Assembly: GCA_947561715.1 (NCBI GenBank)
Contig: OX387201.1
Location: 21,838,001-21,902,000, forward strand
Direction of reading: 5' to 3'
From: Ascidia mentula
Taxonomy: Eukaryota; Chordata; Ascidiacea; Phlebobranchia; Ascidiidae
DNA length: 64,000 bases
The position numbers and the translations under genes were made by a program. Positions 1 to 64,000 of this stretch are shown one piece after another (position 1 is the first letter of the stretch; each line of letters starts with the position of its first letter). Below the pieces are notes generated by a model. It was not told the origin of the DNA. It did no database searches and saw only the letters and a program-made list of their open reading frames with translations.

Positions 1-1382
1 TGATTAGTTACCAGAAGGGGGACTGCCAAATTCTAACCCCAAGGATCAGGTTTAAGAACAATAAACTCTAAAGTGAAGTTCACCTAGGAACTCTGTATCT
101 AACCTAAACGCTACCATGGAAAGGTGACGACTTTACTTTGACACACGATGCCTCTATTTGGGGTCAGGCATTTGCTGGTTAGGGGAATTGCCTTGTTAGG
201 GACAACTTGAATATAATCTATGCAGATAACAGAACAGTGTTTAGACATCATTCAATCCATGTTCTTTGCCTTCTCCCCTTGTTTGCGTGTCTGAGGAAGC
301 GACAATATTTGCACGCACAGTAAAAAAGCACCTTTTTTGCATTGCAAGCAGCAGATGACTGCTGGTACTTTGCAGCTAGGGGGAAATTGTGTGTTAACGA
401 AATTTGAGTTGTAATGTTGAGGGATTAGGCTACATAATTTCTTTGGTTATAACGTATACGGGCTTTGGTTTAGTTAATCACCACAACCACAGCAGACGAA
501 CCTCATTGCAACACGCAACAACACGTGGGAACAATGACTTGTGTTATCTTTGTTGTGACAAAACAATAAAACTACACATAGACGTCACACGTGGGAAGAT
601 GGCGGTGACGATGGTGCTGCAATGAATAAGTGACTCCAGGTTTAAACAAAGGACACATAGCGCTATAAAGCTACGTCGGTTATGTGAGTTGATATGGCGT
701 GTTTATCCTTATCTTCATATTAACTATAAAGCGGACACCGAACATATTTCGAACAGTTTATATTTGATGACAATTTAAAATGACAAAACGACCGAAAACC
801 TGAAGGTTACTCCAGCGTCTCACTGCCCACACTCTCACATTTCCCATCTCTTTTCATTGCTGAAATACTTTTGTGTTTATGTTTATGTGTACCTTGGCTA
901 CAGAAAAAAGTGACTGATGCAGTCAGATTGTAAAACAGTCGGTCATTGAGTGCTGTAGGAACACTGTACCGTGCCGGCTTACGCTGCTAACTGCTAACTT
1001 TTCACAGAAATTTCTCTTTAAAAGAACTCACTGTTTGAAATAAAAAGTTATTTTCCAGGCAACATTCTCTAGACTCACCGGGTCCTGCATGTGATTTCAC
1101 AAATTTTAAAAGTAAACGCTTGACATAATCTGTTGCGTATACGTTTATTATTATTCAAAACGAAAGGATGTGGCAGAATATACTGTTATTTTGTATATTG
1201 AAGTTACTACTGTACAAATCACATATACCTTCAAAGCGAAGCAAAAGTACATGAATATAGGAAATAATATTTTCGGGAAAATTATTTGATGAAGCTTTGT
1301 TACCAGAAATAAACATCACAGAATCAAGTGATTAATAAAAAAAAACACTACTAAAAGATGTAAAAAGACTAAAACTTTGACT
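1..1382. other. intergenic DNA left of gene 1
   Basis: AT-rich sequence with no exon I can support. It contains one copy of the dispersed CACGTG module (about 494-606). The short open frame at 404-625 runs through that repeat and has no family resemblance. Confidence 0.5.
494..606 (+). repeat. dispersed CACGTG/AAGTCATTG module, copy 1
   Basis: A roughly 90-110 bp module whose core reads ACACGTGGGAACAATGACTT followed by GTGTTATC and a TTGTGAC-rich segment. Related copies occur at about 8013-8090, 8962-9036 and 10505-10590 (opposite orientation), 38350-38412, 39133-39215 and 61690-61720. Several lie just upstream of peptidase promoters, so it may be an upstream regulatory block that travels with gene duplications, or a short repeat. 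Which of these it is cannot be decided from sequence alone. Confidence 0.55.
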
Positions 1383-4300
1383 TTAGGCTGGCTTGTTTTC
1401 ATCCCTGGATTGGACGGGGCCTCCTGTTAAAATTACTAATTTTATCCAAAATTTGTTTCGCAAATTTATATTTGTTTGTTTTTTCCACATTGATGAAATT
1501 TTTAAAACTATTTTCATCAATGCATAAAAGTAACGCGTTACTAGCAAATTACCTTTGATTAAAGGATAGTTTGCGTCAGTGGCAATGTTGCAATGGTTTC
1601 CACCGCGGGCAATTTTCATGAAACCGGAATATTTACCATCATTCCCATCGTGTTCCTCCCAACTGCATCAAAGAAAAAAACTAAATATAATTTTGGAAAT
1701 TTTACAAAACAAGTAATTGCTCCTAAAACTGAGACAATTATATTTTTTATTCAATAAATGTTTCATGTTGAAATATTACTTGTATTGCGTTGATAAGAAT
1801 AATTAACTATATGCCTGTTTTTAATAATCCAATATTTGTTTTGGCCATTTGGATTACTGAAGTCTGTTCCATAACCAACCACCAACACACAATGATGTAT
1901 TGGTTTGTCTGTTTCTTTCCAAGTTTTTTCAAAATAAATATCTGAAATTAAAGCGAACGTTTTATTGCAAGATATTGTGTGGTATTTGCGGTATATAGTC
2001 ACCCTCAAAGTTGCTTTGTCCTGCAAACCGATCAATATCTGCAATTGTAATGTACGCAGCAACAGGTCCCACATCTCTTATAACTCTTCTCAGATCCTCT
2101 TCATCTCCCGTTCTGATTGACCGCCAACCGTCAATTTTACACACAACTTCTTTCCGTTGACAGTTACTCTTCTACATTCAAACACAAATTACACAACAAA
2201 AAAACAAGATTCAACAAAACGTCGCAATGTCCTTTGTGGTACTTGGACCTGAAATTTTGTATGTTTGTCTATGTTTCCAAATTTTCCACAAATTAAAGTC
2301 ACATATTAAACTTATCCGATTAAAGGATTGGGTTTTTTAACTCGTTTAACTCCCGACCAACTCGATTCGCTTCAGGTCCCACTTATTACGTTTTCTTGTC
2401 AATTTAACGATAATGTGCTAAATCCAGTCCAAAAATCACACCCAATTCGGATTTTTTTAGCGCATTCACCTTTCCAGTATATGGATAAAATTTGTCGCTG
2501 GTAATTCCATGTTTGATGTAGTCAAATGCCTTGCTAGAATGTCCTGGTTTCTGTCCATTTTCCATGCAATCAACAAGTTGTTGTTCTGATAGTTTGATTA
2601 ATTCTCCATTCTTAATTTTGTTATGAGATTCCACAGCACCAACCTAAAAGTTACTTGTGACAAAACAACAACAAAACATATGGAGTCTAACCACACACTT
2701 ACAGTCGCAAATATCCAGCAAACTGGCAATTCTTTTTGGTCTTTACTGTCAGTGACACAACCCTCATCTCTCCAGTCTTTGCCACCTTCACCTCCGCCGT
2801 TGCCACCATTACCCCCGCCATTGCCACCTTCACCTCCGCCGTTGCCACCATTACCCCCGCCATTGCCACCATCACCTCCGCCATTGCCACCATTACCTCC
2901 GCCAGTGCCACCTTCACCCCCGCCATTGCCACCATCACCTCCGCCGTTGCCACCATTACCCCCGCCATTGCCACCATCACCTCCGCCATTGCCACCATTA
3001 CCTCCGTCGGTACCACTCTCACCCCCGCCATTGCCACCATCACCTCCGCCAGTGCCACCTTCACCCCCGCCATTGCCACCATCACCTCCGCCAGTGCCAC
3101 CTTCACCCCAGCCATTGCCACCTTCACCTCCGCCAGTGCCACCTTCACCCCCGCCATTGCCACCATCACCTCCGCCAGTGCCACCTTCACCCCAGCCATT
3201 GCCACCTTCACCCCAGCCATTGCCACCTTCACCCCCGCCATTGCCACCTTCACCCCCGCTATTGCCACCTTCACCCTCGCTATTGCCACCATCACCTCTG
3301 TCATTTACATTATATTTAATGTTTTCCTTTTCGACATCAGCTCCATTCATCCAAAAAAGCTCTTCAGGATTCTGTTAAACACATTTCAAGAATTATTTTG
3401 TTCTTTTACTACAAGGTGTTTCTAAAAAGCGGTCTAAAGTATTTTTTGGCGACCCACAATATCAATTCCGGGTCAACATTTAAGTCAGGTCGGTTTTACG
3501 GCACAAAAGCTTCAATTGTATGTCCTGCCAGTGAAAAACTTTTGCATCTTAATATCAAATTAAACGAGCTAAAGTATGAGCATTTACGCGTATTAATAGT
3601 CAAGTTCTATAAGTTTTTCCCCAACCTTATCACTGAATCGTGTGAGGTAAATCCGGTAAGTGAATTCTCCGTTTTGATATCTCCGGTTGTGGTCGTTGAT
3701 TTTCTCCAATTTTTTCTCCCAAATAGTTTTTCGTGTTTTTTCTTCATCGTCGTCTTTGTACTTTGGGTCTGAAAGTCAACAAAGTTATAACAGGTTCGGC
3801 TACACGGCCGCAGTACAATAATATATAACGAGAAAATATGTGTGCGCCGCGATTTGCCTAAAAGGTTTCATTTGGAAAAAATGATATATTTATATACATA
3901 GCAAAAAATGCCAAAATCAAAAAGGAAAATATTGTAGCATTTTAACTACAGTAAATAATAGTTTAGCCCATTGCGGTTTGGATCATCCTGCACAGAATTT
4001 ACCAAAACTTGGAATTTCGTGTACGTGTATTCGACTTGCAGGTTAGCTTGTTAATTTTCAACTTTTGAACTCTTAAAAAATAACAATCAAAATGCAGCAT
4101 ATTGCCCGACCACGTGACTTCATGAAATTTAAAAAACTTTGCATTTTCACTGAATATTCCTCAAAATTAGGACTTGTTTATCAAATTGTATGTTGCTCAC
4201 CCCATATCCCAATCAACAATACTTATATTTTGGTTGAAATGCATCTGATTTATAACTTTGCACAATGTTAGTTTCACAACTATATATTTTTTTTTCTGGA

Positions 4301-4456
4301 AATGTGTAATAGAGGCATATACCGTATTTAAATACGGTACCTACGGTAAAGGGGATCTAACAATACTCAATTATGACGTAAAACAATGTCAATTTCAACT
4401 TACTGTGCAGAGCTTTCCATTCTGACCAAGATGGTTGAGGAACTTCAGACACGCAA
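1383..4456 (-). CDS. gene 1: papain-family (C1A) peptidase-like protein with Gly-rich hinge
   Basis: Seven exons on the minus strand read about 4404-4456, 3626-3768, 2703-3371, 2470-2643, 2003-2171, 1815-1941 and 1383-1662. Exon 2 encodes an I29-type propeptide (YRIYLTRFSDK). Exon 3 starts NPEELFWMNG, runs through about 25 seven-residue Gly-rich repeats and ends with the active-site Cys in LPVCWIFAT. Exon 4 has the SEQQLVDC motif, exon 5 VGPVAA, exon 6 HHCVLVVGYG with the catalytic His, and the exon 6/7 junction gives KNSW with the catalytic Asn. The oxyanion Gln is six residues before the Cys as in papain, so Gln, Cys, His and Asn are all present. The donor after exon 6 reads GC rather than GT. 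Exon 1 follows an acceptor, so a further 5' exon with the start codon should exist but was not identified. The C-terminal tail after YPL is longer than in its paralogs. Confidence 0.7.
2773..3300 (-). repeat. 21-bp coding minisatellite (Gly-rich hinge of gene 1)
   Basis: About 25 tandem copies of a 21-bp unit; on the minus strand each encodes seven residues of the form GGxGGxG, with E, D, N or T at the variable places. It lies between the propeptide and mature domain, where paralogs carry short Pro/Asp-rich linkers (for example EPDPDPQLP in gene C). The peptidase frame stays open through the whole array. Other frames are also open only because the unit length is a multiple of three. Confidence 0.85.
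3595..3830. repeat. duplicated propeptide exon block, copy a
   Basis: About 215-235 bp including propeptide exon 2 of gene 1 and flanking intron. It is almost identical to about 5285-5520. The near identity extends into intron, so this is a recent tandem duplication rather than exon conservation. Confidence 0.8.
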
Positions 4457-4675
4457 CTGCAAGAAAATAGAGCAAAAAATCTTAATCAGGCCATGAAGTG
4501 CTAAGAGAAGAATAACACATCAGAGAAAAAAACAGAGTTAAATTTGTTCAACAGTGCCTTGTATGCGAATACAGGATTACAACAGCTTCACCTATTTCTT
4601 GCAAACAGACCTTTTAGAGAGGTTACTTGGTTCACTTACAATATTTAATTCTGTTTTATGTAAAATTTACGCACT

Positions 4676-5710
4676 GCAAAATTTCGCCACCATCACTGCC
4701 ATCATCACCATCGCCATTTTTTTTATCTTTAGTTTTTTCACTTTCGGCATCAACTCCATTCATCCAAAAAAGCTCCTCAGGATTCTGTTAAACACACGAG
4801 GACAATTGCACTTAATTTTCTGAATATTACTTTTGAAGAGTTTTTTGATTAGTTAGTACGAACTGTTTCCAGAGAGCGTCCCAAAGTATTCTTTTTAATA
4901 CCCGAGATCAATTCAGCAAACCGGGTGGCCTATAATTTAGTCAGGTTCAAATGTATTGCACCAACACTGTATGTGCTGATTGTAAACAAAAACTTTTACA
5001 TAATCTAATGGTCGTGAATATACTACAAACACTAACGATGCCATTCAGGCATAAATAATATTTTTGTGTAATTTTAAATAAAAGATCACACTGACGCTGG
5101 TCTTCCATTTTTTGTGAGTTATTTTGGATACCTCACAGCAAGTTGATTCCTGTGTTGTAAATGGCATTTTTGTAAGACTTGGAATTTGTAAAAACCGCTA
5201 ATGCATCTAACACAATAGGCAGTGTTGTTAAACTAGCAGGTGTGGGCATGTAAACGTACTAATATCATTTCTTTCCTATATAAAAAGTTGCATAAGTTTT
5301 TGTTTTTCCCCAACCTTATCACTGAATCGTGTGAGGTAAATCCGGTAAGTGAATTCTCCGTTTTGATATCTCCGGTTGTGGTCGTTGATTTTCTCCAATT
5401 TTTTCTCCCAAATAGTTTTTCGTGTTTTTTCTTCATCGTCGTCTTTGTACTTTGGGTCTGAAAGTCAACAAAGTTATAACAGGTTCGGCGACACGCCCGC
5501 AGTACAATAATATATCACGATATAATAATATATAAAAACGAGGTTACTTCGCTATTCCCGGTATATGGAGCAACGGACGAACATATTCAAAAATTCAAAC
5601 ATCACTTTTTCACAAGTTTCAAAATAGGTATGCACAATTTCAACTTACTGTACTGAGCTTTCCATTGTGACCAAGTTAATTGAGAAACTTCTTCATTTTC
5701 TGATAAGGGA
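4676..5710 (-). pseudogene. duplicated 5' half of gene 1 (exons 1-3 only)
   Basis: Three minus-strand exons repeat the 5' half of gene 1: 5649-5710 (ends TWSQWKAQY), 5315-5457 (propeptide exon, nearly identical to the gene 1 exon) and about 4676-4784 (starts NPEELFWMNG, then a short Asp/Gly-rich stretch). No catalytic-Cys segment, no exons 4-7 and no second 3' half follow before gene 1 begins at 4456. It is either a truncated tandem duplicate or an alternative set of 5' exons that could splice into the gene 1 body. Acceptors and donors around exons 1 and 2 are intact, so alternative splicing is possible. Its third exon lacks the large 21-bp array. Confidence 0.65.
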
Positions 5711-5878
5711 CTGTACAAAAATTGAAATAAGAGGAAAAAGAAGCGGGATTTGTATAGCGGGGTTCATTTTAACAAAAAAAGGATATTGGTCTTTCCTGTT
5801 TGGAATTTCAGGCCCAGTTTTTAAGCTTAATATATATGCGACTTAGTTCGTCGCAAGAGCTAAAGGTAATACTTCAAT

Positions 5879-7787
5879 TTATTCCGGGTATTCCAGGCAT
5901 ACGTACCCCACGCCAACAGGATAAATTGCTTGTCCAGCAACAAAACAATTGTTGTCTCGGTCTTTGGCAATTTTCTTGAAACCCATGTCTTCACTCCCAA
6001 TAATTCCCCAACTAAACAAATATGTAATGTCACGATGTAAACGTTTAAAACACAAGAAAAGAGGTTGAAAGTAAATTTCTTGCAATTTTGTATACATTAA
6101 TATGGAAAAAAAACAGCAACTAAAGTAAAATATGTTTTTAAAACCTGCTTAAAATGATTGAAAACAGTTCTTGTTTAAAGGCCTTTACCTCGTTTTGACA
6201 ATCCAGTACTTGTCCTCGCCACGTGGTTTGCTCTGATCTTTTCCATAACCAACGACCAACACTGCGAGACGTAACGCGTTTTCGTTCGATGGATTGAAAC
6301 CTTTTTCCCAATCAGGATCATAAAATATATCTGTAAAGAGTTTTCATTAACCTTGTTTAATAACTCATAACAGTGCAATAGTAATACCGTCATAGTTAAT
6401 ATGGTGAAAAAACTTTGTTGCATTCGAAATTATCAAGCTCACAGCGACCGGGCCAATATCCCCCACAACATTTTCCAATTGATGTTCGTCGCCAAATTGT
6501 ATTCTTGCCCATCCTTTTATTCCAATCACATTCTTTACGTCCGATCGGTATGGTTGCTTCTGTATGATAAAAACTCCAGTCACATAGTTGGGAAATAATA
6601 CGTCCTCAGTGTAACCAGGCACAGATGTACGCATAACTATATATTGCATGCTAACCCTTTCACGCGCATCAATAATTCTATAAAATAGCTGAACGCAAAT
6701 TCATTTAATTGTGTCTAAGGTTTGCAACAACACAAGACAATAATCTTACTTGCCTGGTGCGAACATTGCTAAAACATTTGTTACTGCTCAAACATTTGAA
6801 AGTGGATAAATATGCCAGAGTCACAATTTTTTTTTACTTTAAACCAAAAACTTTTAAAAGTTTCAGAATGTTTGTTTAGATTTATTGTGCAATCGGTTAA
6901 AAGTGTAGCAGATCGTATTGTTTATAACACGCTTGCGTTCAATTAGAAAACATTAATCGTTACACATGAGCTGCAACGTCATGTACTAAAATATCTACAT
7001 GATTTCAGTGCAAACTCACCCTTCCAATATATGGATAGTGGTCAATTCCAGTAATACCAAATTTTGTGATGTGGTCAAAAGCCAAACTTAAAGTACCCGG
7101 CCCATCACCCCCCTCAATACAATCAATCAATTGTTGCTCAGATAGCTTTAATAATTTCCCGTTCTGGATTTTGTTGTGAGATTCGATAGCTGCCACCTGG
7201 AAGTTAGTGCAAAAATAATTGTTTTCGAAATTTTCGCAACAGAATTAAATTCAACAGATTATAAACTTACAGCACTATATATCCAACAGACTGGTAAGTT
7301 TTGTTTTTGTATAGGAGTTACGCAACCAAACTCTCGCCAGTCAACGTTTTCAGGGTTTCCAACTGGAAGTTGCCGGTTGACCCCAGATGTCCTTTTAGGA
7401 TCATCTATTCTCAAACCACTTTTTTTTGACAACTCTTCGGGTGCCTGAAATAAGACAAAAATACCGGTTATAGGAAAAACAAGAAGCACGAATCGAATGA
7501 ACAAGAATCATACTGACTTGGTCACTAAACCAAGTAGGGGTCTGACGATAAGTAACTTTCCCAGAATTATAAAGTTTGTTGTGTTCTTGAAGTTCTAGGG
7601 AATTTTTTTGATAATTCTGCTCCCGTTCCTTGAGCTCTCGTTCGCTTGGATAAACTTTTTCTGCAAAAATGTTTTTAACATAACATGTAAAAAAAAGGAA
7701 GTTGCGATCAACAAAACCTCAACAAACATGTACCCAGTGTTACTTACTTTGAAATTTTTTCCAAAATGGTGGCAAGACATCTACCAT
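5879..7787 (-). CDS. gene 2: C1A peptidase-like protein lacking catalytic His and Asn
   Basis: Seven minus-strand exons read 7748-7787, 7518-7660, 7271-7444, 7020-7196, 6388-6559, 6189-6330 and 5879-6011, all with GT-AG borders. The start is ATG at 7787 (MVDVLPPFWKKF), about 65 bp from a TATA box; no signal peptide is encoded. Exon 2 is propeptide (EHNKLYNSGKVTYR). Exon 3 ends LPVCWIYSA, keeping the nucleophile. Exon 6 reads LRLAVLVVGYG where paralogs have LRHAVLVVGYG, so the catalytic His is Leu, and the junction with exon 7 gives KTSWG instead of KNSWG, so the catalytic Asn is Thr. The frame is otherwise open from start to stop, which suggests a maintained pseudo-protease rather than a decaying copy. 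The family is known from the I29 propeptide and SEQQLIDC motif; the loss of activity is inferred. Confidence 0.75.
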
Positions 7788-7846
7788 CTTGATTGTCAAT
7801 GTTCCAGCTTCGATCGACTTCCACTGGCTAAACGACACACCGACAG

Positions 7847-8090
7847 CCAATATATAGACTCCCAACAACAAGTGGGAACAGGTGACGTATAATCACACCA
7901 TATCCACTCACATAACATACGTAGCCTTACAACGCTGTGTGTGGGTCAGTTATATTCTGCAGTCACTAAGTTGTTGCAACACTTGAATCGCTGCCATCTT
8001 CCTACGTGTATGTCGGTGTGTAGTTTTATTCTTTCGTCGCAACTAAGATAACACAAGTCATTGTTCCCACGTGTTGTTGTGTGTTGCAAT
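7847..8090 (-). promoter_or_regulatory. promoter module of gene 2 (TATA, E-box-like, CRE)
   Basis: Reading on the minus strand, a CRE-like TACGTCAC (about 7883-7890) is followed by CCCACTTGTTG and then a TATATA box (7851-7856), with the start codon about 65 bp downstream. The same order and spacing recur before genes C, C' and E1. Further upstream lies a copy of the CACGTG module (about 8013-8090). Confidence 0.65.
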
Positions 8091-8814
8091 GATGTTCGTC
8101 TATTTACTGTGTTTTTAGTGATTGCCTTGAAAAGCAACTTATATTGTTGGTTTAAAGTGGGTAAAACTCGGACATGGAAATCCATTAATTTTACACAGTG
8201 ATTATCTCACACTTATCGTCACTCGCCATTGACAAAAGCGACGTCGTTTAAAGCATCGATCTGTGCAGCTACATTGACCACAACTGGCTGCCAATTGTTT
8301 GTAAACCATAAACAAAATGCAAAAATGTAAGTAATGAAAACTATCTCTGTGTGCTAACATAAATGTGTGGATTTTATATTTCTGCTGTGCATCATTGGAG
8401 TGAAGGGGAGAAGACCGCCTGTATTGTGTTAGTAATGTGATTGAAACTCGAATAAGTCCAAAAACAACCACGGTGAGATACGAACGTCAGGATTTTGTAA
8501 ACATGGCGAATATTAGTATGATATAGGAAAAATATACCCAACAGACATTGCTTTATGCTTACCAAACTTTACAAGTTTGTGATTCGCATGAAAATATTAA
8601 AATGTAAATGTATTGTCTTGTGGTAAAATAATGCAGTTAAATGTGAGAAAACATCAAGTCACGGAATATAAAGGCAATTATCAAACGACCCGCGCTTTAG
8701 GTATTTCGGATCAAAACACAATGCCCCTCTGTTTCTGCTTTTTTACAATTCATAGACGAAAGGATTTCAGCTTTAGGTAATTTTTGGTTATATTGTTCTT
8801 CATCGTTGCACTGA

Positions 8815-9036
8815 CTGTCAATATACAGACTCCCAACAACAAGTCAGAACAGGTGACGTTTAATCACGCCATATCCACTCACATACCGTACGTAGGCTTA
8901 CAACGTTGTGTGTTCCTATTTATTAACCTGGAGTCACTTAATTATTGCAACACCAGCTTCCATCTTCCCACGTGTTACGTCAGTTTATCTTTTAGTTTTT
9001 CGTCACAACAAAGATAACACAAGTCATTGTTTTCCA
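8815..9036 (-). repeat. orphan copy of the gene 2 promoter region
   Basis: This block repeats the 7845-8090 promoter region in the same order: ATATACAGACTCCCAACAAC, then GGTGACGTTTAATCACGCC, CCATATCCACTCAC, and the ACACAAGTCATTG module. The TATA box is degraded and no peptidase exon follows on the minus strand before gene 2's own promoter, so it looks like a promoter left by a lost duplicate. Confidence 0.55.
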
Positions 9037-9049
9037 GTGATTATGGGTT

Positions 9050-9330
9050 TGGGATTTAATTATTAATATTTTACCGTTAAGTTATTGCGTGTAACTTGGT
9101 TTTGTGACTTCACGGTGACGTAATTTTTGGTGGGAAGTCACAACTTACCCCTACCTTCGTGATGACGTAATTTGAAGGTTCCTTAGGCACTGTACGCCAT
9201 ACTTGGTTCACTTGGAACGTAAAGTTTTCATCCAATGCCACTTTTTTGGGGGCTAATGCCATAGTTTAGCTTTACTTCACACTTGTAAGTGGAACTACTC
9301 TTAACAACTGTGTGTTTACAGGTGGTGGCG
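9050..9330 (-). pseudogene. degraded copy of an unknown exon-like repeat
   Basis: About 280 bp closely matches 10965-11250. In this copy the minus-strand frame is interrupted, while the other copy is open for 75 codons. No protein family recognised. Confidence 0.4.
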
Positions 9331-10964
9331 AAGTCTTTAGATATTCTTGGATCTGTTCGTGATTTATAGAAACTGGCTGTTAAAAAACAAATACATCGCA
9401 ATTAGTGGAGGAACTCTATAATATAGTTGCAGCAGGAAAACAGAAAATGTTGCAATCACGTAATATATGATTACATAATGTATGTAATATCGAATTTAAA
9501 GAGTAAAAATATTCATATCAATGTAGTAGTGCATTATGTATAGAAACTTCTACTCCACACTGACGTAAATGTGTGGATTGCTATGTTTGAAAACGTCACC
9601 ATCCGTTCCAAACGTTGCAATGTACGTGACACTTGTTTTTCTATGTGGGTTTGGCACTGGCTTGGTAAACAGTTTTGTTTTGCGATAGTTCAGGGGTCCC
9701 AAAACATTCCTGCATTAACGACCGTTTTTCACGAATCGCCTCCAGCGAGTCACAGAAAAACATGATAATTAACAAATAAAGATAATGATGTCGATTTGAA
9801 TTACAATCTCCATAAAGCTCTGTAGTGTGTGCTTGAATGGAGAAAATTTCACGACAAATTTATCTGTGGCCGGAAAGGTTTTCAACCCAGTTTTATAACT
9901 GCTTGCATTAAAGCGTGCATCATCTTTGTGGCCAATAGTCTGTTCCTCTGTGGGGACCGGTTAGAAATACCTCAAGGATAGATACCAGGGGTCCGCGGCC
10001 GGTGCCCTAATATACGCTAAACACAGGGAATATTCAGTTGATTAAAACTAAGTCAAACAACGTCTTTAAAAATTGTACGTCACGATTTTTCTACTATTAA
10101 TACTTGCGAACACAAAAAAACAATCATTGTTTAAAGATGTCTCTCGTCACAGATATGATTCAAAAGGCCATTTCCTCGTGGCAATAGTTGCAGAGACATT
10201 TGTTTAAACATGATGTACGTAAATGTTTCATATTATCGTAGCAAGTGTACGACTTAAACGTAACACAGTTCCAAAAACAACATTGGTTGTGACCAAGATG
10301 CGAAACTAGAAGCAAGTTTCGAAATAAGTTCCGCCCATACTTTAAACTCCTACCTACTAATGACGTCATTGAGTAGGTAGATATGGATTCGTAAAATTCG
10401 AGCACTCCGTAAACAACCTATACCAAACCCAGTATTAAATTGAATAAACACAACACGTTAACTTACTGTACTTTGCTGTCCACACTTGCTTGTTGCCACA
10501 TTTGAATCGCCTCCATCTTCCCACTTGTGACGTTAGTGTTGTGTTATTCTTTCGTCACAACAAAAATAACACAAGTCATTGTTTTCCAATCTAGACTAAT
10601 GCGCCTGGTTTATTATTTGTGGAATATGACAAGCCGATTCAACTCGACAAGATATTTTGACATTTTTAATTGGAATATATCATAGTACAAAAATTCCTTG
10701 AAAAAGGGAATCAAACTTGTAACTTCAAATTACATCACGACAAAGGTGGGGTCAAGTTATAACATCGTACGAAAATTACCTTAATGTACCTTCACTCATA
10801 GGGAAGTTAAGCAGCATCAAAACAACGCACCCGCAAGCCATTTTAGCAGTTCCCGTATGGAGCAATGGATGTCGTAAGGCACGACAGCAACGAAACAAAA
10901 CATATGGTTGGCATGATTTAATACAAACAAAGCAGAAACAAAACAAGATTATAGTTCAGGGATT
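9331..10964. other. intergenic DNA
   Basis: No supported exon. It contains one CACGTG-module relative (about 10505-10590) and otherwise AT-rich unique sequence. Confidence 0.4.
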
Positions 10965-11245
10965 CAATCATTATTATTTTACCGTTAAGTTATTGCGTGT
11001 AACTTGGTTTTGTGACTTCACGGTGACGTAATTTTTGGAGGGAAGTCACAACTTACCCCTACCTTCGTGATGACGTAATTTGAAGGTTCCTCCAGCTTTG
11101 TACGGCATACTCGGTTCACTTGGAACCTGACATATTCATCCAATGCCACTTTTGTGCAGTAGACGGGGCTAATGCCATAGTTTAACTTTACTTCACTCTG
11201 GAAAGTGGAACTACTGTCAACAACTGTGTGTTTGCAGAGAAACAA
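10965..11245 (-). other. exon-like repeat, open copy
   Basis: The minus-strand frame 11018-11245 is open for 75 codons (starting MFLCKHTVVDSSSTF) and is repeated at 9050-9330 in interrupted form. It has several Cys residues. I do not recognise a family; it may be a terminal exon of a lost gene or part of a repeat. Confidence 0.3.
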
Positions 11246-11530
11246 GGGTTTTGTATATTATCACTGAAAATCCAGTGGGGGCACACTTCAACGATCCCAG
11301 TCATAGCGTGGACGACATGCGGGTAATGGTCTTGCAAAAAGTCAAAGGGAAATGCGACATGCAGGAACGATGCCGCAACACGACGACGCCAACTAACGAC
11401 AGCTTATCGTTGTATAGCATTGTGTTTATTTACACCTGATGGAGCGAGGGGAACTCGCGAAAGCTAGTGTACTTTTTGTAATACAAAAGTCAGTCTTTTA
11501 CAAAAGACGGTGTGCATTCGCTCGATCAGA
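11246..11530 (+). mobile_element. Penelope-like element 3' end (GIY-YIG tail plus hammerhead-like motif)
   Basis: The plus-strand frame reads VGAHFNDPSHSVDDMRVMVL, matching the HFN-PGHS-D-V pattern found near the C terminus of GIY-YIG endonuclease domains of Penelope-like elements. Immediately after the stop, 11431-11471 can form a minimal type-I hammerhead: stem I UACAC/GUGUA, core CUGAUGGA (one extra G), stem II GCGAG/CUCGC, then GAAA and a very short stem III. This order (EN domain, then ribozyme motif) fits the family. The rest of the element is missing; homology to the right arm begins just downstream at about 11533. Confidence 0.6.
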
Positions 11531-11967
11531 CATAAATATTTTTGTAAGCATATTTATTTCTGCTGAAAAACTTACGTTTGCTTGCAATTGTCACGTGCAT
11601 ATGGTATTTCTCAAGTGCTGTGATTTTATTTGACCGAAAAAACACATAGACTTATTATAAGATGGACATAAACTTATAAAAGTAACTCCCCATATTACGA
11701 TGTGTTGTGTCATGCTTAAAAGGAAAAGTGTGCATGGTTAATCGGTTGTTCATGTATTAAAGGGTTTGCTTTTTGTTCGTTTATTTTAAGGATAAAAGTT
11801 TAAATGATTCGTGAAATAAAACGAAATTATGTAACAAGAGACAAAGAAGTAAAAGTGATATCAACACCCCGATCGGGTTGTACCAGCGGAAAATGCATTG
11901 ATTTAACCAAACCTAACCAAAACTGCGGATGCAGGCCTTAGTGATCACTGTACCTTTCGTAATCACA

Positions 11968-12301
11968 CTAAAAAAAGAAGAAGCATTTTACTACAGGATC
12001 AGCCTGGCCTTTGATCAGGAATATATATTTCGACCCATGGGCATCTTCAGTTCCTTGCAGTAAACATAATATAGGATGTTTTTGGTGTTTAAAAAAGAAA
12101 AAAACAACAATTTGTTTTTATCACTAGCCCTTTCTTTACTGTTGTTGTTATCAGACATTTTTTATATTGTGTTAGTTATAGGAACGAATATTTAATGTGT
12201 TTACTGCAAGGAACTGAAGATGCCCATGTGGCGAAATATATATTCCTCATGATAAGCCAGGCTTATCCTGTAGTAAAAAGCTACTGCTTTTTTTAGTGTC
12301 T
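11968..12301. repeat. inverted pair of Penelope-derived hammerhead-like ends
   Basis: Two inverted copies (about 11985-12063 and 12200-12285) of a segment containing CUGAAGAUGCCC, a three-base loop, GGG(U/G)CGAAAU and flanking GGAA/UUCC that can pair as stem I. The same segment occurs once at about 59940-60030 and once at 62960-63055. The core matches the hammerhead consensus CUGANGA except for one extra U before stem II. The pair may be a foldback or two nested Penelope ends; the second copy lies in the block missing from the right arm. Confidence 0.5.
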
Positions 12302-15138
12302 TTGCAATTGCATTAATCTTGTACACAGACTTAAAAACCGCAAAAGATTTCCACGTTTTACTGAACAACAAGCGGGAATAGGTGACATATATCAGCAAAC
12401 AACTAAACAACGCAGGGCCTTAAATTTTTAAGTCCCCTGTCACATTTATATTCACTTCATGTTCCACGTGCGATGTCCCAGTGGGGAGTTCACAGACAAC
12501 GCAACACTTTGATAGCCACTGGCCTCTGTTTGTTGATATGTCATACGTGAGGGCGATATATCCATAAACACCCGGGGTTTGATGGAAGCTATTCAGAGGT
12601 TCACTGAAATGGAACAAGTGCTGCACCACAACAAGTGAATATAGTCTACCAGAAGTTATTATGTGCGCATCAACCACGTGCTGTGAGGTTATACGCAGAC
12701 CAGAAAGGAAACCCATACGTAGAATGCAACGTTTTAAACAAAGGTGGGTTGAAACCGCGAAAACACGCGATTTCGTTGCCTCACAGTCGTTGCAATATTG
12801 TATCGATGACAGTTGTACAGTGCTGGATAATGTAAACGTAATTTCAATATTTTTACGGGCTTAAAACAAATTAGTAGCAACGTTTAACGTAAAAACTGTA
12901 AGAATCACAATTCAAGTAGTTTTCTCAGCAAAATGATGGACAAAGTAAGTTCAAAAGGCTATTACGGTAATAACGTACGAATTACCAAATAAGGAAAAAT
13001 TTTCTTAGTGTTTAAATTTACAAACTATACAGAAAGAGCACTGAAACAGTTGCTTTTTGTGTTCAGGTTGATTCATAATAATAAAAAAGTAAATAAGAAA
13101 AAACACGTGGAAAAGAAAATATGTAACAGTTATAAAACAGCGGAACTTAAAAATAACTGATATGGATTTTATTTCAGTGCAGTGAAAAGCTTGGATTACT
13201 ACATACAGTGAATATTTCATGCTTCATTGTTGATTTTCCATATAGATTTGAATTCGTTACCTTTGCACAGACAAAAGTTATTCTTTAGAGGAAATGGAAG
13301 AACGCTAACTTGACAAAGATCAACAAACAATACGATGAGGGAAATGCACTTGTCATATTTCATTGAATCGTTTCAGTGACATGGTAAATCTTCCTTAATT
13401 TGCTTGACCATAGTTGCGTAAAACTTAATACTAAAACAAAGGGGTGTGACAAAAATATAGCATTTATCTTTTGCAACAACGAAGTTTCAAATAGCAAACT
13501 TTACTGCTTGTATAATAAACGCCTTTTGCTTCTTGGTCATCTTCAATACAACCGGACATTGCTCCTGTTTACTAAACTCTGGAAAAAAAAATTGTTGTTG
13601 CATTTCCAGAGAGAAACGGAACTAGGATGGATGAATGGATTGCGGTTTAATAAAAGCTAGAAACTCTGTTCGTGGTATCGTCGTTTAAAAACACATTAAA
13701 CATTATTGTGATATTCTGTTGAAAATCGTTTTTGAATAATGCAAATTTGCACCGACGCAGAGAAGTGACAAGACTGTGGATGCAACCAACCACCTATTTC
13801 TTGTTGCGAGCACGATGTCGATTTACGCCTTTTTCGCCATTCTAAGTGTTCGACACGGACTGCGTGAAGTTACCGATATACAGTACCACGAACAAACCAA
13901 CCCTATTGTTATCTACCAAAGTCCATAAAATAAATTACTATAATTACTCAATTTGGCCTAACGTATCGCTCTTGCAACATTCACATCGATCTTACTAGTT
14001 TTCTTTTTTCGAAGATTGGACGCCAAAGATTCGAATCGTATAGGTGATCACCTATTCACATGTAGTTGTCAATTGTTTGCCATACATGCTGGTGGCAAAT
14101 GTGGTTCGAAGACGTTGGTGCCAGTATAAGTCGTTTAATTTCAAACCGCAAACACACAAATTCAATGACATAATCGTTCGGGATTCTCACCCAAAATAAA
14201 TTTGTATGTTTAGATGGCTCAATAAACGCTGCCGCAATAATTTTTCGGACAAAATCCATGCAAAAACCAACCAGCACTTGCTTTAACGTTCAGTGAATAA
14301 GCGCGTTAAACCTAAAACTAACCATTGTTTCCAAACATGGAGCATTATTACCAAACACGTGGCATTGTTACAAAACAAGTTGCATTTTTCGTTCAATCGG
14401 GCCTCAAAAGAGACATAGCAGCCTACAACATGCAAGGTTTTTAATGGTTTTGTCGTTATTTTAACGCCAAACTTATGCAAGTACAAGAATCCTGTAATCG
14501 AATGAAATATCTGTCCATGAACATGGCCTCTGTGGGGGGAAGAAACCTATGGAGTAAATATTAAGATTTTAAGGTGGTTTATACTGAATAGCAAAACTCA
14601 ATTTTTATTTAATTACACTTAAAATATTCGTGTTATAATTATACGTCATTTTTAGATGTTGTAATTCCGTACAGCATATCTGGAAAATAAGTTAGGTCTG
14701 GTATGAGTTAGTTAAGTTCAAAAACTTGCGGCCTCTACCAGTGCTTGGAGTTCTCTGTTACAAATTCGTCATTACAAACATACAAATCGCTTGCAATAGC
14801 TCTGAAATAATTATAATGAGCTGTTTTATTCAAACCCAATACGTTCAAATACGTTTCTGACGATCTTAATGTGGAAATATTTCGAACAAAAACGGTGATT
14901 TACTACCACCGACTGTGTTTGTGTACTTGGTTATGCGAAAAAAATGTTAAACCGTTTGGTAAAGACAGGTAAACGATTGTCAAGACATCCATGTTCAGGC
15001 TTTTTAATCTCGGAACTATCAATAAACATTTTATAAAACGTTTTTGTTTTTGTGGATTAATGTGAAATATTTTAAATAGGAAAGCCAAAGCTAAGATGCT
15101 ATTAATCACGTTAAGTATAGTAGACGTTAACACTAACT
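12186..15138. other. 2.95-kb block present only in the left arm
   Basis: In the right arm, the sequences matching 12185 and 15139 are directly joined (around 59822). The block is therefore an insertion in the left arm or a deletion in the right. It has no recognisable coding domain. An open minus-strand frame at 12420-12716 (98 codons, ending NVTGDLKI) is unassigned. The rest is AT-rich. Confidence 0.55.
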
Positions 15139-15721
15139 GCGTTTATCATCAGTACTATGATTGAATGAGTTGCATGCAGCGGAGAACCGAGCGTACATCC
15201 AGCACCACAAACCATCACAAAACATAAATGACAAATCAAAACCTCTCAACCTGTTCAACATTTAGGTCCTGACTGCAGCTTGACACATCTCAACCGATGA
15301 CGTCGCTGCCGAGTTGTTGGTACTGTTGTCACGTGATGTGACTCTGACGTGTTGCTTCGTGTTGTTGTTTTTCTGCCCGTTCAGTCGCATGTCTACCTCG
15401 GTGCTCCGCTGCATGTAGCTCATTATAGTACTTATGATAAACGCAGTTGATGGCATATTTGTTTTGGCTTTTCTATTTAAAGTAATCAAATCAAAAGTAT
15501 GTTGCACCCAAGTTTGTGAAATATGGTGGGGAAAGTCACCATTTAATTAAACAGTTTGTTTCTAGTTTTTGATTTGTTTAGTGCAACAACAACTAACAAC
15601 ACGCTTAACACTGTGTCTTGAGTGTAACAAAAAGTAACAAAAACACACACGCATTATAAGTAAGCTGCATAGTTAATATGAATATAGCTTAATTGAGTTA
15701 TAGCTTCGAAATCTTCCTCTT

Positions 15722-15796
<75 letters not shown>

Positions 15797-16237
15797 TTGG
15801 GTTTGCCAGCGAGTTGTTCTTTGGGCAAGACCCTGTTTGCGAAATATTTTACTTTATTTTAAAATATAAAATCTTGTCAATGCAAATAAACGTTGATAAA
15901 ATGTTACCCCGGCTTTCCTCCGACGCGACTCTACTGACACACCTCAAATGTAGGTGGAGAAAAACTTAATCTCGCCAGCAACTGACGTGTGCGTTGGTGT
16001 ACCTCATCATCAATGCGGGTCTAAGGAGAATGCTATTTACAGCATAGTGGACATACCTTCTTTATGTTTTAAATTCGTTCTTAACTGGGTGTCTTTATTC
16101 CCTTCACGGTTTTGATCCTCAGGCAACGCTTTTTAAAATTTTTTTCTTACAAACAGCGTTAAGTGAAAGCCTTTTCCGTATTTTTGGTAACATTATTCAT
16201 ATGGTATTCTCACTATCCTCAAAAAATAAGTTAAATA
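15139..16237. other. intergenic DNA with CT microsatellite
   Basis: Matches 58805-59822 in reverse complement. A long CT tract lies at about 15724-15797 (interrupted GA tract at 59248-59300 in the partner). An open frame at 15262-15507 is shared with the partner arm but ends differently in each copy, so I do not call it a gene. Confidence 0.5.
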
Positions 16238-17765
16238 ATGTTTAAATTTCTTAGCATTAAAGGTAAACCGTATTTGTTAATTCGTCGTTGGCATCATGTG
16301 ATGGCATTGCAATGCGTGGGAAGGATTTATTCATATAAAGAACGCAGTCCATCAGCAGAAGGAGCATTACTTCACCGTCTGGTTAGATTTACACTGAGCA
16401 AAACTATGTTGCAAGTTGCGGCACCATTGGAAGATGGTTTGTATTTAATGAAGGACGAGGTTGTCGATCGGAGACATTTGTTGTGTAAGCTCTTTTAGAT
16501 TGACCAAGTTTATTGCATATGGCGAATTTGGGAAACCAAACGTGTTAAGACGTTAAGATGTATATTTTTAGTTAGAAAATTTCAAGCTGCATTCGATGAG
16601 ACAGAATTTGCACAAGTTGCACGTTCTTTGAAGCCACAGGAGAATTCCTATTTTGACTGGCGTGATTCTGGTTGTGTAACATCTGTACAGGATCAGATGC
16701 AACTCCCATGTGGCTGGATATTTGCTGCAGTAAGTATTTCGAATCACCAAAGTGTTGCGGACAAAGTTTTAAATATTTACGGAAACTATCGCAAGTAAAT
16801 AACTGTCAGTCAGTGGAATCATTCCATAAAAGTGCTTGAACAACTTGATTTGGTAAAACGGTAACTCTTTGTGTTTACACAGGTGGCAGCCGTTGAATCA
16901 CATCATAAAATCAAGAACGGGAAATTGGTCAAACTTTCCGAACAACAATTAGTCGATTGCCTGGATAAAGGTGACAGACCAGGCAGGTTGGAATGGGCGT
17001 TTGATTATATCAAGGAAAATGGCATTACTCGAGATGATCTGTACCCTTATACTGGAAAGGTCGGTCAAATACTGTTTATCATTTACTCAGTTGTTAAAAT
17101 CGCCCCCACATCACTAAATTTGAATAACGTTTGTACAGAAAGGAGTTTGGAAAAATGACTTAGAGCCAGCGACCCGTGTAGAAGATTGGAAGAAAATAAC
17201 CCCTGGTGACGAACAGGAGTTGGAGGAAATTGTGGCTAAAGTTGGTCCAGTTGCTGTGAGTTTGGTTGCTTCCAGTACGCACATGTTTTATGGTCACACA
17301 GATTATCAAGGTATGTCAGTGCAAGGCAAACCACAGAATCAATTTTTTAGATTAAAAACATTCGTCTTGCAGACATTTTTTACGATCCGAAATGGGTGAA
17401 GGGATTTAACCCTCAAAACAAAGATGCGTTGCGTCATGCTGTGTTGGTCGTTGGTTTTGGACGAGATCAGAGCAAACCACGTGGTGAAGACAAGTACTGG
17501 ATTATAAAGAACAGGTATAAATTTTTCCCATACACTATTTGTAGGATATTTGAATTGGTTTTGTGCGCTTCATACAAAACTGTAGCAGTGAGAAATGCAT
17601 TGACATAGTTTAAATGTAATTTTTATTGTTTGTCAACTTTTTATATTCCTCCACAGTTGGGGAATCGACGACGAAAACGACCCGAACTCCGGTTACATGA
17701 AAATCGCCAAAAACAGAGCAAATAATTGCAACATTGCTGGGTGTGCCTTGTATCCCGTGGTATAA
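16238..17765 (+). CDS. gene A: C1A peptidase-like, catalytic Cys replaced by Gly
   Basis: Plus-strand exons are about 16573-16729, 16883-17059, 17139-17310, 17373-17514 and 17657-17765. The first of these ends LPCGWIFAA; aligned to LPACWIFSA of gene C, the nucleophile position is Gly and the only Cys lies one residue earlier. The His (LRHAVLVVGFG) and Asn (KNSWG) are present, as is the oxyanion Gln (VQDQ). Typical propeptide exons are absent. Instead an unrelated frame starts at 16238 (IKGKPYLLIRRWHH...); in copy B the corresponding frame reads through into the peptidase exon, whereas here a TAG at about 16497 separates them unless spliced out. Downstream of the stop, a fragment resembling the start of exon 3 (KKPEEFSWMS) follows directly. 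Likely inactive as a peptidase. Confidence 0.65.
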
Positions 17766-17983
17766 GAAACCGGAAGAATTTTCATGGATGAGCAAATAGA
17801 TGCAACAAGATTGTTTCACCGATCAGTTTCTGTTTGCTAAAATTATTTCTTCGTTTCCCACCAAAAGTCCTTTTCTGTCAATATTTTGTGCATTAACTAT
17901 TTGCACAACTTGGGGAAACCCACTGTTGTATAACTAGAAGGTTCAAAATGTTTTTATTTCAAAATTGGCAAAGGCAACGTTAA

Positions 17984-18142
17984 AATGGCCTCTAAGTTAC
18001 CCAGTTGTAAATGCACCAAAATAAAATCTGAAAAGTGCAATATATCTGTGGTAGATTGGTTGTTTGGAATGGAGGTAAATTACATCGAAGATTGGATCAC
18101 CAATTTTCTGAAAGAACAAACGTCCTTTTTTCAAGACAAAAT
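17984..18142 (+). CDS. small unknown ORF beside gene A
   Basis: A 52-codon frame starting MASKLPSCKCTK and containing VVDWLFGMEV. The partner sequence on the right arm (around 56860-57023) has a stop within it. It is unrecognised and could be a first exon. The longer overlapping frames on both strands (17997-18457) have no better support. Confidence 0.25.
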
Positions 18143-18462
18143 TTAAAAGCAAAATTAGAAAGTAGTGTTTACCGATCGGTGGAACCCGTTCCACTAGTGG
18201 TACGCGACGGCATTTTGGGTGGTACTCGAGCAACTTTCCGTAATTTACGGATATGGTTCGAATTGGAAAATTTTGTTTTCGAAAAGCACACTCACTCGTG
18301 CTTTGGGTACAACACCACACCATTTGCACACTATACTGTGGACAAACCAAGACTACAAATTCACTTAAAGTATGTTGGAACCAAATCCTGCTGGCAAACG
18401 CAAAGTAAACATTCGATTGTAAACACTCCTAAGGAATATCAAGAAATAACTGAATAATGTCC

Positions 18463-18468
18463 TTTATT
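18463..18468. repeat. Polinton target-site duplication, left copy
   Basis: TTTATT directly before the element; the right copy is 33297-33302. The empty site on the other arm (about 56325-56340, read in reverse) has this hexamer once. Confidence 0.9.
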
Positions 18469-18872
18469 AGTAGTATAATAAGTGAAAGCTGTCGCGACGG
18501 TCATAAATCCCTTTTAGTGAGCCATCATGATGAGCCATCCTTAGTGATGATGCTACGCCATCCACGTGCTAAGTTAAGGCCTACGCTGCTCACAGAGCAG
18601 TCGAGTGCTTGTGCCGGGTCGGTGAGAGGTCAAGTCAGCGCTCCGATTTACGACCTCTCGCTGCGAAGTGAATGTGAGGACCGGTCGTAAAAATCAGAGT
18701 GATCGACGTCCAATTCCACGCTGTGAAGTCCAGCTGGGGTCGTGCATTTCAGACCATCACTGTGTGATTGGGGGGGAGCTCTGTTCTGTTATGCGAACGT
18801 ATTGTTGTGTGGGAATCGAAACGGAACCCCTGCTGCGTTTCCCTGTTCGACGATCGATGTTCTGTTATTTGT
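18469..18872 (+). repeat. Polinton left terminal inverted repeat
   Basis: About 404 bp, pairing with 32891-33296 until the sequences diverge after TGTTATTTGT. The open frames inside it are incidental. Confidence 0.9.
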
Positions 18873-19080
18873 GGTCATGGTCAAATAAGGTCGTGCTTTG
18901 TTTACGAGGTTTGTACGCAGCAAGGATGAGAATTGCGCAATATCGGTTATAATTAGAACAAGCGAAAGAAGATCCTCAAAAAAGGCAAGTGGGTGCGTGT
19001 GTTATAAACAGCAACTGCGATCAGCGACATTCATCCGAGTTATCAGAGAGCTAGAGTGAGTGTTGCCGAGGTAGTCAGCA

Positions 19081-22000
19081 TGGAAGTCGCTCAACGTAAG
19101 TTTATTTGTCAGAATTGTCAGGCCAAGTTTTGGAACCCCGAGCAACTTGATCTGCATATGGTGAACTGTGATGTCCTAAATGTGTGCAAGCATTGTGATA
19201 GAAGGTAAGCGTAAAGAATATGTTTGATTGCGTAATCGTTTTGCATTTACATTTGTTTGCTTTCACACAGTTTTAGCAACAGGAACAACCTTAAGCGTCA
19301 CCTAAAGCAAAACTGTAAGGTCCTGCGAACCCTTCGAAAGGCCAACCCAAAAGTAGACGATGTGGGATCATATGGTGGAGAACGATCGTTTGCTGACAAA
19401 GTGCAAAAAACGAATACAGGAAAGAGATTAAGGTTGTGCTAAATTGCGTTTAAGTAGGAAATGCCGTATTTAACCAATATATTATTCTGTAGTATTGAAA
19501 GCTGGGATTGTGTCGCGATCAGCTCTGTCGATGAACAAACCTCTGCTACGAATTCGATCAAAAAAAGAAGGTAAAACAATTATTTGTGTGTTTATCACAT
19601 TTGGTTTTTGACAAAAATCACGTTTATTTTTCTTTTTTATTGTTTCGTAGAACCTATGGGAATTGCGATGTAGGTTTGTCTGTCGACAAGTCAAATAATA
19701 CAACAACTGATCAAGTGAAAGTGGATAACCTCCAAGCTGGTGTATCGGGGTAAGTTACATGCGGCTTGTTTGTTTTTTCCGTTGGACAATTTTTATATAT
19801 TTTTCCCTCATAGAATTGCTAATCATGGAAACCAACGTGAGGAAGGGTTTTTGGACACACCTCAATTTATCGATGTGCGATCTCCGGGCGAAATTTCACA
19901 GCATTCATTTGTCGAAAGGTTCGTTGACTAATTTACTTACTTGTAACAAACATAATTCCCTGCGTTATGTCCGTGTTGTGGTGTACCTTACAGCTCCGAC
20001 ACATTCCCGGTTGATTTTCGTCCAACGCTACGTGAACATACCACCGAAACGTTGGAAAACGGAAAAATAGTTGTTGCATCCAAAAAGTCTTCGAAAGATC
20101 AAACAAGGTTTGAATTAGTGTTGACCGTTTGAAACAGTTAATATATGTTGTGTATCGCAGCAGCGTCGATGAGGAAAAGATAAAAAAGGGTAGTGAACAA
20201 GTACAGGGATATAGTCTGTACACGGAAACCGACTCTGAGATCGTTGAATATTGCGCTATAATCGAAAAGGCGATGGAACGTGAACTACAAGCAAAGCGGG
20301 GAACGAACGCCCCTGATACAGGATCTGAGTGAGTACAAGTTATATCGTTGTTTGATCTGGTCGTATCAATATCTGAACGATGAATAGGTGTAACGTGCAG
20401 GTAAATTATGCTGGGTTTGTTCTTACAGTGTAAGAAGGGTCGGGTTAATTCAGTTGCAAGAAGACGAAAAGCCACAGGAAGAAAAAGAAGTAGAAGAAGA
20501 CGGTGGAAACAAATTGCAAGAATTTGAATCAAGGTAAGTACAAGTAAAAATACGTTGGTATTTTCAAACCTAATTGTTTGTATGTGCATTCTACGTTGGT
20601 ATAACGTGTTCACACCGGTTTCGATACTTGTAGTGCGAGCGAATGTGCTTTGATGGGAGGCGATAATGAAGGTTATCATTTGGAATCGATCGAAGTCCGA
20701 TCGGTGCAGAAAGGTAGGTGGGTGTTCAGTCGGATGTTATTGACAAGAGCTTGCCAAAAAGAAATCACTGAATAATTGTTTAGTGGAAAAAGCGGTGGGA
20801 GACCTCGAAGACGCTCTCGACCAATTCAACATCTGGAATCTTCCCCCGAGTGTAATGCAGGTGACCGCGGCGAAACTGTTGGTAGTGGTTTGGTGGCTGA
20901 CAACTGGCGAGCGATACGCACCTTTCAGAGACGGGGAAAATTAACGAGTATTTTTAACTTTCGCCTACCGATAAACTGGGAACACGTAAATGACATCGCA
21001 GATGAAATATTGGCCGGCGGTAATGAAGCGTTTCGAATTAACGCTGGATTCGGGTATTCTCTGCAAAGTATCTCGGGTGAGGAACGTTACTGGCACGCGA
21101 GCGCTAATAACTTCCAGGTGTTTGAAAAACCCTTTGTCGTTCGCACCCTTGACGATTTGTTAAGGTTTTTTGACGCTTTGCGAGAGATCGATGTTTCCGA
21201 GGAAGTAAGGTTAAAGCGCCCAAACACTTCCTGGATAGTCAAAGAGGTTCTGAACGTCACATTTTATGTGTATTATATGGCAAGTCCGCTTATTGGACGC
21301 GGGGTAAAGTTGCCGCTGTACGTCTCACAAAATACCGGTTTGCGTGCGCTACACAAAACCGTCGATGGCAGACGGTATTATGACGACAATTTGTGTTTCT
21401 TTCGCTGTCTGGCGCTTTTTGCGGATCACAAAATGGTGCAAGGGCTCACGTCTAGAGCACGTGAACTGTGCCAACAATATGCCCAACACGCCGGTCTAGA
21501 ATCCGCGAACTTCCCGGGTGTCACCCTAGATGATTTGCCCTGTTTGGAAGCCTTTTTTAATCTTAACATTAATGTCTTTCAGTTAATTCGCGGTGAAGAG
21601 TTAAAGTGTAAACTCATTTGGCGTAGTGTGACCCGTTTCAGCGAAAAACGAGATCCAATATTAAATCTTAACCTTTATGAAACACACTTTAGTTTGATCA
21701 CCGATATGAACAAGTACTCGTCAACCTTCTGTTGTCGTGTTTGTTCGACTTCCTTTCCAAGTCCTTATCAATGTAATCGTCACCAGGCCACCTGCGATTT
21801 GGTCACAAAAGAGGTTTTTAAATCAGGATTTTTTTCCCCCATGGGAAGTGTGCTGGACAGGCTTAGAAATGCTGGGGTCGTTGTAGATCCATCGCTAAAC
21901 CTGTTTCCCTTTCGCGCGTGTTTTGATTTTGAAAGTTATTTCGCCACCGAAGGTCTACCAAAGCCGGCGCCGAAAACCAAGTGGATTGCTGAACATTTAC

Positions 22001-24835
22001 CGTTAAGTGTGTCGGTGTGTTCATCGGTCCCCGGTTTTGAAAGCCCGGAATGTTTTATCACAACCGGTGATAGTCAGGATTTGGTGGACCGTTTTGTTGG
22101 CTACTTGCACCGAATAAGAACCGCGGCCTCAAATATTATGCTTGATCGCTTTTCCGACGTCATCAAACAGTTGGTAAGATTAATTGGCGTCAGTTGCGAA
22201 CTGGAAGACGGCGAAGGCAACAACCACCCTTTGGTTAGGTTAAAACGCGATCTCCATTTATATTTGACAAACATTCCGATTCTGACGTATAACGGATCAT
22301 CCTACGATTTAAATCTCGTAAAAAAGTATCTCATACCCGCTTTGATAAACACCGACAAGATTTTAAATGTAGTAAAACGAAACAATCAGTATTTATCGAT
22401 ACAAACAAGGTGCTTTGAATTTCTCGACTTGCGAAATTACGTGGCGGCAAACTGTTCCTATGACATGTTGTTGCGCGCGTTTAAATGTAATTTGCTGAAG
22501 GGGAGTTATCCCTATGAATATATGACAAGTATCGAAAAGTTGAAAGAACCTTGTTTACCCCCGCAGACGGCTTTTTACAGTTCTCTCAAAAGAACCGGTA
22601 TTTCAGACGCCGATTACCGGAGGTGTTTAGACACATGGCGTTCGGAAGGCATGACATCCCTTGAAGACTATCTCATCTGGTACAATAATCGCGACGTCGT
22701 GCCGTTTATGGAGGTTGTTTCAAAACTTTGCACGTTTTATGAGGGACTCGGCGTAGATCCGTTCAAAGAAGCGATTTCCGTTCCTGGAATAACTCTCGTT
22801 TATTTAATGAAAACGATTAATCCGGACATCGGTCTACCGCTCTTTGGTGAAAAGTTCAAAGACATTTTTAACCTCGTACGCGAAAATATTGTAGGAGGTC
22901 CTGCCATTATTTTCCATAGGTATCACGAGCGCGGCGTCACCAGAATACGCTCGGTGAAATACGGCCCACAGGCTAGAGTTTGTCAAGCTGTGGTTGGCTA
23001 CGATTGCAACGCTCTCTATCTCTCTGCAATGGGAAAGGCCCACGGGACGTCATTTTTTTCTGTGCTCACCTACGAGGCTGATACCCGTCTTTTTAGTGTA
23101 AGGCATTCTTCCAGGCACGGTCACCTTGCGCGAATATGGTTGGATTGGTGTGCGCAAAAGTATGGGATATTTATCCAACACCAGTTCAATAAAGGCGAAG
23201 TTCGTATAGGTCAGCGTAACATCCCGGTGGACGGTTATTGTCACGAACACAGAAAAATTTTTCAGTTTCACGGTTGCTATTTTCACGGGTGTGAAACGTG
23301 CTCATCGCGTTTTCGTTACAAAGATAAAAATGCCCCGGTGGTTGCCCGCGAAAAAACCACCGAAGTCACGGCCTATTTTCGGCGGCTTGGGTACGAGGTT
23401 TTGCACATATGGGAGTGTGAATGGTACGCACTGCAGCGTGTCGACAAGTCCGTGCGCGATTTCGTTGCTGGGCGGATGTTTCAAAAACTTCGCATTCCAA
23501 CGGTTCGTAATTTTGCTAACGTACTCGACGCTGTCCGTTCCGGCACCCTGTTTGGCTTGGTCGAATGCGACATCGCTGTTCCACCCGAAAAGCGCGAATA
23601 TTTTAGCGAGATGTGTCCGATTTTCAAAAACATAGATATTTCGCGTGCCGATATCGGGGAATACATGAGACATTTTGCAGAAAAACACGGCATCCTAACT
23701 ACCAAACGTCGATCTTTAATCGCGAGTCTTAAAGGGGACAAAATTTTGCTCGCCACCCCTTTGTTACGGTGGTATTTATCGCACGGTCTGGTTGTCAGTC
23801 ACATTTACCAAGTCATATGCTACGAACCCAACCGTTGTTTCGAATCGTTCACGGACGCGGTCACCAAGGCACGTCGCTTGGGGGATGTTGAACCTGACAA
23901 AAAGCTTATTGGAGACACGTTCAAACTGCTCGGTAAATATTGTTGTTTATTAGTCAAATGTTTTTGTTGTGCTTTTTTGTAACTTTTGTGTTAATCATCT
24001 TCGTCCTTTTCCAGGCAATGCCAGTTACGGTAAAGTGATCACGAACAAACGAAAACATTTGGAGACAAGGTATCTGTGCGGAAAAAGCGCAAAAAGATTG
24101 ATCAACTCTCCCCGCTTCAAGCACGTCGAAAGGGTTAACGACGATCTGTACGAGATGAAACTCAAAAAGCGAACAATCCATCAAAATCTACCGGTTCATG
24201 TTGGTTTCTTTGTTTATCAATATGCCAAATTGCGCATGCTCGAGTTCTATTACGATTTCATCGATCGTTTTGTCGACCGTTGTAATTTTGAGTTGACAGT
24301 TTCGGACACCGATTCGTTTTATATTGCTTTGGCGGCCGACAGTTTCGATGACGTGGTTCGCCCCAGCTTGAAACGTGAATTTTTTCAAAACATTCACAAA
24401 TGGTTTCCGTCGCCTTGTTGTGACCTACATCGCTCCGAGTTTGTCGAAACGCGTGTCTCCCACCGTCCGTTTATCCAGCATCCGTGCTGTAAAGTTCGCG
24501 AGCGTTCCGACCTTCGCACACCCGGTCTTTTCAAGATCGAGTGGAGGGGAACTGGAATTGTGGCCCTCGCCGCAAAAACATATTTTTGTAAAGGTGGCGA
24601 CGGGGACGACAAGCAAACGTCAAAGGGACTCAACAAATCGCAAAACCCGCTTTCTTTTCAGCACTATCTCGACGTGCTTAATACCGGCGTGAGCGTGGCG
24701 GGAAAAAACACCGGATTTCGGGTCATGAACCAGTCCGTTTTCACCTACGAACAATCGCGAAGTGTAATCGGTAATTTTTATTGTAAACGTAAAGTGTTGG
24801 CCGACGGCGTTTCCACCGTACCGTTGGATTTGTGA
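19081..24835 (+). CDS. Polinton protein-primed DNA polymerase B
   Basis: The main block (about 20784-23932) and its continuation (about 24015-24835) carry exonuclease motifs (FDFES; YNGSSYD; YNNRD), the polymerase motif with YDCNALYLS, the NASYGK motif, SDTDS and KTYF, in family order. The gap between the blocks looks like a short GT-AG intron. A Cys/His cluster near CCRVCSTSF and an endonuclease-like segment near LGYEVLHIWECEW are usual in this polymerase. Upstream, about eight short exon-like segments (19081-20710) bounded by AG and GT encode two C2HC zinc-finger-like units and acidic linkers; they probably form the N-terminal part of the same gene. Confidence 0.85.
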
Positions 24836-25332
24836 ACCTCCGAGATTGAACATCCGCCGTCGGTTGTGCATCGAACCGCTTTCTCTCTCTTTGTGTGTGT
24901 GTGTGTGTGTGTGTGTGTATTCTTTTTCTCGTAAAGCAATAAAACGAAAACAAATCGTGGTGTTGGCTGTGGCTTTGTGCGACACGGCGAGTTAAGAGCT
25001 TCAGGGTCAGTCCGGGTCGGTGCGAATGCTGTTTGACAACAACACTCCGTCAGCGATACCCCGTCGCGCAAGGGCACGCAATCGAGTAGGGTCGTAAAAC
25101 CTTTCGACGATTAGATGCGACACGAAACAGTTTAAGTTTCTTTGCACAGGACAAGTCATTTTGAGAGAGTGGATTGCACCATCGTGTGCAAGACCGCGGA
25201 CTCGACCGCCCGCCGTCGTCGGCACAAAAGACCTGACGTCATTTCCTGTTGTTATTTCGTTATAAATAACGCGGCGTCGGCAGGCAGGGGACGTTGTCCA
25301 TCGATAAAGCAAACACAGCAGCGGCGGAAATA
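24836..25332. other. gap between Polinton rightward genes
   Basis: Contains a (GT)n tract at about 24893-24920 and an AATAAA signal just after it, consistent with the polymerase transcript end. No other gene seen. Confidence 0.5.
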
Positions 25333-26009
25333 ATGTCTCTCAGCAAAGGAGCGAACCTCGACGATGCGGCGGATTCTCGCGGCGACAGCAGCGGCGGAGG
25401 CAAGCCGAAAACCGCAACTGAAATTCTCACCGAAATATGCAAAAGAAAAGTACCCGCAGGTAATATTCGATCGTTTGCCACGCCGCGGTCGTCGCCACCC
25501 GTTCGCTCACCTATCGTTGTTTGACAGGTACCAGACTTCGCTGCGCTACGCTTTACGTGCGATTCAGAGGGGAGCTGTTTGACGACGATGAATTACGACA
25601 GCTCGCGAAAAGCCTGTTTTCGGAGTCACCCTACGTGCTGTTGATTCCCAAACCGACCGGGGACGGCTTTTGTCGGGTGCAGGTTGTGTACTGGTCGACC
25701 TCGGTCGCTCTGGACGATTGTTTGATCAATCTCAGAGTCCAAAACATGTCGGTGGACCTTTCGGCGAACGGCATCGGCATAAGCTTCAAGTCGAAATCGG
25801 TGTTTTCGCCCGTCGCCTATTTGAGGCCGCTGATTGAAAGCGTGGAATCGTTCGAGTTCTACCACTGTCAATCCCGGCACGCGGCCGACGCGACCGTTTG
25901 CGAGGAAGCCGCGCGTGTGGAACACATTTTCTTGTCCACCGACGAGTCGAAGTTCTCACCGCTCGGTGAACGTTCGCTGTGCCGCGAGGGATTCGACAAA
26001 TCGCCATAA
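25333..26009 (+). CDS. Polinton small gene of unknown function
   Basis: Appears to have two exons, 25333 to about 25460 (Ser/Gly/Lys-rich start) and about 25528-26009, separated by a short GT-AG gap. The second part is open for about 160 codons. I recognise no domain. It ends about 180 bp from the convergent protease gene. A GC-rich hairpin-forming stretch and poly-C/poly-T run lie just after it. Confidence 0.5.
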
Positions 26010-26191
26010 ATCCCCCCCCCCTTTTTTTTCCCTCCTGCGGAGGGAAAGCGCTCACCTCCGGTGAGCGCGCAAGAAAGAAAAGAGGAGGCGAGACTTGTAC
26101 ATTTACACACTTGTATTCGAATATATATATACACACGTACACACGTTTTGCAGTGATTTTGTTTTATTCGCCAATAAAAAAACATAACAGG

Positions 26192-26638
26192 TTACAGTTT
26201 CGAAATTGCGGTGTGGACGGTTCTGTCGTTTTCACTCAGGTCGGATGAAAAGGTTTTGACAATCTGCGACATGGAATAACCGCGCGCGCGAAACAGTAAA
26301 TAGTAGATGCAATGGGGACCGCACGCCGACGACAAGGGATGTTGGACGACACGCGAATTCGACGTCCACCGGGTTGCGTTTTTATTTAAAAAGGCGACGA
26401 TTTCTCTGTGAAACGGTGGCCGAGCGAAGGTGTCGTAATACTCGCCGCGACCTTCCGAGTCGAAATACAGAGCGAGCCAATGCGTTCCTTCGCGGTTACT
26501 TTTGTCGGTATTTACGACGTAGGCCTTGGGATTGGGGTGATTCAGGTTTGCCAGCTCGTCGCGAGCATAAACGCCGTAAAACCGAGTCCGCGTGGCCGGA
26601 TCGCGCAACAAAATCGCCGCGATTTGAATTTCGTCCAT
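26192..26638 (-). CDS. Polinton adenain-like cysteine protease
   Basis: Starts MDEIQIAAILL just downstream of a (TG)n tract; the longer frame upstream only reads through that tract. It contains GTHWLALYF (catalytic His), an acidic EYYDTF segment, and VVQHPLSSACGPHC with the Gln and nucleophile Cys, the order found in adenovirus-type maturation proteases (C5/C48 fold). Its expected role is cleavage of capsid precursors. An AATAAA-like sequence follows near 26172. Confidence 0.85.
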   Translation of the reverse strand: MDEIQIAAILLRDPATRTRFYGVYARDELANLNHPNPKAYVVNTDKSNREGTHWLALYFDSEGRGEYYDTFARPPFHREIVAFLNKNATRWTSNSRVVQHPLSSACGPHCIYYLLFRARGYSMSQIVKTFSSDLSENDRTVHTAISKL

Positions 26639-26640
26639 CC

Positions 26641-26645
<5 letters not shown>

Positions 26646-26683
<38 letters not shown>

Positions 26684-26697
26684 GGGCGCGCGCACAC
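26646..26697. repeat. (CA)n microsatellite
   Basis: A run of about 17 CA units flanked by GC-rich alternating sequence, between the protease and capsid genes. Confidence 0.8.
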
Positions 26698-28005
26698 TCA
26701 GGCCGAGTAGTCGAAAATTACGTTTTTAAATTTGTCGATCTGAATAATGCTGTCGAATTCGGCGTACACCAATATATTTATAGAATTCGGCAGCGCCGTT
26801 CCAAAGTGCGCCTCCAAACGAAGGTTGCCGTGTTTGACCAATTCGAAAGACGCCTGATCGGCTTGGTCGGGCGTCAGGTCGAAGCAGTACAGCGTGAAAC
26901 CGCGGCCGTAATCGGTGAGCGATATCGAATTGCCCTTGTCCAAAAAGAAACTTCCGGTGCCGGTGAAGAGCGTTAAAAAACTCCTCGCATACTGTCTATT
27001 GGCAAAATTCGGTGTTAGGGCCCGTCCCGGGATTAACTTGCCGTCGTGGTGCAGGGCCAAATAGTTCAAATCGAGGTGCTTAAAGTGAAACGGGTTTTTC
27101 GCGTAAGTTCCGTTGTATGCGTCGTTGTCCACAAAACCGATCACCACGCGTCTAGGAATTTGACCGCTGAGAAACGTGTCGTGGGTCGTGGAAAGGTTGC
27201 CGGCCGGAACCGAATAAACTTGAACGGTCGTGCGCGTAATCGGATATAGCGCCGTCGACTTTTCCAACGCTTTCAGGTGACCGAACATTACGGGAGCGGT
27301 CGGTCTGACCTTGCGAACAAACAGACGGACGTCCCGCAAGTTTGCTTTGTAATCAGAGCCGGCCGCGGCCATAATCGAAAACGCGTCTTTGCTTCTGATC
27401 AAGCGAATCTTCACGTCCACCCCGTTCATTAAAAACTTCTCCTGAAACACCATGTCCAAGTGAAGTTTGCCCAACATTTGAATGTCCTGGCTGTCGCTCG
27501 CTCGGGCGCGTCTCGCCGTAAAACCGCTGTTACGAGCGCCGAGCGTTTCGAAGTGACCGGCGGTGTCCCTGTGCCACAGCGCCGCCGTCAATTGCGTGGT
27601 TTTCGCGTCGCTTCCGAAGTTAAGCAAAGTCTCGATATACGCCCTGTACGGGTACGTGTTGCTCGCCGGCGTGACGAGTTTGTTGTTTAAACTTAAATCC
27701 ACCTGATCAAAAAGGGCATGCATCCAATAGTTGCACGGCGCCACCGCGACGTCGGCGTCCATATTTGTTCCGTCGGCCTTGGTGACGCGGGCCGTACACA
27801 AAAGCATTGTATTGGACAAATCAATGTAGTCTTCACCGGTTCCGGAAACCTGGAACTCGATCGGTCCCGCATCGGTAAGGGTCGAGAGAGGTGCGAATTC
27901 AACCCAAGTCGATTGTTCTACGCTGACTTGGGTCGGTTTGACCGCGAATAGGTCGAGTTCACTTTTGGCGCACCTTCCAGAGTGTTGGTTTATGACGCTG
28001 CCCAT
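26698..28005 (-). CDS. Polinton major capsid protein (double jelly-roll candidate)
   Basis: About 435 residues from MGSVINQHSG. The N-terminal pattern WVEFAPLSTLTDAGPIEF and TGEDYIDLSNTMLL matches the widespread Polinton protein regarded as the double jelly-roll major capsid protein. It starts inside the upstream neighbour's end and is adjacent to the protease, consistent with one late-type gene block. Confidence 0.75.
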   Translation of the reverse strand: MGSVINQHSGRCAKSELDLFAVKPTQVSVEQSTWVEFAPLSTLTDAGPIEFQVSGTGEDYIDLSNTMLLCTARVTKADGTNMDADVAVAPCNYWMHALFDQVDLSLNNKLVTPASNTYPYRAYIETLLNFGSDAKTTQLTAALWHRDTAGHFETLGARNSGFTARRARASDSQDIQMLGKLHLDMVFQEKFLMNGVDVKIRLIRSKDAFSIMAAAGSDYKANLRDVRLFVRKVRPTAPVMFGHLKALEKSTALYPITRTTVQVYSVPAGNLSTTHDTFLSGQIPRRVVIGFVDNDAYNGTYAKNPFHFKHLDLNYLALHHDGKLIPGRALTPNFANRQYARSFLTLFTGTGSFFLDKGNSISLTDYGRGFTLYCFDLTPDQADQASFELVKHGNLRLEAHFGTALPNSINILVYAEFDSIIQIDKFKNVIFDYSA

Positions 28006-28006
28006 G

Positions 28007-28432
28007 TTAGGAGAATATGTCAGATGTTTGTCGCCTCGGCGCACGTTTTTTCTTGGCTGTTTTTCTACGTTTTTTCGCGGGCTCTCCCGGGGGCCGTTGT
28101 TGAAAGGACCGCTGTGCCGAACGTAATAAAGTCGCGCCCGCCTCTCGGCTGCGTTTTATAGCGGCGGCCCGCGGCGAATGTCCGGCGAGCAAATCTCCGG
28201 CGAATTCCGCCCCCGAATGAATTATTTGCTTTCCAACCTGTTTAGCTCCACTTTTCAACAAAGGCAACACCGCTTTACCGAGACTCGCGAATATGCTGCC
28301 TAAACCGTGGCCTCGTTGTGAAACGGACCCCGCGAAAAACGGCATTCCGCCGCCGGCCTGTGTAACGTAATATCTTTCGAAATCGTGTATATCATTTTGG
28401 ACGCAATAAGGAACACCGCAATGTTGCCGCAT
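28007..28432 (-). CDS. Polinton small basic Gly-rich protein
   Basis: 141 residues; contains GGGMPFFAGSVSQRGHGLGS and a Lys/Arg-rich tail (KKRRKTAKKKR). This compact, basic, amphipathic type is a recurrent Polinton gene next to the capsid genes and has been compared with adenoviral core or membrane-active proteins. The exact role is uncertain. Confidence 0.65.
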   Translation of the reverse strand: MRQHCGVPYCVQNDIHDFERYYVTQAGGGMPFFAGSVSQRGHGLGSIFASLGKAVLPLLKSGAKQVGKQIIHSGAEFAGDLLAGHSPRAAAIKRSREAGATLLRSAQRSFQQRPPGEPAKKRRKTAKKKRAPRRQTSDIFS

Positions 28433-28433
28433 T

Positions 28434-29261
28434 TCAATCGAATTGTATTGGTTTCTTTCGGAGGTGAAGAGTAATTACAACGCGACCGCTTTCAAAAGGT
28501 ATCGCCGCGCCAAATTCGTTTCGTAAACTCAGTTCCACACTTCGGATCGTGTGTCCTCTAACTGGATGGTATGACAGTCGGTTGAACCTTTTAAAGACAC
28601 TGTCGCCGGCAGTACCTTGCACCGCCACCGTTTCAAGTAAAGGCACGAGCACATCCCCGACAACGCGCGGTTCAAGAATATCGCAATACACGAATATGGA
28701 CGAAAACGTATAACTCTCAAGCGCGCATCGTTTTTCGCTTCTGTGTCTTCCCGATTCAAGGACAAGGGACTGGTTGGTCGTTGCATAGCCCAGCATGCGC
28801 GCCAATTCGACCGAGAGTGTCATCTCGCACCCCTCGGGTATATTCACAGTGGTATAACGCGTCACGTGGTCGAAGACAACGAGATTTTTTACAGTTCCAC
28901 CGCTGTGGGAAAAATGTTCGGTGTCCAAGCCACGAAGAAGCCTTCTGAAACCCCTCGACCCTTGTGATTTCAATAACGTCACCATACCGCCCACAATTTC
29001 CCTTCCCGATTTGTAGTGGCCGTCGGCCAGAACACAAGTTTCCCTGACAACTTCGTCTCCGTGGCGTATCTTAATGGCGAACCACATTTCGTTAAATTTC
29101 ACGTTCGCCCAACTGTGCGGATATTGAATGTCGCTCAGAGCGATCTCCCATCGCCCCTGATCTAGGTGGATCGCTTTCGGAAGCTTGGTCGTGTAATTCG
29201 TCGTCGTGTTCTGGGGGTAATACTGTAAACTGCTGTTGCTCGGAAGCGTTATGAAAAACAT
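28434..29261 (-). CDS. Polinton minor capsid (penton-like) protein
   Basis: 275 residues beginning MFFITLPSNSSLQYYPQNTT, with WEIALSDIQYPHSW shortly after. This start is characteristic of the single jelly-roll minor capsid protein of Polintons. It lies in the same leftward block as the major capsid gene. Confidence 0.75.
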   Translation of the reverse strand: MFFITLPSNSSLQYYPQNTTTNYTTKLPKAIHLDQGRWEIALSDIQYPHSWANVKFNEMWFAIKIRHGDEVVRETCVLADGHYKSGREIVGGMVTLLKSQGSRGFRRLLRGLDTEHFSHSGGTVKNLVVFDHVTRYTTVNIPEGCEMTLSVELARMLGYATTNQSLVLESGRHRSEKRCALESYTFSSIFVYCDILEPRVVGDVLVPLLETVAVQGTAGDSVFKRFNRLSYHPVRGHTIRSVELSLRNEFGAAIPFESGRVVITLHLRKKPIQFD

Positions 29262-29469
29262 GTTTCTTTTGCAAAGTGGGTGCCGGCAAAAGATAACCCA
29301 CGCCGCTCGCGAGTAATGCCGTCCAAAGATTCGGGTTCGGATTGCCCAGAGTCAAATTCACGAGACTGGCGGCCACCACGACGAACACGAGAATGACTTG
29401 GGTGAAAAATACAACTTCCGCGCGGGGTAAGATTCGACCGCACCAAATCCAATCGTTTTTGGGCGGCAT
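29092..29469 (-). CDS. Polinton small membrane protein
   Basis: Begins MPPKNDWIWCGRILP; two hydrophobic stretches (VVFFTQVILVFVVVAASL and WTALLASGVGYLLP) suggest two membrane segments. Its 3' part overlaps the start of the penton-like gene in another frame. Function unknown; similar short membrane proteins occur in this position in Polintons. Confidence 0.5.
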   Translation of the reverse strand: MPPKNDWIWCGRILPRAEVVFFTQVILVFVVVAASLVNLTLGNPNPNLWTALLASGVGYLLPAPTLQKKHVFHNASEQQQFTVLPPEHDDELHDQASESDPPRSGAMGDRSERHSISAQLGEREI

Positions 29470-29476
29470 CGAAATG

Positions 29477-30544
29477 TCAGCGGGTCGGCAAATGTACAAC
29501 GTCCTTCGCGTTTACCCAGGAATTAAAACTTTCAGGGTAATTTGACCATTTTATAAGCAGCTCTTTCATCCCACGCCTTTTTCGTTTTCCCAATACCTTC
29601 TCGACTGTGAAATGATTTTTTTCCACGTTTTGTAATTCCTGTTCGTAAAAGGAGCCGCTTATTTGCTCCCCGTTATAATCGATCAGGGAATAGGTGTGGG
29701 GGTTTGTCCGACGGCGAGCGTTGACAAAGAAAACCTCGTCCGACCAGTTTGGCAGATATCCTTTTTTGAACGTTCGACGAGTGACGGCGATTCTCACCAT
29801 GGCCCCCACCGCGAATTTCCACTCCTTGGCCGGTCGCGGCGGATCGCCGTATAGGTTTTCCCAAACTAACTCCTGGTTCGCTGCACTCACCGACGCCGGG
29901 CTCGTTCGAATGCTCCGGTGGAAGGAATTGTTATAGCTCTCGACGAAGTCCTCCAGCACGTCGATGTACTTTATTTCGGCCTTGTGCGTAAAATACTGCC
30001 ACATGCGCTGTTTTAAGGTACGATTAAAACGTTCTACGACCGAAGCCTTGGTTTCGTCGTTGAAGGTTGTAAAAAACTCAATGTTGTGTTTTCGCAACCA
30101 ATCTTGAAATTGTTTATTGACAAACTCCTTGCCGCGATCCGTGTGAAGTTTCTTTGGTCTACGTGTGGTGCTTTCAAAGATCGCCTCGAACGCACGGATA
30201 AGAGCGACACCTGTTTTCGTTTTTATTGCAACGACCCAAGCGAATTTCGAAAAAACGTCAATAACAGTGAGCAAGTACTTAAAGCCGTTGTTTCGCGAAC
30301 TTAATTTCGACAGGTCGACGAGGTCCGCCTCCCACTGGCAATCGATACCCCCCACCACCACCCGCATACGTTTAAACTTTCGACGCAGAGGTCTGTGAAG
30401 CGTGTAAGTGTCCTGCTTTTGCAGCCACTTTTTGACATCACCTCTATTCCGTCGAGTGGCGCGGGCCAGTCGGGCGACGCCGCCGAAACTACCGCGATGC
30501 GAAGGAGAAAAGTATTCGTTTGAAAAGTCTACAGATTGATCCAT
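29477..30544 (-). CDS. Polinton integrase with C-terminal chromodomain
   Basis: 355 residues. The DDE triad is visible in WEADLVD, LHTDRGKEF and SVVERFNRTL. The tail (FTVEKVLGKRKRRGMKELLIKW through FNSWVNAKDV) is a chromodomain, which could bias insertion to marked chromatin. The enzyme is expected to join the element ends and give the 6-bp duplication seen. Confidence 0.9.
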   Translation of the reverse strand: MDQSVDFSNEYFSPSHRGSFGGVARLARATRRNRGDVKKWLQKQDTYTLHRPLRRKFKRMRVVVGGIDCQWEADLVDLSKLSSRNNGFKYLLTVIDVFSKFAWVVAIKTKTGVALIRAFEAIFESTTRRPKKLHTDRGKEFVNKQFQDWLRKHNIEFFTTFNDETKASVVERFNRTLKQRMWQYFTHKAEIKYIDVLEDFVESYNNSFHRSIRTSPASVSAANQELVWENLYGDPPRPAKEWKFAVGAMVRIAVTRRTFKKGYLPNWSDEVFFVNARRRTNPHTYSLIDYNGEQISGSFYEQELQNVEKNHFTVEKVLGKRKRRGMKELLIKWSNYPESFNSWVNAKDVVHLPTR

Positions 30545-31185
30545 TGCTGAGGACGACGGCTCGTCTTTGCCTGTCGCGTCGCGGGTGCAACTGGGTGCGG
30601 TCGACTCGGAAGGCCTCTTTTTTTATACGCAAGCACGGTGGATGGAACGTTGACTTTTTCCAACGCCGAAATGAAATCGGTCCAGCCGACAGGTTTGGCG
30701 GCGAGACGGCGCGGCCGCACAGCGGAATGCACCAAATCCTCGATGTGACTTCCGTCGATTGCTCGTCCTTGCACCAACAGTCTTCCGTTCGACGAGAAAT
30801 CGATATCGGGGTTTTCGCGAACGATGTCCATCAGCCGCTTTGCTTTGTTTTTCAACGTTTTCGGCGTTGCTTCAATTAGTCTTTTTTCCAGCATTATTTT
30901 TTCGGTATTATTGTTCGGTTCGGCGCTGCTGTGCCGTTTGTCGGTGACCGCAACTTCCAAAGGTTTGTTGGCGACGGTTTCGTTGTAAAAGCGGTAACGA
31001 TGAAGTGCTTGATTGTAAAGCTTCACTTTTTCCTCTAGCGGTTTCGGTTCCGACAAAATATCTTGCATTTCCTTGTCCAAAGTCGATAACACCTTTTCAA
31101 CGGGCGTTGATCGCGAGGTATATTTGTCCTGGAGGGACTTTAGAATGCTCGGATCCACGAGGGCAAGTTTTTGTACACCTTCCAT
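30529..31185 (-). CDS. Polinton hypothetical protein
   Basis: 218 residues beginning MEGVQKLALVDPSIL, rich in Lys/Glu in the first half with possible coiled-coil character. It overlaps the integrase start by a few bases and is followed closely by the next leftward gene. Proteins with this kind of start recur in Polintons; no function assigned. Confidence 0.5.
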   Translation of the reverse strand: MEGVQKLALVDPSILKSLQDKYTSRSTPVEKVLSTLDKEMQDILSEPKPLEEKVKLYNQALHRYRFYNETVANKPLEVAVTDKRHSSAEPNNNTEKIMLEKRLIEATPKTLKNKAKRLMDIVRENPDIDFSSNGRLLVQGRAIDGSHIEDLVHSAVRPRRLAAKPVGWTDFISALEKVNVPSTVLAYKKRGLPSRPHPVAPATRQAKTSRRPQQWINL

Positions 31186-31186
31186 C

Positions 31187-31528
31187 TCACTTTCCCCCGG
31201 TTAAGAGTTTACCGAGGACTGGAATTACCGATCCTATGAGAGGACCAATCAACGCGGAAAGAAAGCCACCTCGTTGGATAATTCGACGTTTTTTGGCTAG
31301 CGACACCGACTTTTTTCCCAACTCGCGAATCCCCTTTTTGTATCTGCAAAGTTTGACGCGTTGGGCGCGAGTCAACGGTACGTTCCCCTTTAAGACGTTA
31401 TACGCACACTCGCAAATGCACTGAATTAACTGTCGGTCGCCGGCATTTAGAATCGTGCGAACCAGCTTCGGTTTTGCCGACGCCAGTGTGAGGAGTGTCG
31501 GAGCTTGGTCGCGGACGCGACTGGACAT
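31187..31528 (-). CDS. Polinton small basic protein
   Basis: About 113 residues from MSSRVRDQAPTLL, with CICECAYNVLKGNVPLT, a basic segment (KKRRIIQRGG) and a hydrophobic C-terminal stretch. A recurrent small Polinton protein with no settled function. Confidence 0.55.
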   Translation of the reverse strand: MSSRVRDQAPTLLTLASAKPKLVRTILNAGDRQLIQCICECAYNVLKGNVPLTRAQRVKLCRYKKGIRELGKKSVSLAKKRRIIQRGGFLSALIGPLIGSVIPVLGKLLTGGK

Positions 31529-31529
31529 G

Positions 31530-32138
31530 TTACACCTTTTTCGGCACGTACACAATCTGAGTTTCCCCGCGAAACACGTTGGTCCGCATGCGATATTGCT
31601 CAGGTGTTGACTGTTTAAAGTCCAAGACTAAATAACCGTGCGGCCTGCTTGTCGCGTCCCTATATGATTCCTGCAGGGCTCTTCCGCGTCCAGGTTGGAC
31701 TTGCTTGGCGAGGTGACCGATTTGCGACGCGTCTCTGGGATTTTTAAAAACGACTAGATAATGTGCATTTAAACTAATGGTCCTATGCTCTTGACCTTTG
31801 TGAAATAGATTTTGCACAATATAAATTACACTAATGTTTCTGTGATGACTTCCCCTAGTAAAAAGATTGGTCACGTGTTGATCGCATTCGCGCATTAAAT
31901 CATCAAGAATCAAAAGGGTTCTCTCGGTAGAATCAAAGTCGGTCGCCATGCCGCGAACAAACTCGACGCCGTCCAGCCCTTGATAGGCGGATTGCCACTC
32001 GCCGTAACACCAAACAATGCGGTCGGGATTTGGAACAGTTAATTTTTCCTTTATTAACCGCTTGACAAAATATGACTTGCCGCTCGAGGAGGGCCCTGCA
32101 ACAAGGCAGGTAAACGGATGCAGAAATTCCATCGGCAC
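31530..32138 (-). CDS. Polinton FtsK/HerA-type packaging ATPase
   Basis: 202 residues. Walker A is GPSSSGKS near the N terminus and Walker B is LLILDDLM. The size and spacing match the A32-like genome-packaging ATPase of Polintons. Confidence 0.9.
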   Translation of the reverse strand: MPMEFLHPFTCLVAGPSSSGKSYFVKRLIKEKLTVPNPDRIVWCYGEWQSAYQGLDGVEFVRGMATDFDSTERTLLILDDLMRECDQHVTNLFTRGSHHRNISVIYIVQNLFHKGQEHRTISLNAHYLVVFKNPRDASQIGHLAKQVQPGRGRALQESYRDATSRPHGYLVLDFKQSTPEQYRMRTNVFRGETQIVYVPKKV

Positions 32139-32274
32139 AACCGCGTGTACACCCTATCGCCCCTCGACAAAAGTGAAAGGGGCACAAAACAATCTTCTCG
32201 TTTTAAACAGTTTATTTGTTTACACAACACACGACAACAGCACAATCATTTACAAGACACTAAAAAAAAGGGCA

Positions 32275-32775
32275 TCAAAACCGCCGGAGAAAGTAGCTGA
32301 GCGCCTCGGCTATTTCCGGTGCCAGCCTCTGTCGCTCCTCTCTTAGACACGCTTCGTCCCAGTTCGGACCGCAAACGTCGAAGCCTTCCCCGCTTCTCGC
32401 CGCAAAGGTGCTCACAAAGTCCTCTCCTTTTTTCCGTAGCAGATATTCACATCGTGGTGAATGTCGGGCGTGCTCCACCCACGGGGAGTCGTTTGTTTCC
32501 CAGTGAAACAAACCCCGCCCGCAGTAATAACATTTCACCTTGTCGTCGCGACCTGTGAAATAGAATCCGGCCTCCGCGAGCTCTGCAGGTGATGCGGTAA
32601 TATGGAACGGCCACAGCCCGCTCTGAAATGATCGCCAGCGCCGTCTTTCGTCCGTCATGCACGGCACTCGTGGTTGAAGACACGGAAATCTTCTTGCTCG
32701 TTCCACGAGCCAGGTAGGTGTTCCCATACTTAACAGCTCACCAGCGGTCAGCGTGCTCCATTGGTTGTTCGACAT
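32275..32775 (-). CDS. BIR-domain (inhibitor-of-apoptosis-like) accessory protein of the Polinton
   Basis: 166 residues. Residues about 47-115 form one BIR domain: AGFYFTGRDDKVKCYYCGRG followed by the zinc-binding spacing C-x2-C-x16-H-x6-C. No RING finger follows. It sits between the ATPase gene and the right terminal repeat, the usual place for cargo genes. Single-BIR proteins without RING can bind caspases or their activators; whether this one blocks apoptosis is inference. Its base composition matches the Polinton rather than host DNA. Confidence 0.85.
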   Translation of the reverse strand: MSNNQWSTLTAGELLSMGTPTWLVERARRFPCLQPRVPCMTDERRRWRSFQSGLWPFHITASPAELAEAGFYFTGRDDKVKCYYCGRGLFHWETNDSPWVEHARHSPRCEYLLRKKGEDFVSTFAARSGEGFDVCGPNWDEACLREERQRLAPEIAEALSYFLRRF

Positions 32776-32890
32776 CGTTTTTTAGTTACCAAGAAGGCTG
32801 TGTGTCTATCTTGCAAACCGCGACTGTATTTATACACCACAACTTAGCGCCGAAAAAAAGACTTTTCCCGTTTACACTTGACCAAACAAA

Positions 32891-33296
32891 ACAAATAACA
32901 GAACATCGATCGTCGAACAGGGAAACGCAGCAGGGGTTCCGTTTCGATTCCCACACAACAATACGTTCGCATAACAGAACAGAGCTCCCCCCCCCAATCA
33001 CACAGTGATGGTCTGAAATGTACGACCCCAGCTGGAATTCACAGCGTGGAATTGGACGTCGATCACTCTGATTTTTACGACCGGTCCTCACATTCACTTC
33101 GCAGCGAGAGGTCGTAAATCGGAGCGCTGACTTGACCTCTCACCGACCCGGCACAAGCACTCGACTGCTCTGTGAGCAGCGTAGGCCTTAACTTAGCACG
33201 TGGATGGCGTAGCATCATCACTAAGGATGGCTCATCATGATGGCTCACTAAAAGGGATTTATGACCGTCGCGACAGCTTTCACTTATTATACTACT
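32891..33296 (-). repeat. Polinton right terminal inverted repeat
   Basis: Reverse complement of 18469-18872 with only a few differences, including the length of a G/C homopolymer. Ends ACTACT followed by TTTATT. Confidence 0.9.
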
Positions 33297-33737
33297 TTTA
33301 TTATTCCCTTGAAGTAGCCATGTCTTTCAGCGACATCCACAGATTTTAGTTTCGCGGCACCTTTTAGGTGTTTGTTATGCGCTTCAAAAATAGATCCTGG
33401 ACTCTTACGCTGGTCACGAATAACAATTGCATGACTTTTAGTTCAACCCACAGGATCCGCACTAAAAGATAATAGTAATGGTATGGAGGTTTTTTTGCAC
33501 AGGATGAGCGTAGTTCCATTTTTCGTAATTATGTTCACTTCTTGGTGATTGTTTAGAGGCTAATTACCGAAACAATTTCATCACTACATAATCTGCAAAA
33601 CGGTTTTACAAACCACTTAACACCAATAATTATTGTCTACAAAGCTTGCAGCAGAAACTTTAACTTATACAAGATAATGCAATAGTTTTTCTTGTTTTTG
33701 TACAACAAGCACATTCAAATATGGCGCCATAAGTATT

Positions 33738-34720
33738 AAGAATTCAATGAAACTAGCAGAAGTTTCGAATTGAGTCAGCTGATTTATTAGTAAAAAATCG
33801 ATTTCGCCTGAACTGGCATCCTCAGTTTCTGCAAATTCGAATTTGCAAATAAAACACAGAAAGCTATACGGTAAATAAACCCAAGAATAAAATAAATTAA
33901 AATGAAATATAATAAAACATAATAAAACTGCTAAAGTTAAAAAGCAAGAAACCCTGTACTGCTGCCTTCCCTATGCACTACACTGCAATGGAAGGCGTTC
34001 AGACTTCAGAGGCGCAAAGATAAGCCGAATGACGTGACACGCAACGCAACGCTACACCACCTGCAGCACGAACTTACGCCGTAAACACAACACATGAGGA
34101 CATAGAAAGGGCGATGATAAAAACCAATGAACAGAAATGCGTTGCAACCGTGGGACACATCAATAAACCGTCAACAAGATATAATTCACCTAATTCTGGG
34201 AATGATCATTTTTTGAATGTTTATTGAGGCCTGCGTAAGGTTTAACCATTTGGCTTCGCAAACATCCAGCCTGTTGACCATCGGTTGTTCAACAAATGTC
34301 ACTGTAAAACAGCTTTCAATGGGCTGGTGTTGACTTGACGAGGGGTGTGCACTTGAGTAATGGTGGCGCAGGGCCGTCTTGTCGGTACTCCCCGTTTTGC
34401 ATGTTGTCATATTCCAATCTGACCTATGTTGCGTCCATCGCTTTGAGAATTTATTTTTTGTCTGACCAACGTACTGTTCATGGCAGATTTGGCACGTTGC
34501 AACGTAAATGCCATAACTTGCACAGGTTAGGTGTTGCGTTAGTTGGTATTCTTTGCCTGTGTTTGTCGTTAAATTGGTGGTTTCAATGACCATGGATTTA
34601 TGGTTGCCATGGTGTCCGCACATTGCGCACCGTCTGCAAGCGTAACTCCCCGCAGTCCTGCTGCAGTCTGTTTGCAATGCCAGTTGCCGGTAGTTGGTCA
34701 GGATATTTCCCAAAGATGTA
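33738..34720 (-). mobile_element. 5'-truncated Penelope-like retroelement
   Basis: A 983-bp insertion flanked by the 14-bp duplication GCGCCATAAGTATT (33724-33737 and 34721-34734); the right arm has the site once (about 55890-55912). The minus-strand frame 34186-34713 begins inside the element and contains a CxxC-type zinc motif (CRRCAMCGHHGN), then GIYVATCQICHEQYVGQTKN, the GIY-YIG endonuclease signature, and EAKWLNLTQASINIQK. No reverse transcriptase part is present, as expected of 5' truncation. Near the 3' end (about 33800-33832) is a hammerhead-like CUGAGGAUGCC...GGCGAAAU. Confidence 0.85.
34186..34713 (-). CDS. GIY-YIG endonuclease domain of the Penelope-like element (fragment)
   Basis: 175 codons. 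Zinc-knuckle-like CRRCAMCGHHGN at residues about 26-37, then GIY at about 68, YVG at about 80 and a Lys/Arg-rich helix. It represents only the C-terminal nuclease of a Penelope-type protein; the ATG at 34713 is internal to the original frame. On its own it is a truncated remnant. Confidence 0.8.
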   Translation of the reverse strand: MGNILTNYRQLALQTDCSRTAGSYACRRCAMCGHHGNHKSMVIETTNLTTNTGKEYQLTQHLTCASYGIYVATCQICHEQYVGQTKNKFSKRWTQHRSDWNMTTCKTGSTDKTALRHHYSSAHPSSSQHQPIESCFTVTFVEQPMVNRLDVCEAKWLNLTQASINIQKMIIPRIR

Positions 34721-34944
34721 GCGCCATAAGTATTTAGTATACTGCTGTAACTGCGAGATAGCCAATATGATTAACACAAGGAACGCGAAAACATGTTTCA
34801 TTCACAAACACATCTGCTTCATATTGCAACACCTTTATGTTGTGCACGTGTTATTCAATGGCCTACACATTCACGTCACAGGTTTTTTAAGAACATCAAC
34901 ACCGATTTTCAACTACGTACAATGCCTCCGCAAGACGTGACAAG

Positions 34945-35000
34945 GCTACACGTCACATAATCCCACTTGTTGTTCGGCCACCAGGTTATATATTCCATAT
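34945..35000 (+). promoter_or_regulatory. promoter module of gene C
   Basis: ACACGTCACATAATCCCACT, then TGTTGTTCGG, then a TTATATATT TATA box (about 34986-34994), 57 bp before the start codon at 35051. Same order as before gene 2, C' and E1. Confidence 0.65.
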
Positions 35001-35050
35001 GCAAGTATATACGTTACTTTATTTCTTTGAAGACTGAGTGAAACTTGACA

Positions 35051-37100
35051 ATGGACGCGGAAATTCATGCAGAGGAAGAGTGGGAAACTTGGACAAAACA
35101 ATTCGGTAAGGACATTGTTGTGAATCTGCAATGAAACAACTGCTGATGGAATGTTGTATGGCGTCTACAGGAAAAACTTATACAAAAAGAGAACTCGAGA
35201 AACGGAAAGCGATCTGGCAAAGTAATTTTCAAACGTATTTGAAACAAGCGGATGACTGTGATGTTCACAATCGCATTAGACGCCCATTTCTTAACAAATT
35301 TAGCGATTATGTAAGTCTTAATTTTTCCTATGTTTAAAATATACAGTACTTTATACAGTAAGATAAATATATACTTTTAATTACATCTTAGCATATTTAA
35401 TGTCGAATGGAGGGAATACTTCTGTATTTACTGGTCATCATAAATCAACTGCATAGTTTTTCAACTTGTAGTAAAAGAGAAAAAATTGTGTTTGTTTCTT
35501 GTGGTATTTCAACAAGAAACCGGAAGAATTGTCATGGATGAGCGGATTGATACCCGAAGAAATTTTATGTGATTCTTGCGCACCATTAACACCTACCCCA
35601 GAACCTGATCCCGATCCTCAACTACCCATTTGTCAGGAACCCAACCCTGAATACGTTGACTGGCGGGGACACGGTTGTGTAACATCCGTGCAAGACCGAA
35701 GATTCCTGCCCGCTTGCTGGATATTCAGTGCAGTAAGTGTTCGCATTAAAAGCTTAACTGGTATATCTACTGTGATTTAAATATGTAGGTGGCAGCCGTT
35801 GAATCCCATTACAAGATAAAGAATGGAGAATTAATCAAACTTTCTGAACAACAATTAGTTGATTGTAACGAGAAGGGTGGAAAAGTTGGTCGCTTGGAAT
35901 GTGCGTTTGATTACATTAGAAGCAAATCGATTGCTCTGAGGGACGAATACCCGTATACTGGAACGGTTAGAAGTTTACTTTAAAATATTTACAGTATTCG
36001 GACATTCGAAGGAAACATTAAACATTTGGAAAAAAATTAAAGTAGGCCTACCTAACATTAGCGGTAAAAAATATATTGTTATGGCAAAATGTTGGTGAAA
36101 TCTTTCCATGTAAGATGTTTTCTCTTCTGTCTCTACTGGATACAGAAAACCTTTCAAAACCTTTTTCCCTTGAATAAATAACAAAACATATCAGTTATGA
36201 GGAAGGTTGGAAACAATCGTAACAAAGTAAAGCAGTTCGTAATTTTAAACGTTTTTATTTACCAGAAAGAAGCTTGTAAATTTAGAATAAGACGAGTAGT
36301 TGGGATGCTAAGATGGGAGAAAATCGAAGCAGGAAACGAACAAGAACTTGAGCATGTTGTAGCAAAGATTGGTCCGGTTGCTGTGGGATTGACTGCTTCA
36401 AGTTATGAGAAATTTAAAAACCATACTGACTACAAAGGTGCGCTACCTATGTGTATGACTGGACATTCATGACAGTTGCGTTTGCTTTTACAGAGATACT
36501 TTATGACCCTGATTGGGAAAATAGTTATAATCCATTGCACAAAAACCCGTTTCATCATGCAGTGTTGGTTGTTGGTTATGGAAAAGATCATAGCAAACCA
36601 CGTGGCGAAGACAAGTACTGGATTATCAAGAACAGGTAGTAACATTTTAATAGTAAATAAACAATTCAAAAATAAAAAAAATCAAGCTCCCGGTGTGGTT
36701 TGACCTCATGACCAAGTGCTGGCTATGATGCAAGTAAACCTAAATGGGCTAGTTGTAATCGAAAAGTAAAGTCTTTCACATTAAGGCGATCGTGCCCAGT
36801 GAAAACTATGTATTTCGATTTTGCGCACCTGTTTTCACACAAAATCTAACCTGTTAAATAATCTTGTCTCATTGACCTATGGGGTCAAATATCTGTTGCC
36901 AATGCCTGGGCGTACCCATGTCTAAAGTTCATCACCAAACTATTTCGTTTCATCAAACTTTATTCATCTTTAGTTGGGGCGACGAATCCGGAGACAAAAA
37001 AGATCCGAATTCTGGTTACAAGAAAATCGCTAAAGACCGAGAAAACAATTGTAATATCGCCGGTTGTGCGATGTATCCAGTGGGAGTGAAACATATATAA
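35051..37100 (+). CDS. gene C: C1A peptidase-like protein, most complete copy
   Basis: Seven exons: 35051-35105, 35171-35310, 35517-35732, 35789-35965, 36266-36437, 36494-36635 and 36974-37100. The start MDAEIHAEEEWETW carries no signal peptide. Exon 2 is propeptide (KRKAIWQSNF), exon 3 has a Pro/Asp-rich linker (EPDPDPQLP) and LPACWIFSA, exon 4 SEQQLVDC, exon 6 HHAVLVVGYG, and the exon 6/7 junction KNSWG. Cys, His and Asn are all present. The oxyanion-hole Gln, four positions into VQDQ of the partner C', is Arg here (VQDR), so activity is uncertain. The papain Cys next to the active site (CGSC) is missing in the whole family. Its mirror copy is C' at 45754-47767. Confidence 0.8.
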
Positions 37101-38205
37101 GATCGTGACTATTGTCAGGTAAACTTTTCCAAGTAGAAATATGAAGATATTTCATGTTGATAATTTCCATTAGAAAACAAGTGGAATTTCGCAAAGCTTC
37201 CACCCTGATCCTTAATAAATGGTGACAACTTGCTATAATTCCTAAATATTTGGTCTTTTATGCATTATCATCCATTTTCTACCGACAAAGTACCTGCATA
37301 TTGTTAATTACACGGCTCATTACATTTATACAGAAAAATACAATCTCATGGCTTTGGTGTTGAGAGAGATCTTCGTTCACGACGCTCGAGATTAAATTGA
37401 AATATATCAGATCTTAATCACACATGTGAGAGCTGGAAAGTGAATGTATGCAATAAAGCTGTAATAAAAACATTAGTTTAATCGATGGTTAACGGATATG
37501 CCTTGGAAAAAAATGATTAAACAGTTGAACAGAGTCAGACCCTTTTATAAATAAACAAACACAAATAGTAATTCCATTAACTTAATGTGTAGTTGGACTG
37601 AGGTAGAGGCAAATACCCTGGAAGATACAATAGGTGTTTTTTTATACGTCGCGTGGCGGCGCTATAATGTGACGCAAGTGTTATGTAACAACTCCGACCG
37701 GTAGTGACGACACACAATATATACGGAGGTGTGATTGACTAAGCTTGACAAAGGACGGTGACATGCTAGGTTGAGGACTCATCTGACCATGGTTCATCGC
37801 CCTATTATGAATTATGAGTTTCAATATAGAATCATTGGAAACATGCAAATATTACAGGGTTACTACTACCGTGCTTATTTCAAAGATTTGTGGCAATTGT
37901 CACAAGCAGTGTCCAGAAAATACAAATGTGCTTTCTTCTAAAATACGTGTCTGTTGTGTACTTGATCAGTCTTCTTAGTGTACCCACCAAGCTTTCTTAT
38001 TTGTTTATTATATACAGACTGTTGGTTGCATGCGAACTGCACTTGTCGATTTTAGATCAACCACCTTTAGGAAAATCACACAAATCCTCAAAAAGGGACG
38101 GAGTTCTGAAAAAGCAGATCGCTTGTTTCTTGGAACTTTCGTGTGTAGATGGGGCTGATTTCCCGATTATAATATCTTAGAAAATTGTGATGCAGTAATA
38201 CACAC
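37101..38205. other. 3' flank of gene C
   Basis: Matches about 44880-45750 on the right arm in reverse complement. No supported gene. A segment at 37640-37730 (GTGGCGGCGCTATAATGTGA) is related to the hairpin at 45.25 kb. Confidence 0.45.
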
Positions 38206-39110
38206 TCGAATGATAGGGATTCCGTGTTTGGGAATTTTTAGCCTGCCTGTATGTTGTGACCAAATACGTCACAACCACATATATTGCAACGTCACAACCA
38301 CATATATTGCAACGACACAACCACATATAATGCAACGTCACAACCACATATATTTTATTCTTTCGTCATATCAAGGATAGCATGACCCGTTCAGTTCCCA
38401 CGTGTTGTTGTTTGTCACAATATATGAGGTTGTGACGTTGCATTATATGTGGTTGTGACGTTGTATTATATGTGGTTGTTACGTCACAATATATGTGGTT
38501 GTTACGTTACAATATATGAGGTTGTGACGTTTCAGTATATGTGGTTGTGACGTTGAAATATATGTGGTTGTGACGTTACAATATATGAGGTTGTGACGTT
38601 TCAATATATGTGGTTGTGACGTTTCAATATATGTGGTTGTGACGTTACAATATATGTGGCTGTTACGTTACAATATATGAGGTTGTGACGTTTCAATATA
38701 TGTGATTGTGACGTTTCAATATATGTGGTTGTGACGTTTCAATATATGTGGTTGTGACGTTCCAGTATATGTGGTTGTGACGTTGCAATATAGGTGGTTG
38801 TGACGTTGCATTATATGTGATTGTGGCGTTGCAATATATGTGGTTGTGACGTTGAAATATATATGGTTGTTACGTAACAATATATGAGGTTGTGACGTTT
38901 CAATATGTGTGGTTGTGACGTGCAATATATGTGGTTGTGACTTTGCAATATATGTGGTTGTGACGTTGCAATATATGTGGTTGTGACGTTGCAATATATG
39001 TGGTTGTGACGTTGCAATATATGTGGTTGTGACGTATTTGGACACAACATACAGGCAACCTAAAAATTCCCAAACACGGAATCCCTATCATTCGAGTTTG
39101 TATTACACAA
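38205..39110. mobile_element. foldback-like repeat with internal minisatellite
   Basis: Ends are inverted repeats of at least 80 bp (38207-38290 versus 39030-39110), including CTCGAATGATAGGGATTCC and its reverse complement. The interior is a tandem array. Absent from the matching place in the right arm, so it is an insertion or a local expansion. No coding capacity. Confidence 0.6.
38426..39035. repeat. 23-bp minisatellite with TGACGTT motifs
   Basis: About 26 units of the form GTTGTGACGTTGCAATATATGTG in runs, with variants at the TTGCAA part. Most units contain TGACGTTGCAAT, resembling a CRE half-site joined to a C/EBP-like half-site. The open minus-strand frames here simply repeat the unit. 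Confidence 0.85.
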
Positions 39111-39880
39111 CCTTATATATTGTAACAAACAACAACACGTGGGAACTGAACGGGTCATGCTATTCTTGATATGACGAAAGAATAAAACTACCGACATCAC
39201 ACGTGGGATACAGAGTCGATACACGCTTTACAATGAGTAAGCGCAGGCTTAATTATTAGTCAGGTCGACTCAACCACACAAAAATACGCGGGTCTGTATT
39301 CGTAATGTTATCACATTTAGTCACATAGATGTGTAGGTTTTTTCGTGGGAGTCGTTTTTTCATTTCTAAATTGGTTTTACTCGTGATTCCATGCAAGGTT
39401 TCATCCACCAATATCCGATAACGTAGGCTTTACGTAGATAATGTGAATCAGTCTTTCCGTGTAAATTCTCCATATATCAGCGGATGTATTGATGAATGCA
39501 GGTGGTATTGAGTGGGTTTTGTTGAAAAAACATTTAAATGTTGCTGATGGTGAATAGTAAGTTTATATTTCAAAACGTTTGTTACAAACACAGATCGGGT
39601 TAGTGTTTAAAAGCATGTTTTGTCTGCTTTAGATTTTTGCTACTTAACATGAAATGTTGCTTTCTATTTTAATGTTTAATACCTTGCTGTTTTATGGTTG
39701 GTTTTAGCGACCAAATTGTAATAAATAGGTGAGCAAGTAAAGGACACAAACGACAAACGATTCTTCGCGTTGTTGGTGTAACAATGTTTTTAGTTTGGTT
39801 TATTCTATAAAAGTTTTACACAACTGTGTTCACGCTTTTACATCCAGGTTCTGAAATAGTTGCAGGACTGAAACTAAACA
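39111..39880. other. end of left arm and 5' flank of gene D
   Basis: Contains a CACGTG module (39133-39215), then about 400 bp matching 44120-44520 in reverse. The arm homology stops near 39870. Confidence 0.5.
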
Positions 39881-42800
39881 ATGTCCAAGAAAGTCGATTC
39901 TGACGCCGATCAACTACGGGCAAAGCGGAGTGAACGCATTGGTGAGCGTTTGTGTTTTATTTTAGAAACCAAAGCCTAATGAATAGATTGCTTAAACGAA
40001 CAAACAAAACTTCAAATCAATAAATATTAGGGGTACACAACGGAGGCCTCATGTACTGATTAACATAATTTAAAAGTGGCTCGCGTACTAATTTTAATAT
40101 ATGCAATGTTATAACAGCCATATCCAACAGTGTTCAAAACTTTCTGACAAACTGGTTTTAAAACATCCCCAAAAAAGATCACATAAATGTTTAGCTAGTT
40201 ATAGGTAGTGCATAACAAACACAACATGCATTTCTGTTTCAGTTGCACTCCTGATATAAAAAAAACACTTTCTTTTAAGAAAGTCAAGTTAAATATTTTC
40301 CTTTGTAATCAACAAACAAAAGTAATCAGTTTGTTTCAATCGTCCACAGAAAAAACATCTTCAAACGAAGAACTTCGTGACAGAAAAAGTATTCGGAAAA
40401 GAAAGTTAGCTGAAGTGAAAGAACACAATGAAGATTTCAAGACTGGAAAGTTCACATACAGGATTTCTCTAACACAGTTCAGCGATCGGGTAAAAAATAA
40501 CAAATGTCCAAATCAATGCAGTAATGTTTCATACAATGGTGGCTGACACAGTTAGACTGCAATACCTGGGCTGCGAAACCTGATAACCTAATGATTTCCA
40601 ACTAAGTTTTGATTAAACGTTTGTTTAAATACATTTCCACACAGAAAAACGGTGAACTCCCATGGATGGACGATCGGAATGTGGCAGAATGTTACAGACC
40701 ACCTTTGTTATTCGGAGCAACAAAAGAACCTCAAAAAACTGACCCAGGTGTTGTTGAGGGACCTAACCCTGAAAGTATTGACTGGAGGGTTAGGGGTTGT
40801 GTAACACCCGTGAAGGACCAAGGAACTGAGTTGCCCGCTTGCTGGATATTCAGTGCAGTAAGCGTTCGTTACAAATGCCTAACTGGTATAACTACTGTGA
40901 TTTTAATATGTAGGTAGCAGCCGTTGAATCTCATCACAAGATAAACAACGGAGAATTGGTTGAACTTTCTGAACAACAATTAGTTGATTGTGACAAAAAG
41001 GGTGGAGGTACAGGAGATCTGGAATGGGCGTTTGATTACATTCGAAGGAATGGACTCGTTTTTGAACATGAATATCCGTTCATTGGCAAGGTAGATTTAA
41101 CGAAAATCCATTTTTAATATTAAACAATAATTGGATCTTCAGTGGGTTTTTTACCTCATAACATACTTCCCATAGACGTCCATTACTAAAGTACCTTGTA
41201 GATTGCCAGAGTTATAACGTAACCACCACTAAAGTACTGGTTTCTGCAAATGAGAGTCTTAAAAAAGATACGTTTAATTGTATCTTCCAGTACTGGTTAG
41301 TTTCGAGAAACCAAACATCAAAATCAGCAAAACTTATTAGGTTGAACCATTTATAATCGAAATTTACGAAGATCTTCGTAAACAAAAAGTTACATAGCAT
41401 ACATCATGATTTGGTGAAAATATGTCTACGTTTGCATTGGTAAAGATTCAAGATTGTTTTTCAACATTTAATGAACACTCCACGCATTAAATACACAAAA
41501 GTTCACGTATTCCGTTCCATCATAAGTTTTCCAATAGCAAAAACTTCTTGAATTAGCAAAATTGAAATTCGCTGTTCTACCGTGCAACCAATGCTTGGCA
41601 ACGCGCAGTGTCGGTTCAACCATTACATAAACAAGACCATGCGTTTTTTAAGCGGCTGTGAGCTGCAACGGCTTGGCGTAGTTGGCACGGGTGGCGAAAG
41701 CTAGTGGGTGGGTAGCGAGTTGGAGTACAGTGGTCACAACTTTTTTGCTCTAGGAACTGTTCAATGTTTTATTGCTGATCTTCTTTCTGGCACGCAGCTA
41801 AAACCCAATACAGTTTTTTCAGTTACAAGAATTCAAAAGCGTATGTTTTTTCAATAAAAAACACCAAATCGTAGATCGTAATGGATTTCCAAATTTAACG
41901 AATGTGTGATGTGCGTATTTTAGGCCATTATAAAGTACAGTTGGCAAATATTACATTCGCCCCGCTCGGCCTTGTCCTTTTTTCGTTGTCCGTGATCTTC
42001 GAGAGAAGGAGAGAAAAAATCAACGCGCAGGTCAGTGAAGCATATCCAAACAGCCTTCAAACCGAACAATGGCACAGAACAGTTGGGATCTTGGGGAAAA
42101 GTCATCCAGTGTTGCAAGACTCGAAGCGATTTGTGCGCGGATTAATAATGTTTGCGCGGATTGATAATTTGTGCGCGGATTGATTGCAAAATCACAAAAA
42201 TTGGGCGGATTTTTGACCGATTTTGAAAATTCTGTTCGGAGGATAATTCGTCACGTCATTTTTTCCAATCTGGTCAACCCCCAAGACTTCAAAACCGTCG
42301 CCAGAACCTCGATCCAAACAAAGCACGAGCGAGCAGTGATGCGTGACGAGTGAAGAAAGTTTTGTGATGACCACGTGATCGGTGGGTTGCTATAACAACA
42401 GTTCACCTACCCAGGACACATGTAATTTTTATCAACCCAAGATAATGATGAACAAAATACAAGATGTTGCTGAGGCCTTACAATAAACAGGACACTGTGG
42501 GCAAGGGCAAAACTTAAAACAATGCAAACATGCGCACACACCAGATTAACTGAAAGAACATTTTTAACGGTTTTAAGGTACAACATACTATTTGAATCAA
42601 CAAATCAAGCACTCAGTACAAGGTGACATGTACATTATCATGTCCTAAATAACAAACAACCTTGGTTGGAACTTGTATATTTTTAAATCGTTAAAATGGT
42701 CGGACTACGAACAATGCCGTGTAAATATCTCAATCCGCTACTATGTAAAACAGTAAAGTTATCTGCATTCAAAATATGGTTAACTCGCTATTTTAGGATC

Positions 42801-44119
42801 CCTTGTTCCTTTTATCTTGGAAGAATGAAAACGGAAAACAGGTGTTTCAGTTGTTATCGCGAAACTCATCAAAGGTGAAACATACAAAAGTGGAAATTTC
42901 CAACAATATATCGCCAATCTTTCCGCCGTCGACTCACTCGGTTTGTCTGCGGTTATATTGTGACGCAACAAATATCAGCTGCTCAGCCAAGCGGAACCCC
43001 CAGTATTTCCTCTCTCAGCGCCCAACGAAAATGCGGAACTAAATTCACAGCCGTTGACTTGGGCAGAATTTATGAGGAAACTGTTACTTTGTAAAAGCGT
43101 CTTGATTCCTTTATTCGTTCTCAAGTGAAGATTGCAGCAAGCAAACCTTGATCACAAACAAGCTCAATATATGTTCTCCAAGAATGATTTTAGGTTTTGA
43201 AGGACAAGAAAAAAATTGTTTGCCAAACTTAGTTGAATGCTGTAGCATAGGATGTTGGTGTTGGAATAATTATGTGAAACACGAGGTCAGCTGTTGCTGA
43301 AATCATCAATTGAGGTGTAGTAATATTGTATTACCTGTAGAACAGAGAGTTAAAATTTTAAATTTCCATTTGGCAACTAAAAATACAGGTTGTTATAGGT
43401 AAACATGCTATATGTTTTTTCCTGCCTTTCTACAACAGACGTCGCTTTCATGTTTACCGCACGGCTTTGGAAAGATATTGTTGGTAAAGAAAACAATGTC
43501 ACAAAACCTTTCCCATATCAAGGTTGTAGGAAACCTAACATGCCTTTGTTTAAAGTTTGTTTGTTTGAAGCTGTGTCCACATCAGTCATACATTGTTTGA
43601 GGCAGTGATTACTTTATATTGTGACGTAATGAGTAAGGAGTGGTACCACACTTTGACATGCTTGGTTACTCACTGGTGAATCCATACAACTGAAACAATT
43701 TCTCACTCAAAAGCGTAAACTGTTTGGAATGTAAACAATACGCAGACGGTGGTTGTGAAGTAAGTGGCGCACTGCCTTTGTTTGCTGAAGGTTTCTCACT
43801 CGCAAAAACTGTGACTTGTTGGTCTTGGAGGGACCAGACCAGCTAAGTCAAAGGTTGCTTTCGTCATCAATACAGAAGTCAAGTTAATTCGCTCGCTTAA
43901 GCTATGCTTTCGTATAGCAAGAAAGCGCCATTTATTAAAAGGATGGGGTTCGCGTTGGCAACAACTACAACAACGATAAATGCAGAATGAGACAAAATAT
44001 CGTCTTAACCACGAATAGTAGGCTTGATTATTTACCACTTGCGTTGTGTGGGTTCAAGCAAATCTTCAAATAACAGAGAAGTCGCAGTTAACATCGGTCT
44101 GACGTTGAAAGCAATTAAC
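39871..44119. other. spacer of the inverted duplication
   Basis: Not mirrored. Holds gene D (39881-41090). From 41091 to 44119 I see no supported gene: a 94-codon plus-strand frame at 41902-42183 lacks family resemblance, and short GTGCGCGGATTGAT repeats occur around 42130-42185. Confidence 0.55.
39881..41090 (+). pseudogene. gene D: 5' half of a C1A peptidase-like gene
   Basis: Four plus-strand exons: 39881-39941 (start MSKKVDSDADQL, no signal peptide), 40350-40499 (propeptide, YRISLTQFSDR), 40645-40857 (ends LPACWIFSA) and 40914-41090 (SEQQLVDC, ends YPFIGK before a GT donor). Splice sites are intact and the Cys is present; the Gln sits one residue further away than in papain. No exons 5-7 with the His and Asn are found in the next 3 kb, so the gene is cut near the centre of the palindrome. 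It could be transcribed as a propeptide plus half domain. Confidence 0.7.
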
Positions 44120-45753
44120 TATTTTAGAACCTGCATGTAAAGGCGTGAACACAGTTGTGTAAAACTTTTAATGAATAAACCAAACTAAAAACATTGTTAC
44201 ACCAACAACGCGAAGAATCGTTTGTCGTTTCAGTCCTTTACTTGCTCGCCTAATTTTTACAATTCAGTCGCTAAAACTAACCATAAAACAGCAAGCTATT
44301 AAACATTAAAATAGAAAGCAACATTTCATCTTTAGTAGTAAAAATCTAAAGCAAACAAAACATGCTTTTTACCGATCTGTGCTTGTAACTAACGTTTTGA
44401 GGTATAACTATTCACCATCAGCAACATTTGAATGTTTTTTTTAACAAAACCACTCAATACCATCTGCATTTATCAATGCATCCGCTGATATATGGAAAAT
44501 TTACAGGAGGGAAAGACTGATTTACACATACGTAAAGCCTACGTTATCGGATGTTGGTGGATGAAACCTTGTATGGAATTAACCAAAACGTAGAAATACA
44601 ATGACAAATTGCTGCTCTCACCAGAAAAGATTCGTCCAAGCTCTGCACCGACGGTTCAAACGCGTTGTCACACAGCAAACTGCTCGCAATATTAATGACT
44701 CTCCCTGCCATTGAAGTCCCACAAAACTTACTACAGTGAATCCGTAGACAGGAAGTTTTGGGTCAAGATCATCAGAAATGGGGTCAGATTTCTCCAGATA
44801 AATTGTTGGCTTTACTGATGTTGGTATACTTAACTCCTGTCCCAGCATTTGCTATGGAGCGTGTACCACCCTTGCAGTGTATCGCTGCATCACTATTTGC
44901 TAAGATATTATATTCGGGAAATCAACCCCATCTATACATGAAAGTTCTAAAAAACAAGCGTTCCGCTTTTTTAGAATTTCGTCCTTTTTGAGGATTTGTG
45001 TGATTTTCGTAAAGGTGTTTGATCTAAAATCGACCAGTGCAGTGCCATACAACCAATAGTCTGTATGTAATAAACAAATAAGCACGCTTGGTGGATGCAC
45101 TAAGAAAACTGAGCAAGTACACAATGGACACGTGTTTTTGTAGAAAGCACATTTGTATTTTTTGGACACTGCTTGTGACAATTGCCACAAATCTTTGGAA
45201 TAACCACGGTAATAATAACTTTGTATTATTTGCATGTTTCCAATGATTCGTGCACAGAACGTCGCGTGGCGGCTTCACAATATAGCGCCGCCACGCGACG
45301 TTCTGTGCGCGTTGTTTGCCACAACAACACCTATTGTATCTTCCAGGAGGGTATTTGCCTCTACCTCCGTCCAACTACACATTAAGTTAATGGGCGGAAT
45401 TACTATTTGTGTTTGTTTATTTATAAAAGGGTCTGACTCTGTTCAATGTTACCCATTTTTCAAAGGCATATCCGTTAACCATCGATTAAACTGCTGTTTT
45501 TATTACAGCTTTATAGCATACATTCACTTTCCAGCTCTCACACGTGTAATTAAGATCTGATATATTTCAATTCAATCTCGAGCGTCGTGAACGAAGATCT
45601 CCCTCAACACCAAAGCCATGAGATTGTATTTTTCTGTATAAATGTAATGAGCCGTGTAAATAACAATATGCAGATATTTGTAGGTACAAAATCGATGATA
45701 TTACATAAAAGACATTTTTATTGAGGATCAGGGTCGTAGCTTTGCGAAGTTGC
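44120..45753. other. 3' flank of gene C' (right-arm intergenic)
   Basis: Mirrors parts of 37.1-39.9 kb. No supported gene. A perfect hairpin of about 22-bp arms lies at 45250-45308. Confidence 0.45.
45250..45308. repeat. GC-rich hairpin
   Basis: GCACAGAACGTCGCGTGGCG pairs with its reverse complement about 35 bp later. The left arm has only one half of it near 37645. Confidence 0.6.
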
Positions 45754-47767
45754 TCTTGTTTCCTACTGGGAAATATCAACATGAAATACTCCCACTGGAT
45801 ACATCGCACAACCGGCGATATTACAACTGTTTTCTCGATCTTTAGCGATTTTCTTGTAACCAGAATTCGGATCTTTTTTGTTTCCAGAATTCGGATCTTT
45901 TTTGTCTCCGGATTTGTCGCCCCAACTAAAGATCAATAAAGTTCAATGAAATAATTAGTTTGGTGATAAACTTCATGGGATCGCCCAGGCATTGGCAACA
46001 TATATTTTACCCCTACAGGCGCAAGTGAAATTGTTTAGAATTTTATTTGAATCACGTTTTATTTGCTTGCTATTGTGCGAAAACAGGTGCGCAAAATCGA
46101 AAGACATAGTTTTCACAGGGCACGATCACCTTAATGTGAAAGACTTTACTTTTCGATTACAACTAGTACATTAGGTTTATCTCGTCCGTAACCAACGACC
46201 AACACTGCATGATGAAACGGGTTTTTGTGCAATGGATTATAACTATTTTCCCAATCAGGGTCATAAAGTATCTCTGTAAAAGCAAACGCAACTGTCATGA
46301 ATGTCCAGTCATACACATAGGTAGCGCACCTTTGTAGTCAGTATGGTTTTTAAATTTCTCATAACTTGAAGCAGTCAATCCCACAGCAACCGGACCAATC
46401 TTTGCTACAACATGCTCAAGTTCTTGTTCGTCTCCTGCTGTGATTTCCTTCCATCCTTGCATCCCAACTACTCGTCTTATGCTAAATTTACAAGCTTCTT
46501 TCTGGTAAATAAAAACGTTTAAAATTACGAACTGCTTTACTTTGTTACGATTGTTTCCAACCTTCCTCATAACTGATAGGTTTTGTTATTTATTCAAGGG
46601 AAAAGTTTTTTTTAAAGGTTTTCTGCGTCCAGGTGCGTTTTGTCTCAATATAGTTATTCAGTTGCCATAAAAATGTCAAGTCCACGTCAAAAGAGGAAAA
46701 TTATACATGAAAGGATTTCACCAACATTTTCCTATAACAATATATTTTTTGCCGCTAATGTAAGGTAGACCTACTTTAATTTTTTTTCAAATGTTTAATG
46801 TTTTCTTCGAATGTCCGAATACTGTAAATATTTTAAAGTAAACTTCTAATCTTTCCCGTATACGGGTATTTATCCCACAGAGCAATCGATTTGCTTCTAA
46901 TGTAATCAAACGCACATTCCAAGCGACCAACTTTTCCACCCTTCTCGATACAATCAACTAATTGTTGTTCAGAAAGTTTGAACAATTCTCCGTTGTTTAT
47001 TTTGTAATGGGATTCAACGGCTGCTACCTGCATATTTAAACCACAGTAGTTATACCAGTTAAGCTTTTAACGCGAACACTTACTGCACTGAATATCCAGC
47101 AAGCGGGCAGGAATCTTTGGTCTTGCACGGATGTTACACAACCGTGTCCCCGCCAGTCAACGTTTTCAGGGTTGGGTTCCTGACAAATGGGTAGTTGAGG
47201 ATCGGGATCAGGTTCTGCGGTAGGTGTTAATGGTGCGCAAGAATCACATAAAATTTCTTCGGGTATCAATCCGCTCATCCATGACAATTCTTCCGGTTTC
47301 TTGTTGAAATACCACAAGAAACAAACACAATTTTTGTCTCATTTGCTACAAGTTGAAAAACTATGCAGTTGATTTATGATGACCAGTAAATACAAAAGTA
47401 TTCCCTCCATTCGACATGAATATATGCTAAGATGTAATTAAAAGTATATATTTATCTTACTGTATAAAGTACTGTATATTTTAAACATAGGAAAAATTAA
47501 GACTTACATAATCGCTAAATTTGTTAAGAAATGGGCGTCTAATGCGATTGTGAACATCACAGTCATCCACTTGTTACAAATACGTTTGAAAATTACTTTG
47601 CCAGATCGCTTTCCGTTTCTCGAGTTCTCTTTTTGTTTTAGTTTTTCCTGTAGACGCCATACAAAATTCCATCAACAGTTGTTTCATTGCAGATTCACAA
47701 CAATGTCCTTACCGAATTGTTTTGTCCAAGTTTCCCACTCTTCCTCTGCATGAATTTCCGCGTTCAT
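45754..47767 (-). pseudogene. gene C': damaged mirror copy of gene C
   Basis: Minus-strand exons 47713-47767, 47508-47647, 47084-47299, 46857-47027, 46330-46501, 46146-46273 (truncated) and 45754-45925. The first five closely match gene C and keep the oxyanion Gln (VQDQRFLPAC). The donor after exon 4 reads AT instead of GT. Exon 6 is cut by a deletion that removes YWIIKN and the donor; reading on gives GYGRDKPNVLVV and a stop, so the catalytic Asn cannot be formed normally. Exon 7 has an in-frame 21-bp duplication (DPNSGNKKDPNSGYKK). A pseudogene by these lesions, although the 5' half could still be expressed. Confidence 0.75.
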
Positions 47768-47825
47768 TGTCAAGTTTCACTCAACCTTCAAACAAATAAA
47801 GTGGTAACGTATATACTTGCATATG

Positions 47826-47880
47826 GAATATATAACTTGGTGGCCGAACAACAAGTGGGATTATGTGACGTGACGTGAAT
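47826..47880 (-). promoter_or_regulatory. promoter module of gene C'
   Basis: On the minus strand: CACGTCACGTCACATAATCC, CCACTTGTTG, then a TATA box (about 47828-47836) about 62 bp from the start codon at 47767. The CRE is doubled compared with gene C. The CACTA insertion begins 6 bp upstream, at 47886. Confidence 0.6.
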
Positions 47881-48121
47881 GTGTACACTGTTAACAAAAA
47901 AGGTGGTATATGCCACCTTTTTGGTGGTTCACCACTTCCACCTTTAGGGTGAAAGAGACAATTCCACCCTTAAAGTGAGTTTTTTAACCACCTAAATTTG
48001 GTGGAAATATCAACAACAAAACACCTTTTTATGTTGGTGGTTAGGTTGAAACTGCCTTTACTTGTAATTCATTTGTTGCACACCACTTATTTTACTTAGT
48101 TTTATTGGTTTGCCACTGCTG

Positions 48122-50231
48122 TCACAATTTGTTGACGAAACGAACCACCGACAGTGGTGGTCTGACATTTGGCAATTTGTACACATAAACAGCCAAGAAG
48201 GTGAGACATTTGTTTAACGATGGCGAAAAATTGATGTCAAATATCCAGTGTAGCGACATTATTAGCATTATAGCAGACTGAACAGACAAAACATCTTGTA
48301 TCATGCACCCGTCCACTGAAACAGTTATTGTTTTTGTAGCCGAACAAAACAATATAGTTGGATATGGTGTCTTGGCATCCTAGAAGAAAAACAGCAAATA
48401 AAATATCTTTTCTACACAGTTGCAAAAGAGCTTACCTTATCAATTGCCACAAGATCTTCTACATTTTCATTGAAGATCGTGGGTAAGGCCAAATAATTGC
48501 TGTCCTCACCTTTAAAATATTGTTCTTTAGATCAGCCGTTTCAAACTTCTTTTTAAAGCAACCCTTATTTTTCACAATTAATATTTTTTAAATTCTCACG
48601 ACAAAAAAAACATTTGTAATGACCCACAGTGTGGTAAAATACTGATTTTTGTTTGTCTCATAGAAGGTCAATGGCCAGCATAATAAAAACAGTACAGAAA
48701 TGGTCACAACTTTTTGGGATGACATTATAACATTGTTGTTGGAAATAATTGTGTTAACAGTTTATAAAAAGCCACTGTGTTATTATAATGCCCCAAAAAT
48801 TGTGATTATTTCCAGTGTTTTATAACTGTGCAGTTTGTGAAAATGGAAAAGCACAAACTAACTTGAAAGCTGCCTTATAGCTTCGGTCACATTCTTCCAT
48901 TTGATATATCTGAATGACTTGAACAGTATTTCCTCATTTTGAACAGCCAATTGGGTTTTGATTAACATTTCCATTTCATTTGTTACCTGTTTAACAGTAA
49001 TGGTTATTTTGGTTAACATTACACAAAGTTAGTGATGAAACCTCGTACCCAGCGAAGTTTTTTTAGTGGTGGATATTCCTCCAAAACATCTTTGACTGCT
49101 TTGCCTCTTACTATATCTATCCTTCTATGACTAAAGGTGCGCTTCATTCTGTCCTCAATGCCTTCCAATGAGGGATTGGCTTTCTTTGACTCATTTAGCA
49201 ACCATTTTTTGTGCGAATGCAAAGTACTTTCATTTTCACCTTGCATTGTATCAAAGTTTTCTTTCTAAAATGCAAAAACTACAGTCAAACTTTCACAAAA
49301 ATATGACTTACATGTACAACAAACCAAATCAGTCTTTCTCCTCTTGCTAAATTCCTCATTGCTAACTTCAACTTCTTTTCGTTTTTCATGCCCATATTTT
49401 AGCCTCATTTTATTCCGATAATCGGAGGTAGTAAGGTTCCTTCTGTTATCCTTGAACTTATTTATTAAAGAATTTTTCCACAGGGCCTAAAGTATGGCCA
49501 ATGTTAAAATGAATAACAAATTGCTTGACTAATAGGATTTTTCATACATAATGGCATCCTGCTGAAAACCGGTCCCGTAACACAGGGTATTTGTCAATCA
49601 AACCTTGAAGTACACTGTTATATTGTTGCCTCTCTGGGTACCTTAACAACATACATAGCACACAAACAATGTTAAGTTTAGTTTGAACTAAAGTGCAACA
49701 CTTACATGGTGTGGGCAGACAAGTCGTGGTACAAAATATTCACAATTTTTCTCCGAAGGCCTGGGGGTACTGGATGGCCGAATTGCATTTTTTTTATTGC
49801 TTCATTAATTTCCGAGGGAAATGCAGGCAATTCATGAGTAAGTGGCCACTTTTTGGTGCTTGAAGTTGGCAGTTCAAATGACAAATCGGACTCTGAAGAT
49901 ATTGGCACAGTTGCTTCTGAACCAACTATGGAGGATGTATCAACATTAATACCTACAAACAAAAATGTAGATTACAAGCCACAAAATATCTCAGTTTAAT
50001 ATCTCCCACCATCAACAACCCTCAACTTTGCAGGGGGTTCAGGTATATTGCCTTCACAGTCAACCCAATCTTCAAACGTAGTGTCGAAGAACTGGAGTAT
50101 GCGGTTCTCCAACTTTATTCCAAATAATTTTTCAACAGGTTCAACACCACAAGTTTTCAAATTTGAATTCAAAATCCTCTTGGATCTTGATAGGTTATGT
50201 GATACATTTTGTATAAATACTAAACTTCTAC
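48122..50231 (-). CDS. CACTA accessory protein, SAMD3-like
   Basis: Minus-strand exon-like blocks: about 50011-50231 (SNLKTCGVEPVEKLFG...FEDWVDCEGNIP), 49702-49962 (PPGLRRKIVNILYHDLSAHT), about 49520-49640 (YPERQQYNSVLQGLIDKYPV), about 49324-49488 (NYR-type basic block with SDYRNKMRLKYG), 49019-49246 (DRMKRTFSHRRIDIVRG, VLEEYPPLKK) and 48122-48390 (ILFCSATKTITVSVDGC, MSLHWIFDINF). Their order and motifs recall animal uncharacterised SAMD3-like proteins that lack known catalytic residues. It lies downstream of the transposase in the same direction. A role like the second CACTA protein (binding subterminal repeats) is inference. Exon borders are approximate. Confidence 0.6.
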
Positions 50232-50389
50232 AATGGTGAAGACATTAATTAGTCAAGACTCATGTTTGTTTTGAAAACAAACCACACACATCAAACAAGT
50301 AAAAGTACTCAATAGGAAACTTAACAGGCTGGAAAGCTCACTTTATAAAATAAAAGACATAAAAAGATGTTTCCCAAAGTTTTAAATAT

Positions 50390-50700
50390 TATAAACAATA
50401 AACTGCACACATTGTTTCAACATGCAAGGTCTCATCATTGCAGCTGGTGAATGTTGCACTGGACTTGCTCGTAAGCCAGCTGAGAACAAATATTTCACTT
50501 TGTGGTAGTACAGTCTATTCAGTACTCATGTGTACTCAACAGATTGTACAGCCACAAAGTGGCAGAATTTGTACCTGGCTGACTTACCAGCTGGTTGAGC
50601 GCAACATTCACCAGCTGCAATGAGACCATTTAGGTTGAAACAGTGTGTGCACTTTTCTCTGCAGCTAAACACTGTGTTGTTTGAACAGTTTAAAAATCAA
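50390..50700. mobile_element. degenerate inverted hammerhead-element pair
   Basis: Minus-strand 50404-50450 and plus-strand 50610-50665 both resemble the hammerhead segment of the 54.7-55.5 kb element: AGCTGCA, ATGAGACC, GTTGAAACA and, in the second, the closing TGCAGCT of stem I. The catalytic core is altered in both. An older relative inside the same CACTA element. Confidence 0.55.
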
Positions 50701-51923
50701 TTAAAGCACATTTAGGACAATAAACATGCAGACTCTGGTTGGAAAGCACTGTTGTACATTGTTGCGTTTTAATGCGTGTTCTTCTGTAAACTCCGTAATC
50801 CGACACCAATCAGGTAATCAATCTTGTATTAAGATGGCTGAAACGTACGCAGCAGTCCAAATGAAACCACAAGTAGAATGGAATAATCATGCAAGCCAAT
50901 GTGGCCCATATAAAGCATGAACACAAGTCACAAGTGCCCGCTAGGCATGTCAGGGCGGAACAACAGGTTACAGCACTTTATAGTCCTTTATTGTTTTAGA
51001 GCCAGGGCGGTCGTTGTTTAAAGGTCTGTAATTATTACTCTACCACGTTTAGTTTGACCTTTGTACGTGGAAACCCGGTCACGAATATAAACAGTTCCAA
51101 TATTACAATTTTCATATTAATATACACTGTGTTCGCTACACTTGCCCTTTCGTGCGAAATGTTTCATTATCAATTTAAAACCACACCAAAGTTTTGGTAA
51201 CAAAGGTAATAGTCGCAATCAATTCCAAAACCGACGCAACACACACAAAAATAAAATTGCTTGATGTATGTGAAATAAACGATCACAAGTTGCGTCAACG
51301 TTGTTATTGAATCCGATGTTTGGTGTGGTCTCGCAGGGTTCGTAAGCTTGTACAGTTCATGGTTCAATTTGTTGTACTGAAAAATACAAACAAAGAAGAA
51401 GAGTATATTCACAAAATAAGGCGTTTATGAAAATTGCGTGCTGCGTTAGAAAAAAAAAAATAGATTTGAAATTATAGTGTACCACAATTCCATCGCATTA
51501 TAGCTTGCGCAACAAATGCTTGCATTTTCTCTTGGGTCGATAGAAAAAATAAGTATGTGTAAGTGTGTGTTCAGGAAAGAACGACCCGCATGCGACTTAA
51601 AAATGCGCGTATATATATAAAATAACGGCTCAGCTGTATGGCCTTCAAAAAGTAATTGGCTCATATCTCGTACATGTAAAAAGTGTTCATCAGTCAGTAT
51701 ATATGTATGTATAAAAATGCTGGCCTTGCAAAAGTAATAAAAAAATTTTTCCGTTATCCTCAATGCCAGTTTTGGAATAATGCTGTGGTAAAAGCACGTC
51801 ACACCATACAGGTAGTACAATATAGGGCAATAATATTAATATGAAAATTTCCAATATTACAATTTTCATATTAATATACACTGTGTTCGCTACAACATAC
51901 AAATAAGGTTAAAATAGAACACA
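50701..51923. other. non-coding part of the CACTA element
   Basis: No supported exon. Identical 46-bp direct repeats at 51095-51140 and 51849-51894 bracket about 700 bp; the second lies beside an inverted copy of its own centre (ATATTAATATGAAAATT). Confidence 0.5.
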
Positions 51924-54270
51924 TTATTCAGCACTAGTTTCCTCACACGGTATGGAGTAACGCATTCGTATTAACTGCCGTTCACCAACATTATACACAT
52001 CAAGAGCATGTTGACACAATTCTTTTCCTACCTCCAGTAAATGCCAATGTGAAGTAGGAGAAACATGGTATGAATGGTAATGACAATCAAATTGCTCAAC
52101 ACACCAAATTTTCCCCAACATTAGCCAACAATTATTATGTATTAGGTTTTCACATTCAAAAAACACATACTCATTGTTAATTATGTCAATTACGTACATA
52201 TCACCAATTTTGTAATGTCCACAGTCTATGTGAACTTCACTTGCAACTGTAAGAGTAGCAATGTTATTATCTAAGTTGCACAAAACTTTAAGTTGAGGAA
52301 AATTTTGCACTACTTTCTCTGACAATAATCGGTAGGTCACACATACAAGTAGCTTCTGACTGTTCCCAGCATTTTCTGAGCTGGACTCTGTTGGAAATGG
52401 TGCGACAAACATTACGGTAGTTGTGAGACTGTCTTATCACTTTTTTAAGTATTTGATGAAATGCTTCAAAGCGCATACACCATAGTCTCCGTAGTGGTCC
52501 AAACTTAAAAATCATTCGAGGGTAATGCAACAAATGGTGGAATTTTGGTGTAATGTAGGTTGGTGCAAAATCTATGAAGATCAAATAAAATTCATGCACA
52601 AGTGAATCCAAATAACTAATCCAACCTGGAGCAATTTCAGGTGCCATAACTATGTCACAAATTTTTGCCAAAAGCAAATAGACCTTCCAAGCAAGGCATT
52701 CCTTTGGTACACGATTTCCTATTAAAAATGGTAAAACTCTAAATAGACACCACATTTGGGATGCACTTGCGCTTTGCCCAGTCCCCCTTATCCATGCAGT
52801 TGGCTTGTTTTTTATGTCACTGTTACCAAACTTAAATTTGGACAAATCAATTTGAACCTGGTTTCGGGCCAAAATCCTTTCATTAATTAGACAATTTATA
52901 ACTGCTTTGACTGTAGCAGGGATGACTCCTTCAAACAGATCGTGCATAATATCTGGTGGAAGTGAATCTAGCACTGAAAATGATTGCAAGGAAGAAAACG
53001 GTGGGAAAGATCGCACTCCATACACAGATATAAGTGGATCTTCTTCTACTGATTGCATGTGGTACAAATGGGTTTCAGTCGTGCGAACACAAAACTGGGA
53101 TTCATGATGCTTTATTTTTATATCATTGTACTCGCACAAACAAAACCTACAAATATTACCACTGCTGAAACACCTTCTGAATCCTCCTATGTCATGACTT
53201 CCTAAGTTATCTGCAGATATCGTGCTTAATCCTCCAAAAAAAATTTTCGAAGATTTATCAGGCAAAACAATGTTTATGCCACATTGTTCGAGTTGTAAAA
53301 GGTCGTCTTCCAGTCTTTTAAGCACTGGTTTGTAACCAAACTTTTTGATAGCTGAACTTTTAACCACTATTAACAAGTGAATGTTCCTTAAATTAGACCT
53401 GTATTTCGGTTCTATGTTTCCAACAGTATAATAAAAACACAATATCTTGTGTATCCCACGTGAGCTACCAATTGGGTTACATAGTTCTAATTCGTCACAG
53501 TATAAGTGGATTCTCAAAAAATCCCTGTTGCCTTGAAAATATTTATCACAAGAAAATGTGTTTCCATCTGAATAGTCACACAGTATGGATGAATCTCTAT
53601 TATTTGACTTGAACATACTTGAAAGCACATCAACATGAGATAGGTAAGTTTTCATGGTTTCTAAAATTGGAACGTATTGAAATGAAATACCTTCGTCAAG
53701 TGAAATTGTTAAAGATTCAACAAATCCTACAGTCTGGCAAAATCTTCTGTAATTTGCTTCACTCTTTAAGGTGTCCCACATTAGTTCAACATCAGGGACA
53801 CAGTATGGTAAACTGTCATGGTATGCACCCAAAAGCCCCACAACTCCATCCATAATGGATTTAAAAACCGAAATGGGCAAAGTAAACTTTTCCCGACACA
53901 TTAAACAGAATAAAGCAAATTTATTCTGAAATGACAAACTTAACTGTGATGTGTGGTGTACAGATTCAACATCAGATTCCATTGCATCATCAACAGTTGT
54001 TCTGTTAGTTGCATCAATACGTGCAGAGATACTTGCATGGTTATTAATGGTTGTATTATTAGATGCACTGTTATGTCGTAAGTCATGATGTCTGTACAAA
54101 TGCATTCGGTATGCATGATAGGAGGAGGATCTTGCTACACAATTTCCTACTTTGCATTTAAGACCACATTGGTATTCTCTTTTACTATGCTCTATTCTCA
54201 GATGGTGCAACAAAAGTTGCACGGAAGAACTTGTGACAGAGCACGATTCTAATGGACATGGAATTGGCAT
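51924..54270 (-). CDS. CACTA/CMC transposase-like protein with C2H2 finger
   Basis: The frame from 54270 to 52288 (660 codons) starts MPIPCPLESCSVTSS with a Cys/His zinc-finger-like region, then ADNLGSHDIGGFRRCF with CRFCLCEYND, LPPDIMHDLFEGVIP (Asp of the catalytic set) and FGPLRRLWCMRFEAFHQILK (Glu), the conserved end of animal CACTA-type transposases. The C-terminal part continues in another frame at 51924-52412 (from about LLVCVTYRLLSEKVV through GKIWCVEQFDCHYHSYH), so a frame change or a small intron lies in 52288-52412. If it is a frameshift, the transposase is broken once. Confidence 0.75.
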
Positions 54271-54723
54271 CGTGCTGTTAAACGGAATACTTTAGCTTTT
54301 GTAATACACGGGTTGTGCTACTAGTTTTCTAAATAAATAAATAAATAATAGGACGTGCCTTGTCGTGCCAATCGCGTTAAGTGCCGGCTCGCCAAGTTAT
54401 AAACACCAACTGTACTTACCCAACTGGATTCTCCTTGGCACGTTCAGTTATGATTACGCTTACGCTGGCGACAAAATGACCTGTGCTAATGTCAAAGTAA
54501 TGACCCGGATGTGCTTATTAAGCTTTATTATTTATAACCCGGATGATGTGACTTGCATTAAATGTATCTGCGAAATCCAGTGACCTCTATGTTTAATAGA
54601 GATCAGTGGTGAAACCATGCATCTTTACTATCATATAATACTAATAATTAACACTTGCCGAACTTTTCATTATTCCAAAACAATAAAATTCCGAAAAAGG
54701 GAATTGGAAAAAAAATCTTAACC
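54271..54723. other. 5' region of the CACTA transposase gene
   Basis: No coding feature supported. Contains a short (AAAT)n run at about 54329-54349. Confidence 0.4.
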
Positions 54724-54736
54724 AAGGAAAAAATAT
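54724..54736. repeat. 13-bp target duplication, left copy
   Basis: AAGGAAAAAATAT, repeated at 55499-55511 on the other side of the ribozyme element. Confidence 0.85.
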
Positions 54737-54745
54737 TTGTGTATA

Positions 54746-54798
54746 AGCTGCAGACAGATGGCCACTGTTTCGACCTAAAAGGTCTCATCAGTGCAGCT
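54746..54798 (-). ncRNA. type-I hammerhead ribozyme A
   Basis: 53 nt on the minus strand, same sequence as copies B-D: stem I AGCUGCA/UGCAGCU, core CUGAUGA, stem II GACC/GGUC, GAA, stem III ACAG/CUGU, cleavage-site C. Confidence 0.9.
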
Positions 54799-55029
54799 GG
54801 TGTGACTATCAGACGACTTTGCTGACCAAACGGCCAAGCAAAGACTTCCACTTTGTGGTGACTATACAGTCACCGTCATCCGTTGGGCACCAAACTAGGT
54901 GCAACCTTACGGAGCAAACAAGGTGGAAACACTACGGCCAAGCAAGCTCAACCAATAGTGCCGTCAGGCCCCGTGTCACAATAATCATATGATAAGCAAT
55001 GTGGAGCCAATAATATGAATTTGTGTATA

Positions 55030-55082
55030 AGCTGCAGACAGATGGCCACTGTTTCGACCTAAAAGGTCTCATCAGTGCAGCT
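55030..55082 (-). ncRNA. type-I hammerhead ribozyme B
   Basis: Minus-strand copy exactly 284 bp from copy A with the same stems and core. Its stem I begins at the inversion point of the element. Confidence 0.9.
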
Positions 55083-55120
55083 TGGCCGTTTGGTCAGCAA
55101 AGTCGTCTGATAGTCACACC

Positions 55121-55173
55121 AGCTGCACTGATGAGACCTTTTAGGTCGAAACAGTGGCCATCTGTCTGCAGCT
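55121..55173 (+). ncRNA. type-I hammerhead ribozyme C
   Basis: Stem I 55121-55127 with 55167-55173; core CUGAUGA 55128-55134; stem II 55135-55138 with 55144-55147 around loop UUUUA; GAA 55148-55150; stem III 55151-55154 with 55162-55165 around a seven-base loop; predicted cleavage after C at 55166. Every invariant core base is present. Confidence 0.92.
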
Positions 55174-55404
55174 TATACACAAATTCATATTATTGGCTCC
55201 ACATTGCTTATCATATGATTATTGTGACACGGGGCCTGACGGCACTATTGGTTGAGCTTGCTTGGCCGTAGTGTTTCCACCTTGTTTGCTCCGTAAGGTT
55301 GCACCTAGTTTGGTGCCCAACGGATGACGGTGACTGTATAGTCACCACAAAGTGGAAGTCTTTGCTTGGCCGTTTGGTCAGCAAAGTCGTCTGATAGTCA
55401 CACC

Positions 55405-55457
55405 AGCTGCACTGATGAGACCTTTTAGGTCGAAACAGTGGCCATCTGTCTGCAGCT
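55405..55457 (+). ncRNA. type-I hammerhead ribozyme D
   Basis: Plus-strand copy 284 bp after copy C with identical stems and core; predicted cleavage after position 55450. Confidence 0.92.
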
Positions 55458-55511
55458 TATACACAAATTCATATTATTGGCTCCACATTGCTTATCATAA
55501 GGAAAAAATAT

Positions 55512-55763
55512 GGTGACAACGAAAACGACACGAGTGGGGTAGAAAAACTTAAATAATTTTTCGAGAAGTTTGTCCTGAGGTTATAAACTGCCGTTATAAG
55601 AAGGTGCTCTGCTAAATTCCACCTTTTATTTCTGTAAAGAAGGTGGAAAATATGGAAAATTAACGTTGTTGTAATGTATCTACCCTCAGAAAAAGGTGGA
55701 TTGAATAAATTTACCCACAAAAAGGTGGAACTGAAAAACGTTCCACCTTTTTCATTTACAGTG
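55512..55763. repeat. right subterminal repeats of the CACTA element
   Basis: Several CCACCTTTT/AAAAGGTGG motifs in both orientations up to the terminal CAGTG. The left end (47890-48060) has a similar cluster. Confidence 0.7.
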
Positions 55764-57277
55764 TAGGCCATTGAATAACACGTGCACAACATAAAGGTGT
55801 TGCAATATGAAGCAGATGTGTTTGTGAATGAAACATGTTTTCGCGTTCCTTGTGTTAATCATATTGGCTATGTCGCAATTACAGCAGTATACTAAATACT
55901 TATGGCGCCATATTTGAATGTGCTTGTTGTACAAAAACAAGAAAAACTATTGCATTATCTTGTATAAGTTAAAGTTTCTGCTGCAAGCTTTGTAGACAAT
56001 AATTATTGGTGTTAAGTGGTTTGTAAAACCGTTTTGCAGATTATGTAGTGATGAAATTGTTTCGGTAATTAGCCTGTAAACAATCACCAAGAAGTGAACA
56101 TAATTACGACAAATGGAACTACGCTCATCCTATGCAAAAAACCTCCATACCATTTCTATTATCTTTTAGTGCGGATCCTGTGGGTTGAACTAAAAGTCAT
56201 GCAATTGTTATTCGTGACCAGCGTAAGAGTCCAGGATCTATTTTTGAAGCGCATAACAAACACCTAAAAGGTGCCGCGAAACTGAAATCTGTGGATGTCG
56301 CTGAAAGACATGGCTACTTCAAGGGAATAATAAAGGACAGTATTCAGTTATTTCTTGATATTCCTTAGGAGACGCAGTAATATTTCATGCAATAGCATGA
56401 TAGGCAGGATCGCCCCACTGCGCAGGTCCTTGCTTGGCGATCACAGCTAACGTATCGCGATCATGAGGTTTTCAGGCTTGGCAGCCCAGGCAATGCAGCC
56501 CAGCTGGATCAGCCACTGCATTGCCTGGGCTGCCAAGCCTGAAAACCTCATGATGATATTCCTTAGGAGTGTTTAAAATCGGATGTTTACTTTGCGTTTG
56601 CCAGCAGGATTTGGTTCCAATATACTTTAAGTGAATTTGTAGTCTAATTTTGCCTTGGTTTGTCCACAGTATAGTGTGCAAATGGTGTGGTGTTGTACCC
56701 AAAGCACGAGTGAGTGTGCTTTTCGAAAACAAAATTTTCCAATTCGAACCATATCCGTAAATTACGGAAAGTTGCTCGAGTACCACCCAAAATGCCGTCG
56801 CGTACCACTAGTGGAACGGGTTCCACCGATCGGTAAACACTACTTTCTAATTTTGCTTTTAAATTTTGTCTTGAAAAAGGACGTTTGTTCTTTCAGAAAA
56901 TTGGTGATCCAATCTTCGATGTAATTTACCTCCATTCCAAACTACCAATCTACCACAGATATATTGCAGTTTTCAGATTTTATTTTGGTGTATTTACAAC
57001 TGGGTAACTTAGAGGCCATTTTAACGTTGCCTTTGCCAATTTTGAAATAAAAACATTTTGAACCTTCTAGTTATACAACACGTACATACATGATATACAT
57101 GAATCATACCGACAACAGTGGGTTTCCCCAAGTTGTGCAAATAGTTAATGCACAAAATATTGACCGAAAAAGAACTTTTGGTGGGAAACGAAGAAATAAT
57201 TTTAGCAAACAGAAACTGATCGGTGAAACAATCTTGTTGCATCTATTTGCTCATCCATGAAAAATTTTCCGGTTTCT
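55764..57277. other. right-arm intergenic DNA with empty sites
   Basis: Mirrors 33297-34869 and 17766-18468. It holds the unoccupied Penelope target (about 55890-55912), the unoccupied Polinton target (about 56325-56340) and the 183-bp hairpin insertion. Confidence 0.75.
56372..56554. mobile_element. 183-bp insertion with perfect hairpin
   Basis: Flanked by the 15-bp duplication GATATTCCTTAGGAG (56357-56371 and 56555-56569), present once on the left arm (about 18430-18446, reverse). It contains a perfect 37-bp inverted repeat (56462-56498 and 56516-56552) with a 17-base loop. No coding capacity; the long duplication suggests a target-primed retroelement or similar, but no known family is recognised. 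Confidence 0.75.
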
Positions 57278-58804
57278 TATACCACGGGATACAAGGCACA
57301 CCCAGCAATGTTGCAATTATTTGCTCTGTGTTTGGCGATTTTCATGTAACCGTTTTCGTCGTCGATTCCCCAACTGTGAAGGTATATAAAAAGTTGACAA
57401 ACAATAAAAATGACATTTAAACTATGTCAATGCATTTCTCACTGCCACAGTTTTGTATGAAGCGCACAAAACCAATTCAAATATCCTACAAATAGTGTAT
57501 AGGAAAAATTTATACCTGTTCTTTATAATCCAGTACTTGTCTTCACCACGTGGTTTGCTCTGATCTCGTCCAAAACCAACGACCAACACAGCATGACGCA
57601 ACGCATCTTTGTTTTGAGGGTTAAATCCCTTCACCCATTTCGGATCGTAAAAAATGTCTGCAAGACGAATGTTTTTAATCAAGAAAATTGATTCTGTGGT
57701 TTTCCTTGCACTGACATACCTTGATAATATGTGTGACGATAAAACATGTGCGTACTGGAAGCAACCAAACTCACTGCAACTGGACCAACTTTAGCCACAA
57801 TTTTCTCCAACTCCTGTTCGTCACCAGGGGTAATTTTCTTCCATTCTTCTACACGGGCCGCTGGTTCTAAGTCATTTTTCCAAACTCCTTTCTGTACAAA
57901 CGTTATTCAAATTTAGTAATGTGGGGGCGATTTTAACAACTGAGTAAATGATAAACAGTATTTGACCGACCTTTCCAGTATAAGGGTACAGATCATCTCG
58001 AGTAATGCCATTTTCCTTGATATAATCAAACGCCCATTCCAACCTGCCTGGTCTGTCACCTTTATCCAGGCAATCGACTAATTGTTGTTCGGAAAGTTTA
58101 ACCAATTTCCCGTTCTTGATTTTATGATGTGATTCAACGGCTGCTACCTGTGTAAACACAAAGAGTTACCGTTTTACCAAATCAAGTTGTTCAAGCACTT
58201 TTATGGAATGATTCCACTGACTGACAGTTATTTACTTGCGGTAGTTTCCGTAAATATTTAAAACTTTGCCCACAACACTTTAGTGATTCGAAATACTTAC
58301 TGCAGCAAATATCCAGCCACATGGGAGTTGCATCTGATCCTGTACAGATGTTACACAACCAGAATCACGCCAGTCAAAATAGGAATTCTCCTGTGGCTTC
58401 AAAGAACGTGCAACTTGTGCAATTTCTGTCTCATCGAATGCAGCTTGAAATTTTCTAACTAAAAATATACATCTTAACGTCTTAACACGTTTGGTTTCCC
58501 AAATTCGCCATATGCAATAAACTTGGTCAATCTGAAAGAGCTTACACAACAAATGTCTCCGATCGACAACCTCGTCCTTCATTAAATGCAAACCATCCTC
58601 CAATGGTGCCGCAACTTGCAACATAGTTTTGCTCAGTGTAAATCTAACCAGACGGTGAAGTAATGCTCCTTCTGCTGATGGACTGCGTTCTTTGTATGAA
58701 TAAATCCTTCCCACGCATTGCAATGCCATCACATGATGCCAACGACGAATTAACAAATACGGTTTACCTTTAATGCTAACTACATGTAAAAGAAATTTAA
58801 ACAT
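57278..58804 (-). CDS. gene B: mirror copy of gene A, Cys-less C1A peptidase-like
   Basis: Minus-strand exons: a 5' block ending at 58301 (open from 58804), 57971-58147, 57720-57891, 57516-57657 and 57278-57373. The first block starts MFKFLLHVVSIKGKPYLL and stays open for about 168 codons into SVQDQMQLPCGWIFAA, so the unusual N-terminal part and the peptidase exon form one frame here. As in gene A, the nucleophile position is Gly while Gln, His (LRHAVLVVGFG) and Asn (KNSWG) remain. The I29 propeptide is replaced by the unassigned sequence. Both copies share the Cys loss, so it predates the inverted duplication; the frame is better preserved here than in gene A. Confidence 0.7.
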
Positions 58805-60493
58805 TATTTAACTTATTTTATGAGGATAGTGAGAATACCATATGAATAATGTTACCAAAAATGCGGAAAAGGCTTTCACTTAACGCTGTTTGTTCCAAAA
58901 CAATTTAAAAAAGCGTCGCCTGAGGATGAAAACCGTGAAGGGAATAAAGACACCCAGTTAAGAACGAATTTAAAACATAAAGAAGGTATGTCCACTATGC
59001 TGTAAATAGTATTCTCCTTAGACCAACATTGATGATGAGGTACACCAACGCACACGTCAGTTGCTGGCGAGATTAAGTTTTCTCCACCTACATTTGAGGT
59101 GTGTCAGTAGAGTCGCGTCGGAGGAAGCCGTGGTAACTGACTCATTTTATCAACGTTTATTTGCATTGACAAGATTTTATATTTTAAAATAAAAAAAATA
59201 TTTCGCAAACGGGGTCTTGCCCAAAGAACAACTCGCAGGCAAACCCAAAGAGAGAGAGAGAGAGAGGGGGAGAGAGAGAGAGAGAGAGGGGAAGAGGGAG
59301 ATTTCGAAGCTATAACTCAATTAAGCTATATTCATATTAACTATGTTGCTTACTTATAATGCGTGTGTGTTTTTTGTTACTTTTTGTTACACTCAAGACA
59401 CAGTGTTAAGCGTGTTGTTAGTTGTTGTTGCACTAAACAAATCAAAAACAACAAACAAACTGTTTAATTAAATGGTGACTTTCCCCACCATAGTTCACAA
59501 ACTTGGGTGCAACATACTTTTGATTTGATTACTTTAAATAGAAAAGCCAAAACAAATATGCCATCAACTGCGTTTATCATAAGTACTATAATGAGCTACA
59601 TGCAGCGGAGCACCGAGGTAGACATGCGACTGAACGGGCAGAAAAACAACAACACGAAGCAACACGTCAGAGTCACATCACGTGACAACAGCACCAACAA
59701 CTCGGCAGCGACGTCATCAGTTGTCATTTATGTTTTGTGATGGTTTGTGGTGCTGGACGTACACCCTCGGTTCTCCGCTGCATGCAACTCATTCAATCAT
59801 GTTACTAATGATAAACGCAGTTCCTATAACTAACACAATATAAAATATGTCTGAAAACAAGAACAGTAAAGAAAGGGCTAGTGATAAAAACAAATTGTTG
59901 TTTTTTTCTTTTTTAAACACCAAAAACATCCTTTATTATGTTTACTGCAAGGAACTGAAGATGCCCATGGGGCGAAATATATATTCCTGATCAAAGGCCA
60001 GGCTGATCCTGTAGTAAAAAGCTACTTCTTTTCTAGTATGATTACGAAAGTTACAGTGATCGCTAGGCCTGTATCTGCAGTTGTGGTTAGATCCCAATTT
60101 TTCAATTTTTGAATGCGTTGGGTTTTTATTCGCCGACGATCATGCATTGTTCGCTGGTACAACCCAAACCGGGTTGTTGATATCACTTTCTCTTCTTGGT
60201 TCTTTTTACATACTTTCGTTTTATTTCACATTTAAACTTCTATCCTTTTTTATTAGTAAATAACAATTCCCAGCTTTTTAATCATGCACACTTTTCCTTT
60301 TAATCGTGACACAACACATCTTAATGCGGGGAGTTACAACAAATCGTAATTTTATAATAAATCTACATGACATTTCGGTGAAATAAAACCACAGCACTTG
60401 ATAAATACCACATATAAATACATATAAATACATAAATACATATGACAATTGCAGGCAAACGTGAGTTTTTCAGCAGCACATTTACAAAAATAA
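58805..60493. other. right-arm intergenic DNA with GA tract and Penelope-derived end
   Basis: GA microsatellite at 59248-59300. The hammerhead-like segment CUGAAGAUGCCC...GGGGCGAAAU lies at about 59955-59995. The part from about 59645 is repeated at 62667 onward. Confidence 0.5.
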
Positions 60494-60978
60494 TTATGGC
60501 AGGCCGAGAGAATGCACGCCGACTGGATACATAGCACAGCAACGGAAACTCCCGGCAATATTGCAGTTGTTTCGTCGGTTCTTAGCGATTTTCTTATAAC
60601 CGGAATTCGAATCGTTTTCGTCATCTATTCCCCAACTTAATTTAAAAAAATATAATAATTCCAGCAACATATTATGATTATCTTAAAAAAAATCATTTGG
60701 TTGATTTATTTTATTGATATTCCAATGCTTTATAACAACTTTAAGGCTACAAATCGATCAATAATAATATCTCTACACAGTTCGTAAGTGCATAGGTTGT
60801 CTACCTGTTCTTGACAATCTAGTACTCGTCTTCACCAGGTGGTTTAAATGGATCCTTCCCAAAACCTACTACACACACCGTATGTCGCAGAGAATCGCCG
60901 TTTCCGTCAGAAGCCTTCTCCCAATCAGGATCGTAAAATATATCTGACGTGTACGGTTTAGGTTATACAACACTTCCA
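59645..60978. repeat. tandem duplication, unit 1
   Basis: About 98% identical by eye to 62667-64000 with an offset of about 3022 bp; the second unit runs off the window. It contains the 3' exons of gene E1. Confidence 0.85.
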
Positions 60979-61527
60979 TCTATTTTTAAAACAGAACTTA
61001 TTGAACCTTCATAGTGGGTATGGCGAAAGAATTTGCTCCGGTTTGAAACATACAGACCGACAGCAACTGGTCCAACATTCGCCACAACATTCTCCATCTC
61101 CTTTTCGTCTCCGGAAGTTTCCAACGATATCAAACCACTCATCCATGATAATTCCTCAGGTCTCTAATGTGAGAAAAAACATGAGTAAATATTCTTCAAC
61201 AACAAAAGAAAAGTAATTCATTCACCTGATCACTAAACCGAGTGAGAGAAATGCGGTAGGTGAATATGCCGTCCTCATACAATTTGTTGTGCTCCTCAAT
61301 TTCAATGCAATTTTTTCGCCAAATGTTTCTTCGTTCGTGGAGGTCGTGTTCGCTTGTGTAAACTTTTTCTTCATGAGGGATTAACATTATTTAGTTGACA
61401 CATGTATCAAAACCACTCGACATTTCTCAACAAATTAAAATTTTTCCCACTAACATATAAACTTACCATACTTTGCAGTCCACTTCGCCCATTCTTGCTC
61501 CAAGTGGTCTTCAAACTTTCTGTCCAT
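60494..61527 (-). pseudogene. gene E1: C1A peptidase-like gene with internal deletion and a stop
   Basis: Minus-strand exons 61467-61527 (start MDRKFEDHLEQEW, no signal peptide), 61225-61368 (propeptide, EHNKLYEDGIFTYR), 61006-61163, 60805-60943 and 60494-60635. The third is a fusion: it begins RPEELSWMSGLIS like exon 3 but continues GDEKEMENVVANVGPVAV like exon 5, so the exon with the catalytic Cys and exon 4 are gone. Exon 6 has the His (LRHTVCVVGFG), then a TAG where the partner has Trp (EDEYWIVKN). The last exon reads IAGSFRCCAMYP, with four extra residues. Clearly not an active peptidase. Confidence 0.75.
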
Positions 61528-61564
61528 TCTCTAGCGGTTGTAGATCTTAGCACTGATATCTAAT

Positions 61565-61725
61565 ATATGTGTATATATACTCGCAACAGCATGTGGGAAA
61601 ATGTGACGTATGATTTCACCATATCCATTCACAACGTACGTAGTTGAACACAACGGTGGGTGTGGGATTCATGATGTCAGCGGCAAAAATAACACAAGTC
61701 ATGGCTTCCCACGTTGCAATGCGTT
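61565..61725 (-). promoter_or_regulatory. promoter module of gene E1
   Basis: On the minus strand TACGTCAC (about 61603-61610), CCCACATGCTGTTG, then TATATATA (61572-61579), 45 bp from the start codon. Upstream it keeps the CCATATCC and ACACAAGTCAT blocks of the gene 2 promoter. Confidence 0.65.
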
Positions 61726-62666
61726 AACGTTTAGTATCACTCTGACGTTAGTTACAATGAAAAAGTAACTCCATTCATGGGTTGAACGCTACAGATGCAC
61801 CAATGATAAAGATTACTACTGGTATCAGGAAATAGTAGGTGGTAGGGTTGCATCCACAGAGACATTCTGCAAATGCAACTTGCCATTTCGATATGGCAAT
61901 CGTGCATTTTTATATATTTGCTTTTATTGGTGCCATAAATACTATTAATATTCACATTATTTTGCCCCTTTCTTTCTTTTCGATCTATTTAATGACGAAA
62001 AGTGGCTTTCTTTTATACGACCTGAAATGTCTTAACTAAAATAAAAATTTTTTTGCCTTCATCGGATCTTTCTTGGGGTAAGTGATTTGTTCGACGGAAC
62101 CGTAATGTGAAGGTTCGAGGAGAGTTATCTGACCTATAAATATTTGGCCAAGGCAAGGTTAGCATGTCGATATGACATGTGTTACTTGCGTCATATCTCC
62201 ACCATGTGTTGCGCCACTATATCAAATCAAATCATGTTTATTTTGCGAAAAAGCAACAATATACAAGGAAATGAAATGGCATGGGCACAGATAAAACCAT
62301 GAAGGTTATCAGGCGCCCATGAAGGTGATTTCCTCACGGAGAATCACCATCTGTCGTAGGATCGCAGCCAGTCGCACTGAGAGGTGATGGGTTGCGACAA
62401 GCTGCATGTGACGAAAGGTGGTCACCCGGCCGTGCTGGCCAAAGCAAAACGAATTATACGCGTTTTTTTTGTCTTTTGTGACGTAGTTATCGAACACCAT
62501 GTCGAGCGATGACGTCATCAAGCTATACAAACAGCTGTTGTCGGCGAAGAGCAAAGTCCAGATGGACGAGGAGAAAAATGGGTTTTGCTGGCCAAAGCAA
62601 AACCCATCGAAACGCAAACGCCAACTCGGTTCTCAGAACGTTTCCTTTGATCCACATCGACAGACC
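61726..62666. other. unique segment between the tandem units
   Basis: Mostly no recognisable feature. The part at 62300-62660 is GC-richer, with an open plus-strand frame starting MSSDDVIKLYKQLLSAKSKV that runs into the second tandem unit, and a minus-strand frame over the same stretch. It may be a transposon or gene fragment cut by the duplication junction. Confidence 0.4.
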
Positions 62667-64000
62667 TACAACAACACGAAGCAACACGTCAGAGTCACAT
62701 CACGTGACAACAGCACCAACAACTCGGCAGCGACGTCATCAGTTGTCATTTATGTTTTGTGATGGTTTGTGGTGCTGGACGTACACCCTCGGTTCTCCGC
62801 TGCATGCAACTCATTCAATCATGTTACTAATGATAAACGCAGTTCCTATAACTAACACAATATAAAATATGTCTGAAAACAAGAACAGTAAAGAAAGGGC
62901 TAGTGATAAAAACAAATTGTTGTTTTTTTCTTTTTTAAACACCAAAAACATCCTTTATTATGTTTACTGCAAGGAACTGAAGATGCCCATGGGGCGAAAT
63001 ATATATTCCTGATCAAAGGCCAGGCTGATCCTGTAGTAAAAAGCTACTTCTTCTCTAGTATGATTGCGAAAGTTACAGTGATCGCTAGGCCTGTATCTGC
63101 AGTTGTGGTTAGATCCCAATTTTTCAATTTTTGAATGCGTTGGGTTTTTATTCGCCGACGATCATGCATTGTTCGCTGGTACAACTCAAACCGGGGTTGT
63201 TGATATCACTTTCTCTTCTTGGTTCTTTTTACATACTTTCGTTTTATTTCACGTTTAAACTTTATCCTTTTTTATCAGTAAATAACAATTCCCAGCTTTT
63301 TAATCATGCACACTTTTCCTTTTAATCGTGACACAACACATCTTAATGTGGGGAGTTACAACAAATCGTAATTTTATAATAAATCTACATGACATTTCGG
63401 TGAAATAAAACCACAGCACTTGATAAATACCATATATAAATACATATAAATACATAAATACATATGACAATTGCAGGCAAACGTGAGTTTTTCAGCAGCA
63501 CATTTACAAAAATAATTATGGCAGGCCGAGAGAATGCACGCCGACTGGATACATAGCACAGCAACGGAAACTCCCGGCAATATTGCAGTTGTTTCGTCGG
63601 TTCTTAGCGATTTTCTTATAACCGGAATTCGGATCGTTTTTGTCATCTATTCCCCAACTTAATTAAAAAAAATATAATAATTCCAGCAACATATTATGAT
63701 TATCTTAAAAAAAATCATTTGGTTGATTTATTATATTGATATTCCAATGCTTTATAACAACTTTAAGGCTACAAATCGATCAATAATAATATCTCTACAC
63801 AGTTCGTAAGTGCATAGATTGTCTACCTGTTCTTGACAATCCAGTACTCGTCTTCACCAGGTGGTTTAAATGGATCCTTCCCAAAACCTACTACACACAC
63901 CGTATGTCGCAGAGAATCGCCGTTTCCGTCAGAAGCCTTCTCCCAATCAGGATCGTAAAATATATCTGACGTGTACGGTTTAGGTTATACAACACTTCCA
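62667..64000. repeat. tandem duplication, unit 2 (continues beyond window)
   Basis: Second copy of 59645-60978, including the hammerhead-like segment at about 62980 and the 3' exons of gene E2. Confidence 0.85.
63516..64000 (-). CDS. gene E2: 3' exons of a C1A peptidase-like gene (partial)
   Basis: Minus-strand exons 63827-63965 (DIFYDPDWEKASDGNG, LRHTVCVVGFG, EDEYWIVKN) and 63516-63657 (SWGIDDKNDPNSGYKK, ends HSLGLP). Catalytic His and Asn are present and the Trp codon disrupted in E1 is intact. The upstream exons lie beyond the window, so it is unknown whether this copy kept the Cys exon. Confidence 0.7.

Follow-up and report, generated by a model that had tools for sequence, protein, structure and literature searches.

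Introduction

Metazoan non-LTR retrozymes carry type-I hammerhead ribozymes in short tandem units without a long open reading frame (ORF), have a GC content below 50% and target-site duplications (TSDs) longer than 4 bp, and coexist with Penelope elements (PMC7229834); the element of the ascidian Ascidia mentula that we describe here shares each of these features. Whether animal retrozymes are driven by LINEs or by Penelope-like elements was still treated as a hypothesis in 2020 (PMC7229834) and in a 2024 review (PMC11722881). Penelope elements of Adineta have target duplications of 8–10 bp, and one of their inverted copies optionally bears a tail of 31 bp (PMC3846280), given as 30–40 bp in PMC11167929; the 2013 Adineta paper left the origin of the head-to-head copies open (PMC3846280). 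The purified Penelope enzyme PAc cuts and extends both strands, uses two adjacent internal starts and prefers AT-rich DNA, with no difference in start site between top and bottom strands and with a start that is not homologous to the target (PMC11167929).

We analysed a window of 64,000 nucleotides of the A. mentula genome (assembly GCA_947561715.1, contig OX387201.1, positions 21,838,001 to 21,902,000, forward strand), in which a first-pass annotation made from the letters had noticed a hammerhead-bearing inverted repeat. Positions below are those of the window unless a contig handle (C1, C52 and the like) is given.

Results

Structure of the insert

The window contains a 762-bp insert at 54737–55498, in which a 284-bp unit forms two head-to-head arrays, with 1.2 units on the minus strand followed by 1.5 units on the plus strand. 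The parts of the insert and its borders are the following.

54724–54736, no strand: left TSD copy, 13 bp, AAGGAAAAAATAT; a single copy is present at the empty paralogous site
54737–55082, minus strand: left arm, 1.2 units, sense strand pointing left; its outer end is a short (S) start
54746–54798, minus strand: type-I hammerhead motif 1, from the motif search
55030–55082, minus strand: type-I hammerhead motif 2; the left arm has its inner end at the 5' edge of this motif
55080–55082, no strand: 3-nt microhomology GCT at the head-to-head junction, an overlap of both arms
55083–55498, plus strand: right arm, 1.5 units, sense strand pointing right; its outer end is a long (L) start
55121–55173, plus strand: type-I hammerhead motif 3, predicted cut after 55166
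55167–55450, plus strand: 284-nt monomer, delimited by the two predicted cuts and the same in sequence as the minus-strand monomer 55036–54753
55405–55457, plus strand: type-I hammerhead motif 4, predicted cut after 55450
55499–55511, no strand: right TSD copy, AAGGAAAAAATAT

The first-pass annotation had described tandem pairs with an exact 284-bp period, one per strand, that encode the same 284-nt monomer between two ribozymes on either strand, within a 13-bp target duplication. All of this was borne out: the period of the unit is exactly 284 bp on both strands, the plus and minus monomers are letter-identical, and the same 13-mer stands at 54724–54736 and 55499–55511. The two arms are perfectly complementary. 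Their outer ends lie approximately 16 nt (left arm) and 48 nt (right arm) past the ribozyme cut; their inner ends do not coincide in unit position. Judging from this arrangement, each transcript would also carry a 348-nt antisense arm, with which a putatively released monomer could pair.

The unit has no protein-coding capacity, the longest stop-free stretch being 81 codons in two joined units; an ORF for a reverse transcriptase (RT) and a GIY-YIG endonuclease is absent from these 284 bp. The GC content of 47.5% is under the 50% stated in the Results of PMC7229834 and not under the 45% of its figure legend. The features by which metazoan retrozymes are recognized were found together, namely a type-I hammerhead with invariant core, a tandem unit within 150–450 bp, a TSD of more than 4 bp and the lack of coding capacity. 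It forms a new family within the metazoan retrozymes, a kind already known.

Hammerhead motif

The 53-nt motif is present four times in letter-identical form, two per strand, with stems of 7, 4 (or 5) and 4 bp and a predicted GUC^U cut after 55166 and 55450, in agreement with the first-pass annotation on copy number, stems and cleavage position. A 27-nt core pattern with up to three mismatches allowed occurred in the window at these four places, all exact, against a shuffled expectation of 0. The looser pattern CTGATGA...GAAA was found at the same four places only; this loose motif alone is not significant because 7 of 100 shuffles gave at least four matches. The hammerhead fold (−15.1/−16.0 kcal/mol) is near the minimum free energy (MFE) structure (−17.4 kcal/mol) and is not the MFE structure itself, and its folding z-score is only −1.55.

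The covariance-model check that had been suggested for the hammerheads came out negative, with no Rfam match at the gathering threshold. At a permissive E-value, Hammerhead_3 reached 20.6 bits (cut-off 48.5) and RAGATH-1 reached 19.9 bits (cut-off 56.3), and two miRNA-precursor models, likewise below their cut-offs, fitted the palindrome better than the hammerhead models did. Since the gathering threshold was not reached, the ribozyme assignment rests on the motif and its conservation. Using one unit per locus from 40 loci picked by whole-unit similarity, diversity was 0.0000 in the core, 0.0038 in the 53-nt motif, 0.0066 at positions 8–60 and 0.0152 at positions 61–238. As far as letters can tell, such conservation supports ribozyme function in the copied lineage. 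At 56 genomic places, the second base of stem II was G or T (reversed control, 0); when these variants were read by eye, some stems were re-paired and others were not.

Empty site and host repeat

The joined flanks of the insert match C52:14109818–14110297 (minus strand) over 480 of 480 nt, with 474 identical, no gap and one TSD copy. The paralogue is uninterrupted and holds a single 13-mer, which proves the insertion together with its target duplication. The empty site thereby backs the earlier description of a retrozyme-like unit with hammerheads and a target duplication, inserted into a repeat. The host repeat is multi-copy and aligns with the C52 paralogue over approximately 1.7 kb. One open frame lies next to the insertion.

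52288–54291, minus strand: 667-aa open frame that lies in, or overlaps, the multi-copy host repeat; no match to a Pfam family

The host had also been called a DNA transposon. Insertion into a multi-copy repeat held, and transposon identity is only likely, given a 667-aa frame without a Pfam match.

Copies across the genome

The genome searched totals 195.8 Mb on 79 contigs. A search for the 27-nt ribozyme core that tolerated at most two mismatches gave 2,223 matches (1150 + 1073), and the reversed control gave 0. We examined 80 insertions, of which 78 were unique after L062 and L067 had been dropped as duplicates of L061 and L066. The first 40 loci have high unit similarity and were grouped by eye among the matches listed (40 scored of 2,151 candidates). 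The second 40 loci, all on C1, were taken in order among the 100 exact core matches listed, passing over loci of the first set and ending at 17.9 Mb; these loci were required to have an exact ribozyme core, which is a bias against degraded cores. The arms of the arrays are up to 1,680 nt long, or approximately 5.9 units.

Searching the genome for other copies and their orientation, as the first reading had advised, showed that the inverted arrangement recurs: 50 of the 78 unique loci are head-to-head (−+) with their 3' ends outward. The remaining arm orders were − (14 loci), + (12 loci), +−+ (L027) and −+− (L070). No simple tail-to-tail (+−) insertion was present among the 78 unique loci. L027 and L070, alone among the 78, each hold one +− junction, and no target duplication was found at either locus.

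Start sites at the outer ends

Outer ends were assigned to class S (9–31) or L (35–64), with limits set after the ends of all 80 loci were known. Among the 50 head-to-head loci, the pair of outer ends was SL in 26, LS in 22 and SS or LL in none, and two loci fell outside both classes; that is, 48 of 50 have one S end and one L end. The two off-class loci are L016 and L045, and the second arm of L045 is weak (83–89% identity) and may not belong to the insertion. Across all 80 loci, 49 of 49 classed pairs were discordant, compared with a maximum of 39 in 20,000 shuffles. At loci with a TSD of at least 11 bp, TSD-corrected outer ends counted from the ribozyme cut fell at unit positions 10–19 (mode 15) or 40–49 (mode 43), with one exception at 266. 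Single-armed loci started at S in 18 cases and at L in 9 (n = 27, duplicates included).

Four loci carry a one-base deletion variant at unit position 15, exactly at the short start site. The idea that a single RNA hairpin brings S and L together at its base was also tested and rejected as nothing special: the path length between them was 14, and 31% of the pairs with the same separation were as close.

Target duplication and target motif

A TSD of at least 11 bp was found at 57 of the 78 unique loci; the commonest length was 12 (29 loci), and at 56 of the 78 the TSD was 12 bp or slightly more. By sample, with duplicates included, a TSD of at least 11 bp was present at 35 of 40 loci in the similar set and 23 of 40 in the C1 set. 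When flanks were exchanged among the first 40 loci, TSD-like repeats appeared in 2 of 309 combinations. With the short end placed on the left, the target reads (A)AAC, 12-bp duplication, GTT(T), and is palindromic. At the 29 unique loci with a 12-bp TSD, AAC stood on the left in 13 and GTT on the right in 15, against backgrounds of 2.4% and 2.2%. The target duplication together with the outward 3' ends indicates 12-nt 3' overhangs, both of which acted as primers. The match between overhang and template averaged 1.37 nt versus 0.49 nt with shuffled primers (maximum 0.94 of 2,000; 52 ends at loci with a 12-bp TSD). This count covers ends at 9–20 and 38–50; another primer/template count was limited to ends at 9–19 and 38–50.

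Inner junctions and template haplotypes

Inner junctions were compared at loci made up of exactly two segments (44 of 80). At these 44 loci, the inner arm ends are scattered over the unit, at distances of 7–140 nt from each other. The lengths of the two arms show no correlation (r about −0.02, 43 loci), their medians being 285 and 265 nt. The arms overlapped by at least 2 nt at 23 of 44 inner junctions versus 44 of 290 chimeras passed through the same pipeline, and extra or unaligned nucleotides were present at 7 of 44. In a count by eye, 22 of the 88 listed inner arm ends fell at unit positions 235–256, the 5' edge of the hammerhead, where approximately 7 would be expected if they were uniform; perhaps the reverse transcriptase stalls there.

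The mean divergence of units was 2.3% between loci and 0.4% within a locus, the latter figure holding for units of one arm as well as for those of opposite arms. At 11 common polymorphic columns in 19 loci, opposite arms agreed in 172 of 173 comparisons (shuffled-arm control: mean 0.69, maximum 0.83) and tandem units in 222 of 226, a count that omits sites mixed within one arm (two such sites in L013). Only 67 of 91 units had a unit of their own locus among their nearest neighbours, and some loci are internally more diverse, e.g., L013, L021, L025, L029, L041 and L081. Diversity within a locus could stem from subsequent mutation, from mixed templates or from gene conversion, and homogenization of the arms by gene conversion could mimic shared haplotypes.

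Penelope-like elements in the same genome

The window itself holds one Penelope-like fragment.

34186–34770, minus strand: Penelope-like fragment, GIY-YIG endonuclease end (Pfam PF01541, E 5.1e-5)

Over residues 33–194, this fragment is 98% identical to array copies at C73:1.96M, and it is a relative of the likely driver class. In a genome survey of Penelope endonucleases, 150 matches were scored and listed of 861 candidates; some of those listed lie in stop-free frames of 953–954 aa, and the units of the C52 array are spaced at 3,493 bp. Opposite-strand neighbours within 10 kb among the 150 listed matches were −+ in 13 cases and +− in 0. A second query returned a single +− case (C71:8472720+ and 8479546−), flanked by the two copies of what seems to be an 8.1-kb duplication.

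Sixteen Penelope-like pairs or loci were read for their insertion plan. Nine had a TSD of 12–16 bp and a tail of approximately 70–90 nt at exactly one end, and seven did not resolve to a TSD plus one-sided tail.

C52:9.24M, C2:19.8M, C73:10.05M, C73:1.96M, C52:15.48M: Penelope arrays with a readable plan; the TSD at C52:9.24M is mostly poly-T and weak
C73:5.37M, C67:0.18M (by eye), C70:3.86M, C2:17.44M: further Penelope arrays with a readable plan
C70:2.59M: tail on one side, no duplication
C71:14.76M: tail, with an oddly placed 18-bp repeat
C70:6.08M, C69:8.72M, C70:5.76M, C71:8.47M, C73:2.92M: Penelope loci without a readable plan

In a swapped-flank control of 11 Penelope pairs, a repeat of at least 12 bp was found with the own flanks in 9 of 11 and with swapped flanks in 0 of 110. 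A hammerhead-like pattern was present in 17 of the 20 outward Penelope 3' regions scanned and absent from L118, L122 and L124. A Penelope-type plan of head-to-head copies, a tail at one end and a short TSD was thus seen at 48 of 50 retrozyme loci and in 9 of 16 Penelope-like pairs. The suggestion that Penelope machinery moves the retrozyme gains support from this head-to-head plan, the one-sided tail and the 12–16-bp TSDs of Penelope-like arrays in the same genome.

The retrozyme tail of approximately 28 nt was not matched by any Penelope family sampled (approximately 70–90 nt, 9 resolved). The target AAAT-N12-GTTT was seen at one C-family array only (C73:1.96M), and the other C-family ends differ when read by eye. 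Neither the target motif nor the tail pointed to a particular driver family among the Penelope families sampled. No RT-start sequence was shared between the retrozyme unit and the Penelope ends, the six listed matches being the hammerhead region (L058, L100, L054). At L100:898–935, beside a Penelope array, lies a relic of another hammerhead-bearing sequence, 84% like the retrozyme ribozyme over 38 nt.

Other features of the window and genome

The window also contains a set of frames at 20776–32781, which we take to be Maverick/adintovirus-like.

20776–23982: large open frame, no Pfam match
29477–30622: integrase with chromodomain (Pfam)
31530–32153: A32-like ATPase (Pfam)
32275–32781: BIR-domain protein (Pfam)

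At 2598–3425 of the window lies a proline/glycine-rich repeat region; five of the six reading frames are open along most of it. On contigs C15, C21, C49 and C51, RT domains lie inside stop-free frames of 3,977 to 19,197 aa, which are perhaps tandem arrays without stop codons.

Discussion

Proposed mechanism

The unit, the motifs, the TSD, the empty site, the rule of one S and one L end, the palindromic target and the haplotype shared by the arms are all read from sequence. In our view, the element is probably a non-autonomous retrozyme of the metazoan kind that entered the DNA by two-ended, Penelope-type target-primed reverse transcription. Genomic arrays would give rise to transcripts of the unit, which the hammerheads would cut and which would then close into a circle of 284 nt. 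Both strands would be nicked beside GTT by an RT/GIY-YIG enzyme of the Penelope-like class, probably acting as a dimer, and 12-nt 3' overhangs would be left. One overhang would prime approximately 15 nt and the other approximately 43 nt downstream of the ribozyme junction on the same RNA, helped by 0–5 nt of pairing. Each cDNA would then travel round the circle for a variable distance, and a short microhomology would join the two cDNA ends, so that the arrays stand head-to-head and their 3' ends face outward; priming by a single overhang would give an array of one orientation. We infer a circle because the starts lie approximately 15–43 nt past the cut, so that a linear monomer is too short for the arms seen. 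The first-pass annotation had read the inversion as a sign of a double-stranded or template-switch intermediate; the ends, junctions and haplotypes fit two-ended target priming better.

In a wider formulation, in which our confidence is evenly balanced, one Penelope-type complex would act on one RNA circle and use both overhangs of a 12-nt staggered palindromic cut, each on a different fixed start site. The Penelope tail and the head-to-head arrays of the retrozyme would then be the same footprint, and metazoan retrozymes would be Penelope-mobilized circular RNAs.

Alternative explanations

The chance that the insert is an ordinary satellite, a segmental inversion or an assembly palindrome is negligible. 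Inverted repeats of 348 bp can be read artefacts; however, the A. mentula assembly was made from PacBio HiFi reads with QV 64.9 (PMC11109543), and the empty paralogous site with one TSD copy refutes this explanation. A satellite without target duplications, the outcome named beforehand as fatal to the retrozyme reading, is excluded by TSDs of at least 11 bp at 57 of 78 unique, dispersed loci. Fold-back self-priming, in which target priming at one end yields a cDNA that then folds back to copy itself into an inverted repeat, was proposed for the head-to-head structures of Adineta Penelope elements, with an antisense template and palindromes at the junction (PMC3846280), and the perfect complementarity of the arms in the window agrees with it. 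Nevertheless, it predicts near-equal inner ends, and those observed lie 7–140 nt apart and are widely spread (n = 44), by which it is largely refuted as the source of the head-to-head form. Moreover, each outer border has its own start-site class, and primer/template matching occurs at both borders; we therefore regard fold-back as very improbable.

A LINE-type enzyme (APE- or RLE-type, non-LTR) that moves the retrozyme and leaves L1-like inversions has in its favour the many RVT_1 matches in long stop-free frames (150 scored of 1,254 candidates), although the same PF00078 search, many as its RT frames were, gave nothing discriminating. In L1 twin priming, the second overhang primes on the RNA, which likewise yields an inverted insertion with microhomology. 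However, the second L1 site is variable and inversions are a minority, whereas both retrozyme sites are fixed and used once each and the head-to-head form is the most frequent among the loci examined. The one-sided tail and head-to-head plan are shared with Penelope-like arrays of the same genome, in a comparison that covers Penelope-like arrays only, and a LINE-type driver is, in our view, improbable. In place of the circle, the template could also be a concatemeric transcript. Uncut, multimeric RNA transcribed from a homogeneous array in the genome would suit arms that reach 1,680 nt and the unlike units within one arm at a few loci (L013), such as a heterogeneous source would give; PAc insertion in vitro proceeds without need for hammerhead cleavage and so uses uncut RNA (PMC11167929). 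Against it, one haplotype runs through each insertion nearly throughout (222/226 and 172/173 sites), though loci differ by 2.3%. A cut linear monomer would allow only approximately 15–43 nt of cDNA, and a circle explains the arms simply. We consider the multimer possible, if unlikely, and keep the circle as template for two-ended target priming.

Comparison with known systems

Plant LTR retrozymes resemble this element in being non-autonomous and in their hammerhead units and RNA circles, the latter predicted here; unlike it, they have type-III hammerheads, LTR, PBS and PPT, 4-bp duplications and Gypsy machinery (PMC4918200, PMC7761336, PMC7229834). Metazoan retrozymes are described as short tandem repeats (PMC7229834), whereas here 50 of 78 loci are head-to-head, with two fixed starts, a fixed stagger and a target motif. 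The word "inverted" has no occurrence in the main text of PMC7229834, and a two-ended integration footprint is absent from its retrozyme text; we claim this absence for the open-access literature. Nor did the open-access literature yield a publication that joins twin priming with Penelope in the sense meant here, and the 2026 D. virilis paper (PMC12910113) holds nothing on the two together in the text available from it.

The value of the present work lies in a many-locus footprint of retrozyme integration. The footprints are near base resolution: the target is palindromic, the stagger measures 12 nt, each of the two start classes is used a single time, and an insertion has one template haplotype. 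They make the two-ended priming model directly testable in vitro. They tie retrozymes to Penelope-type integration by structure and not by co-occurrence alone.

Penelope-like GIY-YIG elements share head-to-head inverted terminal copies and the type-I hammerhead with the retrozyme (PMC3846280, PMC11167929); they encode an RT and an endonuclease, whereas the retrozyme is 284 bp and non-coding. PAc, from the Poseidon element of Anolis, is similar in its two adjacent RT starts and in cutting and extending both strands (PMC11167929), and the retrozyme footprints fit an enzyme of this sort working on both overhangs with a single RNA. The two ends of a retrozyme insertion differ in start site and show slight homology to the target, and PAc does neither; different start sites at the two ends of one insertion go beyond the text of PMC11167929.
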